Positions 1 through 64,000 of a stretch of DNA of 64,000 nucleotides are shown piece by piece. Below the pieces are notes generated by a model, which was given only the letters and a program-made list of their open reading frames with translations, was not told the origin of the DNA and ran no database searches. The stretch's first letter is position 1. Each line of letters starts with the position of its first letter. Origin of the DNA: Planotetraspora kaengkrachanensis (GTDB lineage Bacteria > Actinomycetota > Actinomycetes > Streptosporangiales > Streptosporangiaceae); contig NZ_BONV01000025.1 of assembly GCF_016862895.1 (NCBI RefSeq), positions 124,001-188,000 of the forward strand. The letters run 5' to 3'. Made by a program: the position numbers and the translations under genes.

Positions 1-83
1 TTTAGGTCACGAGTTGGCTAGATACCCGTACCTAGCGCTGCAATTCGGGCACGATCCATACCGGCAAAGTGTTGTTGCAAACA

Positions 84-116
84 CCGATGGCAAATACCGA
101 AGGGGGTTGCCATCGG
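84..116. promoter_or_regulatory. Perfect 10-bp inverted repeat upstream of the XRE gene
   Basis: CCGATGGCAA (84-93) is repeated exactly as its reverse complement TTGCCATCGG (107-116) around a 13-nt spacer. It lies about 90 bp upstream of the XRE regulator gene. It could be an operator for that regulator or the terminator of a gene left of the window; no T-run follows it. The rest of positions 1-204 shows no convincing gene. Confidence 0.5.
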
Positions 117-204
117 AGCACTCGTATGATGACCTGACCGCAGCTACGCTCCGTGATCAGATGCGCGCAGGTGGTCACCGACACTTCTGAAGGGAGTGGG
201 TCTC

Positions 205-1077
205 GTGGCAGACACCAACCCGACACTGCGCCGTCGTCAGCTTGCGACCCAGTTGCGCGAAATGCGCCTGGGCGCCGGGATGACGATCGACGAGGTCGCC
301 CAGCAGTTGATGGTCTCCACAGCCAAGATCAGCAGACTGGAGACCGGCCAGCGCGGTGCCAGCCTTCGAGACGTACGTGATCTCTGCAATCTTTACGGCA
401 CGACCGACCCGACCGAGGTGGAGACGTTACTGACGGCCGCACGCGAGGCCCGGCAGCCCGGACTGCGCGCGGAGTTCGCCGACCTCGGACAGGACGCTGT
501 TTATCTGTACTTCGCGCTGGAGTCGGAAGTCACATCCATCGTCGATTTCCAGACCAGCCACGTCCCCGGCCTGCTTCAAACAGACGACTACGCGCGCGCA
601 CTGATTCGCGGAGTTCTCCCGCATATCACTCACGACGTCCTCGACAATCGGGTCGAAGTTCGCATGAAGCGCCAGCAGCGACTCGTCGGAGAGAATCCGC
701 CGCGCTATTGGGCCGTGATCGACGAAGCGCTTCTCCACCGCAGAGTCGGCGGCGTCGACGTCATGAGAAGGCAACTGGACCATCTCATCGAGATGGCAGA
801 GCTGCCACACGTGACAATACAGATGATCCCCTTTGATGTCGGTCCATACATGGGGCTCAACAGCGCATTCGTGCTTTTACAGAACTCCGACCTGAAGATC
901 GTCTTTCTCGAAGGCCTGACCTCGGTGGACTACATCGAGAAACAGACAGAGCTCCAGATCTACCAGGAAGCCGTAGAGCACCTGCGGGCGGTGGCCCTGG
1001 ACCCACAAGCTTCGATCACCCGTATCGCCGAATTAAGAGACAAGTACGGGATCGAGGGCTCAGACAAGAAGCGCTAA
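205..1077 (+). CDS. XRE-family regulator, Scr1/DUF5753 type
   Basis: This is a DNA-binding regulator of about 290 residues. An N-terminal helix-turn-helix (roughly residues 10-70, with a TIDEVAQQL then STAKISRLETG pattern) is followed by the DUF5753 domain typical of actinomycete Scr1-type regulators (TSHVPGLLQT, RMKRQQRL, QMIPFDVG). Proteins of this family are usually paired with a small DUF397 protein, and two DUF397 genes follow here. I chose the GTG at 205 because an AGGGA ribosome-binding site sits 9 nt upstream; the in-frame GTG at 196 would be too close to it. The promoter region holds a perfect inverted repeat at 84-116. Its target is unknown; known relatives control development or secondary metabolism in Streptomyces. 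Confidence 0.9.
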   Translation: MADTNPTLRRRQLATQLREMRLGAGMTIDEVAQQLMVSTAKISRLETGQRGASLRDVRDLCNLYGTTDPTEVETLLTAAREARQPGLRAEFADLGQDAVYLYFALESEVTSIVDFQTSHVPGLLQTDDYARALIRGVLPHITHDVLDNRVEVRMKRQQRLVGENPPRYWAVIDEALLHRRVGGVDVMRRQLDHLIEMAELPHVTIQMIPFDVGPYMGLNSAFVLLQNSDLKIVFLEGLTSVDYIEKQTELQIYQEAVEHLRAVALDPQASITRIAELRDKYGIEGSDKKR

Positions 1078-1092
1078 CACCAAGAGGGGACA

Positions 1093-1302
1093 ATGTCGTC
1101 ATCAACTCTCGGACCGGACTGGACGACCGCCAGTCGATGCGGTTCTAGTAACTGCGTGGAGGTCGCCGCCTTCGCACAGGGAACGATATCGATGCGAGAC
1201 AACAAGCAGAAGAACAGCCCCGTTCTCGAGTTTTCCCGAGAGGAATGGAGAGCATTCATCGCCGCCGTGAAGACGGGTGATTTCGAACGCGGCCAATCAT
1301 AG
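1093..1302 (+). CDS. DUF397 protein
   Basis: A 69-residue protein with the DUF397 signature: a W-T-A-S-R-C-G-S-S-N-C-V-E-V core near the N terminus, an MRDNK segment and an F-S-R-E-E-W-R-A-F-I motif near the C terminus. DUF397 proteins are small partners encoded next to XRE/DUF5753 regulators, and this one follows such a regulator by 15 bp with an AGAGGGGA ribosome-binding site. A toxin-antitoxin-like or anti-regulator relation has been suggested for such pairs; the sequence does not prove it. A strong hairpin follows directly. Confidence 0.88.
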   Translation: MSSSTLGPDWTTASRCGSSNCVEVAAFAQGTISMRDNKQKNSPVLEFSREEWRAFIAAVKTGDFERGQS

Positions 1303-1311
1303 ATCATGATT

Positions 1312-1345
1312 TCAGGGGACGGATGTGACCGCATCCGTCCCCTGA
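1312..1345 (+). terminator. 14-bp stem-loop terminator after the first DUF397 gene
   Basis: TCAGGGGACGGATG (1312-1325) and its exact complement (1332-1345) enclose a 6-nt loop. It starts 10 bp after the stop codon and closes the XRE-DUF397 operon. Confidence 0.8.
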
Positions 1346-1473
1346 GCCATTTGTCACCAACCGACGCTCCGATCCCAGAAGTGTCAGTATTGCCAACAAT
1401 GGCGCCTTCGTTACCAATCGGTTAGAATCGTGCTGGTGCGGAGCTCTCAAGCTGACCGATGGGGAGGGCGCGC

Positions 1474-1683
1474 ATGACGGCGCGACCTGTGTTCCAGAAC
1501 GTGACCTGGCACTCAAGTTGTGGATCTGGGAACTGTGTTGAAGTGGCCCGAGACAACGACTGGATCGGCGTTCGCGACAGCAAATCCGGTACCGATGGCC
1601 CCGTGCTCGTCTTCACCGTCGAAGAATGGCAGGCGTTTCTCAACGCGGCAGAGGCAGGACAGTTTCGTCTGGACGCGCTCTGA
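1474..1683 (+). CDS. Second DUF397 protein
   Basis: A DUF397 protein of about 69 residues from the ATG at 1474, which has GGGGAGG 6 nt upstream; an earlier in-frame ATG at 1459 overlaps that ribosome-binding site. It shows the family core (W-H-S-S-C-G-S-G-N-C-V-E-V), a G-V-R-D-S-K segment and the V-E-E-W-Q-A-F-L ending. It is separated from the first DUF397 gene by a terminator, so it has its own promoter between 1346 and 1460. It may be an alternative partner for the regulator at 205-1077. Confidence 0.85.
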   Translation: MTARPVFQNVTWHSSCGSGNCVEVARDNDWIGVRDSKSGTDGPVLVFTVEEWQAFLNAAEAGQFRLDAL

Positions 1684-1748
1684 CCTCCCCGACCGCGCCT
1701 GTGCGGCGGGAGTCCCCAGCCCCGCGTGGGCGGCTCTTGGCAAATGGA

Positions 1749-1780
1749 TACGGGAGGCGGGCTGTGGCCCGCCTCCCGTA
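1749..1780. terminator. 14-bp stem-loop between convergent genes
   Basis: TACGGGAGGCGGGC (1749-1762) pairs perfectly with 1767-1780 around a TGTG loop. It sits between the second DUF397 gene and the convergent GH87 gene and can end transcription from both sides. Confidence 0.75.
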
Positions 1781-1859
1781 GCTGATAACGGTGTCCGAGG
1801 ACATGTCTCCGACCTGGAGAAGCGTTCCCGGGAGACCACCGCCGGTCGCGTCTAGGCGG

Positions 1860-3875
1860 TCATGACCAGGGGGACGGCGCCGGCGGGGCGACGACCGGCG
1901 GGCGGTCGTCGCAGGTGATGGTGTTCGGCAGCTCCCACGGGGCGAACCACGGGCCGGTGGTGCCGCCGCCGTCGTTGCCGCCGAGGTCCACCAGGGAGAA
2001 CTCCGAACCGGTGGGCGGGAAGTTGAACGACCCGCAGTTGTTCACGCCGACCGCGCCGACGTTGCGGGCGTCCACGTTCTCGAAGGTCGCCGACCCCTTC
2101 ACGCGGGCGCTGACCACCGAGGTGCCCGTGCCGTCGACCCTGATGTCCTTGAAGTGGACGTTCGTGATCGAATACAGGTCCTTCACGCCGAAGTCGCTGA
2201 CCAGCATGATCGCGTTGTAGGTGTTGTCGAGGAAATGGTCCCCGACGACCTGGACGTCCGCGTCGATGTTCTTCTCGAGCGCGTAGAACCAGATCGCGCC
2301 GAGGCCGATGTTCCAGTTCAGCTCGTACGTGCCGGCGCGGACCGTCGTGTTGTCAGTGATCCGCAGGTGCCCGGCGAACGCCTCGGCGCCGAAGCGGGAA
2401 CCGGCCTGGATGGCGCTGCCCTCCCGGATCGGGTCCGCGATCAGGTTGTTCGACACCGTGGTGTCCGTGCCGCCGTAGATGGCGATGCCGTTCGCGAGGA
2501 CCGGCGTCTGGACGGTGTTGTGGTCGAAGGTGTTGCGGGCGTTGGAGACCTTCTCCGACCACATGGCGAGCGCGTCGTCACCCGTGTTGCGGACGAAGTT
2601 GTTCTTCGCCACGGAATCGGTGACGCCGGTGTGGAAGTTGAGGCCGTCGGCGATCTGGTCGACGATGACGTTGTTCGCGACCTTCACGTTCTTCATCGGG
2701 CCGTCGAACCACACGCCCACCTTGGTGTGGTGGATGTAGAGGCCGTCGATGGTCGAGTCGCTCATCGCGCCGCCGACGCCGTTCACCTGGTCGGTGTCGA
2801 TGCGCTCGCGGACGTCACCCTCGATCGCGAAGCCGGACAGGTGGACGTTCCTGCTGCCGCCGGCGGACGCGTCCTTGCCGTAGAAGCCGACCCCGGTGTG
2901 CACCGAGCCGTCGGGGGCCGGCGTGCTGAGCGCGACCTCCCGGCCCTTGATGATCGTGTACCAGTTGCCGGCGCCCTCGATCGTCACGTCGTCGACGACG
3001 ATGTGCCGGTTCACCTGGTAGGTGCCCGGCGGGATGTAGACCTTCAGGTGGGTGCGCTTCGCGAAGGCGACGGCCTTGTCGAACGCGCCGGCGGAGTCAC
3101 GCCTGCCGGACGGGTCGGCGCCGAACGCCAGCACGTTCGCCGCGACGAGGTTGACCTTCGGCGCGCCGACGAGCTGCGAGTCGAGCAGGTCGACGACCGT
3201 CCACGCGGCCTTGGCGCCCTTGGGGACCGACAGCCGCACCTTGTCGCCCGCGCGGTGCTTCTTGCCGAGGAGCAGGCGCTGCTCGTCGTAGAAGTGGCTC
3301 GGGCGGAACGGCTTGGTGATCGTCGGCGTCGGCGTCGTGGCGTTGGGGACGCAGGCGCACTCCGTGATCCACCAGTCGGGGTGCAGCAGGTCGGCGTTCG
3401 GGTCGTTCGAGAACGGATACTGGTTGTACAGCCACGCGTACTGAGACGTGAGCGTCATGGTGGTGCGGTTCTTGCCGTTCACCGTGACGTCGAGCGGCGA
3501 GGTGATGCCGCCGCCCCCCGGCGCGTCGGGGATGCTGTACCGCACGGTGATCGCGTTGGCCGCGCTCGGCAGGGTGAACTCGACGTACTGACCGGGCGTG
3601 AGCCTGACCGCCTTACGGCCGGACGCCTCCGAGGGCAGCGTGTACGCGGTGCGGTCCGGCCCGATGACCGAGCCGTTCGTCGCGGCGTTCTCCGCCTCCT
3701 GCTCGGCGAAGTCGACGCTCGCGCCCCGGCCCGCCACGAGCGACGGGGCGAGGGCGGCACGCGTCACGACGGGAGAGGCCGAGGTGGAGGCGGAGGCGGG
3801 GGCCGACAGCGCTACGAGGCCGGTGGCCGCGAGGGCCCCCGATAAGAGCGACGCGGATAAGCGGGATCTGAGCAT
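1860..3875 (-). CDS. Secreted GH87 family alpha-glucanase
   Basis: A 671-residue exported protein. It has a Sec signal peptide (about residues 1-30), a CBM35-like carbohydrate-binding domain (about 50-238, with a long insert containing Cys173 and Cys175) and a right-handed beta-helix catalytic domain (about 245-640). Asp410, Asp433 and Asp434 in ADG and TGDD motifs match, in spacing, the catalytic triad I recall for GH87 alpha-1,3-glucanases. GH87 enzymes cut alpha-1,3-glucan or mixed alpha-1,3/1,4-glucan, polymers found in fungal walls and dental plaque. It is the last gene of the transporter operon, 18 bp after the GH13 gene, which supports sequential degradation, import and hydrolysis. It has no discoidin domains, unlike the other two GH87 proteins here. 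Substrate is inferred from family and context. Confidence 0.82.
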   Translation of the reverse strand: MLRSRLSASLLSGALAATGLVALSAPASASTSASPVVTRAALAPSLVAGRGASVDFAEQEAENAATNGSVIGPDRTAYTLPSEASGRKAVRLTPGQYVEFTLPSAANAITVRYSIPDAPGGGGITSPLDVTVNGKNRTTMTLTSQYAWLYNQYPFSNDPNADLLHPDWWITECACVPNATTPTPTITKPFRPSHFYDEQRLLLGKKHRAGDKVRLSVPKGAKAAWTVVDLLDSQLVGAPKVNLVAANVLAFGADPSGRRDSAGAFDKAVAFAKRTHLKVYIPPGTYQVNRHIVVDDVTIEGAGNWYTIIKGREVALSTPAPDGSVHTGVGFYGKDASAGGSRNVHLSGFAIEGDVRERIDTDQVNGVGGAMSDSTIDGLYIHHTKVGVWFDGPMKNVKVANNVIVDQIADGLNFHTGVTDSVAKNNFVRNTGDDALAMWSEKVSNARNTFDHNTVQTPVLANGIAIYGGTDTTVSNNLIADPIREGSAIQAGSRFGAEAFAGHLRITDNTTVRAGTYELNWNIGLGAIWFYALEKNIDADVQVVGDHFLDNTYNAIMLVSDFGVKDLYSITNVHFKDIRVDGTGTSVVSARVKGSATFENVDARNVGAVGVNNCGSFNFPPTGSEFSLVDLGGNDGGGTTGPWFAPWELPNTITCDDRPPVVAPPAPSPWS

Positions 3876-3893
3876 GGGGGGTGTGACCTACCT

Positions 3894-5474
3894 TCAGGAG
3901 GAAAGCCAGGCGGTGGTGTCGGTGGGCAGAAGATCACCGTCAAGGGGTCCGCTCGTCAGCAGGATCGACTCGTGCGGCGGGAGCCGTACCGGCTGGGAGC
4001 CGAGGTTGACCACGCAGATCAGGCCGGAGTCGCGAGTGAAGGCCAGGACGCCGTCCCCCAGGGGCAGCCAGGCCATCACCCCGTCTCCGAGCCGCTCGCG
4101 GCGGATGCCCAGAGCAGCGCGGTAGAGCGACAACATCGATTCGGGATCGGCGAGCTGGGTTTCGACCGTCATCGTGTTCCAGCCCGCGGGTTGCGGCAGC
4201 CAGGGCGCGCCCGTGCTGAAGCCGAACGGCGACTCGCCGCCCGACCACGGCAGCGGAACCCGGCAACCGTCGCGACCCGGGTCGGTGTGCCCCGACCGGG
4301 CCCAGATCGGGTCTTCCCGCAGTTCGTCCGGGATGTCCTCGACCTCCCACAGGCCGAGTTCCTCGCCCTGGTAGACGTAGACGCTGCCGGGCAGGGCCAT
4401 CGCGAGGAGGGCGGCCGCCCGCGCGCGCCGGGTGCCGAGCTCGAAGTCGGACGGCATGCCGTGCTTGCGGTCGCCGTGGTCGAAGGACGTGTCCGCCCGG
4501 CCGAACCGGGTCGCGGGCCGGGTGACGTCGTGGTTCGACAACACCCAGGTCGCCGGCGCGCTGATCGGCACGTGAGTGGCCAGCGTCATGTCGATGACGT
4601 CACGCAGCGCGTCCGGCTCCCAGGGGCTCGCGAGGAAGGCGAAGTTGAACGCGGTGTGCATCTCGTCGGGACGCAGGTAGAGGGCGAACCGCTCCTGGTC
4701 GGGCAGCCACACCTCGCCGATCAGAACCCGGTTCCCGTACTCGTCGGCGATCCGGCGCCACTCGCGGTAGATCTCGTGGACGCCGTCGTGGTCGGTGTAG
4801 GACTCCTCGACGCTGTCGAGGTCCTTGACGAGCACGGCCGCCGAGTCGATGCGGATGCCGTCGACGCCGCGGTCGAACCAGAACCGCAGCACGTCGAGGA
4901 ACTCCTCGCGCACCGCGGGGTTGTTCCAGTTGAAGTCGGGCTGCTCGGGCGCGAACAGGTGCAGGTACCACTCGCCGTCGGGGACCTGGGTCCACGCCGG
5001 CCCACCGAAGATCGACTTCCAGCCGTTGGGCGGGCCGTCGCCGTTCCCCGGACGGAACCAGAACCGCTCCCGGGCCTCCGAACCGGGACCGGCCTCCAGC
5101 GCCTCCTGGAACCAGACCATCTGGTCGGAGCCGTGGTTGGGGACAACGTCGACGATGGTGCGGATGCCGAGTTCGTGCGCCTCCTCGATGAGCTTCTCCG
5201 CCTCGGCCAGGGTTCCGAAGACCGGCTCGATGTTCCGGTAGTCGGCCACGTCGTAGCCGCCGTCGGCCATGGGCGACGGATACCACGGGTTCAGCCAGAT
5301 GGCGTCCACGCCGAGCTTGGAGAGGTACGGGAGACGTGCCCGCAGCCCTGCCAGGTCACCTGTTCCGTCGCCGTTGCCGTCGGCGAAACTGCGCAGGTAG
5401 ACCTGATAGATCGAGGCACCCCTCCACCATCCGTCGGGATTGCGAATCGTCCCCGGGGACGTGTTGGCGGGCAT
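3894..5474 (-). CDS. GH13 alpha-glucosidase (intracellular)
   Basis: A 526-residue glycoside hydrolase family 13 enzyme with no signal peptide, so it acts on imported oligosaccharides. The (beta/alpha)8 barrel motifs are all visible: DVVPNH (residues 109-114), GIRIDSA with the nucleophile Asp210, LIGEVW with the acid/base Glu254, and LSNHD with Asp316. The start region (WWRGASIYQVYLRSF) is typical of actinobacterial oligo-alpha-glucosidases of subfamilies 23/30. The gene lies between the permease genes and the GH87 gene in one operon. Cleavage of nigero- or malto-oligosaccharides to glucose is the likely role; linkage preference cannot be read from the sequence. Confidence 0.9.
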   Translation of the reverse strand: MPANTSPGTIRNPDGWWRGASIYQVYLRSFADGNGDGTGDLAGLRARLPYLSKLGVDAIWLNPWYPSPMADGGYDVADYRNIEPVFGTLAEAEKLIEEAHELGIRTIVDVVPNHGSDQMVWFQEALEAGPGSEARERFWFRPGNGDGPPNGWKSIFGGPAWTQVPDGEWYLHLFAPEQPDFNWNNPAVREEFLDVLRFWFDRGVDGIRIDSAAVLVKDLDSVEESYTDHDGVHEIYREWRRIADEYGNRVLIGEVWLPDQERFALYLRPDEMHTAFNFAFLASPWEPDALRDVIDMTLATHVPISAPATWVLSNHDVTRPATRFGRADTSFDHGDRKHGMPSDFELGTRRARAAALLAMALPGSVYVYQGEELGLWEVEDIPDELREDPIWARSGHTDPGRDGCRVPLPWSGGESPFGFSTGAPWLPQPAGWNTMTVETQLADPESMLSLYRAALGIRRERLGDGVMAWLPLGDGVLAFTRDSGLICVVNLGSQPVRLPPHESILLTSGPLDGDLLPTDTTAWLSS

Positions 5475-5504
5475 GCTGAAGACAGCTCCTTACGGTGAAG
5501 GGCC

Positions 5505-6488
5505 TCAGCCCTTGAGGCTTCCGGCGGTGAGACCGGCCATGATGTGGCGCTGGAAGATGAAGAAGACGACGATGGTCGGAATGCTCGCGATCACCAGTGA
5601 GGCGACGAGCACGTTCTGCGGCATCTGCGAGGACAGCGAGGCGATGCCGATGCTGATGGACATCCTGTCGCTGTCCGGCAGGACCAGCAGCGGCCAGACG
5701 AAGTCCCGCCAGACGTTCACCACGGTGAGGATGGAGACCACGCCGAGGATCGGGCGCGAGATCGGGATCACCACCGACCACAGGACGCGGCCGGGCGACG
5801 CGCCGTCGATCTCGGCGGCCTCCAGCAGTTCTCTGGGGATCGAGTCGAAGAAGCGCTTGAGCAGGAAGACGTTGAAGCCGTTCGCCGCGGCCGGCAACCA
5901 GATCGCCCACGGGGTGTTGAGCAGGTCCCAGTGGAAGAACGGCACGTCCTTCACGGTGAGGTAGGCGGGCAGCATGATGACCAGCGGCGGGATCATCAGC
6001 GTCGACAACATCAGGGCCAGGACGACCTTGCCGAGCACCGGGCGGAGCTTGGACAGGGCGTAGGCCGCGGAGACGTCGAACGCGATGGTCAGCAGCCAGG
6101 CGCCGCCCGCGTAGAGGGCGGTGTTGCCGAGCAGCCGGCCCAGCTCCAGCAGATCCCACGCCTGCAGGTAGCCGTCCAGCGAGAAGTGCTCAGGCAGGAA
6201 GGTCGGCGGGATGGAGTTGAGCTCCTCCGTCGACTTCATCGCGCCGGTGATCATCCAGTAGAGCGGGAAGACGAACGCGGCGGTGAAGCTGACGACCACG
6301 ATCACCAGCACGATCCAGTAGATGATCCGGCCGTGGGTCGTGTTGAGCTGGTGCGGCGAGACGGCGGTGCGGAACTGCGTGTTGATCGGCTTGCGCGGTC
6401 GCCGTTGCCGGCGCCCGCCGCGCTCATCCCACCCGGGAGAGGACGGCGCGTCCGCGGAACGGCCGGGAGTCACGGTGGCGTTGGACAT
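5505..6488 (-). CDS. Sugar ABC transporter permease, MalG type
   Basis: An inner-membrane permease of 327 residues with about six membrane segments and the EAA cytoplasmic loop (EAAEIDGASPGRVLW, then P-I-S-R-P) that docks the ATPase. I place the start at the ATG at 6488, which has GGGGAG 5 nt upstream and an 11-bp gap to the preceding gene; the ATG at 6503 lacks such a site. It pairs with the MalF-type permease upstream. No ATPase gene is present in the operon, as is usual for actinomycete sugar importers that share an MsiK-type ATPase encoded elsewhere. Confidence 0.92.
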   Translation of the reverse strand: MSNATVTPGRSADAPSSPGWDERGGRRQRRPRKPINTQFRTAVSPHQLNTTHGRIIYWIVLVIVVVSFTAAFVFPLYWMITGAMKSTEELNSIPPTFLPEHFSLDGYLQAWDLLELGRLLGNTALYAGGAWLLTIAFDVSAAYALSKLRPVLGKVVLALMLSTLMIPPLVIMLPAYLTVKDVPFFHWDLLNTPWAIWLPAAANGFNVFLLKRFFDSIPRELLEAAEIDGASPGRVLWSVVIPISRPILGVVSILTVVNVWRDFVWPLLVLPDSDRMSISIGIASLSSQMPQNVLVASLVIASIPTIVVFFIFQRHIMAGLTAGSLKG

Positions 6489-6499
6489 GGTCGCTCCCC

Positions 6500-7423
6500 T
6501 CACACCGTGTTGTCGCGCGAGACGCGCAGGTAGATGGCGGAGAACACCATGAGCACGAGCATCAGCATGAGTCCGAGGGCGTTGCCTGCGTTCAGGCTGC
6601 CGAAGTTGAAGGCGTACTGATACATGAGATAGACGACGGTGACCGTCGAGTTCTCCGGGCCGCCGCCGGTGAGCAGATAGGGCTCGATGAAGACCTGCAT
6701 GGTCGCGACGATCTGCAGCAGCAGCATCACCAGCAGGATGAGCTTGGTCTGCGGGATCGTGATGTGCCTGATCCGCTTGAAGAGGCCGGCGCCGTCCAGC
6801 TCGGCGGCCTCGTACAGTTCACTGGGGATGGTCTGCAGGGCGGCGAGATAGATCAGGGTGCCGCTGCCCATGTTCATCCAGGTTGAGACGATGACCAGCG
6901 AGATCAGCGCGGTGCTCGTCGAGTTGAGCCACTGGAGCCCCGGCAGGTGGAAGAAGCCGAGGACCTGGTTGAACAGCCCGTAGTCGGGGTTGTAGAACCA
7001 CTGGAACAGCAGGACGCCCACCGCGGGCGGCAACATCACCGGCAGGTAGACGACGAAGCGCAGGTAGGCGCGCGCGTGCCGTAGTTCGTTGAGGACGAGC
7101 GCGGTGATGAAGGGGATCACGTAGCCGCAGAGCAGTGCGAGCAGCGTGAACATCGCTGTGTTGATCCACGCGGGCGCGAAGGCCGGGTCGCTGAAGACGG
7201 TGCGGAAGTTCTTCAGCCCCACCCATTCGGGTGCGTCCACGAAGTTCGTCTTCTGGAAGCTGAGGATGACCTGCCGGACCATCGGATACCAGGAGAAGAA
7301 CGCGAAACAGATCAGAGCGCCGCAGAGGAATCCGTAGGCGGTCAGATTGCGTCGCACGGCTCGCCGCAGCTTCGTGGGCTGCCGCCGCCTGCGGTTCGCT
7401 ACCGGGAGACTCGCTGTGGTCAT
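6500..7423 (-). CDS. Sugar ABC transporter permease, MalF type
   Basis: A 307-residue membrane protein with about six transmembrane helices and an EAA loop (EAAELDGAGLFKRIRHITIPQ). The N terminus is short and basic, without the long insertion of E. coli MalF, as is usual for CUT1-family permeases of Gram-positive bacteria. It forms the channel heterodimer with the product of 5505-6488. A strong hairpin (7452-7498) separates it from the binding-protein gene. Confidence 0.92.
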   Translation of the reverse strand: MTTASLPVANRRRRQPTKLRRAVRRNLTAYGFLCGALICFAFFSWYPMVRQVILSFQKTNFVDAPEWVGLKNFRTVFSDPAFAPAWINTAMFTLLALLCGYVIPFITALVLNELRHARAYLRFVVYLPVMLPPAVGVLLFQWFYNPDYGLFNQVLGFFHLPGLQWLNSTSTALISLVIVSTWMNMGSGTLIYLAALQTIPSELYEAAELDGAGLFKRIRHITIPQTKLILLVMLLLQIVATMQVFIEPYLLTGGGPENSTVTVVYLMYQYAFNFGSLNAGNALGLMLMLVLMVFSAIYLRVSRDNTV

Positions 7424-7451
7424 CGTTGTGTTTCCGATCTCGACGTGCCAG

Positions 7452-7498
7452 CCGGGGCGCCGGCCGTGGCCTGGTGACGGCCACTACCGGCGCCCCGG
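7452..7498 (-). promoter_or_regulatory. Long stem-loop between the binding-protein and permease genes
   Basis: CCGGGGCGCCGG (7452-7463) pairs exactly with 7487-7498, and an inner GTGGCC/GGCCAC stem (7466-7471, 7479-7484) extends it around a TGGTGAC loop. It lies inside the operon just after the binding-protein stop codon. Such intra-operon hairpins commonly allow partial read-through or protect the upstream mRNA, giving more binding protein than permease. Confidence 0.7.
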
Positions 7499-7510
7499 AT
7501 TATCGGACGG

Positions 7511-8893
7511 TCAGCTCTTCGAGGCGAGCATGGAGTTGACCTTCGCCTCGGCGTCGGACAGGAGCTGGTCGACGTTGGCGTCCTTCCTGGTGAGCACGGC
7601 CGACATCGGGGTGTCGAGAATCGCGTAGATCTCCTGGGCGTACGGCCCCGGCTCCGGCTTCGGCGAGATGCCCTTGGAGCCTTCGACCCATCCCGCGAAC
7701 TGGGCGGCGTCGATGTTGGCGTTGGCCGCGCGCAGGTCGGTGACCGCCTTGCCCGACGCGGTGTCCGCGCCGTACAGGTCGGGGTAGGGCTGACCGACGG
7801 TCAGGTCCTGGCTCTTGGCCCGCACGTAGTCGAGCTGGCCCTTGCCCGGGGTGAGGAACTTGTACTCGATCCACTTGAGGCCGGCCCTGATCTGGTCCGG
7901 GGTGGCCTTCGGGTTGATCATGTAGCCGGCGCCGCCGTTGAGCAGGGCCTTGGCCTCGGGCTGGGCGGTGACGGCGTAGTTCTCGAACTTGCCGCCGAAG
8001 TCGTTGCGGAGCGAGATGAGCACGTCGGGCGCGCCCAGCATCATGCCCATCTTGCCGCCGGCCATGGCCTTCATGAGGGCCGGCCACTCGATGTACAGCT
8101 GGGAGCCCATGCTGTTGTCGGTCCACCGCATCTGCTGGAGGTTCTGCAGGACGGCCTTGCCTTCGGGGGTGTTGAAGGCGGCCTTCTTGCCGTCGTCGCT
8201 GATGACCGAACCGCCGCGGCCGTAGAGGGAGGCGGTGAAGTGCCAGCCGCCGGTGTTGCCGCCGCTGTACTCGCCGTACCCGACGTAGCCGGGGCCGAGC
8301 GCGGCGATCTGCTTGGCGGCGGCCTGAACCTCGGCCCAGGTCTTGGGCGGGTTGTTCGGGTCGAGGCCGGCCTTGGTGAAGACGTCCTTGTTGTAGACCA
8401 GGCCCATGCCGTAGCCGTCGGTCGGCAGACCGTAGACCTTGCCGTCCTTCTTGAACAGGTCGAGCGAGCTGTTGTAGTCAGGGAACGTCTTCAGCTCGTT
8501 GACGTAGGAGGAGATGTCGGCGGCCTGCCCGCTCTCGATGAGGCGGCCCACGTTGGGGAAGTTGACGTAGAAGACCGTCTCGAGTTCGCCGCTGGCCAGC
8601 TTCGGCTCGAAGGTCTTCGGGTCGTAGCAGGGGAAGGCGTCGGTGACCTTGGAGATCGTGATGTTCGGGTACAGCTTCTGGAAGCCCGCGACGTCCTCTT
8701 CGAAGGTCGCGCGCTCCGCCTTGTTCGTCTTCGGCGGCTCACAGTTGACGCTGATCGACACCGGCGCGTTGGGGTTGGCGGACGGCGCAGCGGACTGGCC
8801 GGCGTCACCGCCTCCGTCGCTGCTGCTGCCACAGCCCGCCGCCGCCAGGGCCAGGCCCGCGGCCAGAAGTATCGAAAGCTTGCGGGGTTTCAT
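7511..8893 (-). CDS. Sugar ABC transporter substrate-binding lipoprotein
   Basis: A 460-residue extracellular solute-binding protein of the CUT1 type (family 1 fold). The start at 8893 has AGGAGGG directly upstream. It has a lipoprotein signal (basic MKPRK, hydrophobic stretch, then AAAGC with the lipidated Cys near residue 20) and a low-complexity Ser/Gly/Ala linker. It heads the operon that continues with two permeases, GH13 and GH87, so its ligand is probably an alpha-gluco-oligosaccharide released by GH87. The promoter lies in 8894-9104. Confidence 0.92.
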   Translation of the reverse strand: MKPRKLSILLAAGLALAAAGCGSSSDGGGDAGQSAAPSANPNAPVSISVNCEPPKTNKAERATFEEDVAGFQKLYPNITISKVTDAFPCYDPKTFEPKLASGELETVFYVNFPNVGRLIESGQAADISSYVNELKTFPDYNSSLDLFKKDGKVYGLPTDGYGMGLVYNKDVFTKAGLDPNNPPKTWAEVQAAAKQIAALGPGYVGYGEYSGGNTGGWHFTASLYGRGGSVISDDGKKAAFNTPEGKAVLQNLQQMRWTDNSMGSQLYIEWPALMKAMAGGKMGMMLGAPDVLISLRNDFGGKFENYAVTAQPEAKALLNGGAGYMINPKATPDQIRAGLKWIEYKFLTPGKGQLDYVRAKSQDLTVGQPYPDLYGADTASGKAVTDLRAANANIDAAQFAGWVEGSKGISPKPEPGPYAQEIYAILDTPMSAVLTRKDANVDQLLSDAEAKVNSMLASKS

Positions 8894-9104
8894 GATTGTT
8901 CCCTCCTGGAACGGCGCACCACGGACCCGTCTTGGAGTTCGCTGTCTCGGGGGCATGGGGGGCGCCTCCGATCCAGCTCGGTTGCGAGAAACATACAGAG
9001 CCATGCAGAACGCAGCAATACTCTGGCATTCATGATGCAAAAAAGTGACAGTGATTCCGGCGAAACCGCGCCGCACGATCGCCGTCACACCGCGTGACAT
9101 GACG
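8894..9104 (-). promoter_or_regulatory. Promoter region of the alpha-glucan operon
   Basis: This 211-bp stretch is the AT-richest part of the area and drives the five-gene minus-strand operon. Read on the minus strand, 8982-8998 gives CTGTATGTTTCTCGCAA. A closely similar element, CTGTTAGTTTCTCTGCAA, stands upstream of the third GH87 gene (50097-50114). The conserved CTGT, GTTTCTC and GCAA blocks suggest a shared operator or activator site. I cannot assign the -10 and -35 boxes with certainty. Confidence 0.5.
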
Positions 9105-9135
9105 GAGCCCCTGGACACACGGGGTCCAGGGGCTC
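9105..9135 (-). terminator. 12-bp stem-loop terminator after the first LacI gene
   Basis: GAGCCCCTGGAC (9105-9116) pairs exactly with 9124-9135 around a 7-nt loop, 13 bp beyond the LacI stop codon. It isolates the regulator from the transporter operon that starts just downstream on the same strand. Confidence 0.75.
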
Positions 9136-9148
9136 GGAGGGGCGATCT

Positions 9149-10291
9149 CTACTCGGCCTCGGCGGCCGGGCGCCGGGGCGATCCCCCGGCCGCGGCGGGG
9201 ATCGACACGGGCGACGCGGACGACGCCGTCGACGCGGGCCGCGCGGCCGCGGAGCCCGTCATGACCGGCGAACCGGGCTGCTTCGCACGCGGCGCGGGCG
9301 CGGTCGAGGACCGGACCACCAGTTCGGGTTCGAAGAGCAGCTCGTTCGCCGGAACGATGGCGGCGTCGATCTGCGCCACCAGCAGTTCGACGGCCGCCCT
9401 GCCCATGGCGTCGATCGGCTGACGGACCGTGGTCAGGGGCGGGTCGATGCAGTTCATCAGGGCCGAGTCGTCGTAGCCGATGACTGAGAAGTCCTCGGGT
9501 ACGGCGAGGCCCGCGCGGCGGGCCGCCCGGATGGCGCCGAGGGCCAGGACGTCGCTCGCGCAGATCACCCCGGTGACTCCGGCCCGGATGAGCCTGGCCG
9601 CACCCGCGTGGCCGCCCTCGACCGAGAACATGGTGTGCTCGACGTGGCCGGCCGGCAGGTCGAGGTCGTTGGCCTCGGCGAACGCACGATAGGCGGCCAG
9701 CTTGAGCCGCGAGGGTTCGTGGTCGGGGGCGCCGAGGAGCATGCCGATCCTGCGATGCCCGAGAGCGAACAGGTGACCGAGCGCCATCTCGGCGGCCGCC
9801 GCGTCGTCGCAGGACACCTGGGGGAATCCCAGGTGCTCGACGGCCGCGTTGACCAGCACCGCGGGGAGCTTGCGATCCAGCACCCGCTCGTAGTGGTCGT
9901 GGGGCGCGTCGCCCTGGGCGTACTGCCCGCCGGCGAAGACGATGCCCGAGACGTGCTGCTGGAGGAGCAGGTCGACGTAGTCCGACTCCGAGACCCCGCC
10001 GACCGTCCGGGTGCACAACACCGCGGTGAACCCCTGCTGCGCGAGGGCGCCGCCGACGATCTCGGCGAAGGCGGGGAAGATCGGGTTCTGCAGCTCGGGA
10101 AGGACCAGGCCCACCAGGCGGCCCCTGTCACCGCGCAACTGGGTCGGCCGCTCGTATCCGAGCACGTCGAGCGCGGTCAGCACGGCCTCACGAGTGGTCT
10201 CGGAGACGCCGGGCTTGCCGTTGAGCACACGGCTCACGGTCGCCTCGCTCACGCCGACCTTCTTGGCCACTTCCGCAAGCCGTCGAGTCAT
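9149..10291 (-). CDS. LacI-family repressor, copy 1
   Basis: A 380-residue LacI/GalR regulator. The helix-turn-helix and hinge cover residues 1-60 (LAEVAKKVGVSEATVSRVLNGK), followed by a periplasmic-binding-protein-like ligand domain (about 60-335) and a Pro/Ala/Ser-rich tail of about 45 residues that copy 2 lacks. It sits between the transporter operon and the divergent GH87 gene and most likely represses both until an alpha-gluco-oligosaccharide binds. The recognition helix is identical to that of copy 2, so the two should recognise the same operator. The gene appears leaderless: a TATAGT box lies 7 nt before the ATG and there is no ribosome-binding site. Confidence 0.93.
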   Translation of the reverse strand: MTRRLAEVAKKVGVSEATVSRVLNGKPGVSETTREAVLTALDVLGYERPTQLRGDRGRLVGLVLPELQNPIFPAFAEIVGGALAQQGFTAVLCTRTVGGVSESDYVDLLLQQHVSGIVFAGGQYAQGDAPHDHYERVLDRKLPAVLVNAAVEHLGFPQVSCDDAAAAEMALGHLFALGHRRIGMLLGAPDHEPSRLKLAAYRAFAEANDLDLPAGHVEHTMFSVEGGHAGAARLIRAGVTGVICASDVLALGAIRAARRAGLAVPEDFSVIGYDDSALMNCIDPPLTTVRQPIDAMGRAAVELLVAQIDAAIVPANELLFEPELVVRSSTAPAPRAKQPGSPVMTGSAAARPASTASSASPVSIPAAAGGSPRRPAAEAE

Positions 10292-10304
10292 AGGCGCAAC
10301 TATA
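10292..10304 (-). promoter_or_regulatory. Leaderless promoter of LacI copy 1
   Basis: On the minus strand TATAGT (10304 to 10299) is followed by 7 nt (TGCGCCT) and then the ATG start. This spacing places the transcription start on the A of ATG. A TTGCGC half-site overlaps the box, which fits autorepression. LacI copy 2 has the same arrangement. Confidence 0.6.
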
Positions 10305-10313
10305 CGACAAATA

Positions 10314-10339
10314 GCGCAAGCACTTTCATGGGCTTGCGC
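10314..10339. promoter_or_regulatory. Palindromic operator candidate for the LacI pair
   Basis: GCGCAAGC (10314-10321) and GCTTGCGC (10332-10339) form perfect 8-bp arms around a 10-nt spacer. It lies just upstream of the leaderless promoter of LacI copy 1, in the intergenic region shared with the GH87 gene at 10582. CGCAAG half-sites also occur upstream of LacI copy 2 and of the third GH87 gene. Confidence 0.6.
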
Positions 10340-10444
10340 AGCCGGTCAGGACGCCTCACCGGCAGTCAGGGAAATTTGACCTGCGGCGGACCGTTCCATC
10401 TGGCCGTTCACCTGCGCTTAGTTCATCGACTTAACTGTGGCGTG

Positions 10445-10477
10445 ATATTGCGACTTATCGTCGAAATATTGCAGTTA
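10445..10477 (+). promoter_or_regulatory. Two ATATTGC motifs exactly 21 bp apart upstream of the second GH87 gene
   Basis: ATATTGCGACTT (10445-10456) and ATATTGCAGTTA (10466-10477) are near-repeats spaced 21 bp start to start, about two helical turns. They lie about 105 bp before the start of the GH87 gene at 10582. The same heptamer occurs twice in the NRPS-side intergenic region (51763-52003). This suggests paired protein-binding sites in the promoter; the protein is unknown. Confidence 0.45.
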
Positions 10478-10581
10478 CGTGTTCGCGAACCTAATGTGTG
10501 GGCCACCTCACATGTTGCAGAGGTGCGACGGCTCAGCGTCCCCGTCGTCCCTCGCGGATCTTCATGCAGAAAGGGTCGCTC

Positions 10582-13452
10582 ATGAAACGATCCGGAGTCG
10601 CCGCGGCAGCGGTGGCCGGGGCGCTGATCGCCCTCGGGAGCGTGGTCACGCTCCCGGGCACCTCGTCGGCGGCCGTGTCGCCGTCACCCTTCTCCGTTCC
10701 CGGACGCGGCGCGACCGTGCCCTTCACCGAGATCGAGGCCGAGGCGGCCGCGACGAACGGTGAAGTCATCGGATCCGACCGGGTGTACACGCGCCTGCCG
10801 TCGGAGGCCTCCGGACGCCGCGCCGTACGGCTCGACGCGGCGGGCGAGTACGTCGAGTTCACCCTGCCCAAGGCCGCCAACGCGATGACGGTGCGCTACA
10901 GCGTCCCGGACAACGCGGCCGGCACGGGCATCACCGCGCCCGTCGACCTGCGCGTCAACGGGACCAAGCTGAAGGACCTGTCGCTCACCTCGAAGTACGG
11001 CTGGTACTACGGCGGCTACCCGTTCGGCAACCAGCCGGGCAACCAGCCCCACCACTTCTACGACGAGACCCGCACCCTGTTCGGCTCCACCCTGGCGGCC
11101 GGCACCAAGGTCAGGATCCAGGTGGCGTCCACCGCGGCCTCCCCCTGGTTCGTGGTCGACCTCGCCGACTTCGAGCTGGCGCCCGACCCGATCCCGCAGC
11201 CCGCGGGATCCCTCAACGTCGACGACTTCGGCGCCGTCAGGAACGGCGCGACCGACTCCACCGCCGCGTTCCAGGCGGCCGTCGACGCAGGAAAGGCGCA
11301 GGGCAAGGCCGTCTACATCCCCGCGGGCACCTACACGTTGTGGGACCACGTGGTCGTGGACGGCGTGACACTCCGCGGGGCCGGCCCCTGGTACAGCGTG
11401 CTCACCGGCCGCAACCCCACCCAGCGCAACCGCGCCGCCGGCATCTACGGCAAGTACGTCAGCGGCGGCGGCTACACCGGCCCCGTCCGGTCCCACGAGG
11501 CGGGCGGCCCGAGCAGGAACGTCACCCTCCGCGACTTCGCCATCATCGGCGAGATCACCGAGCGGGTGGACGAGGACCAGGTGAACGCCCTCGGCGGCGC
11601 GATGACGGACTCCACGGTGGACAACCTCTGGATCCAGCACACCAAGGTCGGGGCCTGGATGGACGGCCCCATGAACAACTTCACGATCAAGAACAGCCGC
11701 ATCATCGACCAGACCGCCGACGGGGTGAACTTCCACACCGGCGTCACGAACTCGACGGTGACCAACACCTTCGTCCGCAACACCGGCGACGACGGCCTGG
11801 CCATGTGGCCCGATCGCGTCGCCAACGTCAACAACTCGTTCACCTTCAACACCGTGGTCGCACCGGTCCTCGCCAACAACATCGTCACGTACGGCGGCAG
11901 GGACATAAAGATCACCGACAACGTGGTGAGCGACACGGTCACCAACGGCGGCGGCATCCACATCGCCAACCGGTATCCGGGCGTCAACTCCGGTCAGGGC
12001 ACCGCGGTCGCCGGCACGATCACCGCCGCCCGCAACACCCTGATCCGGGCCGGCAACAGCGACTACAACTGGAACTTCGGCGTCGGCGCCATCTGGTTCG
12101 ACGGGCTCAACGAACCCGTCAACGCGACCATCAACGTGACCGACACCGACATCATCGACAGCTCGTACGAGGCCATCCAGTTCATCGAGGGCAGCACCAG
12201 CACCGTCAACTTCAGCAACGTGAAGATCGACGGCACCGGCACGTACATGATCCAGGCGCAGTCAGGGGCGTCGGCCACGTTCACCAACGTGACGGCCGCC
12301 CACATCGGCGCGGGCACCGCGATCCACAACTGCGTGGGCACCGCGTTCTCCCCCGTGTACGGCACGGGCAACTCCGGCTGGAGCACGTCCTCGACCACGT
12401 GCACCGGTCAGTGGCCCGCACCGAACTACATCTACGACGGCACCGGCACGCCGCCGCCCGACACCCCCACCCCCACGCCGCCGGTGACCCCGACCCCGAC
12501 CCCCACGCCGACCCCCACGCCGACTCCGCCCACCTGTTCCGTCGGGACCGGCGACCTGGCCCGGGGCAAGCCCGCCACCGCGACCAGCAGCACCCAGTCG
12601 TTCGGCCCCGCGAACGCCGTGGACGGCGACGCGAGCAGCTACTGGGAGTCGGCCAACAACGCCTTCCCGCAGTCGATCACCGTCGACCTGTGCGGCGTCG
12701 CGTCCGTGAACCGGGTCGCGCTGAAGCTGCCGCCGAGCTCCGCGTGGGCCACCCGCACCCAGACGCTGTCCGTCCTGGGCAGCACCGACGGTTCGAACTT
12801 CACCACGTTGTCCGCGTCGGCGGGACGCACCTTCGACCCCGCGAGCGGCAACACCGTGAACATCTCGTTCACCACGGCGGCCGTCCGCCACGTCCGCATC
12901 ACCGTCACGGGCAACACGGGCTGGCCGGCCGGGCAGCTGTCCGCGCTCGAGGTCTACGGGTCCGGATCGACCCCGCCGCCGGTGACGCCGACTCCCACAC
13001 CCACGCCCACCCCGACGCCCACACCTCCGGCCGGGGGGAACCTGGCGGGAGGCAGGCCCATCACTGCGAGCACCCACGCCGACGTCTACGTGCCCGGCAA
13101 CGCGAACGACCGCAACGCGAACACCTACTGGGAGTCGGCCAACAACGCCTTCCCCCAGACGCTGACCGTCGACCTCGGCTCCACGACCAGCGTCGGCAGG
13201 GTCGTGCTCAAGCTTCCGCCGAGCTCCGCGTGGGCCACCCGCACCCAGACGCTGTCCCTTCAGGGCAGCACCGACGGCTCGTCGTACAGCACGATCGCGG
13301 GATCCGCCGGCTACACGTTCGATCCCGCCGGCGGCAACACCGCGACGATCACCTTCCCGGCGGCCGGCAGGCGCTACCTGCGGCTGAACATCACCGGCAA
13401 CACCGGCTGGCCCGCCGGCCAGATCTCCGAGTTCGAGGCGTACGCCTCGTAG
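10582..13452 (+). CDS. Secreted GH87 alpha-glucanase with two C-terminal discoidin domains
   Basis: A 956-residue secreted enzyme. The ATG at 10582 follows AAAGGG by 6 nt; a GTG 28 codons upstream is unlikely. Order: signal peptide (1-31), CBM35-like domain (about 40-200), GH87 beta-helix (about 208-620, with Asp380, Asp403 and Asp404 in the GH87 spacing), Pro-Thr linker (625-650), F5/8-type C discoidin domain (651-793), second Pro-Thr linker (796-816) and second discoidin domain (818-956). Discoidin modules in GH87 enzymes bind insoluble alpha-1,3-glucan. The two discoidin domains share stretches identical at DNA level (42 nt at 12730 and 13216; 29 nt at 12640 and 13126), pointing to recent duplication or conversion. 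The gene is flanked by the two LacI genes. Confidence 0.85.
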   Translation: MKRSGVAAAAVAGALIALGSVVTLPGTSSAAVSPSPFSVPGRGATVPFTEIEAEAAATNGEVIGSDRVYTRLPSEASGRRAVRLDAAGEYVEFTLPKAANAMTVRYSVPDNAAGTGITAPVDLRVNGTKLKDLSLTSKYGWYYGGYPFGNQPGNQPHHFYDETRTLFGSTLAAGTKVRIQVASTAASPWFVVDLADFELAPDPIPQPAGSLNVDDFGAVRNGATDSTAAFQAAVDAGKAQGKAVYIPAGTYTLWDHVVVDGVTLRGAGPWYSVLTGRNPTQRNRAAGIYGKYVSGGGYTGPVRSHEAGGPSRNVTLRDFAIIGEITERVDEDQVNALGGAMTDSTVDNLWIQHTKVGAWMDGPMNNFTIKNSRIIDQTADGVNFHTGVTNSTVTNTFVRNTGDDGLAMWPDRVANVNNSFTFNTVVAPVLANNIVTYGGRDIKITDNVVSDTVTNGGGIHIANRYPGVNSGQGTAVAGTITAARNTLIRAGNSDYNWNFGVGAIWFDGLNEPVNATINVTDTDIIDSSYEAIQFIEGSTSTVNFSNVKIDGTGTYMIQAQSGASATFTNVTAAHIGAGTAIHNCVGTAFSPVYGTGNSGWSTSSTTCTGQWPAPNYIYDGTGTPPPDTPTPTPPVTPTPTPTPTPTPTPPTCSVGTGDLARGKPATATSSTQSFGPANAVDGDASSYWESANNAFPQSITVDLCGVASVNRVALKLPPSSAWATRTQTLSVLGSTDGSNFTTLSASAGRTFDPASGNTVNISFTTAAVRHVRITVTGNTGWPAGQLSALEVYGSGSTPPPVTPTPTPTPTPTPTPPAGGNLAGGRPITASTHADVYVPGNANDRNANTYWESANNAFPQTLTVDLGSTTSVGRVVLKLPPSSAWATRTQTLSLQGSTDGSSYSTIAGSAGYTFDPAGGNTATITFPAAGRRYLRLNITGNTGWPAGQISEFEAYAS

Positions 13453-13464
13453 TCGGAACGGAAG

Positions 13465-13533
13465 CCCGTTGAAGGAGTGGACGCCTCCTTCGACGGGAGG
13501 CCCGGAGAAGGAGTGGACGCCTCCTTCTCCGGG
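13465..13533. terminator. Tandem stem-loops between GH87 and LacI copy 2
   Basis: Two hairpins follow one another. 13465-13497 has a 13-bp stem with one G-U pair, and 13501-13533 has a perfect 13-bp stem. Both carry the same TGGACGC loop and GAAGGAG/CTCCTTC core. They lie between convergent genes and should stop transcription from both sides. The shared loop suggests duplication of one hairpin. Confidence 0.8.
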
Positions 13534-13583
13534 TTCCGTTCTTGCCGTACGGATTCCATTCTCATCCGGATTCGCCCGAACGC

Positions 13584-14576
13584 TCAGACCGCGAGGGCTC
13601 CCATTCGTCCCGTCGAGGACCGGACGACGAGCTCGGGCTCGAAGAGAAGCTCCCCGGTCGCGACGGCGGCGCCGTCGATCTGGCTGACCAGCAGCTCGAC
13701 GACCGCCCTGCCCATCGCCTCGATCGGCTGGCGCACGGTGGTGAGCGGCGGGTCGACGCAGTTCATCAGCGCCGAGTCGTCGTACCCGATGACCGAGACG
13801 TCGGCGGGCACCCGCAGCCCCTCACGCCTGGCCGCCCTGATGGCGCCGAGCGCGAGCGGGTCGCTTCCGCAGATGATGCCGGTGACCTGCTGCCGCAGCA
13901 GCTTCACCGCGGCGGCGTGACCGCCCTCCAGCGAGTGCATGGTGTGCTCGACCCGCTCGCCGCCCTGCGCGCGGAACGCGTCCAGCTTGCGGATCGACGG
14001 CATGTGATCCGGCGGCCCCACGATCAGGCCGATGCGCTCGTGGCCCAGCGCGCGCAGGTGCCCCAGAGACTGCTCGACCGCGATCGTGTCGTCGCAGGAG
14101 ACGCGCGGGAACTCCCAGTGGTCGGCCGCCGCGTTGACCATGACCGTCGGAAGGCGCCGGTCGATCAGCCGGAGGTAGTGGTCGTGGACCACGCCCGACT
14201 GCGTGTAGAGCCCACCGGCGAAGACCACGCCGGAAACCTGCTGCTGGAGGAGCAGGTCGACGTAGTCGGCCTCGGAGACCCCGCCGACGGTGCGCGTGCA
14301 CAACACCGGTGTGAAGCCCTGCTGGGCGAGTGCGCCACCGACGACCTCGGCGAAGGCCGGGAAGATCGGGTTCTGCAACTCGGGCAGTACGAGTCCGACG
14401 AGCCGGGCGCGCTCTCCGCGCAGCTGGGTCGGCCGCTCGTATCCGAGCACGTCGAGGGCGGTCAGCACCGCTTCGCGGGTGGCCTCGGAGACTCCGGCCT
14501 TGCCGTTGAGGACACGGCTGACCGTGGCCTCGCTGACTCCTACTTTTTTCGCAACTTCAGCAAGCCGTCGCGTCAT
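13584..14576 (-). CDS. LacI-family repressor, copy 2
   Basis: A 330-residue LacI/GalR regulator nearly identical to copy 1 over the helix-turn-helix and the first half of the ligand domain (LVGLVLPELQNPIFPAFAE and VLCTRTVGG segments shared) but without the C-terminal tail. I start it at 14576 (MTRRLAEV) to match copy 1; an ATG at 14588 is also in frame. TATGCT lies 7 nt before this ATG with no ribosome-binding site, so the mRNA is probably leaderless. Convergent to the GH87 gene at 10582, it probably controls that gene together with copy 1. The pair looks like a recent duplication with partly diverged ligand pockets. Confidence 0.92.
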   Translation of the reverse strand: MTRRLAEVAKKVGVSEATVSRVLNGKAGVSEATREAVLTALDVLGYERPTQLRGERARLVGLVLPELQNPIFPAFAEVVGGALAQQGFTPVLCTRTVGGVSEADYVDLLLQQQVSGVVFAGGLYTQSGVVHDHYLRLIDRRLPTVMVNAAADHWEFPRVSCDDTIAVEQSLGHLRALGHERIGLIVGPPDHMPSIRKLDAFRAQGGERVEHTMHSLEGGHAAAVKLLRQQVTGIICGSDPLALGAIRAARREGLRVPADVSVIGYDDSALMNCVDPPLTTVRQPIEAMGRAVVELLVSQIDGAAVATGELLFEPELVVRSSTGRMGALAV

Positions 14577-14624
14577 GAGCGCAAGCATACGACGGCCGAT
14601 GCCGTACCTTTGCGATCACTTGCG
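14577..14624 (-). promoter_or_regulatory. Leaderless promoter and operator-like sites of LacI copy 2
   Basis: On the minus strand TATGCT (14589 to 14584) is followed by TGCGCTC and the ATG, the same geometry as in copy 1. An imperfect TTTGCGATCACTTGCG element (14609-14624) further upstream repeats the TTGCG half-site. Between 14625 and 14701 I see only a GC-rich palindrome, CCCGCCGTACGGCGGG at 14653-14668, which may end transcription of the next gene. Confidence 0.5.
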
Positions 14625-14701
14625 TTGTCAACCCCGCGTAAACGGCGATGTGCCCGCCGTACGGCGGGGCCGGGCGAGGCGCCGGGGGCCCGGATCGGAC
14701 G

Positions 14702-14947
14702 TCAGTAGTCCAGCCCCCAGTCGTGCGGGCCCAGCACATAGGCCCCTCCTCTGCGCACGAGCCTGCCTCCCCGGGTCAGCGCCTCCAGCCCGCTCCGCAC
14801 GGACTCCTCGGGCAGCCCCGTCATCGCGGCGACGGTTTCGACCGTCGCCGTCCGCCCGTCCACGTCCATCGAGGCGACGGCCTCGTAGACGCCGATCTCG
14901 GTGGCGGACATCTCCTGTACGTCGCCCAATCGCTCGTTGTCACCCAT
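14702..14947 (-). CDS. Small winged-helix-like protein
   Basis: An 81-residue acidic protein from the ATG at 14947. The middle (TEIGVYEAV, then VETVAAMTGLPEESVRSGLEAL and GGRLVRRGGAYVL) reads as a helix-turn-helix followed by a beta wing, as in small MarR/ArsR-like folds. The C terminus ends GPHDWGLDY. It overlaps the stop of the DUF6158 gene by 8 bp and is translated with it. I cannot name the family. A stress or housekeeping regulator is possible, but DNA binding is inferred only from the predicted fold. Confidence 0.7.
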   Translation of the reverse strand: MGDNERLGDVQEMSATEIGVYEAVASMDVDGRTATVETVAAMTGLPEESVRSGLEALTRGGRLVRRGGAYVLGPHDWGLDY

Positions 14948-15167
14948 TGCGCGCCCTCGCTCCACTGCGCAGTCTTCCGGCGTCGATGTGACGGTCGGGG
15001 AAACGATGGAGGTACTCACCCTCGAGTTCCCGCGTCCGGGAGGTGTGGTGCTCGAGGGCGTCGTCAGAGCCGTGGAGCAGCGTGTCGGTCCGGGTGTCGT
15101 GCAGGCTTCGCAGCTCGCGGAACAGGTCGTCATCGGCGAGTTGCCGCGGATCGACTCCCATGGTCAT
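14940..15167 (-). CDS. DUF6158 family small protein
   Basis: A 75-residue charged protein matching what I recall of DUF6158: an N-terminal GVDPRQLADDDLFRELRSLH followed by T-L-L-H-G-S-D-D-A-L and RTRELEGEYLHRFP. It is probably all helical. The start at 15167 has AGGGAGG 6 nt upstream. It is the first gene of a two-gene unit with the winged-helix-like protein. The function of the family is not known to me. Confidence 0.75.
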   Translation of the reverse strand: MTMGVDPRQLADDDLFRELRSLHDTRTDTLLHGSDDALEHHTSRTRELEGEYLHRFPDRHIDAGRLRSGARARNG

Positions 15168-15304
15168 GGACGTCCTCCCTCATCTGCCGCCCGACTCGCG
15201 GCGGCGACCCCGGCCACCGCCCCATGCCGGTTTCCTGCCCTGCCAAATTGGACCCATTCATCCGATTTGACGACCTTTATTGGGAAAAGAACATCCAAAA
15301 ATGG

Positions 15305-15339
15305 CGTACGGCTTGCGCCCTGTAGGCGCAAGCCGTACG
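15305..15339 (-). terminator. 15-bp intrinsic terminator with T-run
   Basis: CGTACGGCTTGCGCC (15305-15319) pairs exactly with 15325-15339 around CTGTA. On the minus strand it is followed by a T-run (CCATTTTTGG), so it ends the XRE-DUF397 operon that finishes at 15359. The rest of 15168-15358 holds the DUF6158 promoter and no gene. Confidence 0.85.
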
Positions 15340-15358
15340 GGATCGAATCCCAGAGGGG

Positions 15359-15580
15359 TCAGGACAGGTCGAACTCGCCGCCCTTCACGCCGTCAACGAA
15401 GGCGTCCCACTCCCCTGCAGTGAACATCAGTTTCGGCCCTTCGGGGTTCTTAGAGTCGCGCACGGCGACCCCTTGGCTCAGGAGAGCCACTTCGACACAC
15501 TGGTTGCCCACGGTGTTGGAACGGGCCGCCTTGCGCCAGACCGCACCGGCAAGGTCGTGCGCCGGATGAATGCCCTTCAT
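15359..15580 (-). CDS. DUF397 protein, third copy
   Basis: A 73-residue DUF397 protein (W-R-K-A-A-R-S-N-T-V-G-N-Q-C-V-E-V core, AVRDSKNPEGP, and a G-E-W-D-A-F-V-D-G-V ending). Its ATG overlaps the stop of the XRE gene by ATGA, so the two are translationally coupled and presumably made in fixed ratio. Compared with copies one and two it has a longer N terminus (KGIHPAHDLAGA), a variant common in this family. Confidence 0.9.
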   Translation of the reverse strand: MKGIHPAHDLAGAVWRKAARSNTVGNQCVEVALLSQGVAVRDSKNPEGPKLMFTAGEWDAFVDGVKGGEFDLS

Positions 15581-16428
15581 CGTCCTGTCATCTCCTTCTC
15601 GACCGAATCGATCTTCTCCAGGGACTTCTCCGGGCCGAGCGCGGCGGCGCGAAGATGATCGAAGACCTGGACATACCTGCGGACCTCTTCCTGGCTCTCC
15701 AGGTAGAGCTCGCCGCCCATGTTCTCCAGGAACACCACGTCGGAGTCCTCGGGGTCGGGGAAGGTGAGGATCGCCAGTGAACTGCCCATGCCGAGGTAGG
15801 CGCCCGCCTCGAAGGGCAGCACCTGGAGGGTGACGTTCGGCTGGACGGCGGTCTCCGACAGCCGGCGCAGTTGCTCGGCCATGACGGGCGGACCCCCGAC
15901 GGGCCGCCGGAGCGCGGCCTCGTCGAGGACGACCCACAGATCCAGACCATCGGGAACGGTGAGGCGCCGTTGCCGCTCCATGCGGACCGTGATCCGCCGT
16001 TCGATCTCCGCCGGGTCCTTCACCAGTGCGGCCCCCACGACCGCACGGGCGTAGGACTCGGTCTCCAGCAGCCCGGGGACGAGCAGCGGCTCGTAGTTGC
16101 GGACCGAGGCGGCCTCCGCCTCGAGCCCGACGTACGGCCCGGGGAGGACATCCCCGAACGCGTGCCACCAGCCGCGCCGTCCGGCCTCCCGAGCGAGCTC
16201 GAGAAGCACCTGCCGTTCCGTGCCGCGGACATCGTAGAGATCGAGCAGATCCCGAATGGTCCGGCCCTGGGGCCGGGTGTGTCCGGTCTCGATCCGGTAC
16301 ACCGTGGAACCCGCCACACCGAGGCGGCTCGCCACGTCCTCTCTGCTGAGCCCCGACTCACCCCGCAGGCGCGTCAGCTCACCGGCGAGCCGGCGAAGCC
16401 GGACCGATGGGCTGCGTCCTACCCCCAT
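15577..16428 (-). CDS. XRE-family regulator, Scr1/DUF5753 type, second locus
   Basis: A 283-residue regulator. I start at the ATG at 16428, which has GGGAG about 10 nt upstream; the open frame extends further but into non-family sequence. The helix-turn-helix (about 20-75, SREDVASRLGVAGSTVYRIETG) is followed by DUF5753 (VPGLLETESYARAVV, RMERQRRL, LQVLPFEAGAYLGMG). The gene is divergent from the ATPase-fold gene at 16573 and coupled to DUF397. This three-part layout (XRE, DUF397, HATPase-like) is common in actinomycetes, where it is tied to antibiotic production or development. Confidence 0.9.
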   Translation of the reverse strand: MGVGRSPSVRLRRLAGELTRLRGESGLSREDVASRLGVAGSTVYRIETGHTRPQGRTIRDLLDLYDVRGTERQVLLELAREAGRRGWWHAFGDVLPGPYVGLEAEAASVRNYEPLLVPGLLETESYARAVVGAALVKDPAEIERRITVRMERQRRLTVPDGLDLWVVLDEAALRRPVGGPPVMAEQLRRLSETAVQPNVTLQVLPFEAGAYLGMGSSLAILTFPDPEDSDVVFLENMGGELYLESQEEVRRYVQVFDHLRAAALGPEKSLEKIDSVEKEMTGR

Positions 16429-16572
16429 GAGACGACATCTCCCTACGAAAGGAACTTTGCAATAGTGCATTCGCAGTATTGCGTGACGGAATTCCAAAGT
16501 GCAGGATGAATGCAGTCTGGCACGGACCGCACTTCCGCATTGGCTGACGGGTACACAGGGAGTTATCACAGG

Positions 16573-17019
16573 ATGACAATTCTCAACCTCCCGGGGAGAA
16601 CCGCGATCTCGCGCCCCTTCTCAGGAGACCCGTCACAGGCGGGAGCGGCCCGGCGCTTCGTCGCGGGCCGCCTCGGAGACGGTCATCCCTGCCGGGACGA
16701 CGCGATCCAGCTGATCGGCGAGCTCGTCGCGGAGTGCCTGCGGCACGCCGCCGCGTGCAGGAGCAGGCCGGGCTACGCGGTGGCCGTGCGGTCCACCCCC
16801 GAGTCCGCCCAGGTGACGCTCGCGACGCAGGCCTGCGGCTGCTGGACCTCGCCCGCGCGCACGCCCGGCCGTGGCGTGCACCTCGTCGACCTGTTCACCG
16901 AGCGCTGGGGCGTCTCCGCCACCCGCACGGGAGTCTCGGTGTGGTTCGAGCTCGGCCCCGCGAACTCGCGGAACGTTCAGGGGCAGCCGGTCGACGCCCA
17001 GGCCAGGTATTCGATCTAG
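16573..17019 (+). CDS. Degenerate HATPase-fold (RsbW-like) regulatory protein
   Basis: A protein of about 148 residues resembling the small anti-sigma-type histidine-kinase-like ATPases (HATPase_c family 3) found next to Scr1/DUF397 genes. The N-box region reads ELVAECLRHA, where active members have ELVTNAxRH, so the metal-binding Asn is replaced by Glu54. The G1 box (DxGxG) is also not visible. ATP binding is therefore doubtful and a purely protein-binding role is more likely. Start chosen at the ATG at 16573; an upstream ATG at 16510 is possible. Confidence 0.65.
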   Translation: MTILNLPGRTAISRPFSGDPSQAGAARRFVAGRLGDGHPCRDDAIQLIGELVAECLRHAAACRSRPGYAVAVRSTPESAQVTLATQACGCWTSPARTPGRGVHLVDLFTERWGVSATRTGVSVWFELGPANSRNVQGQPVDAQARYSI

Positions 17020-17096
17020 GTGATTCGGGCCGCCCGATGATTCTCCGGCCCGCTGGCGGGTAGTCGGGCGCCATATCGTGCAACGAAAGGGACGAT

Positions 17097-18539
17097 ATGG
17101 CGCAGATCAGCACCGACATCCCCGCGCGGCTCGATCGCCTGCCCTGGGCTCGCTGGCACTGGCTCGTCCTGGCCGGCCTGGGAACGGTGTGGGTCCTCGA
17201 CGGGCTCGAGGTCACCATCGTGGGGGTCATCGGCCCGCGGATCACCCAGGCGAACAGCGGGCTCGGGCTGACCGACAGCCAGGTGGGGCTCGCAGCCGGC
17301 GTCTACGTCGCCGGAGCCTGCCTGGGCGCCCTCCTCTTCGGCCACCTGACCGACATGTTCGGCCGCAAGAAGCTCTTCCTCGTCACCCTCGCCGTCTACC
17401 TCGTCGCCACCGTCGCGACGGCGTTCTCCACCGAGGCCTGGTACTTCTACCTGTGCCGGTTCTTCACCGGCGCCGGCATCGGCGGCGAGTACGCCGCGAT
17501 CAACTCGGCGATCGACGAGCTGATCCCCGCACGCGTGCGGGGCACGGTCGACCTGGTCGTCAACGGCTCCTTCTGGCTCGGCACCGCCGTCGGCGCGGCG
17601 ATCGCCGTCCCGCTGCTCGATCCTGGCGTGCTCCCCGCCGACGTGGGCTGGCGGGTGCTGTTCGGTCTCGGCGCGGTGCTGGGGATCGGCATCCTGCTGA
17701 TCCGGAGGATGGTGCCGGAGAGCCCTCGCTGGCTGACCATCCACGGACGCGAGCGGGAGGCCGAGGACATCGTCGGCGACATCGAAAGACAGGTCAGGGA
17801 GGACAGCGGCCAGGCGCTGGAGCCGCCCGCCGGGCAGATCAGGATCACCCAGCGGACGCACACCCCGCTGACCGAGGTGGCCGCCACGTTGCTGCGCCGC
17901 TACCCGAGGCGGACGGTCGTCGGGCTCGCGCTCTTCATCGGGCAGGCCTTCCTCTACAACGCGGTCTTCTTCACCTACGCGCTCGTGCTCGCCACGTTCT
18001 TCGACGTCCCCGACGTGAGCACGCCCTGGTACCTGATCCCCGTGGCCATCGGCAACTTCCTCGGGCCGGTCCTGCTCGGCAGGTTCTTCGACTCGGTCGG
18101 CCGGCGCGCGCTGATCTCGGGCTCCTACATCCTGTCGGGCCTGCTCCTGCTGGGTACGGCGGCGCTCTTCCACGCCGGGGTCCTCTCCGCGGGGACGCTG
18201 ACGGCCTGCTGGCTGGCGGTGTTCTTCTTCGCCTCCGCGGGAGCGAGCTCGGCCTATCTGACGGTCTCGGAGATCTTCCCGATGGAGACCAGGGCCCTGG
18301 CGATCGCGCTGTTCTACGCGGTCGGGACGGGGCTGGGCGGCATCATCGGCCCCATCCTGTTCGGCCGCCTCGTGGAGAGCGGATCCGTGGACAACGTCGC
18401 GCTGGGGTACGTGACCGGGGCCCTGCTGATGATGGCCGCGGGCGCGGTCGAGTGGTTCTTGGGGGTGGAGGCGGCCAGGCGGTCGCTCGAGGACATCGCC
18501 CAGCCCTTGAGCGTCCAGGAGGAGCGGGTGGCGGGATGA
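17097..18539 (+). CDS. MFS transporter, sugar-porter-like
   Basis: A 480-residue major facilitator with 12 predicted membrane helices. It shows the family signatures GHLTDMFGRKK between helices 2 and 3, a central-loop PESPRWL, and LLGRFFDSVGRR between helices 8 and 9, typical of the sugar-porter and metabolite:H+ symporter branch. The start at 17097 has GAAAGGGACG upstream. No neighbour identifies the substrate: upstream is the XRE module and downstream a micro-protein. Organic acid or sugar uptake is the most likely function. Confidence 0.85.
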   Translation: MAQISTDIPARLDRLPWARWHWLVLAGLGTVWVLDGLEVTIVGVIGPRITQANSGLGLTDSQVGLAAGVYVAGACLGALLFGHLTDMFGRKKLFLVTLAVYLVATVATAFSTEAWYFYLCRFFTGAGIGGEYAAINSAIDELIPARVRGTVDLVVNGSFWLGTAVGAAIAVPLLDPGVLPADVGWRVLFGLGAVLGIGILLIRRMVPESPRWLTIHGREREAEDIVGDIERQVREDSGQALEPPAGQIRITQRTHTPLTEVAATLLRRYPRRTVVGLALFIGQAFLYNAVFFTYALVLATFFDVPDVSTPWYLIPVAIGNFLGPVLLGRFFDSVGRRALISGSYILSGLLLLGTAALFHAGVLSAGTLTACWLAVFFFASAGASSAYLTVSEIFPMETRALAIALFYAVGTGLGGIIGPILFGRLVESGSVDNVALGYVTGALLMMAAGAVEWFLGVEAARRSLEDIAQPLSVQEERVAG

Positions 18540-18608
18540 CCGCCCACCGGGTGGGTATCACCCTGTCTGATGCCGTAAATGTCGATATGTCATAAATTCG
18601 GGGGAATT

Positions 18609-18734
18609 ATGGCTGAGGCACCGAAGAAGAAGCACGCCAAGTCCACGGCGAAGGCGAAGAAGACGGCCATCAAGGAGGCCCGCTCGGTCAAGCAGGCCAA
18701 GAAGGACAGACGTACCGAAGCCGAAGGCGAGTGA
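18609..18734 (+). CDS. Lysine-rich 41-residue basic protein
   Basis: A very short gene with a clear GGGGGA ribosome-binding site 4 nt before the ATG, an AT-rich upstream promoter stretch (18575-18600) and a strong terminator 21 bp after its stop. Thirteen of 41 residues are Lys and several others Arg, in PKKK, KAKK and QAKKDRR patches, with an acidic end (EAEGE). The composition resembles histone H1-like tails, so nucleic-acid binding is plausible. I do not recognise the family. Confidence 0.6.
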   Translation: MAEAPKKKHAKSTAKAKKTAIKEARSVKQAKKDRRTEAEGE

Positions 18735-18755
18735 CCGGCGATCCCGGCCGGCGCC

Positions 18756-18788
18756 GGAGTGCCCGCGAGCCAGGCTCGCGGGCACTCC
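18756..18788 (+). terminator. 15-bp perfect stem-loop terminator
   Basis: GGAGTGCCCGCGAGC (18756-18770) pairs exactly with 18774-18788 around a CAG loop. It ends the micro-protein transcript. Between here and 18958 I see only a promoter-like AT-rich stretch near 18890-18925. Confidence 0.85.
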
Positions 18789-18958
18789 GCGTATCGGCGG
18801 CGGACAGCCCCGGCTCGCCGACCTGACCGCGGACGCCGGCGTCGAGACCGTCCACCTAGGAGAACGCGGCGGCCGTCCTGGAGCTATGACATTTGTCCTG
18901 ATAAATAGGTGATCACCCCTACTGCTTTGATTGGGACACTTCAGGCAGAGTTGAGCAT

Positions 18959-19450
18959 GTGGAAACCACGACCCTCCGCCCCCCTCAGCACCGGGTGAGC
19001 CCCATCGCCCGGTGGTACTGGGCCGCGCACGCCGCCGTCGGCTGGCTGATCCTCGTCGCCGTCCAGGTCGTCTGGCTGATCGCCGACGGCGACGACATCC
19101 CTCTTCGCGTGGCCGGGCTCGTCGCCACCGTGGTCCTGGCGACGGCGCATGTCGTCGTCATGCCGGTGTGGCGTTATCGCGTCCACCGGTGGGAGGCCAC
19201 CCCCGAGGCCGTCTACACCCAGTCGGGCTGGTTCAAGCAGGAATGGCGGATCGCCCCCGTTTCCAGAATCCAGACCGTCGACAGCGCCCGGGGACCTCTC
19301 GAGCAGCTGTTCCGGCTGGCCAACGTCACCGTCACGACGGCTTCCGCCGCGGGTCCCGTCCGCATCAGCGGGCTGGATCGCGAGACCGCGCAACGGCTCG
19401 TCGACGAACTCACCGCCAAGGCCCAAGCGACCGCCGGTGATGCCACGTGA
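18959..19450 (+). CDS. PH-domain membrane protein, YdbS-like
   Basis: A 163-residue protein with two N-terminal membrane helices (about residues 21-70) and a bacterial pleckstrin-homology (bPH2, DUF304) domain: W-R-Y-R-V-H-R-W, YTQSGWFKQEWRIAPVSRIQTVD, RGPLEQLFRLANVTVTTAS. The start is a GTG. Its stop overlaps the start of the next gene by GTGA. The ydbS/ydbT-type pair is known in Gram-positives as membrane proteins linked to envelope stress or resistance to membrane-active compounds; the biochemical role is unknown. Confidence 0.88.
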   Translation: METTTLRPPQHRVSPIARWYWAAHAAVGWLILVAVQVVWLIADGDDIPLRVAGLVATVVLATAHVVVMPVWRYRVHRWEATPEAVYTQSGWFKQEWRIAPVSRIQTVDSARGPLEQLFRLANVTVTTASAAGPVRISGLDRETAQRLVDELTAKAQATAGDAT

Positions 19451-21066
19451 CGACCGCGACGGTCACCGACTGGCGGCGGCTGAGCGTCCGGATGCTGGTG
19501 ATCCACCCCATCCAGGAGGTCGTCCGGGCCGCGCCTGCCCTGCTCGGCCTCCTCGTGGCCGGATCGAGCAGCGGCGGCCACGGCCCCCTGTGGAGCCTGG
19601 TGGGCGTGGCGGTCACGGTCCTGCTCGGCACGATGCGCTGGTTCACGACCACCTATCGCATCACGCCCGAGCACGTGCAGGTGCGCAAGGGCCTGCTCCA
19701 CCGCAAGGTGCTGACCGTGCCCCTCGACCGGGTCCGCACGGTCGACGTGACCTCCAACATCCTGCATCGCGTGCTCGGGCTGGCCCGGGTCGAGGTGGGC
19801 ACCGGCCGCTCCGACAGGAAGGGCGGCGGTGAACTCAAGCTCGACGCGCTCGCCGCCGCCGAGGCCGCCCACCTGCGCGTGGAGCTCCTGCACCGCGAGA
19901 ACCGCACGGCCGCCCCGGCCGAGGGCACTGCCGTGGACCCCGCCACGGGCGCCCCCGCCGCACCGGTCGCCGTCCCGTGGCAGGCCGGCGTCGAGACGGA
20001 GCTCGCGGCCCTGCGGCCCGGCTGGATCCGGTTCGGGCCCTTCACGCTCTCCGGTCTCATCACCGTGGGCATCATCGCCGGTTTCGTCTCCCGGCTCGCG
20101 TCCGAGGGCAACGTGAACCTGGGGCAGATCACTCCCGTCAAGTCCACTCTGGGCTGGTTCGGGTCCCTCTCCCTGCCGCTGGAGATCGCGACCGCCGTCG
20201 TCGTGCTGACCGTGTTCGTCGCGATCGCCTCGACGCTGGGCTACGTCCTCGCCTTCTGGGGATTTCGGCTGACCCGCCACTCCAGTGGAACGCTGCACGT
20301 CAACCGTGGTCTCATCACCACGAGGGCGACCACCATCGAGGAGCGGCGCCTGCGCGGCCTCGAGTTCAGCGAGCCCCTGTTGCTGCGTGCCGTACGGGGA
20401 GCGCGCCTGATCGCCGTGACGACCGGGCTGCGCGTCGGCCAGGGGGCCCAGCGGGGCGGCTCGATGCTCCTGCCGCCCGCTCCCCGGCGCGAGGCGGAGT
20501 CCGTCGCGGTGCGGGTGCTCGGCGGCGACGCCGTCACGGTCTCCGGGCCGCTGACGCCGCACGGACCGGCGGCCCGGCGGCGCAGGTTCACCCGGGCCCT
20601 CGGCGTGGTCGTCTCGTGGACCGTGGTCTGCCTCGCGTTGTGGGAGTGGTCGGACCTGCCCGCCTGGACCTGGGTGGCCGGTCTCGCCCTGCTGCCGGTC
20701 ACCGCGCTGATCGCGGCGGACCGCTACCGGAGCCTCGGCCACGCGCTCGTGGCCGGTCACCTGATCACCCGGTGGGGCTCCCTCGTGCGCAGGCGCGTGG
20801 CCCTGGAGTACGACGGGATCATCGGCTGGAACATCGAGCGCTCGTTCTTCCAGCGCCGCGCCGGGCTCGTCACGCTGACCGCCACCACCGCGGCCGGCCG
20901 CCAGGGGTATCGCGTGCAGGACGTCACGCTCGCCGAGGCGATCCGGCTCGCGTCCGCCGGCTCACCCGGACTGCTCGACCCCTTCGTGTCAGAGGGAACG
21001 CCGAGGCCGGAGCCACACGTCTCCGGCGGGCCGCCGGACCTGGCGCGACCCGTCGTCTCCGGCTGA
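19447..21066 (+). CDS. PH-domain membrane protein, YdbT-like
   Basis: A 539-residue membrane protein with three bPH2 (DUF304) repeats separated by pairs of transmembrane helices. The repeats begin near residues 60 (YRITPEHVQVRKGLLHRKV), 275 (TRHSSGTLHVNRGLITTRA) and 430 (GHLITRWGSLVRRRV). It is translationally coupled to the YdbS-like gene and the two probably form a complex. Length and repeat number match the usual YdbT partner. No substrate or ligand can be assigned. Confidence 0.88.
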   Translation: MTTATVTDWRRLSVRMLVIHPIQEVVRAAPALLGLLVAGSSSGGHGPLWSLVGVAVTVLLGTMRWFTTTYRITPEHVQVRKGLLHRKVLTVPLDRVRTVDVTSNILHRVLGLARVEVGTGRSDRKGGGELKLDALAAAEAAHLRVELLHRENRTAAPAEGTAVDPATGAPAAPVAVPWQAGVETELAALRPGWIRFGPFTLSGLITVGIIAGFVSRLASEGNVNLGQITPVKSTLGWFGSLSLPLEIATAVVVLTVFVAIASTLGYVLAFWGFRLTRHSSGTLHVNRGLITTRATTIEERRLRGLEFSEPLLLRAVRGARLIAVTTGLRVGQGAQRGGSMLLPPAPRREAESVAVRVLGGDAVTVSGPLTPHGPAARRRRFTRALGVVVSWTVVCLALWEWSDLPAWTWVAGLALLPVTALIAADRYRSLGHALVAGHLITRWGSLVRRRVALEYDGIIGWNIERSFFQRRAGLVTLTATTAAGRQGYRVQDVTLAEAIRLASAGSPGLLDPFVSEGTPRPEPHVSGGPPDLARPVVSG

Positions 21067-21156
21067 ACGTCACATAGCATGACGGCGCCGCCCATCTCCG
21101 GACCTGGCAGGAGGGCTCCGGAGCCTGCGGGACGGCACCGGCGTTGGAGGTGCCCG

Positions 21157-22170
21157 ATGACTCGTTACGGCCCGATGTTCGGCCCCGACATCACCTTTCT
21201 CGGGGTCGGCCGCTGCGACCTGGAGGACGCGGAGACCTACGCCGGGGCGGACGTCGTCATCGTCGGGGCGCCCTTCGACGGCGGGACGTCACACCGTCCG
21301 GGCGCGCGGTTCGGGCCGAGCGCCATCCGGCAGGCCTGCTACCTCCCGCACGACGGGTCCCGGCCGAGCCTCGCCCTCCGCGTGGACGCGCTCCAGGATC
21401 TCCGGGTGCTCGACGCCGGCGACGTCGAGACCTACGCCGGCGACATCGAGGGCAGCCTGCGCGCGATCGAGGAGGCGGTCACCCGCGTCTCCGCCTCGGG
21501 CGCGATCCCCGTCGTGCTCGGCGGCGATCACACGGTGGCCCTGCCCGACGCCACCGGCGTGGCCCGCCACCACGGCTTCGGCCGGATCTCCATGCTGCAC
21601 TTCGACGCCCACGCGGACACCGGCGACGTCGAGTTCGGGCACCTGCACGGCCACGGCCAGCCCATGCGCCGTCTGATCGAGTCCGGAGCGATCCGCGGCG
21701 ACCGGTTCCTCCAGATCGGCCTGCGCGGCTACTGGCCCGGCCCCGACATCCTCGACTGGATGGCCGGGCAGAAGATGCGCTCCTACGAGATGAGCGAGAT
21801 CGTCGCCCGCGGCCTGGACACGTGCCTCACCGAGGCGTACGGCATCGCGCTCGACGACTGCGACGGCGTCTACCTGTCCGTCGACGTCGACGTCTGCGAT
21901 CCCGGGCACGCCCCGGGCACCGGCACGCCCGAGCCGGGCGGCCTGTCCGCACGCCAACTGCTCGACGCCGTGCGGCGGACCTGTTACGAACTGCCGGTCG
22001 TGGGCGTGGAGATCGTCGAGGTCGCCCCGCCGTACGACCACGCGGAGATCACGGCCTACCTGGGGAACCGTGTCGTCCTCGAGGCCCTGTCCGCCATCGC
22101 CCGCCGGCGCAGGGACGCCGCGGACGGAACCCGCTGGGACCCCGCGCGCCCTCTGCTCGACGGCCGCTGA
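21157..22170 (+). CDS. Agmatinase/ureohydrolase family enzyme
   Basis: A 337-residue member of the arginase superfamily. The two-manganese site is intact: GGDHTV, DAHADTGD and SVDVDVCDP motifs, with conserved His and Asp residues. GGAGG stands 6 nt before the ATG at 21157. Agmatinases hydrolyse agmatine to putrescine and urea; guanidinobutyrate and related guanidino compounds are alternatives in actinomycetes, and the sequence alone does not decide. The neighbours give no pathway context. Confidence 0.87.
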   Translation: MTRYGPMFGPDITFLGVGRCDLEDAETYAGADVVIVGAPFDGGTSHRPGARFGPSAIRQACYLPHDGSRPSLALRVDALQDLRVLDAGDVETYAGDIEGSLRAIEEAVTRVSASGAIPVVLGGDHTVALPDATGVARHHGFGRISMLHFDAHADTGDVEFGHLHGHGQPMRRLIESGAIRGDRFLQIGLRGYWPGPDILDWMAGQKMRSYEMSEIVARGLDTCLTEAYGIALDDCDGVYLSVDVDVCDPGHAPGTGTPEPGGLSARQLLDAVRRTCYELPVVGVEIVEVAPPYDHAEITAYLGNRVVLEALSAIARRRRDAADGTRWDPARPLLDGR

Positions 22171-22263
22171 CTCGCCCGGAAGCGGTTGATTTACCGGAAT
22201 CCGTGCCGCACACTACTCGCATGATCGGCGACCGGCTGATCACGCTACGTCGATCTGCGCGAC

Positions 22264-23421
22264 GTGCGTAGGGGTGTGCACCGGGGGCGGGTGGCGCTCC
22301 TGGCCGTCGTCGTCTCCTCCATGATGCTGAGCGTGCTCGGCCGGCTCTGGCACCTCCAGATCGTCGACGGCGCGTACTACGCGAGGGCGGCGGCGGACTC
22401 ACGCGTCCGCACGGAGTCCCTGCCCGCGCCCGCCGGCCTCGTCCTCGCCGCCGACGGCAGCCCGCTGAGCTCCGGCGCCCTCGTCGGGCAGGGACTTGAG
22501 ACCTGGTACCGCGCCGAACTGGCCGGCCGTGCGGGCGTGCGCCAACTGGCCGTCGACAGCAGGGGGACGGTCACCGGAGTCATGGGCGAGAGCGCGGCCC
22601 TTCCGGGCAGCACGCTCACGACCAGCATCGACCCGCGGATCCAGCGCCTGGCCGAGCAGACGCTCGCGTCGGGCGCCGCGAAGACGGGGCGGGCCATCGG
22701 CGGCGCGGTGGTCGTGCTCGAGGCCTCGACCGGACGTGTGGCCGCTCTCGCCGGCCATGCGGGCCGGGAGACCGCCGCCCGGCACGGCGGCGCCGCGGAG
22801 GTGGACACCGGCGGCCTTCCCTCGTCCGGGGCCCTGGTCGCGCGGCGCCCGCCCGGGTCCGCGCGGGTGATCACCTCACCTGCGGCGGCGACCGCGTTCG
22901 GCTTCGGCCGGCCGACCGGGATCGACCTGCCGAACGAGGCGGCCGGCGCCGTCCCGGACCCCGCGCGGCATCCGGATCGGCCGTCGGCGTCCGGCCAGGA
23001 CGAGGTCCTGGTCACGCCGCTCCAGCTCGCCAGGGCCTACGCGGCCGCCGTCAACGGCGGGACGCTCTTCAGCCCCCGGCTGGCCACGGCCCTGGTGCGG
23101 CCCGACGGCACGGTGGCGCGCACGGTGGTCCCGCCCGTCGACGGCCGCGTGGCGGTCTCCCCCGAGACCCTGCGCGGCGTACGGCACGCCCTGTCCGTGA
23201 ACCTGTCCGTGAACCTGTCTGCGAGCCGGTCTTCTGACGGGACCCTCGACGCGTACGGCGGGCCCGGCGCGTCCTGGTCGGCGTGCTACGTCCCCGCCGG
23301 ACGCTCCCGGTATGTCGTGGTCGTGATGGTGCCGTGGTCCGGACGCGACACGGCCGGGACGGCGGCGCGCGCGATGCGGGAGGGCATCCCTCGCCTCGCC
23401 GACGCCTCCACCGGGACATGA
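22264..23421 (+). CDS. PBP2-like protein lacking penicillin-binding motifs (pseudo-transpeptidase)
   Basis: A 385-residue class B penicillin-binding-protein relative with one N-terminal membrane helix (about residues 9-31) and the usual LQIVDGAYYARAA start. It is much shorter than active PBP2 proteins. The place of the catalytic S-x-x-K reads PPGSARVIT, so the Lys is gone, and the S-x-N and K-T-G motifs are absent. The motif EVLVTPLQLARAYAAAVNGG shows the fold is related. Its stop overlaps the RodA/FtsW start by ATGA, so it is made together with a SEDS protein and may act as a non-catalytic activator or scaffold. The GTG start has no clear ribosome-binding site. A 12-bp repeat (23191-23220) duplicates SVNL. 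Confidence 0.75.
   Translation: MRRGVHRGRVALLAVVVSSMMLSVLGRLWHLQIVDGAYYARAAADSRVRTESLPAPAGLVLAADGSPLSSGALVGQGLETWYRAELAGRAGVRQLAVDSRGTVTGVMGESAALPGSTLTTSIDPRIQRLAEQTLASGAAKTGRAIGGAVVVLEASTGRVAALAGHAGRETAARHGGAAEVDTGGLPSSGALVARRPPGSARVITSPAAATAFGFGRPTGIDLPNEAAGAVPDPARHPDRPSASGQDEVLVTPLQLARAYAAAVNGGTLFSPRLATALVRPDGTVARTVVPPVDGRVAVSPETLRGVRHALSVNLSVNLSASRSSDGTLDAYGGPGASWSACYVPAGRSRYVVVVMVPWSGRDTAGTAARAMREGIPRLADASTGT
23191..23220 (+). repeat. 12-bp in-frame tandem repeat (SVNL) in the PBP2-like gene
   Basis: CTGTCCGTGAAC occurs twice in a row (23191-23202, 23203-23214), followed by a partial third copy. It adds whole four-residue units and leaves the frame intact. Four other genes in this window carry the same kind of 12-bp repeat. 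Confidence 0.85.
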
Positions 23422-24557
23422 ACGTCCCCGGGCCGCGCTCGCAGGCGTGGTGGGCGCCGTTCGCCCCGCGCACGCCCCTGGACGCGGGGCTGCTGCTCCC
23501 GGCGGGCGCCCTCGCGGCGATCGGCCTGCTGCTCCTGAGCTCGGCCACCCGGACCGACCCCGGCTCGGCCCTCGTCCAGCGGCAGGGGCTCAGCGTCTGT
23601 CTCGGGCTTGCCCTCATGTGGGTCGTCTCCCGGGCGGAGCCGAAGGTCCTGAGGGCGTACGTCCCGGCCGTCTACCTGCTCGGGCTGGCCGCCCTGGTCG
23701 CGGTGCTGACCCCGCTGGGCCGCACGGTCAACGGCTCGCAGGCGTGGATCGCGCTCGGGCCCGGGCTGGGATTCCAGCCCTCCGAGTTCGCCAAGGTCTC
23801 GACGATCCTCACGCTGGCCGGCGTGCTGGGCGGGCGCGACGACGGCGGACGGCCAGGCGGCCGGGCCGTGCTCCTCGCCCTCACGCTGGCGGCTCCTCCG
23901 GTGATCCTGATCGCCCTGGAGCCCGACTTCGGCACGGCGCTCGTCTTCTGCGCCGTGACGATCGGCATGATCACGGTGTCCGGGGCGCGGATGCGCTGGC
24001 TCGCCGGGATCGCCGCGCTGAGCGCTCTCGGCCTGGCCCTGATGTGGCGGCTGGACCTCGTCCGGCCCTACCAGCTGCGGCGGCTGTCGGTGCTGTTCCA
24101 TCCCGAGGCCGATCCCCTGGGCTCGGGCTATCACGCCGCACAGTCGCGCATCGCGGTCGGCTCGGGCGAGGTGTTCGGTACCGGCCTGTTCCGGGGCGGG
24201 CAGACCGCCGGCCGCTTCGTCCCCGAGCAGCACACCGACTTCATCTTCACGGTGGCCGGCGAGGAGCTCGGTTTCCTCGGGACCGCGTCCATCGTGCTGC
24301 TGGTGACCCTGCTGCTGTGGCGCGGCCTGTGGATCACGGCCGTCAGCCCGTCGTCGTATGGCACGGTGCTGGCCGGCGGAGTGGTCTGCTGGCTGGCGTT
24401 CCAGTCCTTCGTGAACCTGGGGATGACACTCGGCATCGTGCCGATCACAGGTCTGCCGCTCCCTTTCGTCTCGTACGGAGGCTCCGCCGTGATCGCGGCG
24501 TTGGCGGCCGTCGGCCTGCTGGACGCCGTCAAGCGGGCTCGCGAACCCGTGCCGTAG
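23418..24557 (+). CDS. RodA/FtsW/SpoVE family SEDS glycosyltransferase
   Basis: A 379-residue membrane protein with about ten transmembrane helices. SEDS proteins polymerise glycan strands from lipid II, normally with a class B PBP partner. The conserved EPDFGTA motif carrying the essential Asp is present, as are the QPSEFAKV, FVPEQHTDFIFTVAGEELGF and GLPLPFVSYGGS signatures. The gene starts inside the stop of the PBP2-like gene (ATGA overlap). That partner seems catalytically dead, so this SEDS protein may act with another transpeptidase or make uncross-linked glycan, perhaps in hyphal growth or sporulation. Confidence 0.9.
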   Translation: MNVPGPRSQAWWAPFAPRTPLDAGLLLPAGALAAIGLLLLSSATRTDPGSALVQRQGLSVCLGLALMWVVSRAEPKVLRAYVPAVYLLGLAALVAVLTPLGRTVNGSQAWIALGPGLGFQPSEFAKVSTILTLAGVLGGRDDGGRPGGRAVLLALTLAAPPVILIALEPDFGTALVFCAVTIGMITVSGARMRWLAGIAALSALGLALMWRLDLVRPYQLRRLSVLFHPEADPLGSGYHAAQSRIAVGSGEVFGTGLFRGGQTAGRFVPEQHTDFIFTVAGEELGFLGTASIVLLVTLLLWRGLWITAVSPSSYGTVLAGGVVCWLAFQSFVNLGMTLGIVPITGLPLPFVSYGGSAVIAALAAVGLLDAVKRAREPVP

Positions 24558-24572
24558 GGCAGGCTTGGGGGA

Positions 24573-25673
24573 ATGCGGAGCAAGCTGGGCGGCAGGGTGG
24601 CGGAGGCGGCGGAGATCGCGCTGGCGACCCGGAAACTTGTGACGGCCCTCGACGTTCTGACCGGCCTGCGCTGGCTGCGCGGCCGCGACGTGGACACCTG
24701 GCGGCAGGGACGGGCGGCCGACCTGGAACGGCTGGCGGCCGTCGACGCCTCGCGCATGGCGGAGGCGATCGAGCACCTGCGGGAGTGGGCGGTCGGCGGT
24801 GGCCTGGTCCCCGGCGAGGCCGCCTACATCTCCGCGGGCAGGGACCGGCGGCCGCTGCGCTTCACGGCTTCGGGCAGCGACGAGCTTGAGCGCTCGTTCC
24901 GCGTCCAGTGGGTGTCACCGGAAATGAGCGAGGCGGCCCGCCGTCGTCTCGAGGAACGGCAGAACCGCGCGCCGGACCTGGTGGCCGTCGCGCCGGTCGA
25001 ATCGTGGACCTGCGCCGGCTGCGGGGCGACGACGCGTGTGGACGCGGCGCCCGCCGGCGAGCGGGCGGCGGACCCGGCCGGATTCATGATCACGGAATCG
25101 GACCGGCCGTACTGCCTGACCTGTTCGGACATGGACCACTTGTTCTTCCTCCCCTCGGGCGACGCCGCGCTCAGCCGCCGGGCCAAGAAGGGCAGCGGCC
25201 TGTCGGCCGTCGTCGTCCGGTTCAACCGCCGGCGCAAGCGCTACGAGCGGCTCGGAATCCTGGTCGAGGAGGCGGCGCTCGCGTCGGCCGAGGAGCAGTG
25301 CCTCGCCGACGAGGAGGTGCGGCTCCGCCGCCGCGAGCGCGACCGGGAACGGCGTGTGGGCGAGGACGTGACGTTCCAGGCGGCCATGGCCGCGGAGATC
25401 CTCCGCCTGTTCCCCGGCTGCCCGCCCGATCGCGCGGAGTCCGTGGCCGGCCACGCCGGGCAGCGCGGAAGCGGCAGGGTCGGCAGGACGGCGGCCGCCC
25501 GGGTCCTCGACGAGAACGCGATCACGCTCGCGGTGGTCGCGAGCGTGCGCCACCTGGACACCGACTACGACCGCCTGCTGATGTCCGGCGTCCCCCGGAT
25601 GGAGGCGCGTGACCGGATCCGTTCCCGCGTCGAGGAGGTCCTGACGGACTGGCGGAGCGCTCCGCGGCGCTGA
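24573..25673 (+). CDS. DUF2293 protein with a Cys-rich centre
   Basis: A 366-residue soluble protein, 15 bp after the SEDS gene. The C terminus (AVVASVRHLDTDYDRLLMSG, then R-M-E-A-R-D-R-I and VLTDW) matches DUF2293. The centre contains CAGC (about residue 147) and CLTC (about 186), which could bind one zinc ion, and later a run of charged Arg/Glu residues (DEEVRLRRRERDRERR) that is probably helical. The N-terminal 90 residues suggest a helical domain. The function of the family is unknown to me; the zinc site is an inference. Confidence 0.72.
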   Translation: MRSKLGGRVAEAAEIALATRKLVTALDVLTGLRWLRGRDVDTWRQGRAADLERLAAVDASRMAEAIEHLREWAVGGGLVPGEAAYISAGRDRRPLRFTASGSDELERSFRVQWVSPEMSEAARRRLEERQNRAPDLVAVAPVESWTCAGCGATTRVDAAPAGERAADPAGFMITESDRPYCLTCSDMDHLFFLPSGDAALSRRAKKGSGLSAVVVRFNRRRKRYERLGILVEEAALASAEEQCLADEEVRLRRRERDRERRVGEDVTFQAAMAAEILRLFPGCPPDRAESVAGHAGQRGSGRVGRTAAARVLDENAITLAVVASVRHLDTDYDRLLMSGVPRMEARDRIRSRVEEVLTDWRSAPRR

Positions 25674-25688
25674 CCACCGGATCCGGCG

Positions 25689-25716
25689 GTTCCGATCGGG
25701 CGGGTCGGATCGGAAC
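25689..25716. terminator. Stem-loop between convergent genes
   Basis: GTTCCGATC (25689-25697) pairs with GATCGGAAC (25708-25716). It lies between the DUF2293 gene and the convergent kinase gene and can terminate both. Confidence 0.7.
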
Positions 25717-25723
25717 GGCCGGC

Positions 25724-26614
25724 TCAGCGGACGCGGCCGACCATCCTCGCGTACATCCGGCCGGGACTCGGGACCGACGACTGGTCGAGAAAGCCCGGCA
25801 ACATGGGCAGGTCGACCGCGAAGGGCTGCAGCCGCTGGTAGAGCGTGTAGGCGTCCGGCGGCCGGTCGTCCGGGTGCTTCTCCAGGAGTTCGGCGATCAG
25901 CCGGTCCAGTTCGGCAGGCACGCCCGAAATCCGCGGCGGGCGCTCCTTCACCTGCTTGTCGAACACCGCGTACTCGGTGGGCCCGGTGAACAGCTGCCTT
26001 CCCGTGAGCATCTCGTGCAGGACGCAGCCGAGCGCGTAGAGGTCGCTCTTCGGGTCGGCCACCCCGCGCTCGATCTGCTCCGGCGACATGTACGCCGGAG
26101 TGCCGAGGATCTGGCCGACCCGGGTGAACTGGGCGGAGTCGCCCTCACGAAGCATCGCGAGCCCGAAGTCGAGCACCTTGACGCTGCCGTCCGGGCAGAG
26201 CATGAGGTTGGTCGGCTTGAGGTCGCGGTGGCAGATGGACAGCGCGTGCGCGGCGGTGAGCACCGCACAGGCCTGGGCGGCGATCGCCGCGGCCCAGGGG
26301 ACGGGCAGCGGGCCGTGCTCGCTGACGAGATCGGCGACCGTCACGCCCTCGATGAACTGCATGACCTGGAAGAGCCGCTGCTCGTGGGTCCCGAAGTCGT
26401 AGAGCACCGGGGCGCCCGGGTGGTCGAGCCGCGCGAGGATCCGCGCCTCCCGGATGAAACGCCGCTCCAGTTCGTCGTCGGGCCCGCCGGGCAGGCGGAG
26501 GAACTTGACCGCCACCCTCCGGTCGAGCCGCCGGTCGTGTCCTCCGTAGACGGCTCCCATGCCGCCCTGGCCCAGGGGCAGGTCGTCAAGCTCGTACCGG
26601 TCGCCGATGACCAT
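25724..26614 (-). CDS. Soluble Ser/Thr protein kinase
   Basis: A Hanks-type kinase of 296 residues, started at the ATG at 26614 with GGAGGG 4 nt upstream. All catalytic motifs are present: glycine loop LGQGGMGAVY, Lys37 in VAVK, HRDLKPTN with Asp131, DFG at 149-151, and APE-like MSPEQ. There is no transmembrane helix or sensor domain, unlike PknB-type receptors, so it is cytoplasmic. It follows the DNA methylase gene by 41 bp on the same strand, and a PP2C phosphatase gene lies just beyond on the other strand. The three probably form a functional unit. Confidence 0.92.
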   Translation of the reverse strand: MVIGDRYELDDLPLGQGGMGAVYGGHDRRLDRRVAVKFLRLPGGPDDELERRFIREARILARLDHPGAPVLYDFGTHEQRLFQVMQFIEGVTVADLVSEHGPLPVPWAAAIAAQACAVLTAAHALSICHRDLKPTNLMLCPDGSVKVLDFGLAMLREGDSAQFTRVGQILGTPAYMSPEQIERGVADPKSDLYALGCVLHEMLTGRQLFTGPTEYAVFDKQVKERPPRISGVPAELDRLIAELLEKHPDDRPPDAYTLYQRLQPFAVDLPMLPGFLDQSSVPSPGRMYARMVGRVR

Positions 26615-26655
26615 GCACCCTCCAGTCGGCCTTTCCGGGGGCAAAGCTACACCTT

Positions 26656-28815
26656 TCAACTACCCGGCCGGAGGTGCCCCGCGGCGAGCCCCTCCACCCC
26701 GAGCCGCACGAGCGCCTCCCCCGCCGCGGCCGCCTCCCGCAGGCCGTCCTCCAGGTCGAGGAGCCGCCGGAACGCCTGGCCGTACCGGTTCTGCTCGGCG
26801 AGGGACAGGCGCGGGACCCGCGCCCTCCGCGCGTCGACCCGGCTGGAACCGAGGTGCGGCCGCCCCGCGGTGGCGAACCGGAGGAATCCGGCGAGGAACT
26901 CCGGGTCGATCCGCGTCGGGTCCACCCGCAAGAGGGTGAGCTGAGGCCCCAGCACCGCTCCTCCTCCGCCCATCACCCGGGCCGTGGTCGCCGAGCTCAC
27001 CACGTCGCCCTCCGCGATCGTCACCAGGTCGTCCTCGGGCGCCGCCGTACCCGTGGGCGGGCCGCCGCCGGCCAGGTCGTCGGTGGTGAGCACCGCGAGG
27101 GCGCCCTCCTCCGGGCCCTCGGTGTCCGCCGCCTTCAGGGTCGAGTGGCGCACGGTCACCAGCCCGGCCCTGACCAGCTCGGCCAGCGTCGCGGGCGGCG
27201 AGTCCCATCCCGCCGCGTCGCCGGGCACGTCCAGATCGCCCAGGCCTCCGGCCGCCGCGGCCACCAGCGCCGCGGACGCGTCCCTGAACCGGTCGCGGGC
27301 GGCGGGGAAGCCGCTGGCGTCGCCGGGCGAGGACAGGTGCCGCGCGGGGCTGAGGTCCACCTCGTCGTCGAGGAGCTCGACGATCCCGACCGTACGGCTC
27401 TCGCCCGGCGGCTCGGCCCCGGCCGATTGGGCCGCCCAGGCGGCCTCCACGGCCGTCAGGTCGTCGCCCGCCGCCGCCAGCAGCACGGTCGCGGGCTGCC
27501 GCTCTCCGGGCCGGGGACGACGGAGCAACCACAGGTCGGGGCCGCCCGCGCCCAGGGAGAAGACGGCGCGCACGGCGCCGGCGCGCAGCATGTTGGCCCG
27601 GATGCGCCTGCCCGACCGGCGGCTCGCGGCGGCCGCGGGCATCAGGACGGCCACCAGGCCGCCCGGCCGGACATGGGCGAGGCAGTGCTGCACCCAGGCA
27701 AGCTCGGACTCACCGCGCGGCGGCATGCCGTAGGTCCAGCGGGGATCGCCGACCAGGTCCTCGTGTCCCCACGCCCGCTCGTTGAACGGCGGATCGCAGA
27801 CGACGGCGTCGGCGAGGGCTCCGGGGAAGCCGTCATCCCTGAGGGAGTCCCCCGCGACGACCCGCGCGTGCTCCCCGCGCAGCAGCAGCCGCAGCGTGGC
27901 GAGCAGGGCGACCGTCTCCCCCGCGTCCTGGCCCAGAAGCTCTGAGGTGCGACGGGGCCCCCGGGGCTCGTGAGTCTCGTGCACGGCTTCGCCCGGTGAC
28001 ATGGCGCCGGGGCCGGGCAGCGTGGGATCCTGGCTCCGCGGCCGGGCTTCCTGGCCGGGCAGGGAGGGGTTCCCCGGCGCGACAGGCTCGTCCACCGGCT
28101 CACCGCCGGGCGGCGCGGTGTCGCTCTTTCCCCGCCGTGCCTCCTTGACCGCGAGGAGAATGGTGCCCATGCCGCAGGCCGGGTCGAGTACCGATCCCCC
28201 CTCGGAGCAGGCCAGCCGGGCCATCAGCTCCGCCACGTCCGTCCGCGTGACCGAGAGCCGGCGGCTGTGCGCCTCCACGTAACGCTCGCAGAGCAGCTCG
28301 AACGCCCCGGCGGGCCCTCGTTCGGCGGCCAGTTCGGCGAGCGGGCCGAGCAGCCCGGCGTCCGGCGCCCAGATCCCCGGGAAATTCTCCGTCCGGCCGT
28401 CCCCGTGGCCCGGCGCCGCGGGCCTGACCGGCAGGTCGGGGGTCGCGGCGGCCACGGCCTCCGCCGGCCGCCTGGCCAGGTCCGAGCCTTCGGCCAGCCG
28501 GCGCGCACCGTCCGGCTCCCTGAGCGTGTAGAGCAGGAACGCCCCCGCCTGGCCGAGCAGGTCTCCCAGGTGCAGGTCGTCGGCCGACGACCTGAGCCGC
28601 TGCCATACCCTGTCGACGACGGACACCTCGAACGTCTTGCCGTTCCGCCTGAGCCAGGCCTCGACCTCGGGCAGGGAGAACAGCGGGCTGGAGGTCGTCC
28701 CGCCGACGGGCTCGGGGAAGTCGTCGTAACGGCGGCGCCAGTTGCTCACCGCGGCCCGTCCGACGTCGGCCATCCGTGCGATGTCACCCGCGTTAACCGT
28801 CGCATCGAGGCTCAT
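26656..28815 (-). CDS. N6-adenine DNA methylase with N-terminal HTH and C-terminal specificity-like domain
   Basis: A 719-residue protein from the ATG at 28815. Residues about 1-60 form a helix-turn-helix (DIARMADVGRAAVSNWRRRY). The methylase core has motif I DPACGMG (211-217) and motif IV DPPF (341-344), as in HsdM-type gamma-class enzymes. A low-complexity insert of about 60 residues (229-290) separates motif I from motif II. The last 170 residues resemble a type I specificity (HsdS-like) half (PEFLAGFLRF, SSRVDARRARVPRLSLAEQ). No restriction endonuclease gene is next to it, so it may be an orphan or regulatory methylase. The promoter is shared with the divergent PP2C gene in a 56-bp AT-rich gap. 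Confidence 0.85.
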   Translation of the reverse strand: MSLDATVNAGDIARMADVGRAAVSNWRRRYDDFPEPVGGTTSSPLFSLPEVEAWLRRNGKTFEVSVVDRVWQRLRSSADDLHLGDLLGQAGAFLLYTLREPDGARRLAEGSDLARRPAEAVAAATPDLPVRPAAPGHGDGRTENFPGIWAPDAGLLGPLAELAAERGPAGAFELLCERYVEAHSRRLSVTRTDVAELMARLACSEGGSVLDPACGMGTILLAVKEARRGKSDTAPPGGEPVDEPVAPGNPSLPGQEARPRSQDPTLPGPGAMSPGEAVHETHEPRGPRRTSELLGQDAGETVALLATLRLLLRGEHARVVAGDSLRDDGFPGALADAVVCDPPFNERAWGHEDLVGDPRWTYGMPPRGESELAWVQHCLAHVRPGGLVAVLMPAAAASRRSGRRIRANMLRAGAVRAVFSLGAGGPDLWLLRRPRPGERQPATVLLAAAGDDLTAVEAAWAAQSAGAEPPGESRTVGIVELLDDEVDLSPARHLSSPGDASGFPAARDRFRDASAALVAAAAGGLGDLDVPGDAAGWDSPPATLAELVRAGLVTVRHSTLKAADTEGPEEGALAVLTTDDLAGGGPPTGTAAPEDDLVTIAEGDVVSSATTARVMGGGGAVLGPQLTLLRVDPTRIDPEFLAGFLRFATAGRPHLGSSRVDARRARVPRLSLAEQNRYGQAFRRLLDLEDGLREAAAAGEALVRLGVEGLAAGHLRPGS

Positions 28816-28871
28816 GCGGCCCAGAATATCTACGCTTGTGAAGTGATTCAACCAATGATTTACTCGAAACC

Positions 28872-29678
28872 ATGACGCACAACCGCATTCGGTTTGCCGC
28901 TGGATCGGACATCGGGCGGTCCAGGACCAAGAACGAGGACTCGGTGTACGCGAGCGAGCACCTGCTCGCCATAGCCGACGGCATGGGCGGCCACGGCCAC
29001 GGGGACGTCGCCAGCGCCGCGGCGATCGAGGCGCTGTCCGCCGTCGACGACGGCACGCCGCCCGGGGATCTCATCACCACGCTGGAGGGCGGCGTGCGTG
29101 AGGCGGCCCGCAGGCTCAGCGAGCTGGCCGAGCACGATCCCACTCTGGAGCGGATGGGGACCACGATCACCGCGATGTTGTGGGACGGCGAGAGCCGGTT
29201 CGCCGTCGCGCACGTCGGGGACTCCCGGGCGTACATGTTGCGGGACGGCGGGCTGTACCAGATCACCCGCGACCACACCTTGGTGCAGTCGCTGGTCGAC
29301 GACGGCCACATGAGTCCCGATCAGGCCGCCAAGCACCCGAACCGGTCACTGCTGCTGCGGGCGCTGGAGACGAGCGGCCTGGCCGATCCCGACCTGTCCC
29401 TGCGCGACGCGCATCCGGGAGACCGGTACCTGCTCTGCTCGGACGGGTTGACCGCCGTGCTGGAGCCGGAGACTCTTCACCAGGTGCTGACCGCGGTCGA
29501 CGAGCCCGCCGAGGCCGTCCGCCGCCTGATCGAGCTCGCCAACGAGGGCGGCGGGCCCGACAACATCACCTGCATCGTCGCCGACATCGCGTTCGACACG
29601 GCCCACGAAACGGCCCACGAAACGGCATTCGACGCGGCCCACGACAACCAGAACGGCGACGACTCTCAGCCCTCGTGA
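28872..29678 (+). CDS. PP2C-family Ser/Thr phosphatase
   Basis: A 268-residue PPM/PP2C phosphatase that removes phosphate from Ser/Thr residues. The metal-binding motifs are intact: SDIGRSRTKNEDS, IADGMGGHG, HVGDSRAY, CSDGLT and GGPDNIT. There is no membrane helix. The gene is divergent from the methylase-kinase pair, with starts 56 bp apart, so this phosphatase is the likely opponent of the kinase at 25724-26614. The C terminus carries four 12-bp repeat units (TAHE TAHE TAFD AAHD) and an acidic tail. Confidence 0.92.
   Translation: MTHNRIRFAAGSDIGRSRTKNEDSVYASEHLLAIADGMGGHGHGDVASAAAIEALSAVDDGTPPGDLITTLEGGVREAARRLSELAEHDPTLERMGTTITAMLWDGESRFAVAHVGDSRAYMLRDGGLYQITRDHTLVQSLVDDGHMSPDQAAKHPNRSLLLRALETSGLADPDLSLRDAHPGDRYLLCSDGLTAVLEPETLHQVLTAVDEPAEAVRRLIELANEGGGPDNITCIVADIAFDTAHETAHETAFDAAHDNQNGDDSQPS
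29598..29645 (+). repeat. 12-bp in-frame tandem repeat in the PP2C gene
   Basis: Two exact ACGGCCCACGAA units (29598-29609, 29610-29621) are followed by two diverged ones. They encode TAHE, TAHE, TAFD and AAHD in the C-terminal tail. Confidence 0.85.
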
Positions 29679-29689
29679 CGATCCCGCGC

Positions 29690-29719
29690 CGTACGGCCGG
29701 CCCCCTGTGCGGCCGTACG
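29690..29719 (+). terminator. Stem-loop after the PP2C gene
   Basis: CGTACGGCCG (29690-29699) pairs exactly with CGGCCGTACG (29710-29719), 11 bp after the stop codon. The following 29720-29865 holds an AT-rich promoter stretch for the next gene. Confidence 0.75.
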
Positions 29720-29865
29720 AGCGAGTCGCGCCCCTGTGACCACGGTGCCGTCTTTGCTTCAGTTTTGTCGATGGCCCGTTACTTTCAGTAATCAGTGCGG
29801 AATATCACCGCATTGAGGGGATCTCGCCGAATCGGGGCTCGATCACCGGGCGAAGGGATGTGGGC

Positions 29866-30270
29866 ATGCTCGGCACCTGGGCGTCAGAGAGGAAGACCAC
29901 GCGGTCGGGCTGGCTGGACTTCGCCGCCGTCCTGACCGTACTGGTGGGCGTCTACAACGTGATCGAGGGCCTGACGGCGCTGGTCCGGCCCGAGTACTTC
30001 CTGGTGACGACAGAGAAGATCCTGGTCTTCGACTTCACGGCATGGGGATGGATCATCCTGCTCCTGGGCCTCGTCCAGGTGGCCGTGGGCCTGGGCATCG
30101 CCGTCGGCCGGATGTGGGCGAGAGCCGCCGGGATCGCCCTCGCGTTCCTCATCGCCATCGTGCACCTGGCATTCCTGTCGGCCTACCCCATGTGGTCGAT
30201 CGTCTCCATCGCGCTGTGCGTGCTCGTCATCTACGGCCTGATCGTGGCCCCCAGGAACGCCACAGGCTGA
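29866..30270 (+). CDS. DUF7144 four-helix membrane protein
   Basis: A membrane protein of about 134 residues with four predicted transmembrane helices. The pattern GWLDFAAVLTVLVGVYNVIEG, W-G-W-I-I-L-L-L-G, then ARAAGIALAF and PMWSI is what I recall of DUF7144. I use the ATG at 29866, placed well after GAAGGGA; a GTG at 29860 is also in frame. It is convergent with the CGNR-type gene, 23 bp away. The function of the family is unknown. Confidence 0.8.
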   Translation: MLGTWASERKTTRSGWLDFAAVLTVLVGVYNVIEGLTALVRPEYFLVTTEKILVFDFTAWGWIILLLGLVQVAVGLGIAVGRMWARAAGIALAFLIAIVHLAFLSAYPMWSIVSIALCVLVIYGLIVAPRNATG

Positions 30271-30293
30271 CAGCGCACCCCGGCCCGCACCGC

Positions 30294-30863
30294 TCAGGCG
30301 TTGCGGGCGCGGAAGGCCGCGGTCTTGACACGGTTCTGGCAGGCGGTCGAGCAGAACCTGCGCGTCCCGTTCCGTGAGGTGTCGACGTAGACGCGGTCGC
30401 AGTGCGGCGCCGTGCAGACGCCGAGCCTGTCGTACAGTTCGCCGCCGAGGACGACGGCGAGCGCCGTCGCGCAACTCGCCGCCCAGTCGCCCGCCCGGGT
30501 CCCGCCGGCGCCGTGGAAGTGCAGATGCCAGGGCTCGCCATCGTGGCGGTCGAGGTGCGGGCGGGCGTCCGTCTCCTTCAGCAGCTGGTTGACCTGCGAC
30601 GCGGCCGCGTCGGCGTCGCCGCGAGCCACGGCCTCGAAGACCACACGCAGCCTCGCCGCCACGCCGGCGAGCTCGTCCGCCTCGCCGGGGGTCGCCTCGG
30701 CGTAACGCCGCCCGCCGGCCCGGAGGCCCTCCGTGGCGGCGGCCGCCCGCTCGTCCACACCGGGGGCCGGATACGGCCGGCCACGCATCTCGCCGGGGGT
30801 CAGCGCGTTGACCAGCCCGACGGTGACGGCCACCACTCCATCTGTGTGACTGTTGAAGTTCAC
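30294..30863 (-). CDS. CGNR-type zinc-finger regulator
   Basis: A 189-residue protein of the ABATE/CGNR family. The N-terminal ABATE-like region (about 1-130) is followed by a C-terminal zinc finger of the pattern C-x4-C then C-x3-C (CTAPHC and RRFCSTAC), with CQNR in place of CGNR. The family is treated as transcriptional regulators, with the finger binding DNA. I place the start at the GTG at 30863; no convincing ribosome-binding site is present and a TTG five codons upstream is possible. It is divergent from the methyltransferase gene. Confidence 0.8.
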   Translation of the reverse strand: MNFNSHTDGVVAVTVGLVNALTPGEMRGRPYPAPGVDERAAAATEGLRAGGRRYAEATPGEADELAGVAARLRVVFEAVARGDADAAASQVNQLLKETDARPHLDRHDGEPWHLHFHGAGGTRAGDWAASCATALAVVLGGELYDRLGVCTAPHCDRVYVDTSRNGTRRFCSTACQNRVKTAAFRARNA

Positions 30864-30935
30864 TTGACCAGTTACCAATTCTCCGTCTAAGTTGTGACTG
30901 CCAAAAGCATATAAGACAGTTACAAGGAGAACGGC

Positions 30936-31709
30936 ATGCCGACCTTCGACGTGGCACGTGAGTGGATCGACCGCTGGGACCGCCAGCAGGAGGGTTACCT
31001 TCCCGACCGGGAGGAGAGGTTCACCGCGCTGATCGACGCGGTCGAGGTGGGGGCCGGGCGGCCCGACCCGCTGGTGATCGACCTCGGCTGCGGCCCCGGC
31101 TCCCTGTCGGCCCGGCTGCTCCACCGCCTTCCCCGTGCCACCGTCGTCGCCGTGGACACCGACCCGCTGCTGCTCTCGCTCGGCCGGGCACGGTACGGCG
31201 ACGTCGCCGGGTTGCGTTTCGCCGACCTCGACCTGCGGACGCCGGGATGGTCGGCGGGCCTCGGGCTCGACCGCCCCGCGGACGCCGCCGTGAGCACGAC
31301 GGCGCTGCACTGGCTGCCGGAACACCACCTGCGCGCGGCGTACAGGGAACTCGGCGGCGTCCTGCGGCCCGGCGGCCTGTTCCTCAACGGCGACCACCTC
31401 GGCGTCGGCGACACTACGCCCGGCATCGGCGGGCTCGAGGTCGCGGTGCACCGGATGGAGGAGCGGCGGCGCTTCGCGGAGGGACGCCCGGAGGACTGGC
31501 GGCAGTGGTGGGACGCGATCGCCGCCGATCCCGCGCTGGCGGACGTCAACGCCGTCCGCGACAGCCGCACCTCCGCGTCGAACCACGACGGGACGGAGAC
31601 GGGGCACCTGTCCACCCACGTGAACGCGCTGCGGGACGCGGGCTTCGGCGAGATCGGCACATTGTGGCAGCGCGGCGACGACCGCCTGCTGTGCGCGATC
31701 CGGTCCTGA
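30936..31709 (+). CDS. Class I SAM-dependent methyltransferase
   Basis: A 257-residue methyltransferase with motif I VIDLGCGPGSLSARLL (about residues 48-63), the acidic end of the second strand (VAVDTD) and a post-II segment with LHWLPEHHLRAAYREL. Small-molecule C-, N- or O-methyltransferases look like this; the substrate cannot be read. AAGGAGA stands 6 nt upstream of the ATG. The gene is divergent from the CGNR-type regulator, which may control it. Confidence 0.83.
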   Translation: MPTFDVAREWIDRWDRQQEGYLPDREERFTALIDAVEVGAGRPDPLVIDLGCGPGSLSARLLHRLPRATVVAVDTDPLLLSLGRARYGDVAGLRFADLDLRTPGWSAGLGLDRPADAAVSTTALHWLPEHHLRAAYRELGGVLRPGGLFLNGDHLGVGDTTPGIGGLEVAVHRMEERRRFAEGRPEDWRQWWDAIAADPALADVNAVRDSRTSASNHDGTETGHLSTHVNALRDAGFGEIGTLWQRGDDRLLCAIRS

Positions 31710-31756
31710 CCCGTTCCCGGCCGTTTGCGGCCGGGCACCGAGGGGAGACGGCAGCT

Positions 31757-32869
31757 ATGACTGCGGTGGTCCTCACGGTCAACGCGGGCTCCTCGAGCCT
31801 GCGCCTGCATCTGATCCGCGACGGCCGGGTCCTGCGCGTCGAACACAGCGAGCACAGCCCCGACCCCGCACAGGCGGAGCGCACGATCACGGAGTTCCTC
31901 GGCCGCACGGACGATCACGAAGGCGGCTGGGTGACCGTGGGGGTCGTCGGGCACCGGCTCGTGCACGGCGGCGACGCCGTGGTCGCCCCGACCGTCGTCG
32001 ACGACGGCGTGCTGCGGGCGGTGCGCGGCTTCGCCGACCTGGCGCCGTTGCACGTGCCGCCCGCGCTGGCCCTTGTCGACGCGGCCAGGCGCGCGCTCCC
32101 GTCGGTGCCGCACGTGTTGTGCCCGGACACGGCGTTCCACGCGAACCTTCCTGTCGCGGCGGCGACGTACCCCCTCCCCGCCGAGTGGCGCCGGCGGTAC
32201 GGCCTGCGCAGGTTCGGCTTCCACGGGCTCTCCTACGCCCACGCCACCAGGAGGGCGGCCGACCTGCTCGGCCGTCCGGCCGGGGAACTGCACCTGGTGG
32301 CCGCCCATCTCGGCGGAGGGTCGTCGGTGTGCGCGGTCCGGGAGGGACGCAGTGTGGACACCTCCATGGGCTTCACGCCGCTGGAGGGCGTCCCGATGAG
32401 CAAACGGTCGGGCAGCGTCGACCCGGGCATGCTGCTGTGGCTTCTGTCGGACTCGCGGCTTTCGCTCGACGAGCTCAGCGACGGGCTGGAGCACGCGTCC
32501 GGGTTGCTCGGACTGTCCGACGGGCTCTCGGGTGACACCCGCGAACTGGTCGCCTCCCCCGAGCCGGCCGCCGCGCTGGCGCTGGAGGTGTTCGCCCACC
32601 GGGTGGCACGGGAGATCGCCGCAGCCGCGACCGGCCTGGACCGGCTCGACGCCCTGGTCTTCACCGGTGAGATCGGCTGGGACCAGCCCGAGGTGCGCGA
32701 CGACGTGTGCCGCAGGCTGGCGCTGCTCGGGCTCGAGCCTCCGGTCCGCGGGAACCTCGAGGCCGACGGGTTCGTCAGCGCGCCGGGCGCACGTGTGCCC
32801 GTCGTGGTGGTGGAGACCCGCGAGGAACTGCAGGTCGCACGGGAGGCCCTGGCCGCCGTCAACTCGTAG
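31757..32869 (+). CDS. ackA: Acetate kinase
   Basis: A 370-residue acetate/propionate kinase of the ASKHA fold, which interconverts acetate plus ATP with acetyl phosphate. It has VNAGSSSLR at the N terminus, VGHRLVHGG, CPDTAFH with the catalytic Asp, HLGGGSSVCAV and FTGEIG. It starts at the ATG at 31757 with GGGGAG upstream. It is a little shorter than typical AckA (about 400 residues) and reads RSGSVDPG where RSGDLDPG is usual. No phosphotransacetylase gene is next to it, so it may work alone or with xylulose-5-phosphate phosphoketolase encoded elsewhere. Confidence 0.88.
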   Translation: MTAVVLTVNAGSSSLRLHLIRDGRVLRVEHSEHSPDPAQAERTITEFLGRTDDHEGGWVTVGVVGHRLVHGGDAVVAPTVVDDGVLRAVRGFADLAPLHVPPALALVDAARRALPSVPHVLCPDTAFHANLPVAAATYPLPAEWRRRYGLRRFGFHGLSYAHATRRAADLLGRPAGELHLVAAHLGGGSSVCAVREGRSVDTSMGFTPLEGVPMSKRSGSVDPGMLLWLLSDSRLSLDELSDGLEHASGLLGLSDGLSGDTRELVASPEPAAALALEVFAHRVAREIAAAATGLDRLDALVFTGEIGWDQPEVRDDVCRRLALLGLEPPVRGNLEADGFVSAPGARVPVVVVETREELQVAREALAAVNS

Positions 32870-32880
32870 AATCCGCAGAC

Positions 32881-33672
32881 ATGCGCCTTTTCACCGTTGA
32901 TTCGTTCAGCGACCGGCCCTTCCACGGCAATCCCGCCGGTGTGTGCCTCCTCGACGCCCCGGTGCCGGACGAGTGGATGCAGGCCGTCGCCGCCGAGATG
33001 CGCCACTCCGAGACGGCCTTCGTCCTCGACCAGGACGGCGGGCCCCGCTCGCTGCGCTGGTTCACGCCCGCGGTCGAGGTCGAGCTGTGCGGGCACGCCA
33101 CCCTCGCGACGGCGCACGTCCTGTACTCCCTCGGCGCCTCGGGACGCCTGGAGTTCTCCACGCTGAGCGGCGTCCTGACCACCGACCGGGGCGGGGACGG
33201 CCTCATCACCATGGACTTCCCCGCCTCGCGGGCGGAGCAGGCCGCGGCTCCCGAGGGCCTGCTGGAGTCACTCGGCGTGAAGCCCGTCTGGGTCGGCCGC
33301 AGCCGGTTCGACTTCCTGGTGGAGGTCGAGGACGCCGACACCGTGCGGTCGCTGGCCCCGGACCTCGACCGGCTGAGCACGGTCGAGACCCGGGGGGTCA
33401 TGGTGACGGCCCCCTCCGACCACGCGGGCGCCGACTTCGTTTCCCGCTTCTTCGGTCCCGGCGTGGGGGTCCCGGAGGACCCGGTCACGGGATCCGCGCA
33501 CTGCGTTCTCTCGCCGTACTGGTCGGAGCGGCTCGGGCGCGACACCCTCGTCGGCGAGCAGTTGTCCGAGCGGGGCGGAACCGTGCGGACCACCCTGCGC
33601 GGTGACCGGGTCGAGCTGGCCGGCCACGCGGTGACCATCTGGTCCGGCCACCTCACCACCCCCTCGCCGTGA
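32881..33672 (+). CDS. PhzF-family isomerase
   Basis: A 263-residue protein of the PhzF/diaminopimelate-epimerase-like fold. Typical motifs are the N-terminal F-T-V-D-S-F, F-H-G-N-P-A-G-V, H-S-E-T-A-F with the catalytic Glu, ELCGHATLATAHVL, and EDPVTGSAH near the end. It starts 11 bp after ackA and is probably cotranscribed. PhzF itself isomerises dihydro-3-hydroxyanthranilate, but most relatives have unknown substrates and no phenazine gene is present. Its stop codon lies inside the first copy of the 53-bp repeat. Confidence 0.88.
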   Translation: MRLFTVDSFSDRPFHGNPAGVCLLDAPVPDEWMQAVAAEMRHSETAFVLDQDGGPRSLRWFTPAVEVELCGHATLATAHVLYSLGASGRLEFSTLSGVLTTDRGGDGLITMDFPASRAEQAAAPEGLLESLGVKPVWVGRSRFDFLVEVEDADTVRSLAPDLDRLSTVETRGVMVTAPSDHAGADFVSRFFGPGVGVPEDPVTGSAHCVLSPYWSERLGRDTLVGEQLSERGGTVRTTLRGDRVELAGHAVTIWSGHLTTPSP

Positions 33673-33786
33673 TCATGCACGGATTCGGCGGCGCTCCCAC
33701 CGGCCTGCGCGAACACCACGCGTGATCATGCACAGGTTCGGCGATCACGGCGCCGACCTGGCCGGTCGCCCTTCGTGATCATGCAC
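33669..33786. repeat. 53-bp-period tandem repeat spanning two convergent stop codons
   Basis: GTGATCATGCAC occurs at 33669, 33722 and 33775, exactly 53 bp apart each time. The following 10 bp (first two copies) are also similar. The core contains TGATCA, which carries a stop codon on both strands. The first copy supplies the stop of the PhzF gene and the third that of the convergent AhpD-like gene. Confidence 0.8.
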
Positions 33787-34927
33787 GGGCCGCCGTGCTC
33801 AGCCCCGCCTCGATGTGGTTCACCGCCGTGATCGCGCCGTAGGCCAGCAGCCGCACCAGGTCGGCGTCCCCGTCCGGAGTGGCGGTCCGGGTGACGGACC
33901 GCCACGCGGCCACGTCCGCGTCGGCGATCCGGTACGGCGCGACCGCGGCGAGCAGGGCCAGCCGGGCGGCGGGACGGTCGGCCTCGGGCAGGTGGGCCGT
34001 CTGCCCGGACGGCCATCCGCCCGCGAGCGGCGGATGCGCGCCGTCCCACTCCTTGACCTGGGTCTCGACGACCTGCCGGGCCTCGGCGCTGAGAAGCGCC
34101 CCGCCTCTCCCCGCGGCCGCGCGCAGGGCGGCGAGCGCGGCGGCGATCGCCGTACCGCTCGATGAGCCCGCCGTCCATGCCGGTGCCGGGCCGCCCCAGA
34201 GGCTGGAGCCGTCCGCGGCGGCCGAGCCGTCCCACGCACCCGAACCGTCCGGCAGGCCGGAGCCGTCGGACGGACCCGGACCCATCGGTATGCGGAGCAG
34301 CGGCATCCGGAGCAGCGGCAGGCTCCGGCCCCGCTCCTGGCGCCGCCGCGTCGTGCGGGCCACGGCACGCCCGCCTGCGCGCCGCACTACGCGCCACCGC
34401 TGGACGCCACCGGGAAGCAGGTCATCGGTCAGGAGTGCCGACACCATGCGGTTGATGAAGTGGAAGGTCAGCGCGGTCCCGATGTGCTCGGCCGCGAGGC
34501 CGGCGGGGAAGGGGGGCTCCTCATGGAGGGCCTCGTGGGGCGTGCGCGTGGCCATGCCCCAGGCGAGCAACCGCGCGTGCCGCGGGTCGGCGGGCGTTCC
34601 GCCCCGCGCGACCGTCTCCGCGAGCTCGTGGGCGCCGGTCGCGTGCAGCAGCATCGTGTGCGCGTCGACGCAGAAGGGGCATCGGTTGGCCAGCGACACC
34701 GCGACGGCGACGACCTCCTTGTCCGTCCTGGAGGCGTCACCGGCGACCAGCGACTCGCGCAGCATGGCCCAGGTCGCCGCCAGCAGATCGGGCGCCGGCG
34801 ACAGTGTCATGAACAGCGGCATCCGGGCGAGGCCGAAGTCATCGGCGAGCTGGCGGTAGACCTCGCCGACCTGGCCGGTCGCCGTCTCTGTCGATGTCGG
34901 GGTGACGTAGCGGAACGGTGTGGGCAT
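33779..34927 (-). CDS. AhpD-like (carboxymuconolactone decarboxylase family) protein
   Basis: A 382-residue protein. The N-terminal half contains the AhpD core CPFCVDAHTM (near residue 83), a redox CxxC plus His typical of alkylhydroperoxidase-like proteins. The C-terminal half repeats the helical fold without the Cys pair. A low-complexity Gly/Ser/Asp/Pro segment (about 215-250) links them. Antioxidant defence is the family role; specific activity is unproven. The start at 34927 has AGGCACCTCG upstream. It ends in the third copy of the 53-bp repeat. Confidence 0.78.
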   Translation of the reverse strand: MPTPFRYVTPTSTETATGQVGEVYRQLADDFGLARMPLFMTLSPAPDLLAATWAMLRESLVAGDASRTDKEVVAVAVSLANRCPFCVDAHTMLLHATGAHELAETVARGGTPADPRHARLLAWGMATRTPHEALHEEPPFPAGLAAEHIGTALTFHFINRMVSALLTDDLLPGGVQRWRVVRRAGGRAVARTTRRRQERGRSLPLLRMPLLRIPMGPGPSDGSGLPDGSGAWDGSAAADGSSLWGGPAPAWTAGSSSGTAIAAALAALRAAAGRGGALLSAEARQVVETQVKEWDGAHPPLAGGWPSGQTAHLPEADRPAARLALLAAVAPYRIADADVAAWRSVTRTATPDGDADLVRLLAYGAITAVNHIEAGLSTAARA

Positions 34928-35177
34928 TCGAGGTGCCTCCGATGCTGTGGTGCGGCGCGCGTCGGACTACGGTTCGCCCGCGGCGTGGCGGCGACGGCGA
35001 CGCGCCCTGTCCTGATCGATGCTGGTCGCCGGGCCGTCTTATGTCGTCGTACGGGGGGAGGCCGTGGATGTCACTCCCCCACGGTCTCCGGCGGGAGGAC
35101 GTACTCCACGGGAAGTAGCTCCGGATCGGTCCCGTGGGGGGAGGACCGAGGCCCCGGAAGCGGATTATCGTGCCACC

Positions 35178-36473
35178 ATGGACGGTGATCACGGATTGCG
35201 TGCCCTTGCCCCGGACATCGGGCTCGCCGTCGGCGTGGGGGCGCTGCTGGCGGTCGGCGGCGTGATCATTCCCTCGCCGACGGCCACCGCGCCGGGGCCG
35301 CTCGGGTATGCCGCCATCGTCGTGGGAGCCGCAGGCCTCGCCTTCTGCCGCCGTGCTCCGCTCGCGGCTCTCGCCGTCACCACGGTCGGCATGCTCACCT
35401 ATCTCGTGCAGTGGGGAGCGACCACGTCGGCAGCCTTCCCGGTGCTGGTCACAGTGTGCTTCGCCGCGATGGCCGGCCACCGCGTGCCGGCCGTCGTCGC
35501 CAGCGTGATCCACCTGGCAGGCAGTCTGGCGGTCGCGCTGTCGGCCACCCCGGCGCCGGGAGTGGCGCCGCCGCTGCCCCGCGACATCGCCGACCGGACG
35601 GGCCTGCTCCTCGGCTGGTTCGTGGCCGCCAACGTGATCGGCGTGGTCTCCCGGCACCGCCGGGCGTACCTGCAGCAGGTGGAGCAGCGGGCGATCGAGG
35701 CCGAGCGGACGCGCGAGGAGACCGCGCTGCGCCGGGCCGGGGAGGAACGCCTCCGGATAGCCCGCGAACTGCACGACTCGCTCACCCACAGCATCTCCAT
35801 CATCAAGGTCCAGTCGGGCGTGGCCGTACACCTCGCGCGCAAGCGCGGCGAGGACGTGCCCGACGCGCTGGTCGCCATCCAGGAGGCCAGCGGCGAGGCG
35901 ATGCGCGAACTACGCGCGACGCTCGAGGTGCTGCGCGTCCCAGGCGACGAGACCGCGGGGGGCGGGGTGGACCGGCTCCCCGATCTGACCGAGCGCACCC
36001 GGGCGACCGGGGTGCCCACCGACCTCGAGGTCACCGGGACCCCTCGCCCGTTGCCCGCCGACGTCGACCGCGCGGTCTACCGCATCGTCCAGGAGTCCCT
36101 CACCAACATCGCCCGTCACGCGGGCCCGGCGACGGCCCGCGTCCACGTGCTCTATTCGCCGGACGCGCTGACCGTCCAGATCGACGACGACGGAAGTGCG
36201 CAGCCGGGCGACGCCCCCACGCCCGGCTTCGGGCTGACCGGCATGCGCGAACGGGTCGCCGCGCTCGGCGGGACGCTCAAGGCGGAGCCCCGCGCGGAGG
36301 GAGGCTTCACCGTCCGCGCGGAGATCCCGCTGAACGGAACACGGACCGGCGTGGAGCCCTCCGGCGCGCCGACTCCCGTCGCAGGACTCGCCGGCCTTGC
36401 CGGCGCGCAACGCTTCGGCCGGGAACGCGACGGCACGCGCCCGGAGGCGCCGCTGGCGGAGGGGACGGCGTGA
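35178..36473 (+). CDS. NarL-type sensor histidine kinase
   Basis: A 431-residue membrane kinase with four or five N-terminal helices (about 10-155), a HisKA_3 dimerisation domain with phospho-acceptor His199 in ARELHDSLTHS, and an HATPase domain (NIARHAG, IDDDG, GFGLTGMRERV). No extracellular sensor domain is visible, so the signal is probably membrane-borne. The last 60 residues are disordered. It overlaps the response-regulator gene by GTGA. I chose the ATG at 35178; the open frame extends upstream. The gap 34928-35177 holds no gene that I can support. Confidence 0.9.
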   Translation: MDGDHGLRALAPDIGLAVGVGALLAVGGVIIPSPTATAPGPLGYAAIVVGAAGLAFCRRAPLAALAVTTVGMLTYLVQWGATTSAAFPVLVTVCFAAMAGHRVPAVVASVIHLAGSLAVALSATPAPGVAPPLPRDIADRTGLLLGWFVAANVIGVVSRHRRAYLQQVEQRAIEAERTREETALRRAGEERLRIARELHDSLTHSISIIKVQSGVAVHLARKRGEDVPDALVAIQEASGEAMRELRATLEVLRVPGDETAGGGVDRLPDLTERTRATGVPTDLEVTGTPRPLPADVDRAVYRIVQESLTNIARHAGPATARVHVLYSPDALTVQIDDDGSAQPGDAPTPGFGLTGMRERVAALGGTLKAEPRAEGGFTVRAEIPLNGTRTGVEPSGAPTPVAGLAGLAGAQRFGRERDGTRPEAPLAEGTA

Positions 36474-37153
36474 ACCACGTGGACCGCGCGATCCGCGTGC
36501 TGCTCGTGGACGACCAGGCGCTCATCCGGGCCGGGTTCCGCGCGCTTCTGGACGCCGAGGACGACATCGAGGTGGTCGGCGAGGCCCGCGACGGCCGACA
36601 GGGCGTGGCGATGGCGCAGGAGCACCTGCCGGACGTCGCCCTGGTGGACGTCCAGATGCCCGGGATGGACGGCATCGAGACCACCCGCAGAATCGCCGCC
36701 GACCCCCGTCTGGAAGGCGTGCACGTGGTGATCCTCACCAACTACGGCCTGGACGAGTACGTCTTCCAGGCTCTGCGCGCGGGAGCGAGCGGGTTCCTGC
36801 TCAAGGACACCGAGCCCGCTGAGTTGCTGCGAGCGGTCCGGGTCGCCGCACTCGGCGAGGCGCTCCTGTCCCCCTCCGTCACGCGGACGCTCATCAGCGA
36901 GTACGTCTCACGCCCACCGGACGACATCCGGCCGTCGACCCTGGAGGTCCTCACCAGGCGCGAGCGCGAGGTCGTGGCGCTGGTCGCCCGCGGGCTCACC
37001 AACGACGACATCGCCGGGCGCATGGTGATCAGCCCGTACACCGCCAAGACCCACGTCAGCAGGGCCATGATCAAGCTCGGGGCGCGCGACCGGGCGCAGC
37101 TCGTCGTCTTCGCCTACGAGTCCGGCCTGGTCACCGCGCGGGACCCGGGCTGA
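36470..37153 (+). CDS. NarL/LuxR-type response regulator
   Basis: A 227-residue regulator. It has a receiver domain (about 8-125) with phospho-acceptor Asp60 in VDVQMPGMDG, and a LuxR-type helix-turn-helix (about 155-220; LTRREREVVALVARGLTN, YTAKTHVSRAMIKL). It starts at a GTG that overlaps the kinase stop and is translated with it. Together they form a complete two-component system of unknown target. Its end overlaps the convergent amidohydrolase gene by 23 bp. Confidence 0.92.
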   Translation: MNHVDRAIRVLLVDDQALIRAGFRALLDAEDDIEVVGEARDGRQGVAMAQEHLPDVALVDVQMPGMDGIETTRRIAADPRLEGVHVVILTNYGLDEYVFQALRAGASGFLLKDTEPAELLRAVRVAALGEALLSPSVTRTLISEYVSRPPDDIRPSTLEVLTRREREVVALVARGLTNDDIAGRMVISPYTAKTHVSRAMIKLGARDRAQLVVFAYESGLVTARDPG

Positions 37154-38360
37154 CGGGGTCCGCAAGCAGGTCCTCGAGTACGCGGGCGAGGGCGGCGACT
37201 CCGGCCAGGCAGTCGGGCCGCTCGGCGTGCTCCTCCGGCGAGTGCGAGACACCCGTCGGATTGCGCACGAACAGCATGGCCGTGGGAACGGCTGAGGCGA
37301 GGATGCCCGCGTCGTGACCCGCGCCCGTGGGCAGGACGGGAACTCCGCCGAGCAGCCCCGCCAGGCGGTCGCGGAGCGGGCCGTCGAAGTCCACCACCGG
37401 CGTGTACGACTCGCGGACGACCTCCGCCCCCGACGCACGGGTGATCTCCGCAACGAGCGCCTCGAGGACGGCGGGGTCGGCGGCCCTGGAATCCAGCCAC
37501 GCGGTGACCCGCGACGGGATGGCGTTGGTGCCGTTGGGCTCTACCGCGACCTTCCCGAAGGTGGCGAGCGCGCCTGCGCTCAGCGCCCGTTCCCGTGCGT
37601 CCAGGACGGCGGCGGCGAAGGCCGGCATCGGGTCGCGGCGATCCTCCATGCGCGTCGTGCCCGCGTGGTTGGCCTGCCCGTGGAAGTCGAACCGCCAGCG
37701 TCCGTGCGGCCAGATCGCCGAGGCGACCCCGATCGGGGCGTCGCCGAGGTTCCTGCCCTGCTCCACGTGGAGCTCCACGAAGGCCGCGATCTTCGACAGC
37801 CTTTCCTCGTCGCGCCCGAGCGCCGAGGGGTCGCGGCCCGCCTTCTCCATGGCGGCCGCCAGACTCATCCCGCCGTCGTCGGTGAGGGCGCGCGCCCGGT
37901 CCGCGTCGAGGACGCCGGTCATGAGCCGCGAACCGACGCACGCGACGCCGAATCTGGCGCCCTCCTCGTCGCCGAAGTTGACGATCCCGAGCGGACGCGA
38001 TCCGGCCGCGCCGGTCTCACGGAGGAGGTCGAGCGCGGCGAAGGCCGACACCACGCCGAGGGGGCCGTCGAAGGCTCCCCCGTCCGGCACCGAGTCGAGA
38101 TGCGAGCCCGTGACGATCGCCCCGCCGGCGGCCGGGTCCGCCGACCAGGCCCACTGGTTGCCGTTCCCGTCGACCTCGTAGGCGAGCCCCCGGGCTCGCG
38201 CCTGCTCCTCGAACCAGGCGCGGCACTCGGCGTCCGCGGCCGTCCACGCGTGACGGCGGTAGCCGCCGCTCCGGCTGTGCCGTCCCACCGGGAGCAGCTC
38301 CGCCCACATGCGGGCGAAGCCCTCCTCGGCCTGTGCGGCGGCCCGCTCCGGGTCGATCAC
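37131..38360 (-). CDS. M20-family carbamoylase/allantoate amidohydrolase-like enzyme of the hut operon
   Basis: A 409-residue zinc-dependent amidohydrolase. Metal-binding motifs [24 protein letters not shown] and ELHVEQG are intact, as in allantoate amidohydrolases and N-carbamoyl-L-amino-acid hydrolases. The GTG start overlaps the hutU stop (GTGA), so the two are coupled. In Streptomyces a homologue stands directly after hutU, before the formiminoglutamate deiminase and hutI genes. That position suggests it deacylates a glutamate derivative such as N-formyl-L-glutamate, rather than allantoate. HutF and hutI are not adjacent here. Confidence 0.82.
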
Positions 38361-40021
38361 TCGCCCTCGCTCATCGGGATCCGCACGCCGCGCTCGCCGG
38401 CGACCTCGGTCGCGCGGTCGTAGCCGGCGTCCACGTGCCGGATGACGCCCATCCCCGGGTCGTTGGTCAGGACCCGCCTGATCTTCTCCCCGGCGAGAGC
38501 CGTACCGTCGGCGACCGTGACCTGGCCCGCGTGGATGGACCGGCCGATGCCGACGCCGCCGCCGTGGTGGATGGACACCCACGACGCGCCCGACGCGACG
38601 TTGACCATCGCGTTGAGCAGCGGCCAGTCGGCGATCGCGTCGGAGCCGTCGAGCATGGCCTCGGTCTCCCGGTACGGCGAGGCCACGCTGCCGGCGTCGA
38701 GATGGTCGCGGCCGATCACGATGGGCGCCTGGAGCTCACCCGAGGCGACCATGTCGTTGAACCGTTCGCCGGCCCGGTCACGCTCGCCGTACCCCAGCCA
38801 GCAGATCCGCGCGGGAAGCCCCTGGAAGGCGACCCGCTCGCCCGCCATCCGGATCCAGCGGGCCAGCGCCTCGTTCTCGGGGAAGAGCTCAAGGATCGCC
38901 CGGTCGGTCTTCGCGATGTCCGCCGGCTCTCCCGACAGGGCGGCCCAGCGGAACGGGCCCTTGCCCTCGCAGAACAGCGGCCGGATGTAGGCGGGCACGA
39001 AACCGGGGAAGTCGAAGGCCCTGCCGTACCCCGCGAGCTGGGCCTCACCGCGGATCGAGTTGCCGTAGTCGAAGACCTCGGCCCCCGCGTCCTGGAAGCC
39101 GACCATGGCCTCGACATGCCTGGCCATCGACGCGCGGGCCCGTTCAGTGAAGCCCTCGGGGTCCTTGGCCGCCTCGGCGGCCATGTCCTCGAACGCCACC
39201 CCGACAGGCAGGTAGCTCAGCGGGTCGTGCGCCGACGTCTGGTCGGTCACGATGTCGATCTCCGCGCCCCGGGCGAGCAGCTCGGGTACGGCATCCGCCG
39301 CGTTGGCCTCGACCCCGATCGACAAGGGGCGGCGCGCGTCCCGCGCCTCGTAGGCCAGGCGCAGGGCCTCGTCGAGGTTCTCCGCCCGGACGTCGAGGTA
39401 GCGGTGCTCGATCCGCCGGTCGATCGAACGCGGATCGCAGTCGACGCAGATCGCCACGCCGCCGTTCATCGTGACCGCGAGCGGCTGGGCGCCGCCCATG
39501 CCGCCGAGCCCGGCGGTGAGCGTGATCGTGCCGGCCAGCGACCCGCCGAACCTCTTGGCGGCCACGGCCGCGAAGGTCTCGTAGGTGCCCTGGAGGATGC
39601 CCTGCGTGCCGATGTAGATCCACGACCCCGCGGTCATCTGGCCGTACATGGTCAGGCCGAGCTGCTCGAGCCGCCTGAACTCGGGCCAGGTCGCCCAGTC
39701 GCCGACCAGGTTGGAGTTCGCGAGGAGCACCCGCGGCGCCCACTCGTGGGTGGTCATCACGCCCACGGGACGGCCGGACTGCACGAGGAGCGTCTCGTCG
39801 GCGCGCAGCGTGCCGAGGGTCCGGACGATCGCGTCGAACGACCGCCAGTCACGGGCGGCCCTGCCGGTCCCCCCGTAGACGACGAGCTTGTCCGGATGCT
39901 CGGCGACCTCGGGATCGAGGTTGTTCATCAACATCCGCAGGGCGGCCTCCTGCTGCCATCCCCGGGTGTTCAGCGACGTGCCCCGCGGTGCCCGTACCGG
40001 GCGCGGACCGCTCTGCTCCAT
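38357..40021 (-). CDS. hutU: Urocanate hydratase
   Basis: A 554-residue urocanase, the second enzyme of histidine degradation, converting urocanate to imidazolonepropionate with bound NAD+. The full-length family pattern is visible: [72 protein letters not shown] and [16 protein letters not shown]. The ATG at 40021 is 8 nt after GGAGG; a GTG at 40027 is too close to it. Coupled to the amidohydrolase gene downstream. Histidine ammonia-lyase is not in the window. Confidence 0.96.
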
Positions 40022-40094
40022 CTTCACGACCTCCTCGACGGCCGTCGGCCGCGGCCGACACGTTCGTTCCTATCCAAGCATCAGCGGAGCGGCT

Positions 40095-40799
40095 TCAGAC
40101 GCCCTCGGCCAGCCATTCCTGCACCTGCCTGCGCGCGTGGTGCACCCGGGACTTCACGGTGCCCAGCGGGATCTCCAGCCGCTCGACGATCTCGGAATAC
40201 TCCAACTCGCCGATGTCGCGGTAGACCAGCGGGGCCACCAGGTGCGGGCTCACCCGCTCGAGCCGTTCGAGTGCCTCCAGCAGGTCGAGCCGTGAGCCGG
40301 CGATCACGCTGGTCGTGCGCGGGTCGGGACGGAGGTTCTCCTCGTCGGTGATGTGCTCCTCCTCGGCCCGTCTCTTCAGCTCCCGGTACTTCTGGCGCGA
40401 GCAGTTCGCGATCACGGTGTACAGCCAGGTGGAGAACTTGCTGCGCCCCTCGAAAGTGTGGATCTTGCGCGCCACCTGGAGCAGCACGTCCTGCGCGGCC
40501 TCCTCCGCGTCCTCCCGGTACGGCAGGAAGCGGGCACAGCGCCGTACGACGTCGGGCTGGATGCGCCGGAGTAGAAGATCGAGAGACTCGGGGTCCCCCG
40601 CGGCGGCCTGCGCGGCGAGGGGGTCGATCTCCGATGCGGGCGGCACGGGGGCGGCTCCTTCTGTGACTCCTGCGACGACTTCTGCGACGACTTCTGCGAC
40701 GTCGTTCACCCGTTCGGACGGCTCTCCCGGCGGTCCCGCCGCCGGTAACCGGGTGGCTCGTCGGGGGTGGGCGGACGACCCGGGCATGATATACGGCAT
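40095..40799 (-). CDS. ECF-type RNA polymerase sigma factor
   Basis: A sigma-70 family protein of up to 234 residues. Region 2 (about 80-140: YREDAEEAAQDVLLQVARKI, RSKFSTWLYTVIANCSRQKYRE) and region 4 (about 170-225: LEYSEIVERLEIPLGTVKSRV) are clear. The N-terminal 60 residues are low-complexity and the start is uncertain: ATGs at 40799 and 40787 or the GTG at 40709 are possible. The first overlaps the start codon of the divergent kinase. A 12-bp repeat duplicates an EVVA-type unit near the N terminus. No anti-sigma gene is adjacent; the divergent receptor kinase may play a regulatory part. Confidence 0.88.
   Translation of the reverse strand: MPYIMPGSSAHPRRATRLPAAGPPGEPSERVNDVAEVVAEVVAGVTEGAAPVPPASEIDPLAAQAAAGDPESLDLLLRRIQPDVVRRCARFLPYREDAEEAAQDVLLQVARKIHTFEGRSKFSTWLYTVIANCSRQKYRELKRRAEEEHITDEENLRPDPRTTSVIAGSRLDLLEALERLERVSPHLVAPLVYRDIGELEYSEIVERLEIPLGTVKSRVHHARRQVQEWLAEGV
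40664..40697 (-). repeat. 12-bp in-frame tandem repeat in the sigma factor gene
   Basis: GACGACTTCTGC (plus-strand reading) occurs at 40674-40685 and 40686-40697, with a degenerate copy just before. It encodes EVVA-like units close to the possible start codons. Confidence 0.8.
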
Positions 40800-42315
40800 G
40801 CCCCCTCCCCTGCAGATAGGCCGTTACCGGCTCGAACGACGTCTGGGCTCCGGCGCGTTCGCCACCGTGTGGCTGGCCCACGACGATCTGCTGGAAGCGC
40901 CGGTGGCGGTCAAGGTCATGGCGGAGAACTGGGCGTACCGGATGGACATCCGGGAGCGGTTCCTCTCCGAGGCCCGGCTGCTGCGCCGGGCCTCGTCCAG
41001 CAGCGTGGTGCAGGTCTTCGACATCGGCCAGCTTCCCGACGAGCGGCCCTACTTCGTGATGGAGCACGCGGACCGCGGCACACTCGAGGACCGGCTGTCC
41101 CACGGCCCGATGCCCGTGGCGGAGGCGGTGCGGCTGGCGGCGGAGACCGCTCACGGGGTGGCCGCACTCCACGAGGCGGGGATCCTGCACCGGGACATCA
41201 AGCCGTCGAACGTGCTGATCACGAGCGCGGCGGGCGGCCGCGAACGGGTGCTGGTGGCCGATCTCGGCCTCGCCAAGAGCCTCGCACACGCCTCGGGCCT
41301 CACCATGGCCGCCGGGTCGGCGGGTTACATGGCGCCCGAACAGGCGGAGCCGACCGCGGGCATCGACGAACGGGCCGACGTGTACGGCCTGGGAGCACTC
41401 GCCTACCACCTGGTCACGGGGAGCGTCCCCGGTTCCCCGGGAAAGGTCGTCCCCGCCGGTGACCTGCGCCCCGACCTGCCGGAAGGCGTACGGCGCGCCA
41501 TCCAGCGGGCCATGGAGCCCGACAGGGAGGACCGATGGCCGACCGCGGCGAGCTTCGCCGCGGAGCTCGAGAAGGGGCTCGACAAGGCGCACGACAAGGC
41601 GCACGACAAGGGGCTCAGCGAGCCGGTGAGCGCGCCCGCCGACGAGCCGGGCCGCGCCCCCGGCGACAGCCTTAGCGACGGGCGGTCCCAAGGGCGGTCC
41701 GACGAACGGCAGACGGAACAGCCGGATGATCCTCCGGCCGGGTCGCCGAGACGGCGTGCACGCCGGACTCCGCTGGTCGCCGCGCTCACCGCCGCCGTGC
41801 TGGTGCTCGCCGGGTCGGGTGTCGCCGCCTACCTGATCTCCTCCCGGTCGGCGCCGGACGTGGTGGAGGTGAGCGACGCCACCAAGCGGATCAGGGTGCA
41901 GGTTCCCGCGGCGTGGGGCCGCCAGGTGGTCACCGCGGGCTGGAATCCGGGGAGCCTGGGCCTGACGAACGCACACGAGCCCGGCCTCGCCGTGGCGAAT
42001 GATCTGAGCGGCTGGCCGGACCTGAATTCCCAGGTCGACGGCGTGTTCGTCGGTCTCACCGACCAGTCCGCCCTGCCCGGGCGAGTGAACATGATCACCC
42101 ACGACGGCTGCAGGTACGACAGCGACCGGGCGTACGACGGGGGCGGGTGGAAAGGTGAGATCCGGCGCTGGGTCGGCTGCGCGTCCGGCAGCCTCGAAGA
42201 GATCCACCTGACGCGGGCGGGCGGGGGCACGACCCAGGTGTACGTGCAGATCCGCCAGCAGGGCGACACGGATGCGACCGACCGGATTCTGCGCACCCTC
42301 GAGGTCGAGGACTGA
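40798..42315 (+). CDS. Receptor-type Ser/Thr protein kinase
   Basis: A 505-residue membrane kinase. The kinase domain spans about 8-260 (LGSGAFATVW, Lys39, HRDIKPSN with Asp133, DLG at 155-157, APEQ). A disordered linker of about 60 residues follows, with a 12-bp DNA repeat giving EKGL DKAH DKAH DKGL, then one transmembrane helix (325-347) and an extracytoplasmic domain of about 155 residues without PASTA repeats. The start codon GCATGC is shared on opposite strands with one possible start of the sigma factor gene; ATG 40786 is an alternative. No ribosome-binding site is seen and TGATAT upstream hints at a leaderless mRNA. Confidence 0.88.
   Translation: MPPPLQIGRYRLERRLGSGAFATVWLAHDDLLEAPVAVKVMAENWAYRMDIRERFLSEARLLRRASSSSVVQVFDIGQLPDERPYFVMEHADRGTLEDRLSHGPMPVAEAVRLAAETAHGVAALHEAGILHRDIKPSNVLITSAAGGRERVLVADLGLAKSLAHASGLTMAAGSAGYMAPEQAEPTAGIDERADVYGLGALAYHLVTGSVPGSPGKVVPAGDLRPDLPEGVRRAIQRAMEPDREDRWPTAASFAAELEKGLDKAHDKAHDKGLSEPVSAPADEPGRAPGDSLSDGRSQGRSDERQTEQPDDPPAGSPRRRARRTPLVAALTAAVLVLAGSGVAAYLISSRSAPDVVEVSDATKRIRVQVPAAWGRQVVTAGWNPGSLGLTNAHEPGLAVANDLSGWPDLNSQVDGVFVGLTDQSALPGRVNMITHDGCRYDSDRAYDGGGWKGEIRRWVGCASGSLEEIHLTRAGGGTTQVYVQIRQQGDTDATDRILRTLEVED
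41569..41616 (+). repeat. 12-bp in-frame tandem repeat in the receptor kinase gene
   Basis: Two exact GACAAGGCGCAC units (41581-41592, 41593-41604) are flanked by GAGAAGGGGCTC and GACAAGGGGCTC. They encode EKGL, DKAH, DKAH and DKGL in the juxtamembrane linker. Confidence 0.85.
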
Positions 42316-42404
42316 CGCGGTGATCGGCGAGAACTTTTCCCGCCCACGTGCCCATCTCACCCGGTGAAGAAGAGTTCGCACAGGACCCAGGAAATGAGGA
42401 AGAC

Positions 42405-43118
42405 GTGGCTGACCATCGGGAAACACGCGTCCGTCGGCGTGTGGGGTCGATGCTCCCGAGCGCGGGCGTGCCGCGAGCCCTGTTGTACACGGTGACGGCG
42501 GCCGCCTCCATCGCCGTTCTGGCCGGCTGCACGAGCGTCATCAACACCCCGGGCGCGCAGAGCCCGCAGACTCTCCCGGGGACGGCCCAGCCCGTGGACG
42601 TGGATCCCACAGACGACGCCCCCGCCACGCCGGAGACACCGTCCACACCCGAGCAGCCCTCCACGCCGAGCGCCGACCCGTCTCGGCCGCCGAAGCCGGG
42701 GATCGGCGCCTGCGCAACGGACCAACTCAAGATCACCATGAAGGCGCCGGACGCGGGCGCCGGGTCGGTGAACGTCGCGCTGATCTTCACCAACGCCTCC
42801 AAGCTCCCCTGCACCCTCAGCGGCTACCCCGGCGTCTCGTACGTCGCGGAGAAGGGGGTCCAGTCGGGCAACGCCGCAGGGCGCAGCGGTGAGCGCGCGA
42901 CCACCGTGACGCTCAAGCCCGGCGGCGCGGCGGTCGCACTGCTGCGCGACAGCAACGGAGCGGGCGGGTACGACCCCAAGGAGTGCATGCTCGCCCCCGC
43001 CCTGGGCCTGCGGATCTACCCGCCGAACCAGAAGGTCGCGGCGTTCCTCTCCTGGAAGACCTCGCACTGCACCGGCAAGACCATCAACTCCCTGACGGTC
43101 GGGCCCGTCGTGGGCTGA
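42405..43118 (+). CDS. DUF4232 lipoprotein
   Basis: A secreted lipoprotein of about 237 residues: basic N terminus, hydrophobic stretch, LAGC lipobox, a Pro/Thr/Glu-rich linker (TPETPSTPEQPSTPS) and a C-terminal DUF4232 domain (about 115-237; G-A-C-A-T-D-Q-L-K, TLSGYPGVSY, KTSHCTG) with paired cysteines. The GTG at 42405 follows GAGGAA; the ATG at 42450 would give a more standard signal peptide and is an equal candidate. It lies 90 bp after the receptor kinase. The function of DUF4232 is unknown. Confidence 0.8.
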   Translation: MADHRETRVRRRVGSMLPSAGVPRALLYTVTAAASIAVLAGCTSVINTPGAQSPQTLPGTAQPVDVDPTDDAPATPETPSTPEQPSTPSADPSRPPKPGIGACATDQLKITMKAPDAGAGSVNVALIFTNASKLPCTLSGYPGVSYVAEKGVQSGNAAGRSGERATTVTLKPGGAAVALLRDSNGAGGYDPKECMLAPALGLRIYPPNQKVAAFLSWKTSHCTGKTINSLTVGPVVG

Positions 43119-43152
43119 AATCGGTTGGTCTCCCGCGACGGGACCTGGCAGT

Positions 43153-43734
43153 GTGACGAGGGTGTCGAAGATCGTGAGACTCCCCCGTTCCGTCGATGAG
43201 GCGATGGCCGCCGAGCGGGCCGGCGAGAGGCTGCGTTACGTGTTCTTCTGGGGACACCGGCCCGCTCCCGGCGCAAGCGCCGGAGCCGGGTGCCTCAGCC
43301 AGTGGTGGTCCGCCGACTTCACCGAGGACGGGCACGTCTTCCGGTCGGCCGAGCACTACATGATGGCCCACAAGGCCTGGCTGTTCGGCGACGACGAGAC
43401 GGCGTCCGCGATCCTCGCGGCGGACCATCCGGCCGAGGCGCAGAAGCTGGGCCGTACGGTCCGCGGGTTCGACGACGCGACGTGGGCCGCGCACCGGTTC
43501 GGGATCGTGACGCGGGGCAACATCGCCAAGTTCGGCCAGCACGCCGAGCTGGGCACGTTCCTGCTCGGCACGCGCAGCCGGGTCCTGGTGGAGGCCAGCC
43601 CGCGCGACCGGATCTGGGGCATCGGGCTCGGCGCGGGAAACGAGCTGGCGGCCTCCCCCGCCACCTGGCGGGGCCTGAACCTGCTCGGCTTCGCCCTGAT
43701 GGACGCCCGGGACGCCCTCGAGCCCCCGACCTGA
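43153..43734 (+). CDS. NADAR family N-glycosidase-like protein
   Basis: A 193-residue protein of the NADAR (YbiA/RibX) superfamily. Signatures are CLSQWWSADF, FRSAEHYMMAHKAWLFGD, AQKLGRTVRGFDDATWAAHR, KFGQHAELGTFLLGT and the C-terminal VEASPRDRIWGIGLG. Known members hydrolyse N-glycosidic bonds of riboflavin-biosynthesis intermediates or remove ADP-ribose from guanine in DNA. The start is a GTG. It is convergent with the RelE-like toxin gene, 3 bp away. Confidence 0.87.
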   Translation: MTRVSKIVRLPRSVDEAMAAERAGERLRYVFFWGHRPAPGASAGAGCLSQWWSADFTEDGHVFRSAEHYMMAHKAWLFGDDETASAILAADHPAEAQKLGRTVRGFDDATWAAHRFGIVTRGNIAKFGQHAELGTFLLGTRSRVLVEASPRDRIWGIGLGAGNELAASPATWRGLNLLGFALMDARDALEPPT

Positions 43735-43737
43735 CAA

Positions 43738-43986
43738 TCAGCCAAGCCAGTCGATTCTGATGATGTGGACCAAGCGCTGCTCGTCCAGGATGAGAGAGAC
43801 GGCCGATCCGAGCCCGCCGAACATGTAGGTGAGGATGTTGGCCTTCGGATTGTCGGGATTGAGTGGGCGGCCGCCCCAAGGGTCCGTCTCCAGAACGGCG
43901 CGCAGTTCCAGGAACGTATTGATCGCCGTCACCGGTAGGGCCTCGGCCTGCTGCTGAGCAACAGGATCGAGGTCAACGGAGTACAC
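43738..43986 (-). CDS. RelE/ParE-like toxin
   Basis: An 82-residue protein with a RelE/ParE-like pattern: M-Y-S-V-D-L-D-P-V-A-Q-Q-Q-A, a middle P-W-G-G-R-P-L, and the C-terminal strands LILDEQRLVHIIRIDWLG. Its GTG start follows the stop of the DUF6247 gene with no gap. Such toxins cleave ribosome-bound mRNA or poison gyrase; which one applies here cannot be told. The order upstream antitoxin, downstream toxin is the standard one. Confidence 0.75.
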   Translation of the reverse strand: MYSVDLDPVAQQQAEALPVTAINTFLELRAVLETDPWGGRPLNPDNPKANILTYMFGGLGSAVSLILDEQRLVHIIRIDWLG

Positions 43987-44355
43987 CTACTCTCCCGCCT
44001 CGGTCCTGCGGCGCAGACGTGCTTCGAACGCGTCGTCCCAGGGAACCCCGCCGACTGGCTCGCCGCCCTCCGCTCGACGCTGGAGATCCTCAGCCTGCTC
44101 AACCATGTTCGCGTAGGCGACCGGATCCGCCTTCAGCACAGCCTGCCGCCACCAGGACTCCACACAGTCATGGAGCGGAGTCAGATCCAGTTCGTCTCCG
44201 GCCCTTCGAAGAGCCTCGCGGTACTCCCGGTCGAACGCGTCCAGATCTTCCGCGGGCAGGGCGGCACGAATGGCACGGGGGCTGCGATCGTCACGAAGCG
44301 ACGCACGGATCCGTGCGGGTGAGCGCCTGTGGTGTTCATGGGGTTGTGCCGTCAT
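43987..44355 (-). CDS. DUF6247 protein, probable antitoxin
   Basis: A 122-residue protein started at the ATG at 44355, which follows a GAGGGAGAGGAG stretch. The centre matches what I recall of DUF6247: SPRAIRAALPAEDLDAFDREYREALRRAGDELDLTPLHDCVESWW, here given as one helical region. DUF6247 genes are often found directly before RelE-like genes, as here. It is the likely antitoxin of the downstream toxin, on position alone. Confidence 0.72.
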   Translation of the reverse strand: MTAQPHEHHRRSPARIRASLRDDRSPRAIRAALPAEDLDAFDREYREALRRAGDELDLTPLHDCVESWWRQAVLKADPVAYANMVEQAEDLQRRAEGGEPVGGVPWDDAFEARLRRRTEAGE

Positions 44356-44512
44356 GACCGACTCCTCTCCCTCGGCTTGAGGATACCGAGGCCGGCTCTC
44401 ACGACGCGGGCAACGAAAGCCGATCCGTGGATGACTTTCCACCTCGCGAGACGCACGGTCAGATACGGGCATTGGGCTGGGGCGAACACAGGCGCTTACC
44501 TAGATTTGGGGT

Positions 44513-44731
44513 GTGACCGCCGAAAACGTGTACGAGGAGCTCCGTCACCTGGTTGATCGGCTTTCGCCGGATCAGGCCCGTCGCCTGCTACGTCTGGCGA
44601 AAACTAATCCTGAGTTTGCTGAGCAGGAGACCCGAAACCCAGTTCGCCGCAGAAGGTTGTCGATCGCCGGTATCGGCGCTTCCGGCGACGGGCACCTGTC
44701 AGAACGGGGCGAACGGTTCAATCCATTGTGA
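44513..44731 (+). CDS. Small antitoxin-like protein, orphan
   Basis: A 72-residue protein with a helical N terminus (YEELRHLVDRLSPDQARRLLRLA) and a basic RRRRLSIAGIGASGDGHLSERGE stretch. It resembles the small antitoxins encoded before PIN-domain toxins in actinomycetes. No toxin gene follows; the next gene is on the other strand after 40 bp. The C-terminal end (RFNPL) looks short, so it may be a remnant of a lost pair. TAGATT lies 6 nt before the GTG start with no ribosome-binding site, so the mRNA is probably leaderless. Confidence 0.65.
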   Translation: MTAENVYEELRHLVDRLSPDQARRLLRLAKTNPEFAEQETRNPVRRRRLSIAGIGASGDGHLSERGERFNPL

Positions 44732-44771
44732 CTGGCACGCTCGGCTGACCTCGCTCTTCGATCCTCGGTGG

Positions 44772-45314
44772 TCAGCCGGGGAGACGGATGAACGACGGGG
44801 GGACGTGTTCCACCAGCCACACGCCGTTGTCGCTGCGGTAGAAGACGTGCCCGGCGGCGCGCATCGAGCCCGAATCGACCGTCAGGACGACCGGCCTTCC
44901 TCGCCGGGCGCCGACGCGGGTGGCGGTCTCGCGATCAGGCGACAGGTGCACGTTGTGCCGGTTCATCGGACGCAGCCCCTCGTCTCTGATCGACGGCAGG
45001 GCCGAGGCCACCGTGCCGTGGTACAGATGCGCGGGCGGTTCGAGAGGCGGCAGGTCCAGGTCGACGGGCACCGAGTGCCCCTGGTTCGCGCGGATCCTGC
45101 CGTCCACGACCGAGTACCGCTGCTTGTCGTTGTTCGCGACCACCTCGGCCAGTTCGGCCGCCGAGACCGGGAACCCGTGTGCGGCGACCGCCCTCAGGAG
45201 ATCGTCCACGTCCACCCAGCCGTTCCGGTCCAGCGTGAGGCCGATGCGCTCCGGCTGGTGGCGCAGGTGCTTGGAGAGATACTTCGAGACCTTCTTCAGT
45301 CGTTGTTCGTCCAT
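44772..45314 (-). CDS. kptA: RNA 2'-phosphotransferase
   Basis: A 180-residue Tpt1/KptA enzyme, which uses NAD+ to remove a 2'-phosphate from RNA, forming ADP-ribose 1'',2''-cyclic phosphate and nicotinamide. Family motifs are complete: VSKYLSKHLRHQPE, DRNGWVDVDDLL, NDKQRYSV, IRANQGHS, YHGT, RHNVHLS and an H-V-F-Y-R-S-D-N-G-V-W-L end. Bacteria lack the tRNA splicing that makes the substrate in yeast, so the bacterial role is open; RNA repair or removal of other 2' marks is likely. Confidence 0.93.
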   Translation of the reverse strand: MDEQRLKKVSKYLSKHLRHQPERIGLTLDRNGWVDVDDLLRAVAAHGFPVSAAELAEVVANNDKQRYSVVDGRIRANQGHSVPVDLDLPPLEPPAHLYHGTVASALPSIRDEGLRPMNRHNVHLSPDRETATRVGARRGRPVVLTVDSGSMRAAGHVFYRSDNGVWLVEHVPPSFIRLPG

Positions 45315-45385
45315 CAGCCCGAAGTGTGCCGCACGCCTCGCACGCCGCGCACCGGATTATCCGGGCAACCGTCCTTCGTCTCAGG

Positions 45386-46096
45386 TCAGGCGTTCGCCGC
45401 CGTCGCGGGCTCCTGCGGGTGCACGAGCAGCATGAACGTCCGGGCGTACGACAGGCCGTCCTGCTTCCTGGGCCAGTCCAGCCCGGCCAGGGCGAGCGAC
45501 GCGCCTTCGTGGACGCCGCCGTTGACTCGAACCTCCGCGGTCTCGCGACCGGCCCTGCCGCCGAAGAACACCTTGACCCCGATCAGGGAGCCGCGATCCA
45601 GCGCGTCGTGCAAGGCGGGGGCGAGCCTGGGGAGCAGCGGATTGTCGATCAGCCAGTGCTGTACGACGTCATGGCCCTCGCCTGCGCCCCATCCCGAGAT
45701 GCCACCGTGGATGGTGTGCCAGCCGGGGAACCCGTCCGGGTCGTCCGCGGGAAAGTGCGCAGCGAAGGAACCGTCGCGCCTGAGCAGTTCCAGCAGGGCG
45801 GCTCCGGTCGTGCCGAGCCACATCTCGATGGCCCGGTCCACCGCCTCCTCCACCGTGGATCCGAACCCTGTCGTGCAGTCGGATATCGACGTCTCCACGG
45901 GACGGTCCAGGTTGAAGACGAAGTTCAGATCGAGGTGCTTGGCCGAACCTGTGTGATCCTCCCCGAGGAAGATCCCCAGCGTGCCCGGGCCCTTGATCAT
46001 GCTTCCCCTGGCGGCCCAGGGGTCGCCTGTCGCGGCCGAGAGGCGTCGCGCCAGCTTGTCCAGCACGACCTCGTCGGGCAACCGCACATCGTCCAT
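45386..46096 (-). CDS. DUF6348 protein
   Basis: A 236-residue soluble protein started at the ATG at 46096, just after AAGGTGA. The pattern GSTVEEAVDRAIEMWLGTT and GFPGWHTIHGGISGWG is what I recall of DUF6348. It has alternating acidic and hydrophobic stretches with no membrane helix or catalytic motif that I recognise. It is followed by kptA after 71 bp on the same strand. The function of the family is unknown. Confidence 0.68.
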   Translation of the reverse strand: MDDVRLPDEVVLDKLARRLSAATGDPWAARGSMIKGPGTLGIFLGEDHTGSAKHLDLNFVFNLDRPVETSISDCTTGFGSTVEEAVDRAIEMWLGTTGAALLELLRRDGSFAAHFPADDPDGFPGWHTIHGGISGWGAGEGHDVVQHWLIDNPLLPRLAPALHDALDRGSLIGVKVFFGGRAGRETAEVRVNGGVHEGASLALAGLDWPRKQDGLSYARTFMLLVHPQEPATAANA

Positions 46097-46206
46097 TCGA
46101 GAGTCACCTTGCTTCTCGACCGACCATCCACCCCGATTAGGGCGCATCCGGATTATTCGGCATATCCGGTCTGCTCCGCAGGGCATTTTCCGGCAGGGGC
46201 AACGGC

Positions 46207-46239
46207 GGTGCCGCCGGGAGGTCGACTCCCGGCGGCACC
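46207..46239. terminator. 14-bp perfect stem-loop terminator
   Basis: GGTGCCGCCGGGAG (46207-46220) pairs exactly with 46226-46239 around GTCGA. It ends the third GH87 transcript 24 bp after its stop codon and isolates it from the DUF6348 gene. Confidence 0.85.
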
Positions 46240-46263
46240 TGTCACCGTACGGCCGTCAGAGGG

Positions 46264-49200
46264 CTACGGGTTCTGGACGATGGTGAACGTGGACGTGGTG
46301 TTCTTGATGTTCTGAGCGTTGTTGCTCATCTGGAGGTTGTTGAAGGTCGCGGAGCCGACCGCCGGCCCCTGGCCCGACTCCGGCATCTCGTTGACCCAGA
46401 TGCCGAATCCGGACTTGGCGTCGAAGGCGTCGCCGCTCTTCTGCGCACCGGTGATCGACACGTTCGTGAAGATCGTGTCCTTGACCGGATTCTGGGGCTG
46501 TCCACCCACATAGTTCGTCTGGAACATGATGCCGCTGTAGGTCGGGTCCACGATGTCCACGTTGCTCACGCGGATGCCCTGGAACACCTTCGAAGCGGAG
46601 AAGATCCAGATTCCGGGGAAGGTCTGCGCGCCCCAGAAGTGACCGCCCCCGCGGACGATCGAGATGTTGTCGAACACGGTGGGCGGGCTGGCGCCGAACC
46701 CGTTCATCGGGTACCCGAAGTCGAGCGAGCTGATCGTGATGCCCGAGTAGGTCAGGGTGTCGGCGATGTAGATGTTCTTGAACGTGTTGGCGTAGCCGCC
46801 GTAGACCGCGACACCGGCCGCGCGCCACGGCAGGATCGCCGTCAGGTTCTCGTACACGTTGTTCTTCTCGTCGGCGCCGCCGGCGTCGATGGCCGAGAAC
46901 AGCGCGAAGCTGTCGTCACCCGTCGAACGCGCCTCGTTGTTGCTCACGAGGTTGTCCGTGCTGCCGTTGGTCATGTTGATGCCGTCCGCGAACAGGTCAC
47001 GGATCCGGGAGTTCTTGATCGTGATGTTGTCGGTGTTGGCGCCCCAGTACATGCACATCTGATGCTCCACCCAGATGTTGTCGATCGTCATGTTGGAGAC
47101 GTTGGCGAAGTTGAACAGCTTGCCCGGGCCGTCGACCCGGCTGGTCCAGTTGCCGAAGGAGGCGAAGCCGGAGAACGACGAGCCGTTCGCCGACGACTGC
47201 GCGTCGAAGCCGACGTCGGTGTTCTCCTGACCGGACGGCGAGTTGAACCGGGTGTACCAGGGGCCCGCTCCGACGACCTTGATGGCCTTGCCGTACACGT
47301 TGAACTTGCCTGTCGTCTGGTACTCGCCCGGGGGCAGGTAGACGCCGACCAGGTTGGCGTCCTGGCGGGCCCGGTCGAGGGCGTTCTGCACGTCCTGCTG
47401 GCCGAAACCGGTCGGCACGGCGTACTTGGCGGAGTCGGGGTTGGCGATCGGCGACACCTGCTCGAGGTTGATGAAGTCGATCGCGTAGTTGGTGGTGTTG
47501 GCGGCGTCCTTCTGCAGTCTGATCTTGCTTCCGGCCGGGACGGTGGTCCCGAGCATCACGTTGGCCTCGTCGTAGATGTGCCGGGGGCTGCCCGCGCCGG
47601 GCGAGTTGCCGGGGCCGGTCTCGTTGCCGTACAGCCAGGCGTAGTGGGACGTCAGGTTGACGGGCTTGAGGAAGGTGCCGTTGACGTAGATGTTCAGCGT
47701 CGAGTTGATGCCGCCGCCGCCCGAGGCGTCCGGGATGGAGAAGCGGGTGACCAGCGTGTTGGTCGAGGCCTTGGTGGTGAACTCGACGTAGCTGCCCGTC
47801 GAGTTCAGCGTGACGGCCCTGCGGCCGGACGCCTCGCCCGCGAAGGTGCCGATGTCCCTGCTCGGGCCGACCACCTGCGCGCCGCCGCCGACGACGCCGT
47901 CCTCGGCCTCGTAGCTGTCGTACGGCATGTTCGCGCCGCGGCCGACGAAGAACGGCACCGAGCTGGTGTTGTTGCCCTGCTTGACCGGGAGCTCGTTGGC
48001 GTCGTTGGCGATGACGGTCTTGACGGTGTACTTGCCGTTGGCGGCCGTCCAGGTCCCGAGGTTGACGGGGTTCGTGGTCGCGCCCGCGGCGATCGCGCCG
48101 CTGTAGGAGCCGGTCAGCGTTCTGACGACGGTGCCCGAGTCGTTGGTGACCGTGACGGTGATGCCGTGGGCGCCGCTCGCGGAGGCCACCGTGCCCTGGT
48201 TCCTGATCGCCACGGAGAAGGTGACGACGTTGCCGCTCGCCGGGTTGCTGGGGGTCCAGCTCGCCGTCCCGACGAGGTCGGAGCTGTCGACGGGCCTGAC
48301 GACCACCGAGGTCGAGCTCGCGAAGGAGTTGTTGGTCTCGTTCTGCTCGATGACGCTGTTGGCCTCGTCGACCTTGGCGCTCAGCGCGTACGTGCCGGCG
48401 TCACGGGGACCGATGTTCGCGGTGACCGTGGTACTGGCCCCGGCGGCGAGTGCGCCGACGGAGGCCGTGCCGACCTTCGTGGTGCCGAAGTAGAAGTTGA
48501 CGTCCGAGACTCCGGAGGCCGCGGTGCCCGCGTTCCTGACGGTGGCCGACAGCGTGACGGAGTCGGTCTCGACCGGGGACGTCGGAGCCGAGGTCAGCCC
48601 GGTGATGGTGAGGTCGGGGTTGGGTGCCGGGGTGCCGAAGACCTGGAACTCGGCGACCTGCCCGGCCGGAGCTCCGGTGTTCGAGGTGATCCGCAACTGC
48701 ACGTCGGCGACCCGGCCGGAGACCGGGATCGTCACCGTGTTACCCGAGGCCGGGTTGAACACATACGGCGCCGCGGCGACCAGACTGGTGAAACCGGACG
48801 CGCTCTGCTCACGGCCGAGAACCTGGATGGTCTGGGTGCGGGTGCCCCACGCGCTGTCGGGGTTGAGCTTGACCACGACCCGGTTGACGTCGGCGTTGGC
48901 GCCGAGCTGGACGGCCAGCGTGCTCGGGTAGGAACCGCTCGCGCCCTCCCAGTACGTGGCCAGGTTGTCGTCGACGGCGTTGGCCGGCACGAACGTGAAG
49001 ACCGAACCGGACGCGGTGACGGGCTTGCCCACGGCGAGGTTGGAGCCGCCGCCCCCGCCGCTGCCGGTGCGGGTGACGGTGTTGCTGTCGGCCGACTGCT
49101 TACCGGAGGCGTCCTTGGCCCGCACCGTGTAGGACACCGTGGCCGTGGCGGGCTGGCTGTCGGTGTAGGTCAGCACGTTGCCCGCGACACTGGCGCGCAG

Positions 49201-49854
49201 CGCGTTGTTGGCGTACACGTCATACCCGGTCACGCCCACGTCGTCGGTGGAAGCCCCCCAGGTCAGGCGGATCTGACCGGAGGCGGGCTCGGTGAAGGCC
49301 AGGTTCGACGGCGCACTCGGCGCCTGGGTGTCACCGGTCACCGGCCCGTACACCTCGAACTCGGAGATCTGACCGGCCGGCCATCCGGTGTTGCCGGTGA
49401 TGTTCACCCGGACGTACCGGGCGGTCGTCGCGGTGAAGTTGATCGTCACCGTGTTACCGGTCGCCGGGTTGAAGGTGTAGCCGGCCGAACCCACCGTCGT
49501 GGTCGACGGCGGACTGGCCGTCCCGGTCAGCACCGACAACGTCTGCGTCCTGGTCTGCCACGCGCTGGGTGCGGGAACCTTCAGCACCACCTGGTTCACG
49601 CTGACGGCCGACCCGAGGTCCACCTGGATCCACTGCGGGAACGCGTTGTTCGCGCTCTCCCAATAGGTGTTCTGGTTGCCGTCGTTGGCGTTGCCCGCCT
49701 GGTAGACGTCCGCGAAACTGCTCGCCGTGACGGCCTTGCCGGCCGCCAGATTCGGACCCGCGGCCGAGGCCGGCAACACCGGACCCGCCAAAACGAGCAG
49801 ACCGGCCGCGAGCAACGCCGCGACCAGCCGTAACCCTGATTTCTTGCTTCTCAT
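46264..49854 (-). CDS. Large secreted GH87 alpha-1,3-glucanase, multidomain
   Basis: An 1196-residue exported enzyme: signal peptide (1-32), discoidin (35-170), fibronectin type III (176-262), discoidin (270-408), two CARDB-like Ig domains (413-520 and 525-637), CBM35-like domain (640-798) and GH87 beta-helix (805-1196). Asp957, Asp980 and Asp981 (FADGIN and TGDD) keep the spacing of the other two GH87 proteins. Binding modules at the N terminus with the catalytic domain last recall the characterised Bacillus circulans and Paenibacillus alpha-1,3-glucanases. It stands alone, 33 kb from the sugar locus and next to the peptide cluster, with its own promoter. Strong binding to insoluble fungal-wall glucan is the likely purpose. 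Confidence 0.86.
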   Translation of the reverse strand: MRSKKSGLRLVAALLAAGLLVLAGPVLPASAAGPNLAAGKAVTASSFADVYQAGNANDGNQNTYWESANNAFPQWIQVDLGSAVSVNQVVLKVPAPSAWQTRTQTLSVLTGTASPPSTTTVGSAGYTFNPATGNTVTINFTATTARYVRVNITGNTGWPAGQISEFEVYGPVTGDTQAPSAPSNLAFTEPASGQIRLTWGASTDDVGVTGYDVYANNALRASVAGNVLTYTDSQPATATVSYTVRAKDASGKQSADSNTVTRTGSGGGGGSNLAVGKPVTASGSVFTFVPANAVDDNLATYWEGASGSYPSTLAVQLGANADVNRVVVKLNPDSAWGTRTQTIQVLGREQSASGFTSLVAAAPYVFNPASGNTVTIPVSGRVADVQLRITSNTGAPAGQVAEFQVFGTPAPNPDLTITGLTSAPTSPVETDSVTLSATVRNAGTAASGVSDVNFYFGTTKVGTASVGALAAGASTTVTANIGPRDAGTYALSAKVDEANSVIEQNETNNSFASSTSVVVRPVDSSDLVGTASWTPSNPASGNVVTFSVAIRNQGTVASASGAHGITVTVTNDSGTVVRTLTGSYSGAIAAGATTNPVNLGTWTAANGKYTVKTVIANDANELPVKQGNNTSSVPFFVGRGANMPYDSYEAEDGVVGGGAQVVGPSRDIGTFAGEASGRRAVTLNSTGSYVEFTTKASTNTLVTRFSIPDASGGGGINSTLNIYVNGTFLKPVNLTSHYAWLYGNETGPGNSPGAGSPRHIYDEANVMLGTTVPAGSKIRLQKDAANTTNYAIDFINLEQVSPIANPDSAKYAVPTGFGQQDVQNALDRARQDANLVGVYLPPGEYQTTGKFNVYGKAIKVVGAGPWYTRFNSPSGQENTDVGFDAQSSANGSSFSGFASFGNWTSRVDGPGKLFNFANVSNMTIDNIWVEHQMCMYWGANTDNITIKNSRIRDLFADGINMTNGSTDNLVSNNEARSTGDDSFALFSAIDAGGADEKNNVYENLTAILPWRAAGVAVYGGYANTFKNIYIADTLTYSGITISSLDFGYPMNGFGASPPTVFDNISIVRGGGHFWGAQTFPGIWIFSASKVFQGIRVSNVDIVDPTYSGIMFQTNYVGGQPQNPVKDTIFTNVSITGAQKSGDAFDAKSGFGIWVNEMPESGQGPAVGSATFNNLQMSNNAQNIKNTTSTFTIVQNP

Positions 49855-50379
49855 CGCGTTTCTCTATCTCTCGTCTGGAACGACAGGGAGTGGCGGGGAG
49901 ACCGCGATCTCCACGCGCGACGCACGCGGCCGAGCCGGTCAGCGTGACTCCAGGGGGCGCCGAACGCCCGCCGGCGGCTGTGAGCTGGCGGGGAGCGTGC
50001 GGGCACTGCCAATGCCGACATCACCGAAGGCCTCTCCGTGGATGGGCCGGGGCGGATGCACGGACGCAGTGCTTTCCTGCCGCAAGTTGCGAAAGATTGC
50101 AGAGAAACTAACAGGGCTTTGATGGGATCTTGCACCGGACTGGCCAAATGTTACATACGTGCTACGACGGCGTCAACGGCTCGACAAGACCGATGTCAGC
50201 ACGACTCGACAAAAGAGAAAGGGCCACGTCGGGAGCCGTGTCATCGGTCGCCCTCATTGACGCGTGCCGGCCCGGATACGGGGCGCGCCGAGTGCGCCCA
50301 TGCCGAATTCGCCGCCCGCTCGCACGCGGCGCATCGGATTCGCCTTCTTCGCTCTTTCGGGCGAAAAAGCTTTTATCGG
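49855..50379 (-). promoter_or_regulatory. 525-bp upstream region of the third GH87 gene
   Basis: No gene is supported here. The minus-strand promoter of the GH87 gene should lie in it. CGCAAGTTGCG (50081-50091) is a near-palindrome with the CGCAA half-site of the LacI operator candidate. Next to it, the minus strand of 50097-50114 reads CTGTTAGTTTCTCTGCAA, closely matching the element upstream of the binding-protein gene (8982-8998). Both are 230-260 bp from the start codon, implying a long leader or a distal site. The region 50330-50380 is AT-rich with an AAAAGCTTTT palindrome and may terminate the condensation-protein gene. Confidence 0.5.
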
Positions 50380-51762
50380 CTAATTGGTCCGTCCGAATTC
50401 CGGTGGTGGCCCTTCATGGCCTGACGCCGCCCAGGCCATCACGTCCTCGATGTGCCAGAGCATCGCCTCGGCGACGTCCCCCCAGCCGGTGTCCTCGTGC
50501 CACGCCAGGGTGAGCAGCGCTCCGGAGACCCGGTGCTGGACCGTGAGGATGTACCGCGAGCCGCCGGGCCGGGGCGGCGAGAACCGGACGACCCCCTGGT
50601 GGGCCGGATCCCCGAAGGCGAAGCTGTCCCTGCCCCACGACCGGCTGTTGGCCGCGCTTCCGACGAGCGCGTTGTCGACGTAGTTGAACCGGGCGGAACT
50701 CGCGCCGGTGCCGCGCAGACCTCCGAGCACGTCGGCTTCGAGCGGCCGCGCCACACCGGGGTCGAAGTTGGCGAAACGATGGCCCTGCAGCAGGCGGGCG
50801 GCGCACACGGCGAGCCTGTCCCGGTAGGCGCCCTCGCGCGGGCCTGGCACGACGACCGGCACGGGCATCACGGCCTTGCGCACCGAACCCTGGACGGCCG
50901 CGGAGAGCCGGTTGGCGGACAGGGCGAAGACCCCTGCGGCGGGAGCCTGCTCCGCCTCGCAGACCGCGGCCCCGAAGGCGAGGAGATATCCGGTCGAGAC
51001 CGGCGTCCCCGCCGCCTTGGCGACGGCCTCCGCGGCCTGCGCCACCCGGCGCGAGGCCAGCCGGCAGGTGTGCAGAACAGGGTGATCGTCGCGTTTCGCG
51101 GTCTTCGGGGTCCAGTCTCCGAGCGCGTCCCTGAGTGTGACCAGTTGCCGCCGCCAGTGGGTGCGGGCCCGCTCCTGGTGGCGCTCGCCGGCGGCCCCCT
51201 GCTCCCAAAGGGCGGTGTCGAGGGGTTGCTCGACGTCCTCCATCGGGCCGCCGAACGGCTCATGCCCCTTGGCCCTCGCCCGGAGCGCCCGTTCGAGGTC
51301 GCGGCAGAGCACGCGCATGCCCCAGCCGTCCACGGCGGAGTGGTCGACGACCACGCCGATGCGCCGGACACGGCCCCCCGCGGTCAGCAGGACGAACAGG
51401 ACGGGCCACTGCGCGTGCAACCGGAACGAGGTCCGCACGGCCGCCTGGAACGCCCCACCGCCGGGGTCCGCGTGGTCGCCGGGTTCGTCGGGCGTCACGC
51501 GGATCACCGCGGCCAGGCCCTCTCCGACCGAGCAGACGTCCTGCCGGCTGGTTCGCACGATGTGCGTACGCAGGCCCTCGTGCCGGGTGAGCAGGTCGGC
51601 TACGGCCGCCGTGACGTCTCCCTGGGCGAGGTCGTGACCCGGCAGGATCGCGCTGAAGTTGGCCTCGAACGACCACTCGCTGTCGGAGTCGGCGCCGAGG
51701 TCCTCGAACCATTCACGCTGGGCCCAGTTGAGGCGCCCACCTCGTTCAACGGTGATTGACAT
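50380..51762 (-). CDS. Free-standing condensation-domain protein
   Basis: A 460-residue protein with the NRPS condensation fold and nothing else. GGAGGG stands 4 nt before the ATG at 51762. The active-site motif reads VVDHSAVDGWG: the second, catalytic His (141) and the Asp (145) of HHxxxDG are kept, while the first His is Asp140. Free-standing C proteins such as VibH join a carrier-bound acyl group to a free amine. It is divergent from the carrier protein and synthetase genes and shares their 241-bp regulatory region. An acylating, amidating or tailoring step in the peptide pathway is likely; the partner substrate is unknown. Confidence 0.82.
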   Translation of the reverse strand: MSITVERGGRLNWAQREWFEDLGADSDSEWSFEANFSAILPGHDLAQGDVTAAVADLLTRHEGLRTHIVRTSRQDVCSVGEGLAAVIRVTPDEPGDHADPGGGAFQAAVRTSFRLHAQWPVLFVLLTAGGRVRRIGVVVDHSAVDGWGMRVLCRDLERALRARAKGHEPFGGPMEDVEQPLDTALWEQGAAGERHQERARTHWRRQLVTLRDALGDWTPKTAKRDDHPVLHTCRLASRRVAQAAEAVAKAAGTPVSTGYLLAFGAAVCEAEQAPAAGVFALSANRLSAAVQGSVRKAVMPVPVVVPGPREGAYRDRLAVCAARLLQGHRFANFDPGVARPLEADVLGGLRGTGASSARFNYVDNALVGSAANSRSWGRDSFAFGDPAHQGVVRFSPPRPGGSRYILTVQHRVSGALLTLAWHEDTGWGDVAEAMLWHIEDVMAWAASGHEGPPPEFGRTN

Positions 51763-52003
51763 GTCGCCCTCCCCGCTCGCAAGCGATGGGAGATTACTAT
51801 CGGGATATTGCAGGGATGTATATAACCATGTCAGTCTTTCCACGAGATTATTGCGGTTTGCGCAACTGATATTGCGGCATGCCGTCGGCGATCTCGCTCG
51901 AAATGCCATTTCGCGGCTGCTCAGAGCCCCTGCCGCGCCGCCGTGCCCAGGACGGGGGTCCTGGCCAGATCGGGGAGCCTGCCATTCACGACATGAGCAC
52001 GAC
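51763..52003. promoter_or_regulatory. Divergent promoter region of the NRPS cluster
   Basis: This AT-rich 241-bp gap separates the condensation-protein gene from the carrier and synthetase genes. It holds ATATTGC twice (51805-51811 and 51869-51875), a related ATTATTGC near 51847, and the palindrome TTGCGCAA (51858-51865) between the latter two. The same ATATTGC motif occurs twice upstream of the GH87 gene at 10582. A pathway regulator may bind here. I cannot fix -10 and -35 boxes. Confidence 0.5.
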
Positions 52004-52276
52004 ATGAGAGAGCCCCAGACTCAGGCGAACGGGGTGGCGGACGCCGCCGAACGGGGAGAAGATCTTGTCGAGCAGGTGCGCCGGATCTGGGAGGAGGTCC
52101 TGGGGATCTCCCCCATCGCCACCGACGACGACCTCTTCGACCTAGGAGGCCACTCGCTGACCATCACCCAGATCATCGCGAGGATGCGCAAGCGGCTCGG
52201 TGTCGAGGTGCCCCTGGACGTCTTCTTCGACGAGCCCACCATCGCGGGCGTGGTCGATGCGGTCAGGAACGGCTGA
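52004..52276 (+). CDS. Free-standing peptidyl carrier protein
   Basis: A 90-residue carrier protein with DLFDLGGHSLTITQII, whose Ser takes the 4'-phosphopantetheine arm. The short acidic N terminus and lack of other domains show that it works in trans, as ArCP or PCP loading proteins do. No free-standing adenylation gene is in the window; its activating enzyme may be to the right. It probably delivers a starter acyl or aminoacyl group to the first C domain of the synthetase or to the free C protein. The start has no good ribosome-binding site, so it is somewhat uncertain. Confidence 0.85.
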   Translation: MREPQTQANGVADAAERGEDLVEQVRRIWEEVLGISPIATDDDLFDLGGHSLTITQIIARMRKRLGVEVPLDVFFDEPTIAGVVDAVRNG

Positions 52277-52321
52277 CCCGGAGCCTGGGCGGACCGCCCG
52301 GACATGACGCGTCACCTCACC

Positions 52322-52390
52322 CCCAGGTTCGACATCACCCACAGGTTCGAGTCCACCGGCACGCTCAGGTTCACCGGCACGCTCAGGGAG
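52322..52390 (+). repeat. Short degenerate direct repeats before the synthetase gene
   Basis: CAGGTTC recurs three times in 70 bp. Its longer context, CACCGGCACGCTCAGG, is repeated 18 bp apart (about 52355-52387), just before the GGGAGG ribosome-binding site. The array may come from slippage; I see no clear stem-loop. Confidence 0.6.
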
Positions 52391-52398
52391 GCGTTGCG

Positions 52399-55300
52399 AT
52401 GACCGGGTTGACCCTCGCCCAGGAACGGCTGTGGATCCTCCACCGCCTCGATCCCGACGACGCCTCCTACAACCTGCCGATGATGTTGCGGGTCCGGGGC
52501 GCGCTGAACACCGAGGCGCTCGAGCGCGCGCTCGACGTCGTCCTCGACAGGCACGAGATGTTGCGCTGCCGATTCGCCGAGCACGGCGGCACGCCGGTGC
52601 GGATGCCGACGAGCCCGGCCCGGGTCGAGCTCGTCAACTGTGCGGACGTCGAGGAGGCCCGCGCGTACACGGGGGCCATGGCGGGCCGGCCCTTCGACCT
52701 CGAACGCGGGCCGATGATCCGCGTCGCCCTGCTCACGCTCGCCCCGGACGACCACGTCCTGGCCCTCGTCGTGCACCACATCGTGGCGGACGGCTGGTCG
52801 CTCCAGGTCCTGAGACGGGACATCTCCGACGTGTACGCCGCGTTCGACGCGGGCAAGCCGTCGCCGCTCGCGCCGCTGCCGATGAGCTACGAGGACCACG
52901 TGTGCCGCCGGCGTGAGAACGCGGGCGACGAGGCCGGGACGGCGTACTGGGTCTCGGCGCTGGCCGGCTCCCAGCCGCTGGAACTGCCCACCGACCGCCC
53001 GCGGCCGCCGGTGCGCTCGGGCCGGGGCGACCACATCGACTTCGAGGTGCCCGGCGACCTGCTCGACCGGCTCGAGCGGGTCGCCCGCGCGGAGCGCTGC
53101 ACCCTCTTCATGGTGCTCCTGGCGGCCTTCCAGGTGCTGCTCTCCCGGCACAGCGGCCGGCAGGACATCTGCGTCGGCACCCCGACGAGCGGCAGGGACC
53201 TCGTCGAGGCGGAGCCGATGGTCGGATACTTCGCGCAGATGCTGGTGCTGCGCGGCGACCTCGACGGCGACCCGACGTTCCGCGACCTGGTGCGGGCGAC
53301 GCGCGGCCGGGTCCTCGGCGCCCTCACCCACGCCGACGTCCCGCTGGAACAGATCCTCACCGAGCTCCAGGTCGAACGCGATCCGAGCCGGACGCCGCTC
53401 TTCCAGGCGATGTTCAACTTCCTGCGCGAGGAGCACGAGGGGCCGGGGCTCGGCGACGCCCGCGTCGAGCCCTTCGACCATCCCTTCTCGCAGTCCAGGA
53501 CCGACATCTCGCTGGACATCGTCCAGAAGCCGTCGGGCACCTCGGCGATGCTCACCTTCGACGACGCGCTGTTCACGCGGGCGGGCGTCGAACGCATGCG
53601 CAGGCACCTGCTCACACTGCTCGCCGACATCGCCGACCGTCCCGGCGTCAGAATCGGCGAACTGGCGCTGATCGACGACGAGGAACGGGCCGACCTGCTC
53701 GACCGGTGGAACGACACCGAGGTCCCGTCCGCGCCTGTGCCGGTGCTCGAACGGTTCGCCGCGCAGGTCGCCCGCACACCCACCGCGGTCGCGGTCGCCT
53801 GTGCGGGGGTCGAGCTCACCTACGCCGAGCTGGACGCGCGCTCCCGCCGGATCGCGGCGTTGCTCGCCGGGACCGGACTCCGCGGCGGGCTGGTCGCCGT
53901 CTGCCTGCGCCGCTCCGCAGACATGATCGCGGCGCTGTTCGCCGTATGGCGGGCGGGCGCGGCCTACCTGCCGATCGACCCCGAGCATCCGCGCAACCGG
54001 ATCGCTCTCGTCCTGGACGACTCGCGGGCCGCCCGCGTGCTCACGGATCGCGAGCTTTCCCCGCTGTTCCCCGAAGACCGCGTGCTGCTCGTCGAGGACG
54101 CCGCCGATCGTGAGGAGGCCGACGCCGACGCGCAGGAACCGGCCGATCCCGAGCAGGCCGCCTACGTGCTCTACACCTCGGGCTCGACCGGGCGCCCCAA
54201 GGGAGTGGCGGTGCCGCACCGCGCTCTTGCGCGCTTCCTGGACGCGATGACCGCGATCCTCGGCGAGCAGGAGGACCGCACGTGGCTCGCGCTCACATCG
54301 CTGTCCTTCGACATCTCCGCGCTGGAGATCTTCCTGCCGCTGACGCGCGGCGGACGCGTGGAGATCGCCCCCGACCATCTGCTGCGCGACGGCCCGGCGC
54401 TGACCCGGCTGATCGGCGCGGCGGGCGTCACGAACGTCCAGGCCACGCCGTCCGGGTGGCGCATGCTCACCGGGGCCGGGCTGCGCGACACCCGGCTGGA
54501 CGCGCTCGTCGGCGGCGAGGCGCTGCCCCTCCCCCTCGCCGCCGACCTGCGCGCGCGGGTGCGCAGGCTCGTCAACATGTACGGCCCGACCGAGACCACG
54601 ATCTGGTCGTCGTTCTGGGAGGTGCCTGAGCACCCTGAGGAGGTCACGATCGGCGGCCCGATCGCGGGCACCCGGCTGCACGTGCTGGACGACCGGCGCG
54701 TGCTCGCGCCCGTCGGCGTGCCGGGCGAGCTGTGCATCGCGGGCGACGGAGTGGCCCTCGGCTACCTGGGCCGTCCGTCGCTCACCGCCGAGCGGTTCGT
54801 GCCCGACCCGTACGGGCCGCCCGGCTCCCGCCTCTATCGCACGGGCGACAGGGTCAGGCGGCTGCCCGACGGCCGGGTCGTCTTCCTCGGCCGCGACGAC
54901 GGCCAGGTGAAGCTGCGCGGCCACCGGGTGGAACTGGGCGAGATCGAGGCCGTCCTCGAGGCGCATCCGGGAGTCCGCGCCGCCGCCGTCGTCGTCAGGA
55001 ACGACGCGCTGGTGGCGTTCGTGGTGGGCGACGCCCCCGATCTGGCCGCCCACGCCGCGGCGGCGCTGCCGCCGTACATGGTCCCGGCGGTGGTCGTCGA
55101 CATGGACGCCCTGCCGCTCACGCCGAACGGCAAGGTGGACCGGCTCGCCCTCCCCTCGGCGGTCGAGGTCCGTCCCGCGGCCGCGCCCGTGCGCACCCCG
55201 CCACGCACGTGGGCGGAGCGGCGGGTCGCCGCCGTGTTCGCCGAGGTGCTGGGGGTCGGGGAGGTCGGCGTGGAAGACGACTTCTTCGCGCTCGGCGGCC

Positions 55301-58300
55301 ATTCGCTGCTGGCCGCCAAGGTCGTCGCCCGGATGGACGCCGTGCCGATCCGCGAGCTGTTCGACCACCCGACGGTCGCCGGATTCGCCGCCAGGCTCGC
55401 CGGCGGCGCGGGCCCGGCGCCGCTCCGGCGCAGGCCGGACGGAGCGGTGGTCCCGCTGTCGCGCGCGCAGGAACGCCTCTGGTTCCTGCAGCGGCTGGAT
55501 CCCGGCGACGCGTCCTACAACATGTACAACGTCTGGCGGCTGCGCGGCCGGCTCGACGCCGGAGCCTTCGAGGGCGCGCTGCGTGATCTGACGGCCCGGC
55601 ACGAGACGCTCCGCACCCGCTATCCGGAAGCGGACGGCACGCCGGTCACGGACGTCCTGCCCGAGGCGGGACCCGACGTCGAGCACATCGACGTCACCTC
55701 CGCGGCCGAGGCCAGGCGGCTCGTGGCCGAGCGCACCAACGCCTCCTTCGACCTGGCCGCCGCGCCGCCCTTCCGGGTGAGCCTGCTGCGGCTCGCCGAG
55801 GACGATCACGTCGTGTGCCTGGTCCTCCACCACATCGCGGGAGACGGCTGGTCGCTGAACGTCCTCAGAGAGGAGCTGGAGCGCCTCTACGCCGCCCGGC
55901 GTGACGGCGTCGCCGCCGATCTCGACGAGCCGCCGATCCAGTTCGGCGACGTCGTGTACGGCCTCTCCGGCCAGGACGACGGCGCGGACCTCGCCTACTG
56001 GCGCGAACGGCTGGCCGATCCGCCGACGCTCGAACTGCCCACCGACCGTCCCCGCGCGGCCGTTCCCGCGCACCGGGGAGCCTTCCACGGCGCACGCCTG
56101 GCCGCCGGGCCGGCCGCCGCCCTGGAACGGGTGGCCGGGGAGCACCGCGCGACGTTGTTCATGGTCCTGCTCGCGGCCTTCCAGGTCATGCTCGCCGGTC
56201 ACACCGGCAAGCGTGATCTGCTGGTCGGCTCCACCTTCGCGGGCCGGGACAGGGTCGAGCTGGAACGGCTGGTCGGCTACTTCGCCAACACGCTCGTGCT
56301 GCGCGGCGACCTGACGGGTGACCCCTCCTTCGCCGACCTGCTCGCCCGCACCCGCGACACCGTGCTGGAGGCGATGGCCCACCAGCGGCTGCCGTACGAG
56401 GAGCTCGCGGCCGAGTCCGGCGGCGGGGCACGCGGCCCGCACCTGGACGCGATGTTCCGGACCATGCTCATCCTGCACAGCCAGGACGAGACCGAGATCA
56501 CCGGCGCCTTCGCCGATCTGGACCTGGAGTTCTTCGACTCCGGCTACCGGCAGGCCAAGTTCGACCTCATGCTGGAGGCGTGGCGCGACGGCGAGGGGCT
56601 GATCCTCTCCTTCGGCTATGACAGCGATCTGTTCGATCCCGGGACGATCTCGCTGCTGGCCGAACGGTTCACCCTCCTGTGTGAGGCCGTCGCCGCCGAC
56701 CACCGCCGTCCCGTCTCCCTCCTGCCGCTGCTGACTCCGGCCGACGCGGCGCTGCTCGCCGGGTTCGAGGCCCAGGAGAGCCGCGTCACCGCGGGCCCGA
56801 CGGTCCCCGAGCTGATCGAGGCGGCGACGGCGGCGACGCCCGACGCGGTGGCGTTGAGCTGCGGCGACGAGGCGGTGACCTACGCGATGCTCGACCGCAG
56901 GGTCGACGCGCTCGCCGCCCGCCTCCGCGCCGGGGGCGTGGGCCGGGAGAGCGTCGTCGGGGTCTGCCTCGATCGCTCCTGCGACGCCGTCGTGAGCCTG
57001 CTCGCCGTCTGGCGGGCGGGCGGCGCGTACCTGCCGATCGACCCCGCCCTTCCCGCGGGGCGGATCGACTGGATGCTGGCCGACAGCGGCGCCGCGCTCG
57101 TGATCACCCGGCATGAGGGGCTGTCGGGCGAGATCCCGGTGCTCGTCCCCGGCCCGGTGGAGGACGGCGCAGTGGAGGACGGCCGGGCCGGGGACCGCCC
57201 GGCGGGCGGTGGCACGCGCCCGGCGCCCTCCGACGCGGCCTACGTGATCTACACCTCGGGCTCGACGGGACTGCCCAAGGGCGTGGTGGTGGAGCACGCC
57301 GCCCTCGCCGCGCGGGTGGAGTGGATGCGGGCCGACTACGGGCCCGGCCCCGGCGACCGCGTTGTCCAGTTCGCCTCGCTCGGCTTCGACACCCACGCCG
57401 AGGAGATCCACCCCGCCCTCGCGTCGGGCGCGACGGTCGAACTGCTCCCCGACGGCGCGCTCAGCCTGCCCGAACTGCTCGCGGGACCCCGAGGACGCGA
57501 GGTCACCGTGCTCGACCTGCCGACGGCGTACTGGCACCGCCTGGTGGACCAGATCGACGACATCGCCTGGCCGGGCCGCCTGCGGCTGGTGATCCTCGGT
57601 GGAGAGCAGGTCCACGCCTCGGCGGTGGCGCGATGGCGGGAGCGCTTCGGCGACCGCGTGCGGCTCGTCAACACCTACGGGCCGACCGAGGCCACGATCA
57701 TCGCCACCGCTGCCGATCTCGGGGCCGCGGACGCCTCTCCCGCCGGCGGACGCCCCCCGATCGGCGTGCCGATCGCCGGAGCCCGCGCGGCCGTCGTGGA
57801 CGAGCACGGGCGGCGGGTGCCGCCCGGCGCACCCGGGGAGCTGCTGCTCGGCGGAGCCGGGCTCGCCCGCGGCTACCTCGGCCGTCCCGGCCTGACCGCG
57901 GAGAAGTTCGTGTCCGGCCCTGACGGCGGGCGCTGCTACCGCACCGGGGATCTCGTCCGCTGGCGCGACGACGGGCGGCTGGAGTTCATCGGCCGGGCCG
58001 ACGACCAGCTGAAGGTGCGCGGCTTCCGCATCGAACCCGGTGAGATCGAAGCCCGCCTGGCCGCCCTTCCCGACGCCGGCGAGGCCGCGGTGACCGCCCA
58101 CGACGGCGCCCTCGTCGCGTACGTCACGGGGACGGCCGACCCGGCCGTGCTCCAGCGGCATCTGGCCGAGACGCTCCCGCCGTACATGGTGCCGGACGTC
58201 TGGGTGCGGCTCGGCGAGTTGCCCATGACCCCGAACGGGAAGGTCGACCGGTGCGCGCTGCCCCCGCCGGACGCTCCGGCGGAGCGGCCGTTCGTCGCGC

Positions 58301-58586
58301 CGGAGACCGACGCCGAGTGCCTGGTCGCCGAGGTCTGGGAGGAGGTCCTGCGCGTCGACCGGGTCGGCGTGCACGACGACTTCTTCGCGCTCGGCGGCCA
58401 TTCGCTGCTCGCCGTCCAGGTCGCGGCCCGCCTTCGCGCCGCCGCGGAGGTGGACGTTCCCATCCGTGAGCTCTTCGCCCATCGCACGGTGGCCGCCCTG
58501 GCCGTGGTGGTCGAGGAGCTCGTCATGCGAGAGCTGTCCGAGCTCAGCGACGACGAGGCCGCCCGGCTCCTCGAGACGGAGGCCTG

Positions 58587-58587
<1 letters not shown>
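52399..58587 (+). CDS. Two-module nonribosomal peptide synthetase (C-A-PCP-C-A-PCP)
   Basis: A 2062-residue synthetase. Order: C1 (1-440, HHIVADG at 126-132), A1 (about 450-935), PCP1 (Ser969 in LGGHS), C2 (about 1020-1445, HHIAGDG), A2 (about 1470-1945), PCP2 (Ser2002). No epimerisation, methylation or thioesterase domain is present. The binding-pocket residues of A1, read by eye, are D-I-L-Q-L-G-M-I-W-K, a known glycine code. Those of A2 appear to be D-T-E-L-I-G-T-I-I-K, which I cannot assign; Glu at the third place would suit a basic or polar side chain. A1 and A2 have A3 (YTSGSTG) and A10 (PNGKVDR) motifs, so both look active. A C domain at the start means an acyl group or upstream residue is delivered, perhaps by the carrier at 52004. 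GGGAGG stands 7 nt before the ATG. Its stop overlaps the next gene by 1 nt. Confidence 0.95.

Positions 58588-64000
<5,413 letters not shown>

Follow-up and report, generated by a model that had tools for sequence, protein, structure and literature searches.

Gene content and layout of the locus

The window, the whole 64-kb stretch of the Planotetraspora genome that was analyzed, holds an operon in the order SBP-MalF-MalG-GH13-GH87, accompanied by a divergent GH87 gene and two lacI-type genes. The original prediction had placed a lipoprotein, two permeases, a GH13 and a GH87 in one operon next to a divergent GH87 and two LacI regulators, and all of these genes proved to be open frames with the expected Pfam domains. 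The features, with positions within the window, are as follows.

1860..3875, minus strand: GH87 enzyme B, 671 aa, last operon gene, starting 18 bp past GH13; signal peptide by eye
3894..5474, minus strand: GH13 alpha-glucosidase, 526 aa (Pfam Alpha-amylase, E 1e-96)
5505..6503, minus strand: ABC permease, MalG-type (BPD_transp_1; weak UgpE/GlcU/MalG-like matches)
6500..7423, minus strand: ABC permease, MalF-type (BPD_transp_1; weak GlcT/UgpA/MalF-like matches), sharing 4 bp with the next gene
7511..8893, minus strand: solute-binding lipoprotein (SBP; SBP_bac_1/SBP_bac_8), lipobox Cys at residue 21
9014..9051, minus strand: conserved element upstream of SBP (phylogenetic footprint, motif model), strong copy at 9036-9051
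9014-9028, minus strand: degenerate second copy of the SBP element, by eye
9105..9135, minus strand: terminator-like hairpin past LacI-1, two perfect 12-bp arms (9105-9116 and 9124-9135)
9149..10291, minus strand: LacI-type regulator 1 (LacI-1; Pfam LacI and Peripla_BP_3)
10295..10310, plus strand: SBP-type element copy beside the LacI-1 start (motif scan)
10314..10339, no strand: inverted repeat with 8-bp perfect arms and a 10-bp spacer, a possible LacI-type operator read from the sequence
10439..10473, plus strand: direct repeat of the element, 21-bp spacing (motif scan)
10582..13452, plus strand: GH87 enzyme A, about 956 aa, divergent (CatAgl_D1/D2; two F5/8-type-C stretches; signal peptide by eye)
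13584..14588, minus strand: LacI-type regulator 2 (LacI-2; Pfam LacI and Peripla_BP_3)
46264..49854, minus strand: third GH87 (C), 1196 aa, in the GH87 set and outside the operon (Pfam F5/8-type-C and CARDB)

The likely start of GH87 A is the ATG at 10582, although alternative starts are possible. LacI-2 has an in-frame ATG at 14576, in agreement with the gene end first proposed. Both regulators combine a LacI HTH with a periplasmic-binding-like sensor domain (Pfam), and the N-terminal part of LacI-2 is almost identical to that of LacI-1. GH87 C sits in the window beyond the region covered by the original prediction. Because the GH87 D1 model has just four matches in the 8.77-Mb genome, two of them at the locus, and the layout recurs in many genera, the arrangement is not a product of chance.

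Enzymes A, B, and C match both CatAgl_D1 and CatAgl_D2 above the curated Pfam cut-offs, in the fold order of the family (a galactose-binding-like D1, then a right-handed beta-helix D2). Their closest solved structures are alpha-1,3-glucanases, 7c7d for A (E 8e-114) and B (E 2e-99) and 6k0m for C (E 8e-125). The predicted conservation of an Asp triad spaced D, +23, +24 was confirmed in each of the four GH87 that the genome encodes (A, B, C, and one outside the window), the triad being Asp382/405/406 in A (numbered from base 10576) and Asp410/433/434 in B. Agl-KA has the same spacing with Asp1067/1090/1091 (PMC6814745). A and B could have alpha-1,3-glucanase (or mycodextranase) activity.

The GH13 has no signal peptide by eye and is presumed intracellular. 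Its nucleophile Asp, acid/base Glu, and third Asp are in place (RIDSAA, GEVW, and SNHD motifs), and RIDSAA and WLNPWY form its signature. The closest solved structures are those of the alpha-glucosidase 8yif/8yie, for which the literature found describes docking uses only. The protein is 59-61% identical to the AglA-like paralogues of the genome. The residue after the nucleophile helps set linkage preference in GH13 enzymes. Counting only loci with a GH13 called whole, this residue is Ser in 71 of 75 family rows (window included) and in all 79 alignable named rows, whereas two AglA-like paralogues have Val, as do four more distant loci (L120-L123). We infer that the enzyme of the window may prefer alpha-1,3 linkages.

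The SBP and the two BPD_transp_1 permeases are parts of a CUT1-type ABC sugar importer (Pfam). The lipobox C21 of the SBP is invariant in an 11-sequence alignment, and its closest solved relatives are 7bvt and Lmo0181 by sequence and Tlet_1705, Lmo0181, and 7bvt by model; these structural neighbors bind diverse sugars. No ABC ATPase was found among the called genes of the window or of the L014 locus by a Walker-A motif scan, and no homologue of the ATPase of a maltose-type operon (see below; E up to 1e-60) was found on the window's contig, the seven homologues in the genome all lying off it. The locus is therefore not self-contained as had been proposed, and its importer must draw on an ATPase gene located elsewhere in the genome. 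Streptomycetes share an MsiK-like ATPase among importers.

Recurrence of the operon and its association with GH87

The order SBP-MalF-MalG-GH13 was observed in 79 of 80 family loci, which we chose among the SBP matches so as to cover the range of identity (77 genomes, of which three gave two loci each; loci truncated at contig ends are counted), and in all 80 named loci, of which 32 are identical to family loci and 48 are new. A GH87 gene was present within about 10 kb (the fetched stretch) in 48 of the family loci and 53 of the named loci (32 of the 48 new ones). The remaining 32 family loci, a few cut by contig ends, had no GH87 nearby, and a crude clustering left most of their neighbors as singletons. 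In the same clustering, GH87 was the most frequent partner beyond the core genes, at 45 loci, followed by clusters present at 28, 17, 16, and fewer loci. The operon may have other recurrent partners.

Across 297 genomes, 114 had both GH87 and the SBP, 29 the SBP only, four GH87 only, and 150 neither. The SBP is therefore present in 114 of the 118 GH87-bearing genomes, and its absences may be overstated, since five SBP candidates were scored per genome; one of the GH87-only genomes (G059) falls under the Pfam cut-off. In a 100-genome subset, the odds ratio with GH87 was 44 for the SBP and 5.2 for ordinary MalE, with E-value limits that differ between the two, and as the genomes are related, these association figures overstate independence. 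GH71 was considered as a substitute for GH87 and rejected, being present in only four of the 29 GH87-free SBP genomes; none was found in the genome studied here, the 30th searched. With 29 of 143 SBP genomes devoid of GH87 and so few of these carrying GH71, the importer must serve another source in some species.

Linkage depends on the type of GH87. In the 100-genome set, 10 of the 11 genomes with an A-type enzyme had it no more than 10 kb from the SBP, and B-like enzymes, which are 44-47% identical to A, lay within this distance in five of 21 places, at 28-83 kb in four, and elsewhere in 12. In a quick tree of 97 rows (>380 aa, no stop; long branches that meet were flagged), the GH87 near the operon stem from several deep clades, with varying positions at the loci, and the clade of C mixes operon-linked and unlinked members. 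A clade of 48 rows that appeared to be entirely operon-linked was rejected in view of the B-like counts; it is a sampling effect, as only the first entries of a longer match list had supplied the unlinked rows.

The cluster could instead serve mainly antifungal offence or wall remodeling, with the import of products secondary. In favor of this, GH87 A has a pair of F5/8-type-C domains, modules of a wall-binding type, and the neighbors of GH87 C are a gene with a condensation domain and two very large frames. The conserved unit, however, is the importer with the GH13, which is kept even where GH87 is absent and so argues for a feeding design, making the antifungal explanation extremely improbable.

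A shared cis-element and a separate maltose operon

The footprint alignment that defined the element upstream of the SBP gene had a usable upstream stretch in 26 of its 29 rows; the hairpin past LacI-1 is present too in four genus relatives of this alignment. The element shared by the genes is a direct repeat with 21-bp spacing, and 10460-10473 is the sole perfect GTCGNNATATTGCA in the genome. The copy at 10295..10310 scored 16.1 bits with the motif refitted without the genus.

The SBP-derived element was found beside the LacI gene in 37 of 37 loci with a divergent GH87, from 11 genera (model refitted without the test genus, seed from all genera), compared with 18 of 444 control regions scoring >8 bits once SBP-site regions were removed. 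The first set of controls still included some SBP-site regions, and 25 of its 304 members scored as high as the test. Both genes were called in 28 of these loci and not resolved in the gene calls of the other nine; the gap was 28-676 bp with nothing between in 25, and 1.1-2.2 kb in three (L064, L106, and L121). By gene class, using crude gene starts (wrong for GH87A in L054, L055, and L060), scores >8 bits were obtained for 81% of 74 SBP regions (the training set), 70% of 23 GH87A, 50% of 56 LacI1, 23% of 22 LacI2, 21% of 19 GH87C, and 4% of 583 other upstream regions. In this genome, GH87-C and GH87-D have no strong element upstream (best scores, 5.7 and 6.7 bits); a different upstream stretch is common to the two. 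The element is also found upstream of LacI genes at loci without GH87 and may therefore serve LacI autoregulation first. Its putative binder is LacI-1, probably together with LacI-2.

The Streptomyces maltose operon has the order malR-malE-malF-malG-aglA. A maltose-type operon is encoded elsewhere in the genome (G000:C37, locus L013), with a MalE-like SBP, an ATPase, permeases, and an AglA-like GH13, so the locus is not the maltose operon, an identity that we rejected. The Streptomyces operon and L013 resemble the locus in protein families and in the order of the permeases and GH13. They differ in that the L013 SBP is close to GacH (E 9e-113) and S. scabiei MalE (E 1e-102), whereas the window SBP is not orthologous to either (E 2.5e-9 to MalE 8art and 7e-9 to GacH); in that the L013 GH13 has Val past the nucleophile in place of Ser; and in that an ATPase gene is adjacent in L013 and lacking at the window locus. 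GH87 had no match on the L013 stretch.

One could still propose a second maltose/maltodextrin uptake operon with the GH87 genes as passengers, as the gene order, the similarity of the GH13 to AglA-like paralogues, the SBP genomes without GH87, and the mostly unlinked B-like enzymes would suggest. We regard this as very unlikely given the separate operon, the distance of the window SBP from MalE, the differing GH13 signature, the near-constant presence of the SBP in GH87-bearing genomes, and the recurrence of the SBP's cis-element beside the divergent GH87.

A candidate alpha-1,3-glucan utilization system

Many fungi have the polymer alpha-1,3-glucan in their walls, and it is also a component of dental plaque; to our knowledge, little is known of bacterial uptake of its breakdown products. 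We consider the locus to be probably an alpha-1,3-glucan (nigero-oligosaccharide) utilization system. That it has its own import and regulation, as originally predicted, is well supported by the synteny, the co-occurrence, the cis-element, and the separate maltose operon, and also by a homologous operon in Streptomyces. The cluster is common in varied forms to many relatives, Streptomyces included: among 12 named Streptomyces loci, GH87 directly follows GH13 in six, is on the other side in two, and was not found in four. In S. olivaceoviridis, the operon-encoded GH87 is 84.3% identical (456/541) to 7C7D, a Streptomyces mutanase (PMC11475409).

In the proposed mechanism, secreted GH87 A and B would cut alpha-1,3-glucan to nigerose and short nigero-oligosaccharides, which the lipoprotein would capture outside the cell and the two permeases, with an ATPase encoded elsewhere, would import. 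The intracellular GH13 would then split the imported sugars to glucose. LacI-1, probably with LacI-2, would keep the operon and the divergent GH87 repressed, along with its own gene, until released by an imported sugar. The gene content and order, their conservation, the co-occurrence, and the common cis-element are results of sequence comparison; we infer the substrate, the import, the linkage preference of the GH13, the LacI-element pairing, and the ATPase. The organism may in this way feed on fungal walls.

The same design could act on a mixed alpha-glucan such as nigeran (alpha-1,3/1,4) or alternan/cycloalternan (alpha-1,3/1,6). The GH87 family includes actinomycete mycodextranases, which form a cluster (PMC10696023), making nigeran a possible substrate of A and B; the nearest solved relatives of the SBP include Lmo0181 with cycloalternan and a cyclic maltosyl-maltose binder; and both mutan and alternan support growth of soil Streptomyces (PMC11475409). 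The close relation of the S. olivaceoviridis operon enzyme to a known alpha-1,3-glucanase speaks against a mixed substrate, which we judge unlikely.

If the locus does serve alpha-1,3-glucan, the operon supplies candidates for the missing steps, namely a binding protein, an importer, an intracellular enzyme, and a regulator. Its homologues point to Streptomyces strains in which the candidate proteins can be tested, and, in soil genomes, its genes could serve as markers for the ability to feed on fungal walls. Tentatively, and with somewhat more doubt than confidence, we suggest that an alpha-1,3-glucan regulon is widespread in actinobacteria and comprises three new specialized components, namely a family of nigero-oligosaccharide SBPs, a Ser-marked GH13 subclade of alpha-1,3-glucosidases, and a LacI that reads the 21-bp-spaced direct repeat, and that the operon recruited GH87 enzymes from separate deep clades on more than one occasion. 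The ability to feed on fungal alpha-1,3-glucan would then be common among these soil actinobacteria, including Streptomyces.

The type of system is already known; as far as searched, its actinobacterial version was not found in print. The claim that no such import and control system had been described holds for actinomycetes in the open-licence literature searched, but not for Firmicutes. A Lachnoclostridium phytofermentans cluster, whose role was proposed from gene content, likewise has a putative GH87 near an ABC transporter, a LacI, and nigerose-splitting enzymes, which differ in being a GH65 nigerose phosphorylase (Cphy1874) and a GH31 alpha-1,3-glucosidase (GH31_u1, Cphy_1877) in place of GH13 (PMC9061262). 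The S. thermodiastaticus alpha-1,3-glucanase 7C7D, a GH87, is described as a single enzyme in the passages available, and A and B are more distant from it than its Streptomyces operon relative. The cmm cluster of Arthrobacter globiformis, whose CMM-binding protein 7BVT is nearest to the window SBP by sequence, also joins an SBP and two permeases to GH13 for an unusual alpha-gluco-oligosaccharide, which there comes from starch via a secreted GH13; it has three GH13, and GH87 is not among the genes named in the available text (PMC7676653). The CelR/CebR-type cellobiose operons of actinobacteria are comparable in having a LacI, an SBP, two permeases, and an intracellular glucosidase, with a regulator that also controls secreted depolymerases, but differ in their beta-glucan substrate and in their palindromic operators, where the locus has a 21-bp-spaced direct repeat (PMC3377646).

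The locus and its encoded enzymes

The original prediction named a solute-binding lipoprotein (SBP), two permeases, a GH13 enzyme, GH87 enzymes and LacI regulators, and every one of these genes proved to be real.

Genes of the locus and the third GH87 of the window
8893-7511, minus strand, SBP lipoprotein, first gene of the operon
7423-6500, minus strand, MalF permease, operon
6503-5505, minus strand, MalG permease, operon
5474-3894, minus strand, GH13, operon
3875-1860, minus strand, GH87-B, last gene of the operon
10291-9149, minus strand, LacI-1, upstream of SBP
likely 10582-13452, plus strand, GH87-A, divergent, with two F5/8-type-C stretches
14588-13584, minus strand, LacI-2, beyond GH87-A
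46264-49854, GH87-C, third GH87, within the window

The gaps between the operon genes are, in order, 87, -4, 30 and 18 bp, and the 255-bp gap between LacI-1 and SBP holds a hairpin with 12-bp arms. One HTH/DUF5753 regulator lies on each side of the locus (196-1077 and 15577-16569). Four GH87 matches were found in the source genome, the fourth (GH87-D) being on another contig. GH87-A and GH87-B exceed the Pfam cut-offs for both catalytic domains, with 7c7d as best solved match (E 8e-114 and 2e-99, respectively), and the Asp triad (D, +23, +24) is kept in both, as it is in the other two GH87s. The solved structure nearest to GH87-C is 6k0m, which we take to be the Paenibacillus enzyme Agl-FH1. 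By family, the GH13 is a predicted alpha-glucosidase. The closest SBPs with species names (96-97%) are from Planotetraspora. The SBP sequence is nearest to 7bvt and Lmo0181, and its predicted model (mean pLDDT 84.6) to Tlet_1705, Lmo0181 with cycloalternan, and 7bvt; as all these relatives are only ~20% identical, the ligand cannot be read from them.

In the proposed pathway, the polymer would be cut by secreted GH87s and its fragments taken up through the lipoprotein and permeases; the GH13 would liberate glucose and a LacI protein would sense a fragment. Nigeran is also a possible substrate, since GH87 includes mycodextranases according to the available text of PMC10696023. The locus is not self-contained as had been claimed: no Walker-A motif was found in the called genes of the window or of L014 (a fetched stretch), and the seven homologues of the ATPase from the maltose-type operon on contig C37 are all on contigs other than the window's.

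Conservation and separation from the maltose operon

SBP was present in 143 of 297 family genomes (E up to 1e-60), and 80 of the matched places, from 77 genomes, were fetched. The SBP-MalF-MalG-GH13 core was intact in 79 of these 80 loci (the exception being L125), a same-strand LacI gene lay within 2.6 kb in 71, and GH87 was found in 48, of which 23 were among the 28 loci whose SBPs are closest and 25 among the remaining 52. A second, named set of 80 loci, 32 common to both sets and 48 new, had the core in 80/80 and GH87 in 53, including 32 of the new loci. Genera in which the operon occurs together with GH87 include Planotetraspora, Microbispora, Nonomuraea, Herbidospora, Actinomadura and Streptomyces.

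The reading of the window operon as the maltose operon was rejected in view of a separate operon of the source genome (L013, contig C37), whose SBP strongly matches GacH and S. scabiei MalE and which has a neighbouring ATPase gene, permeases, an AglA-like GH13 and a LacI gene. In GH13 enzymes, the residue after the nucleophile helps set linkage preference. Ser directly follows the nucleophile Asp in 71 of 75 family rows (window included) and in 79/79 alignable named rows, versus Val in the AglA-like paralogues on L012 and L013, so the operon GH13 probably differs from the maltase; its context suggests an alpha-1,3 preference. Val is also found at this position in the GH13 of the distant SBP loci L120-L123, where L121-L122 have a GH87 placed between MalG and GH13; these loci may represent another lineage with this operon design.

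Among 12 named Streptomyces loci, GH87 directly follows GH13 in six (L194, L197, L199, L200, L205 and L208), lies on the other side in two (L191 and L207) and was not found in four (L196, a short contig, L201, L202 and L206). Between the GH87 of L200 (S. olivaceoviridis) and 7C7D, which the available text of PMC11475409 names as an S. thermodiastaticus mutanase, 456 of 541 residues are identical. This match ties the homologous Streptomyces operon, whose SBP is ~50% identical to the window SBP, to alpha-1,3-glucan.

Association of GH87 with the operon and precedents

GH87 (PF22815) was found in 118 of the 297 genomes: 114 had SBP and GH87, 29 SBP alone, 4 GH87 alone and 150 neither. Because relatedness of the genomes inflates this association, ordinary MalE (E up to 1e-120) served for comparison; within a subset of 100 genomes the odds ratio with GH87 was 44 for SBP and 5.2 for MalE. 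The 29 SBP genomes without GH87, four of which have GH71, count against a strict alpha-1,3-glucan role.

Operon-linked GH87s fall into several deep clades and are placed after GH13 or divergent from LacI. On the GH87 tree the "unlinked" label takes 8 changes, at least 6 of them backed by well-supported branches, which speaks for GH87 having repeatedly joined or left the operon. When the places of GH87 and SBP were compared in 100 genomes, type A lay within 10 kb of SBP in 10 of 11 cases, versus 5 of 21 for B-like GH87s (44-47% to A), which were otherwise 28-83 kb away on the same contig (4) or elsewhere (12). Type A thus goes with the operon; B entered it in certain lineages, including Planotetraspora and Microbispora.

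The locus has the same design as the CelR/CebR sugar operons, as far as these are covered in the available text of PMC3377646. The original prediction that no import and regulation system had been described stands for actinobacteria, none for alpha-1,3-glucan having been found in the openly licensed literature, which lacks most subscription journals; for a Firmicute, the accessible part of PMC9061262 describes a cluster in which GH87 is accompanied by genes for nigerose phosphorylase, GH31, an ABC transporter and LacI. In the available portion of PMC13421300, the authors say they know of no GH87-containing PUL that has been experimentally characterised; that of PMC11431748 gives GH87 counts in Planotetraspora with no operon alongside. 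Given the familiar design and the lack of an actinobacterial precedent, the locus seems to be a variant made of ordinary parts, in an undescribed arrangement for this substrate, with three testable specialised components.

A conserved cis-element and its putative reader

When SBP upstream regions were aligned, one element stood out as strongly conserved; it reads CTGTCACTTTTTTGCA in the closest species and in others takes the form of a direct repeat of approximately GTCGNNNTATTGCA. Same-strand copies in 81 upstream regions were spaced by 21 bp 27 times and by 53 bp 23 times. The same direct repeat occurs at 10439-10473, between LacI-1 and GH87-A; its perfect form is found once in the genome and one-mismatch forms 12 times. 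With the model refitted without the test genus before scoring, the LacI-adjacent region exceeded 8 bits in 37/37 loci with a divergent GH87 (11 genera), versus 18 of 444 control intergenic regions away from LacI, GH87 and SBP genes; the scored region was the short LacI-GH87 gap in 25 of the 28 loci where both genes were callable. For the named Streptomyces loci, 11 of 12 SBP regions were scanned; every one had a site scoring 14 bits or more, although none had been used in training. The element was found before LacI genes without GH87 as well, which makes LacI-1 its natural candidate binder, though a putative one, as LacI proteins usually read palindromes.

The best site upstream of the L066 LacI and L072 GH87C genes is near-palindromic (GCAAATATTTGC), hinting that the direct repeat could derive from a LacI-type palindrome. 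A palindrome that differs from the window-operon element, TTGCTGAAA-G-TTTCAGCAA, precedes the MalE-like gene (L013 6390-6420).

By eye, GH87-C and GH87-D, although on different contigs, have in common a leader and a long upstream stretch (window 49855-50390 and, at the GH87-D site, L011 11905-12360; TGCAAGAT, CGCAACTT, CACTGCGTCCGTGCA, GGTGATGTCGGC) unlike the operon upstream region, and may be under another regulator. L011 also has a TGCAAGA-T-TCTTGCA palindrome. Beside GH87-C, a gene with a condensation domain (50380-52005) and a pair of very large frames (52399-58587, with NRPS-like motifs by eye, and 58587-63998) probably form a nonribosomal peptide cluster (50380-63998) truncated by the window end.
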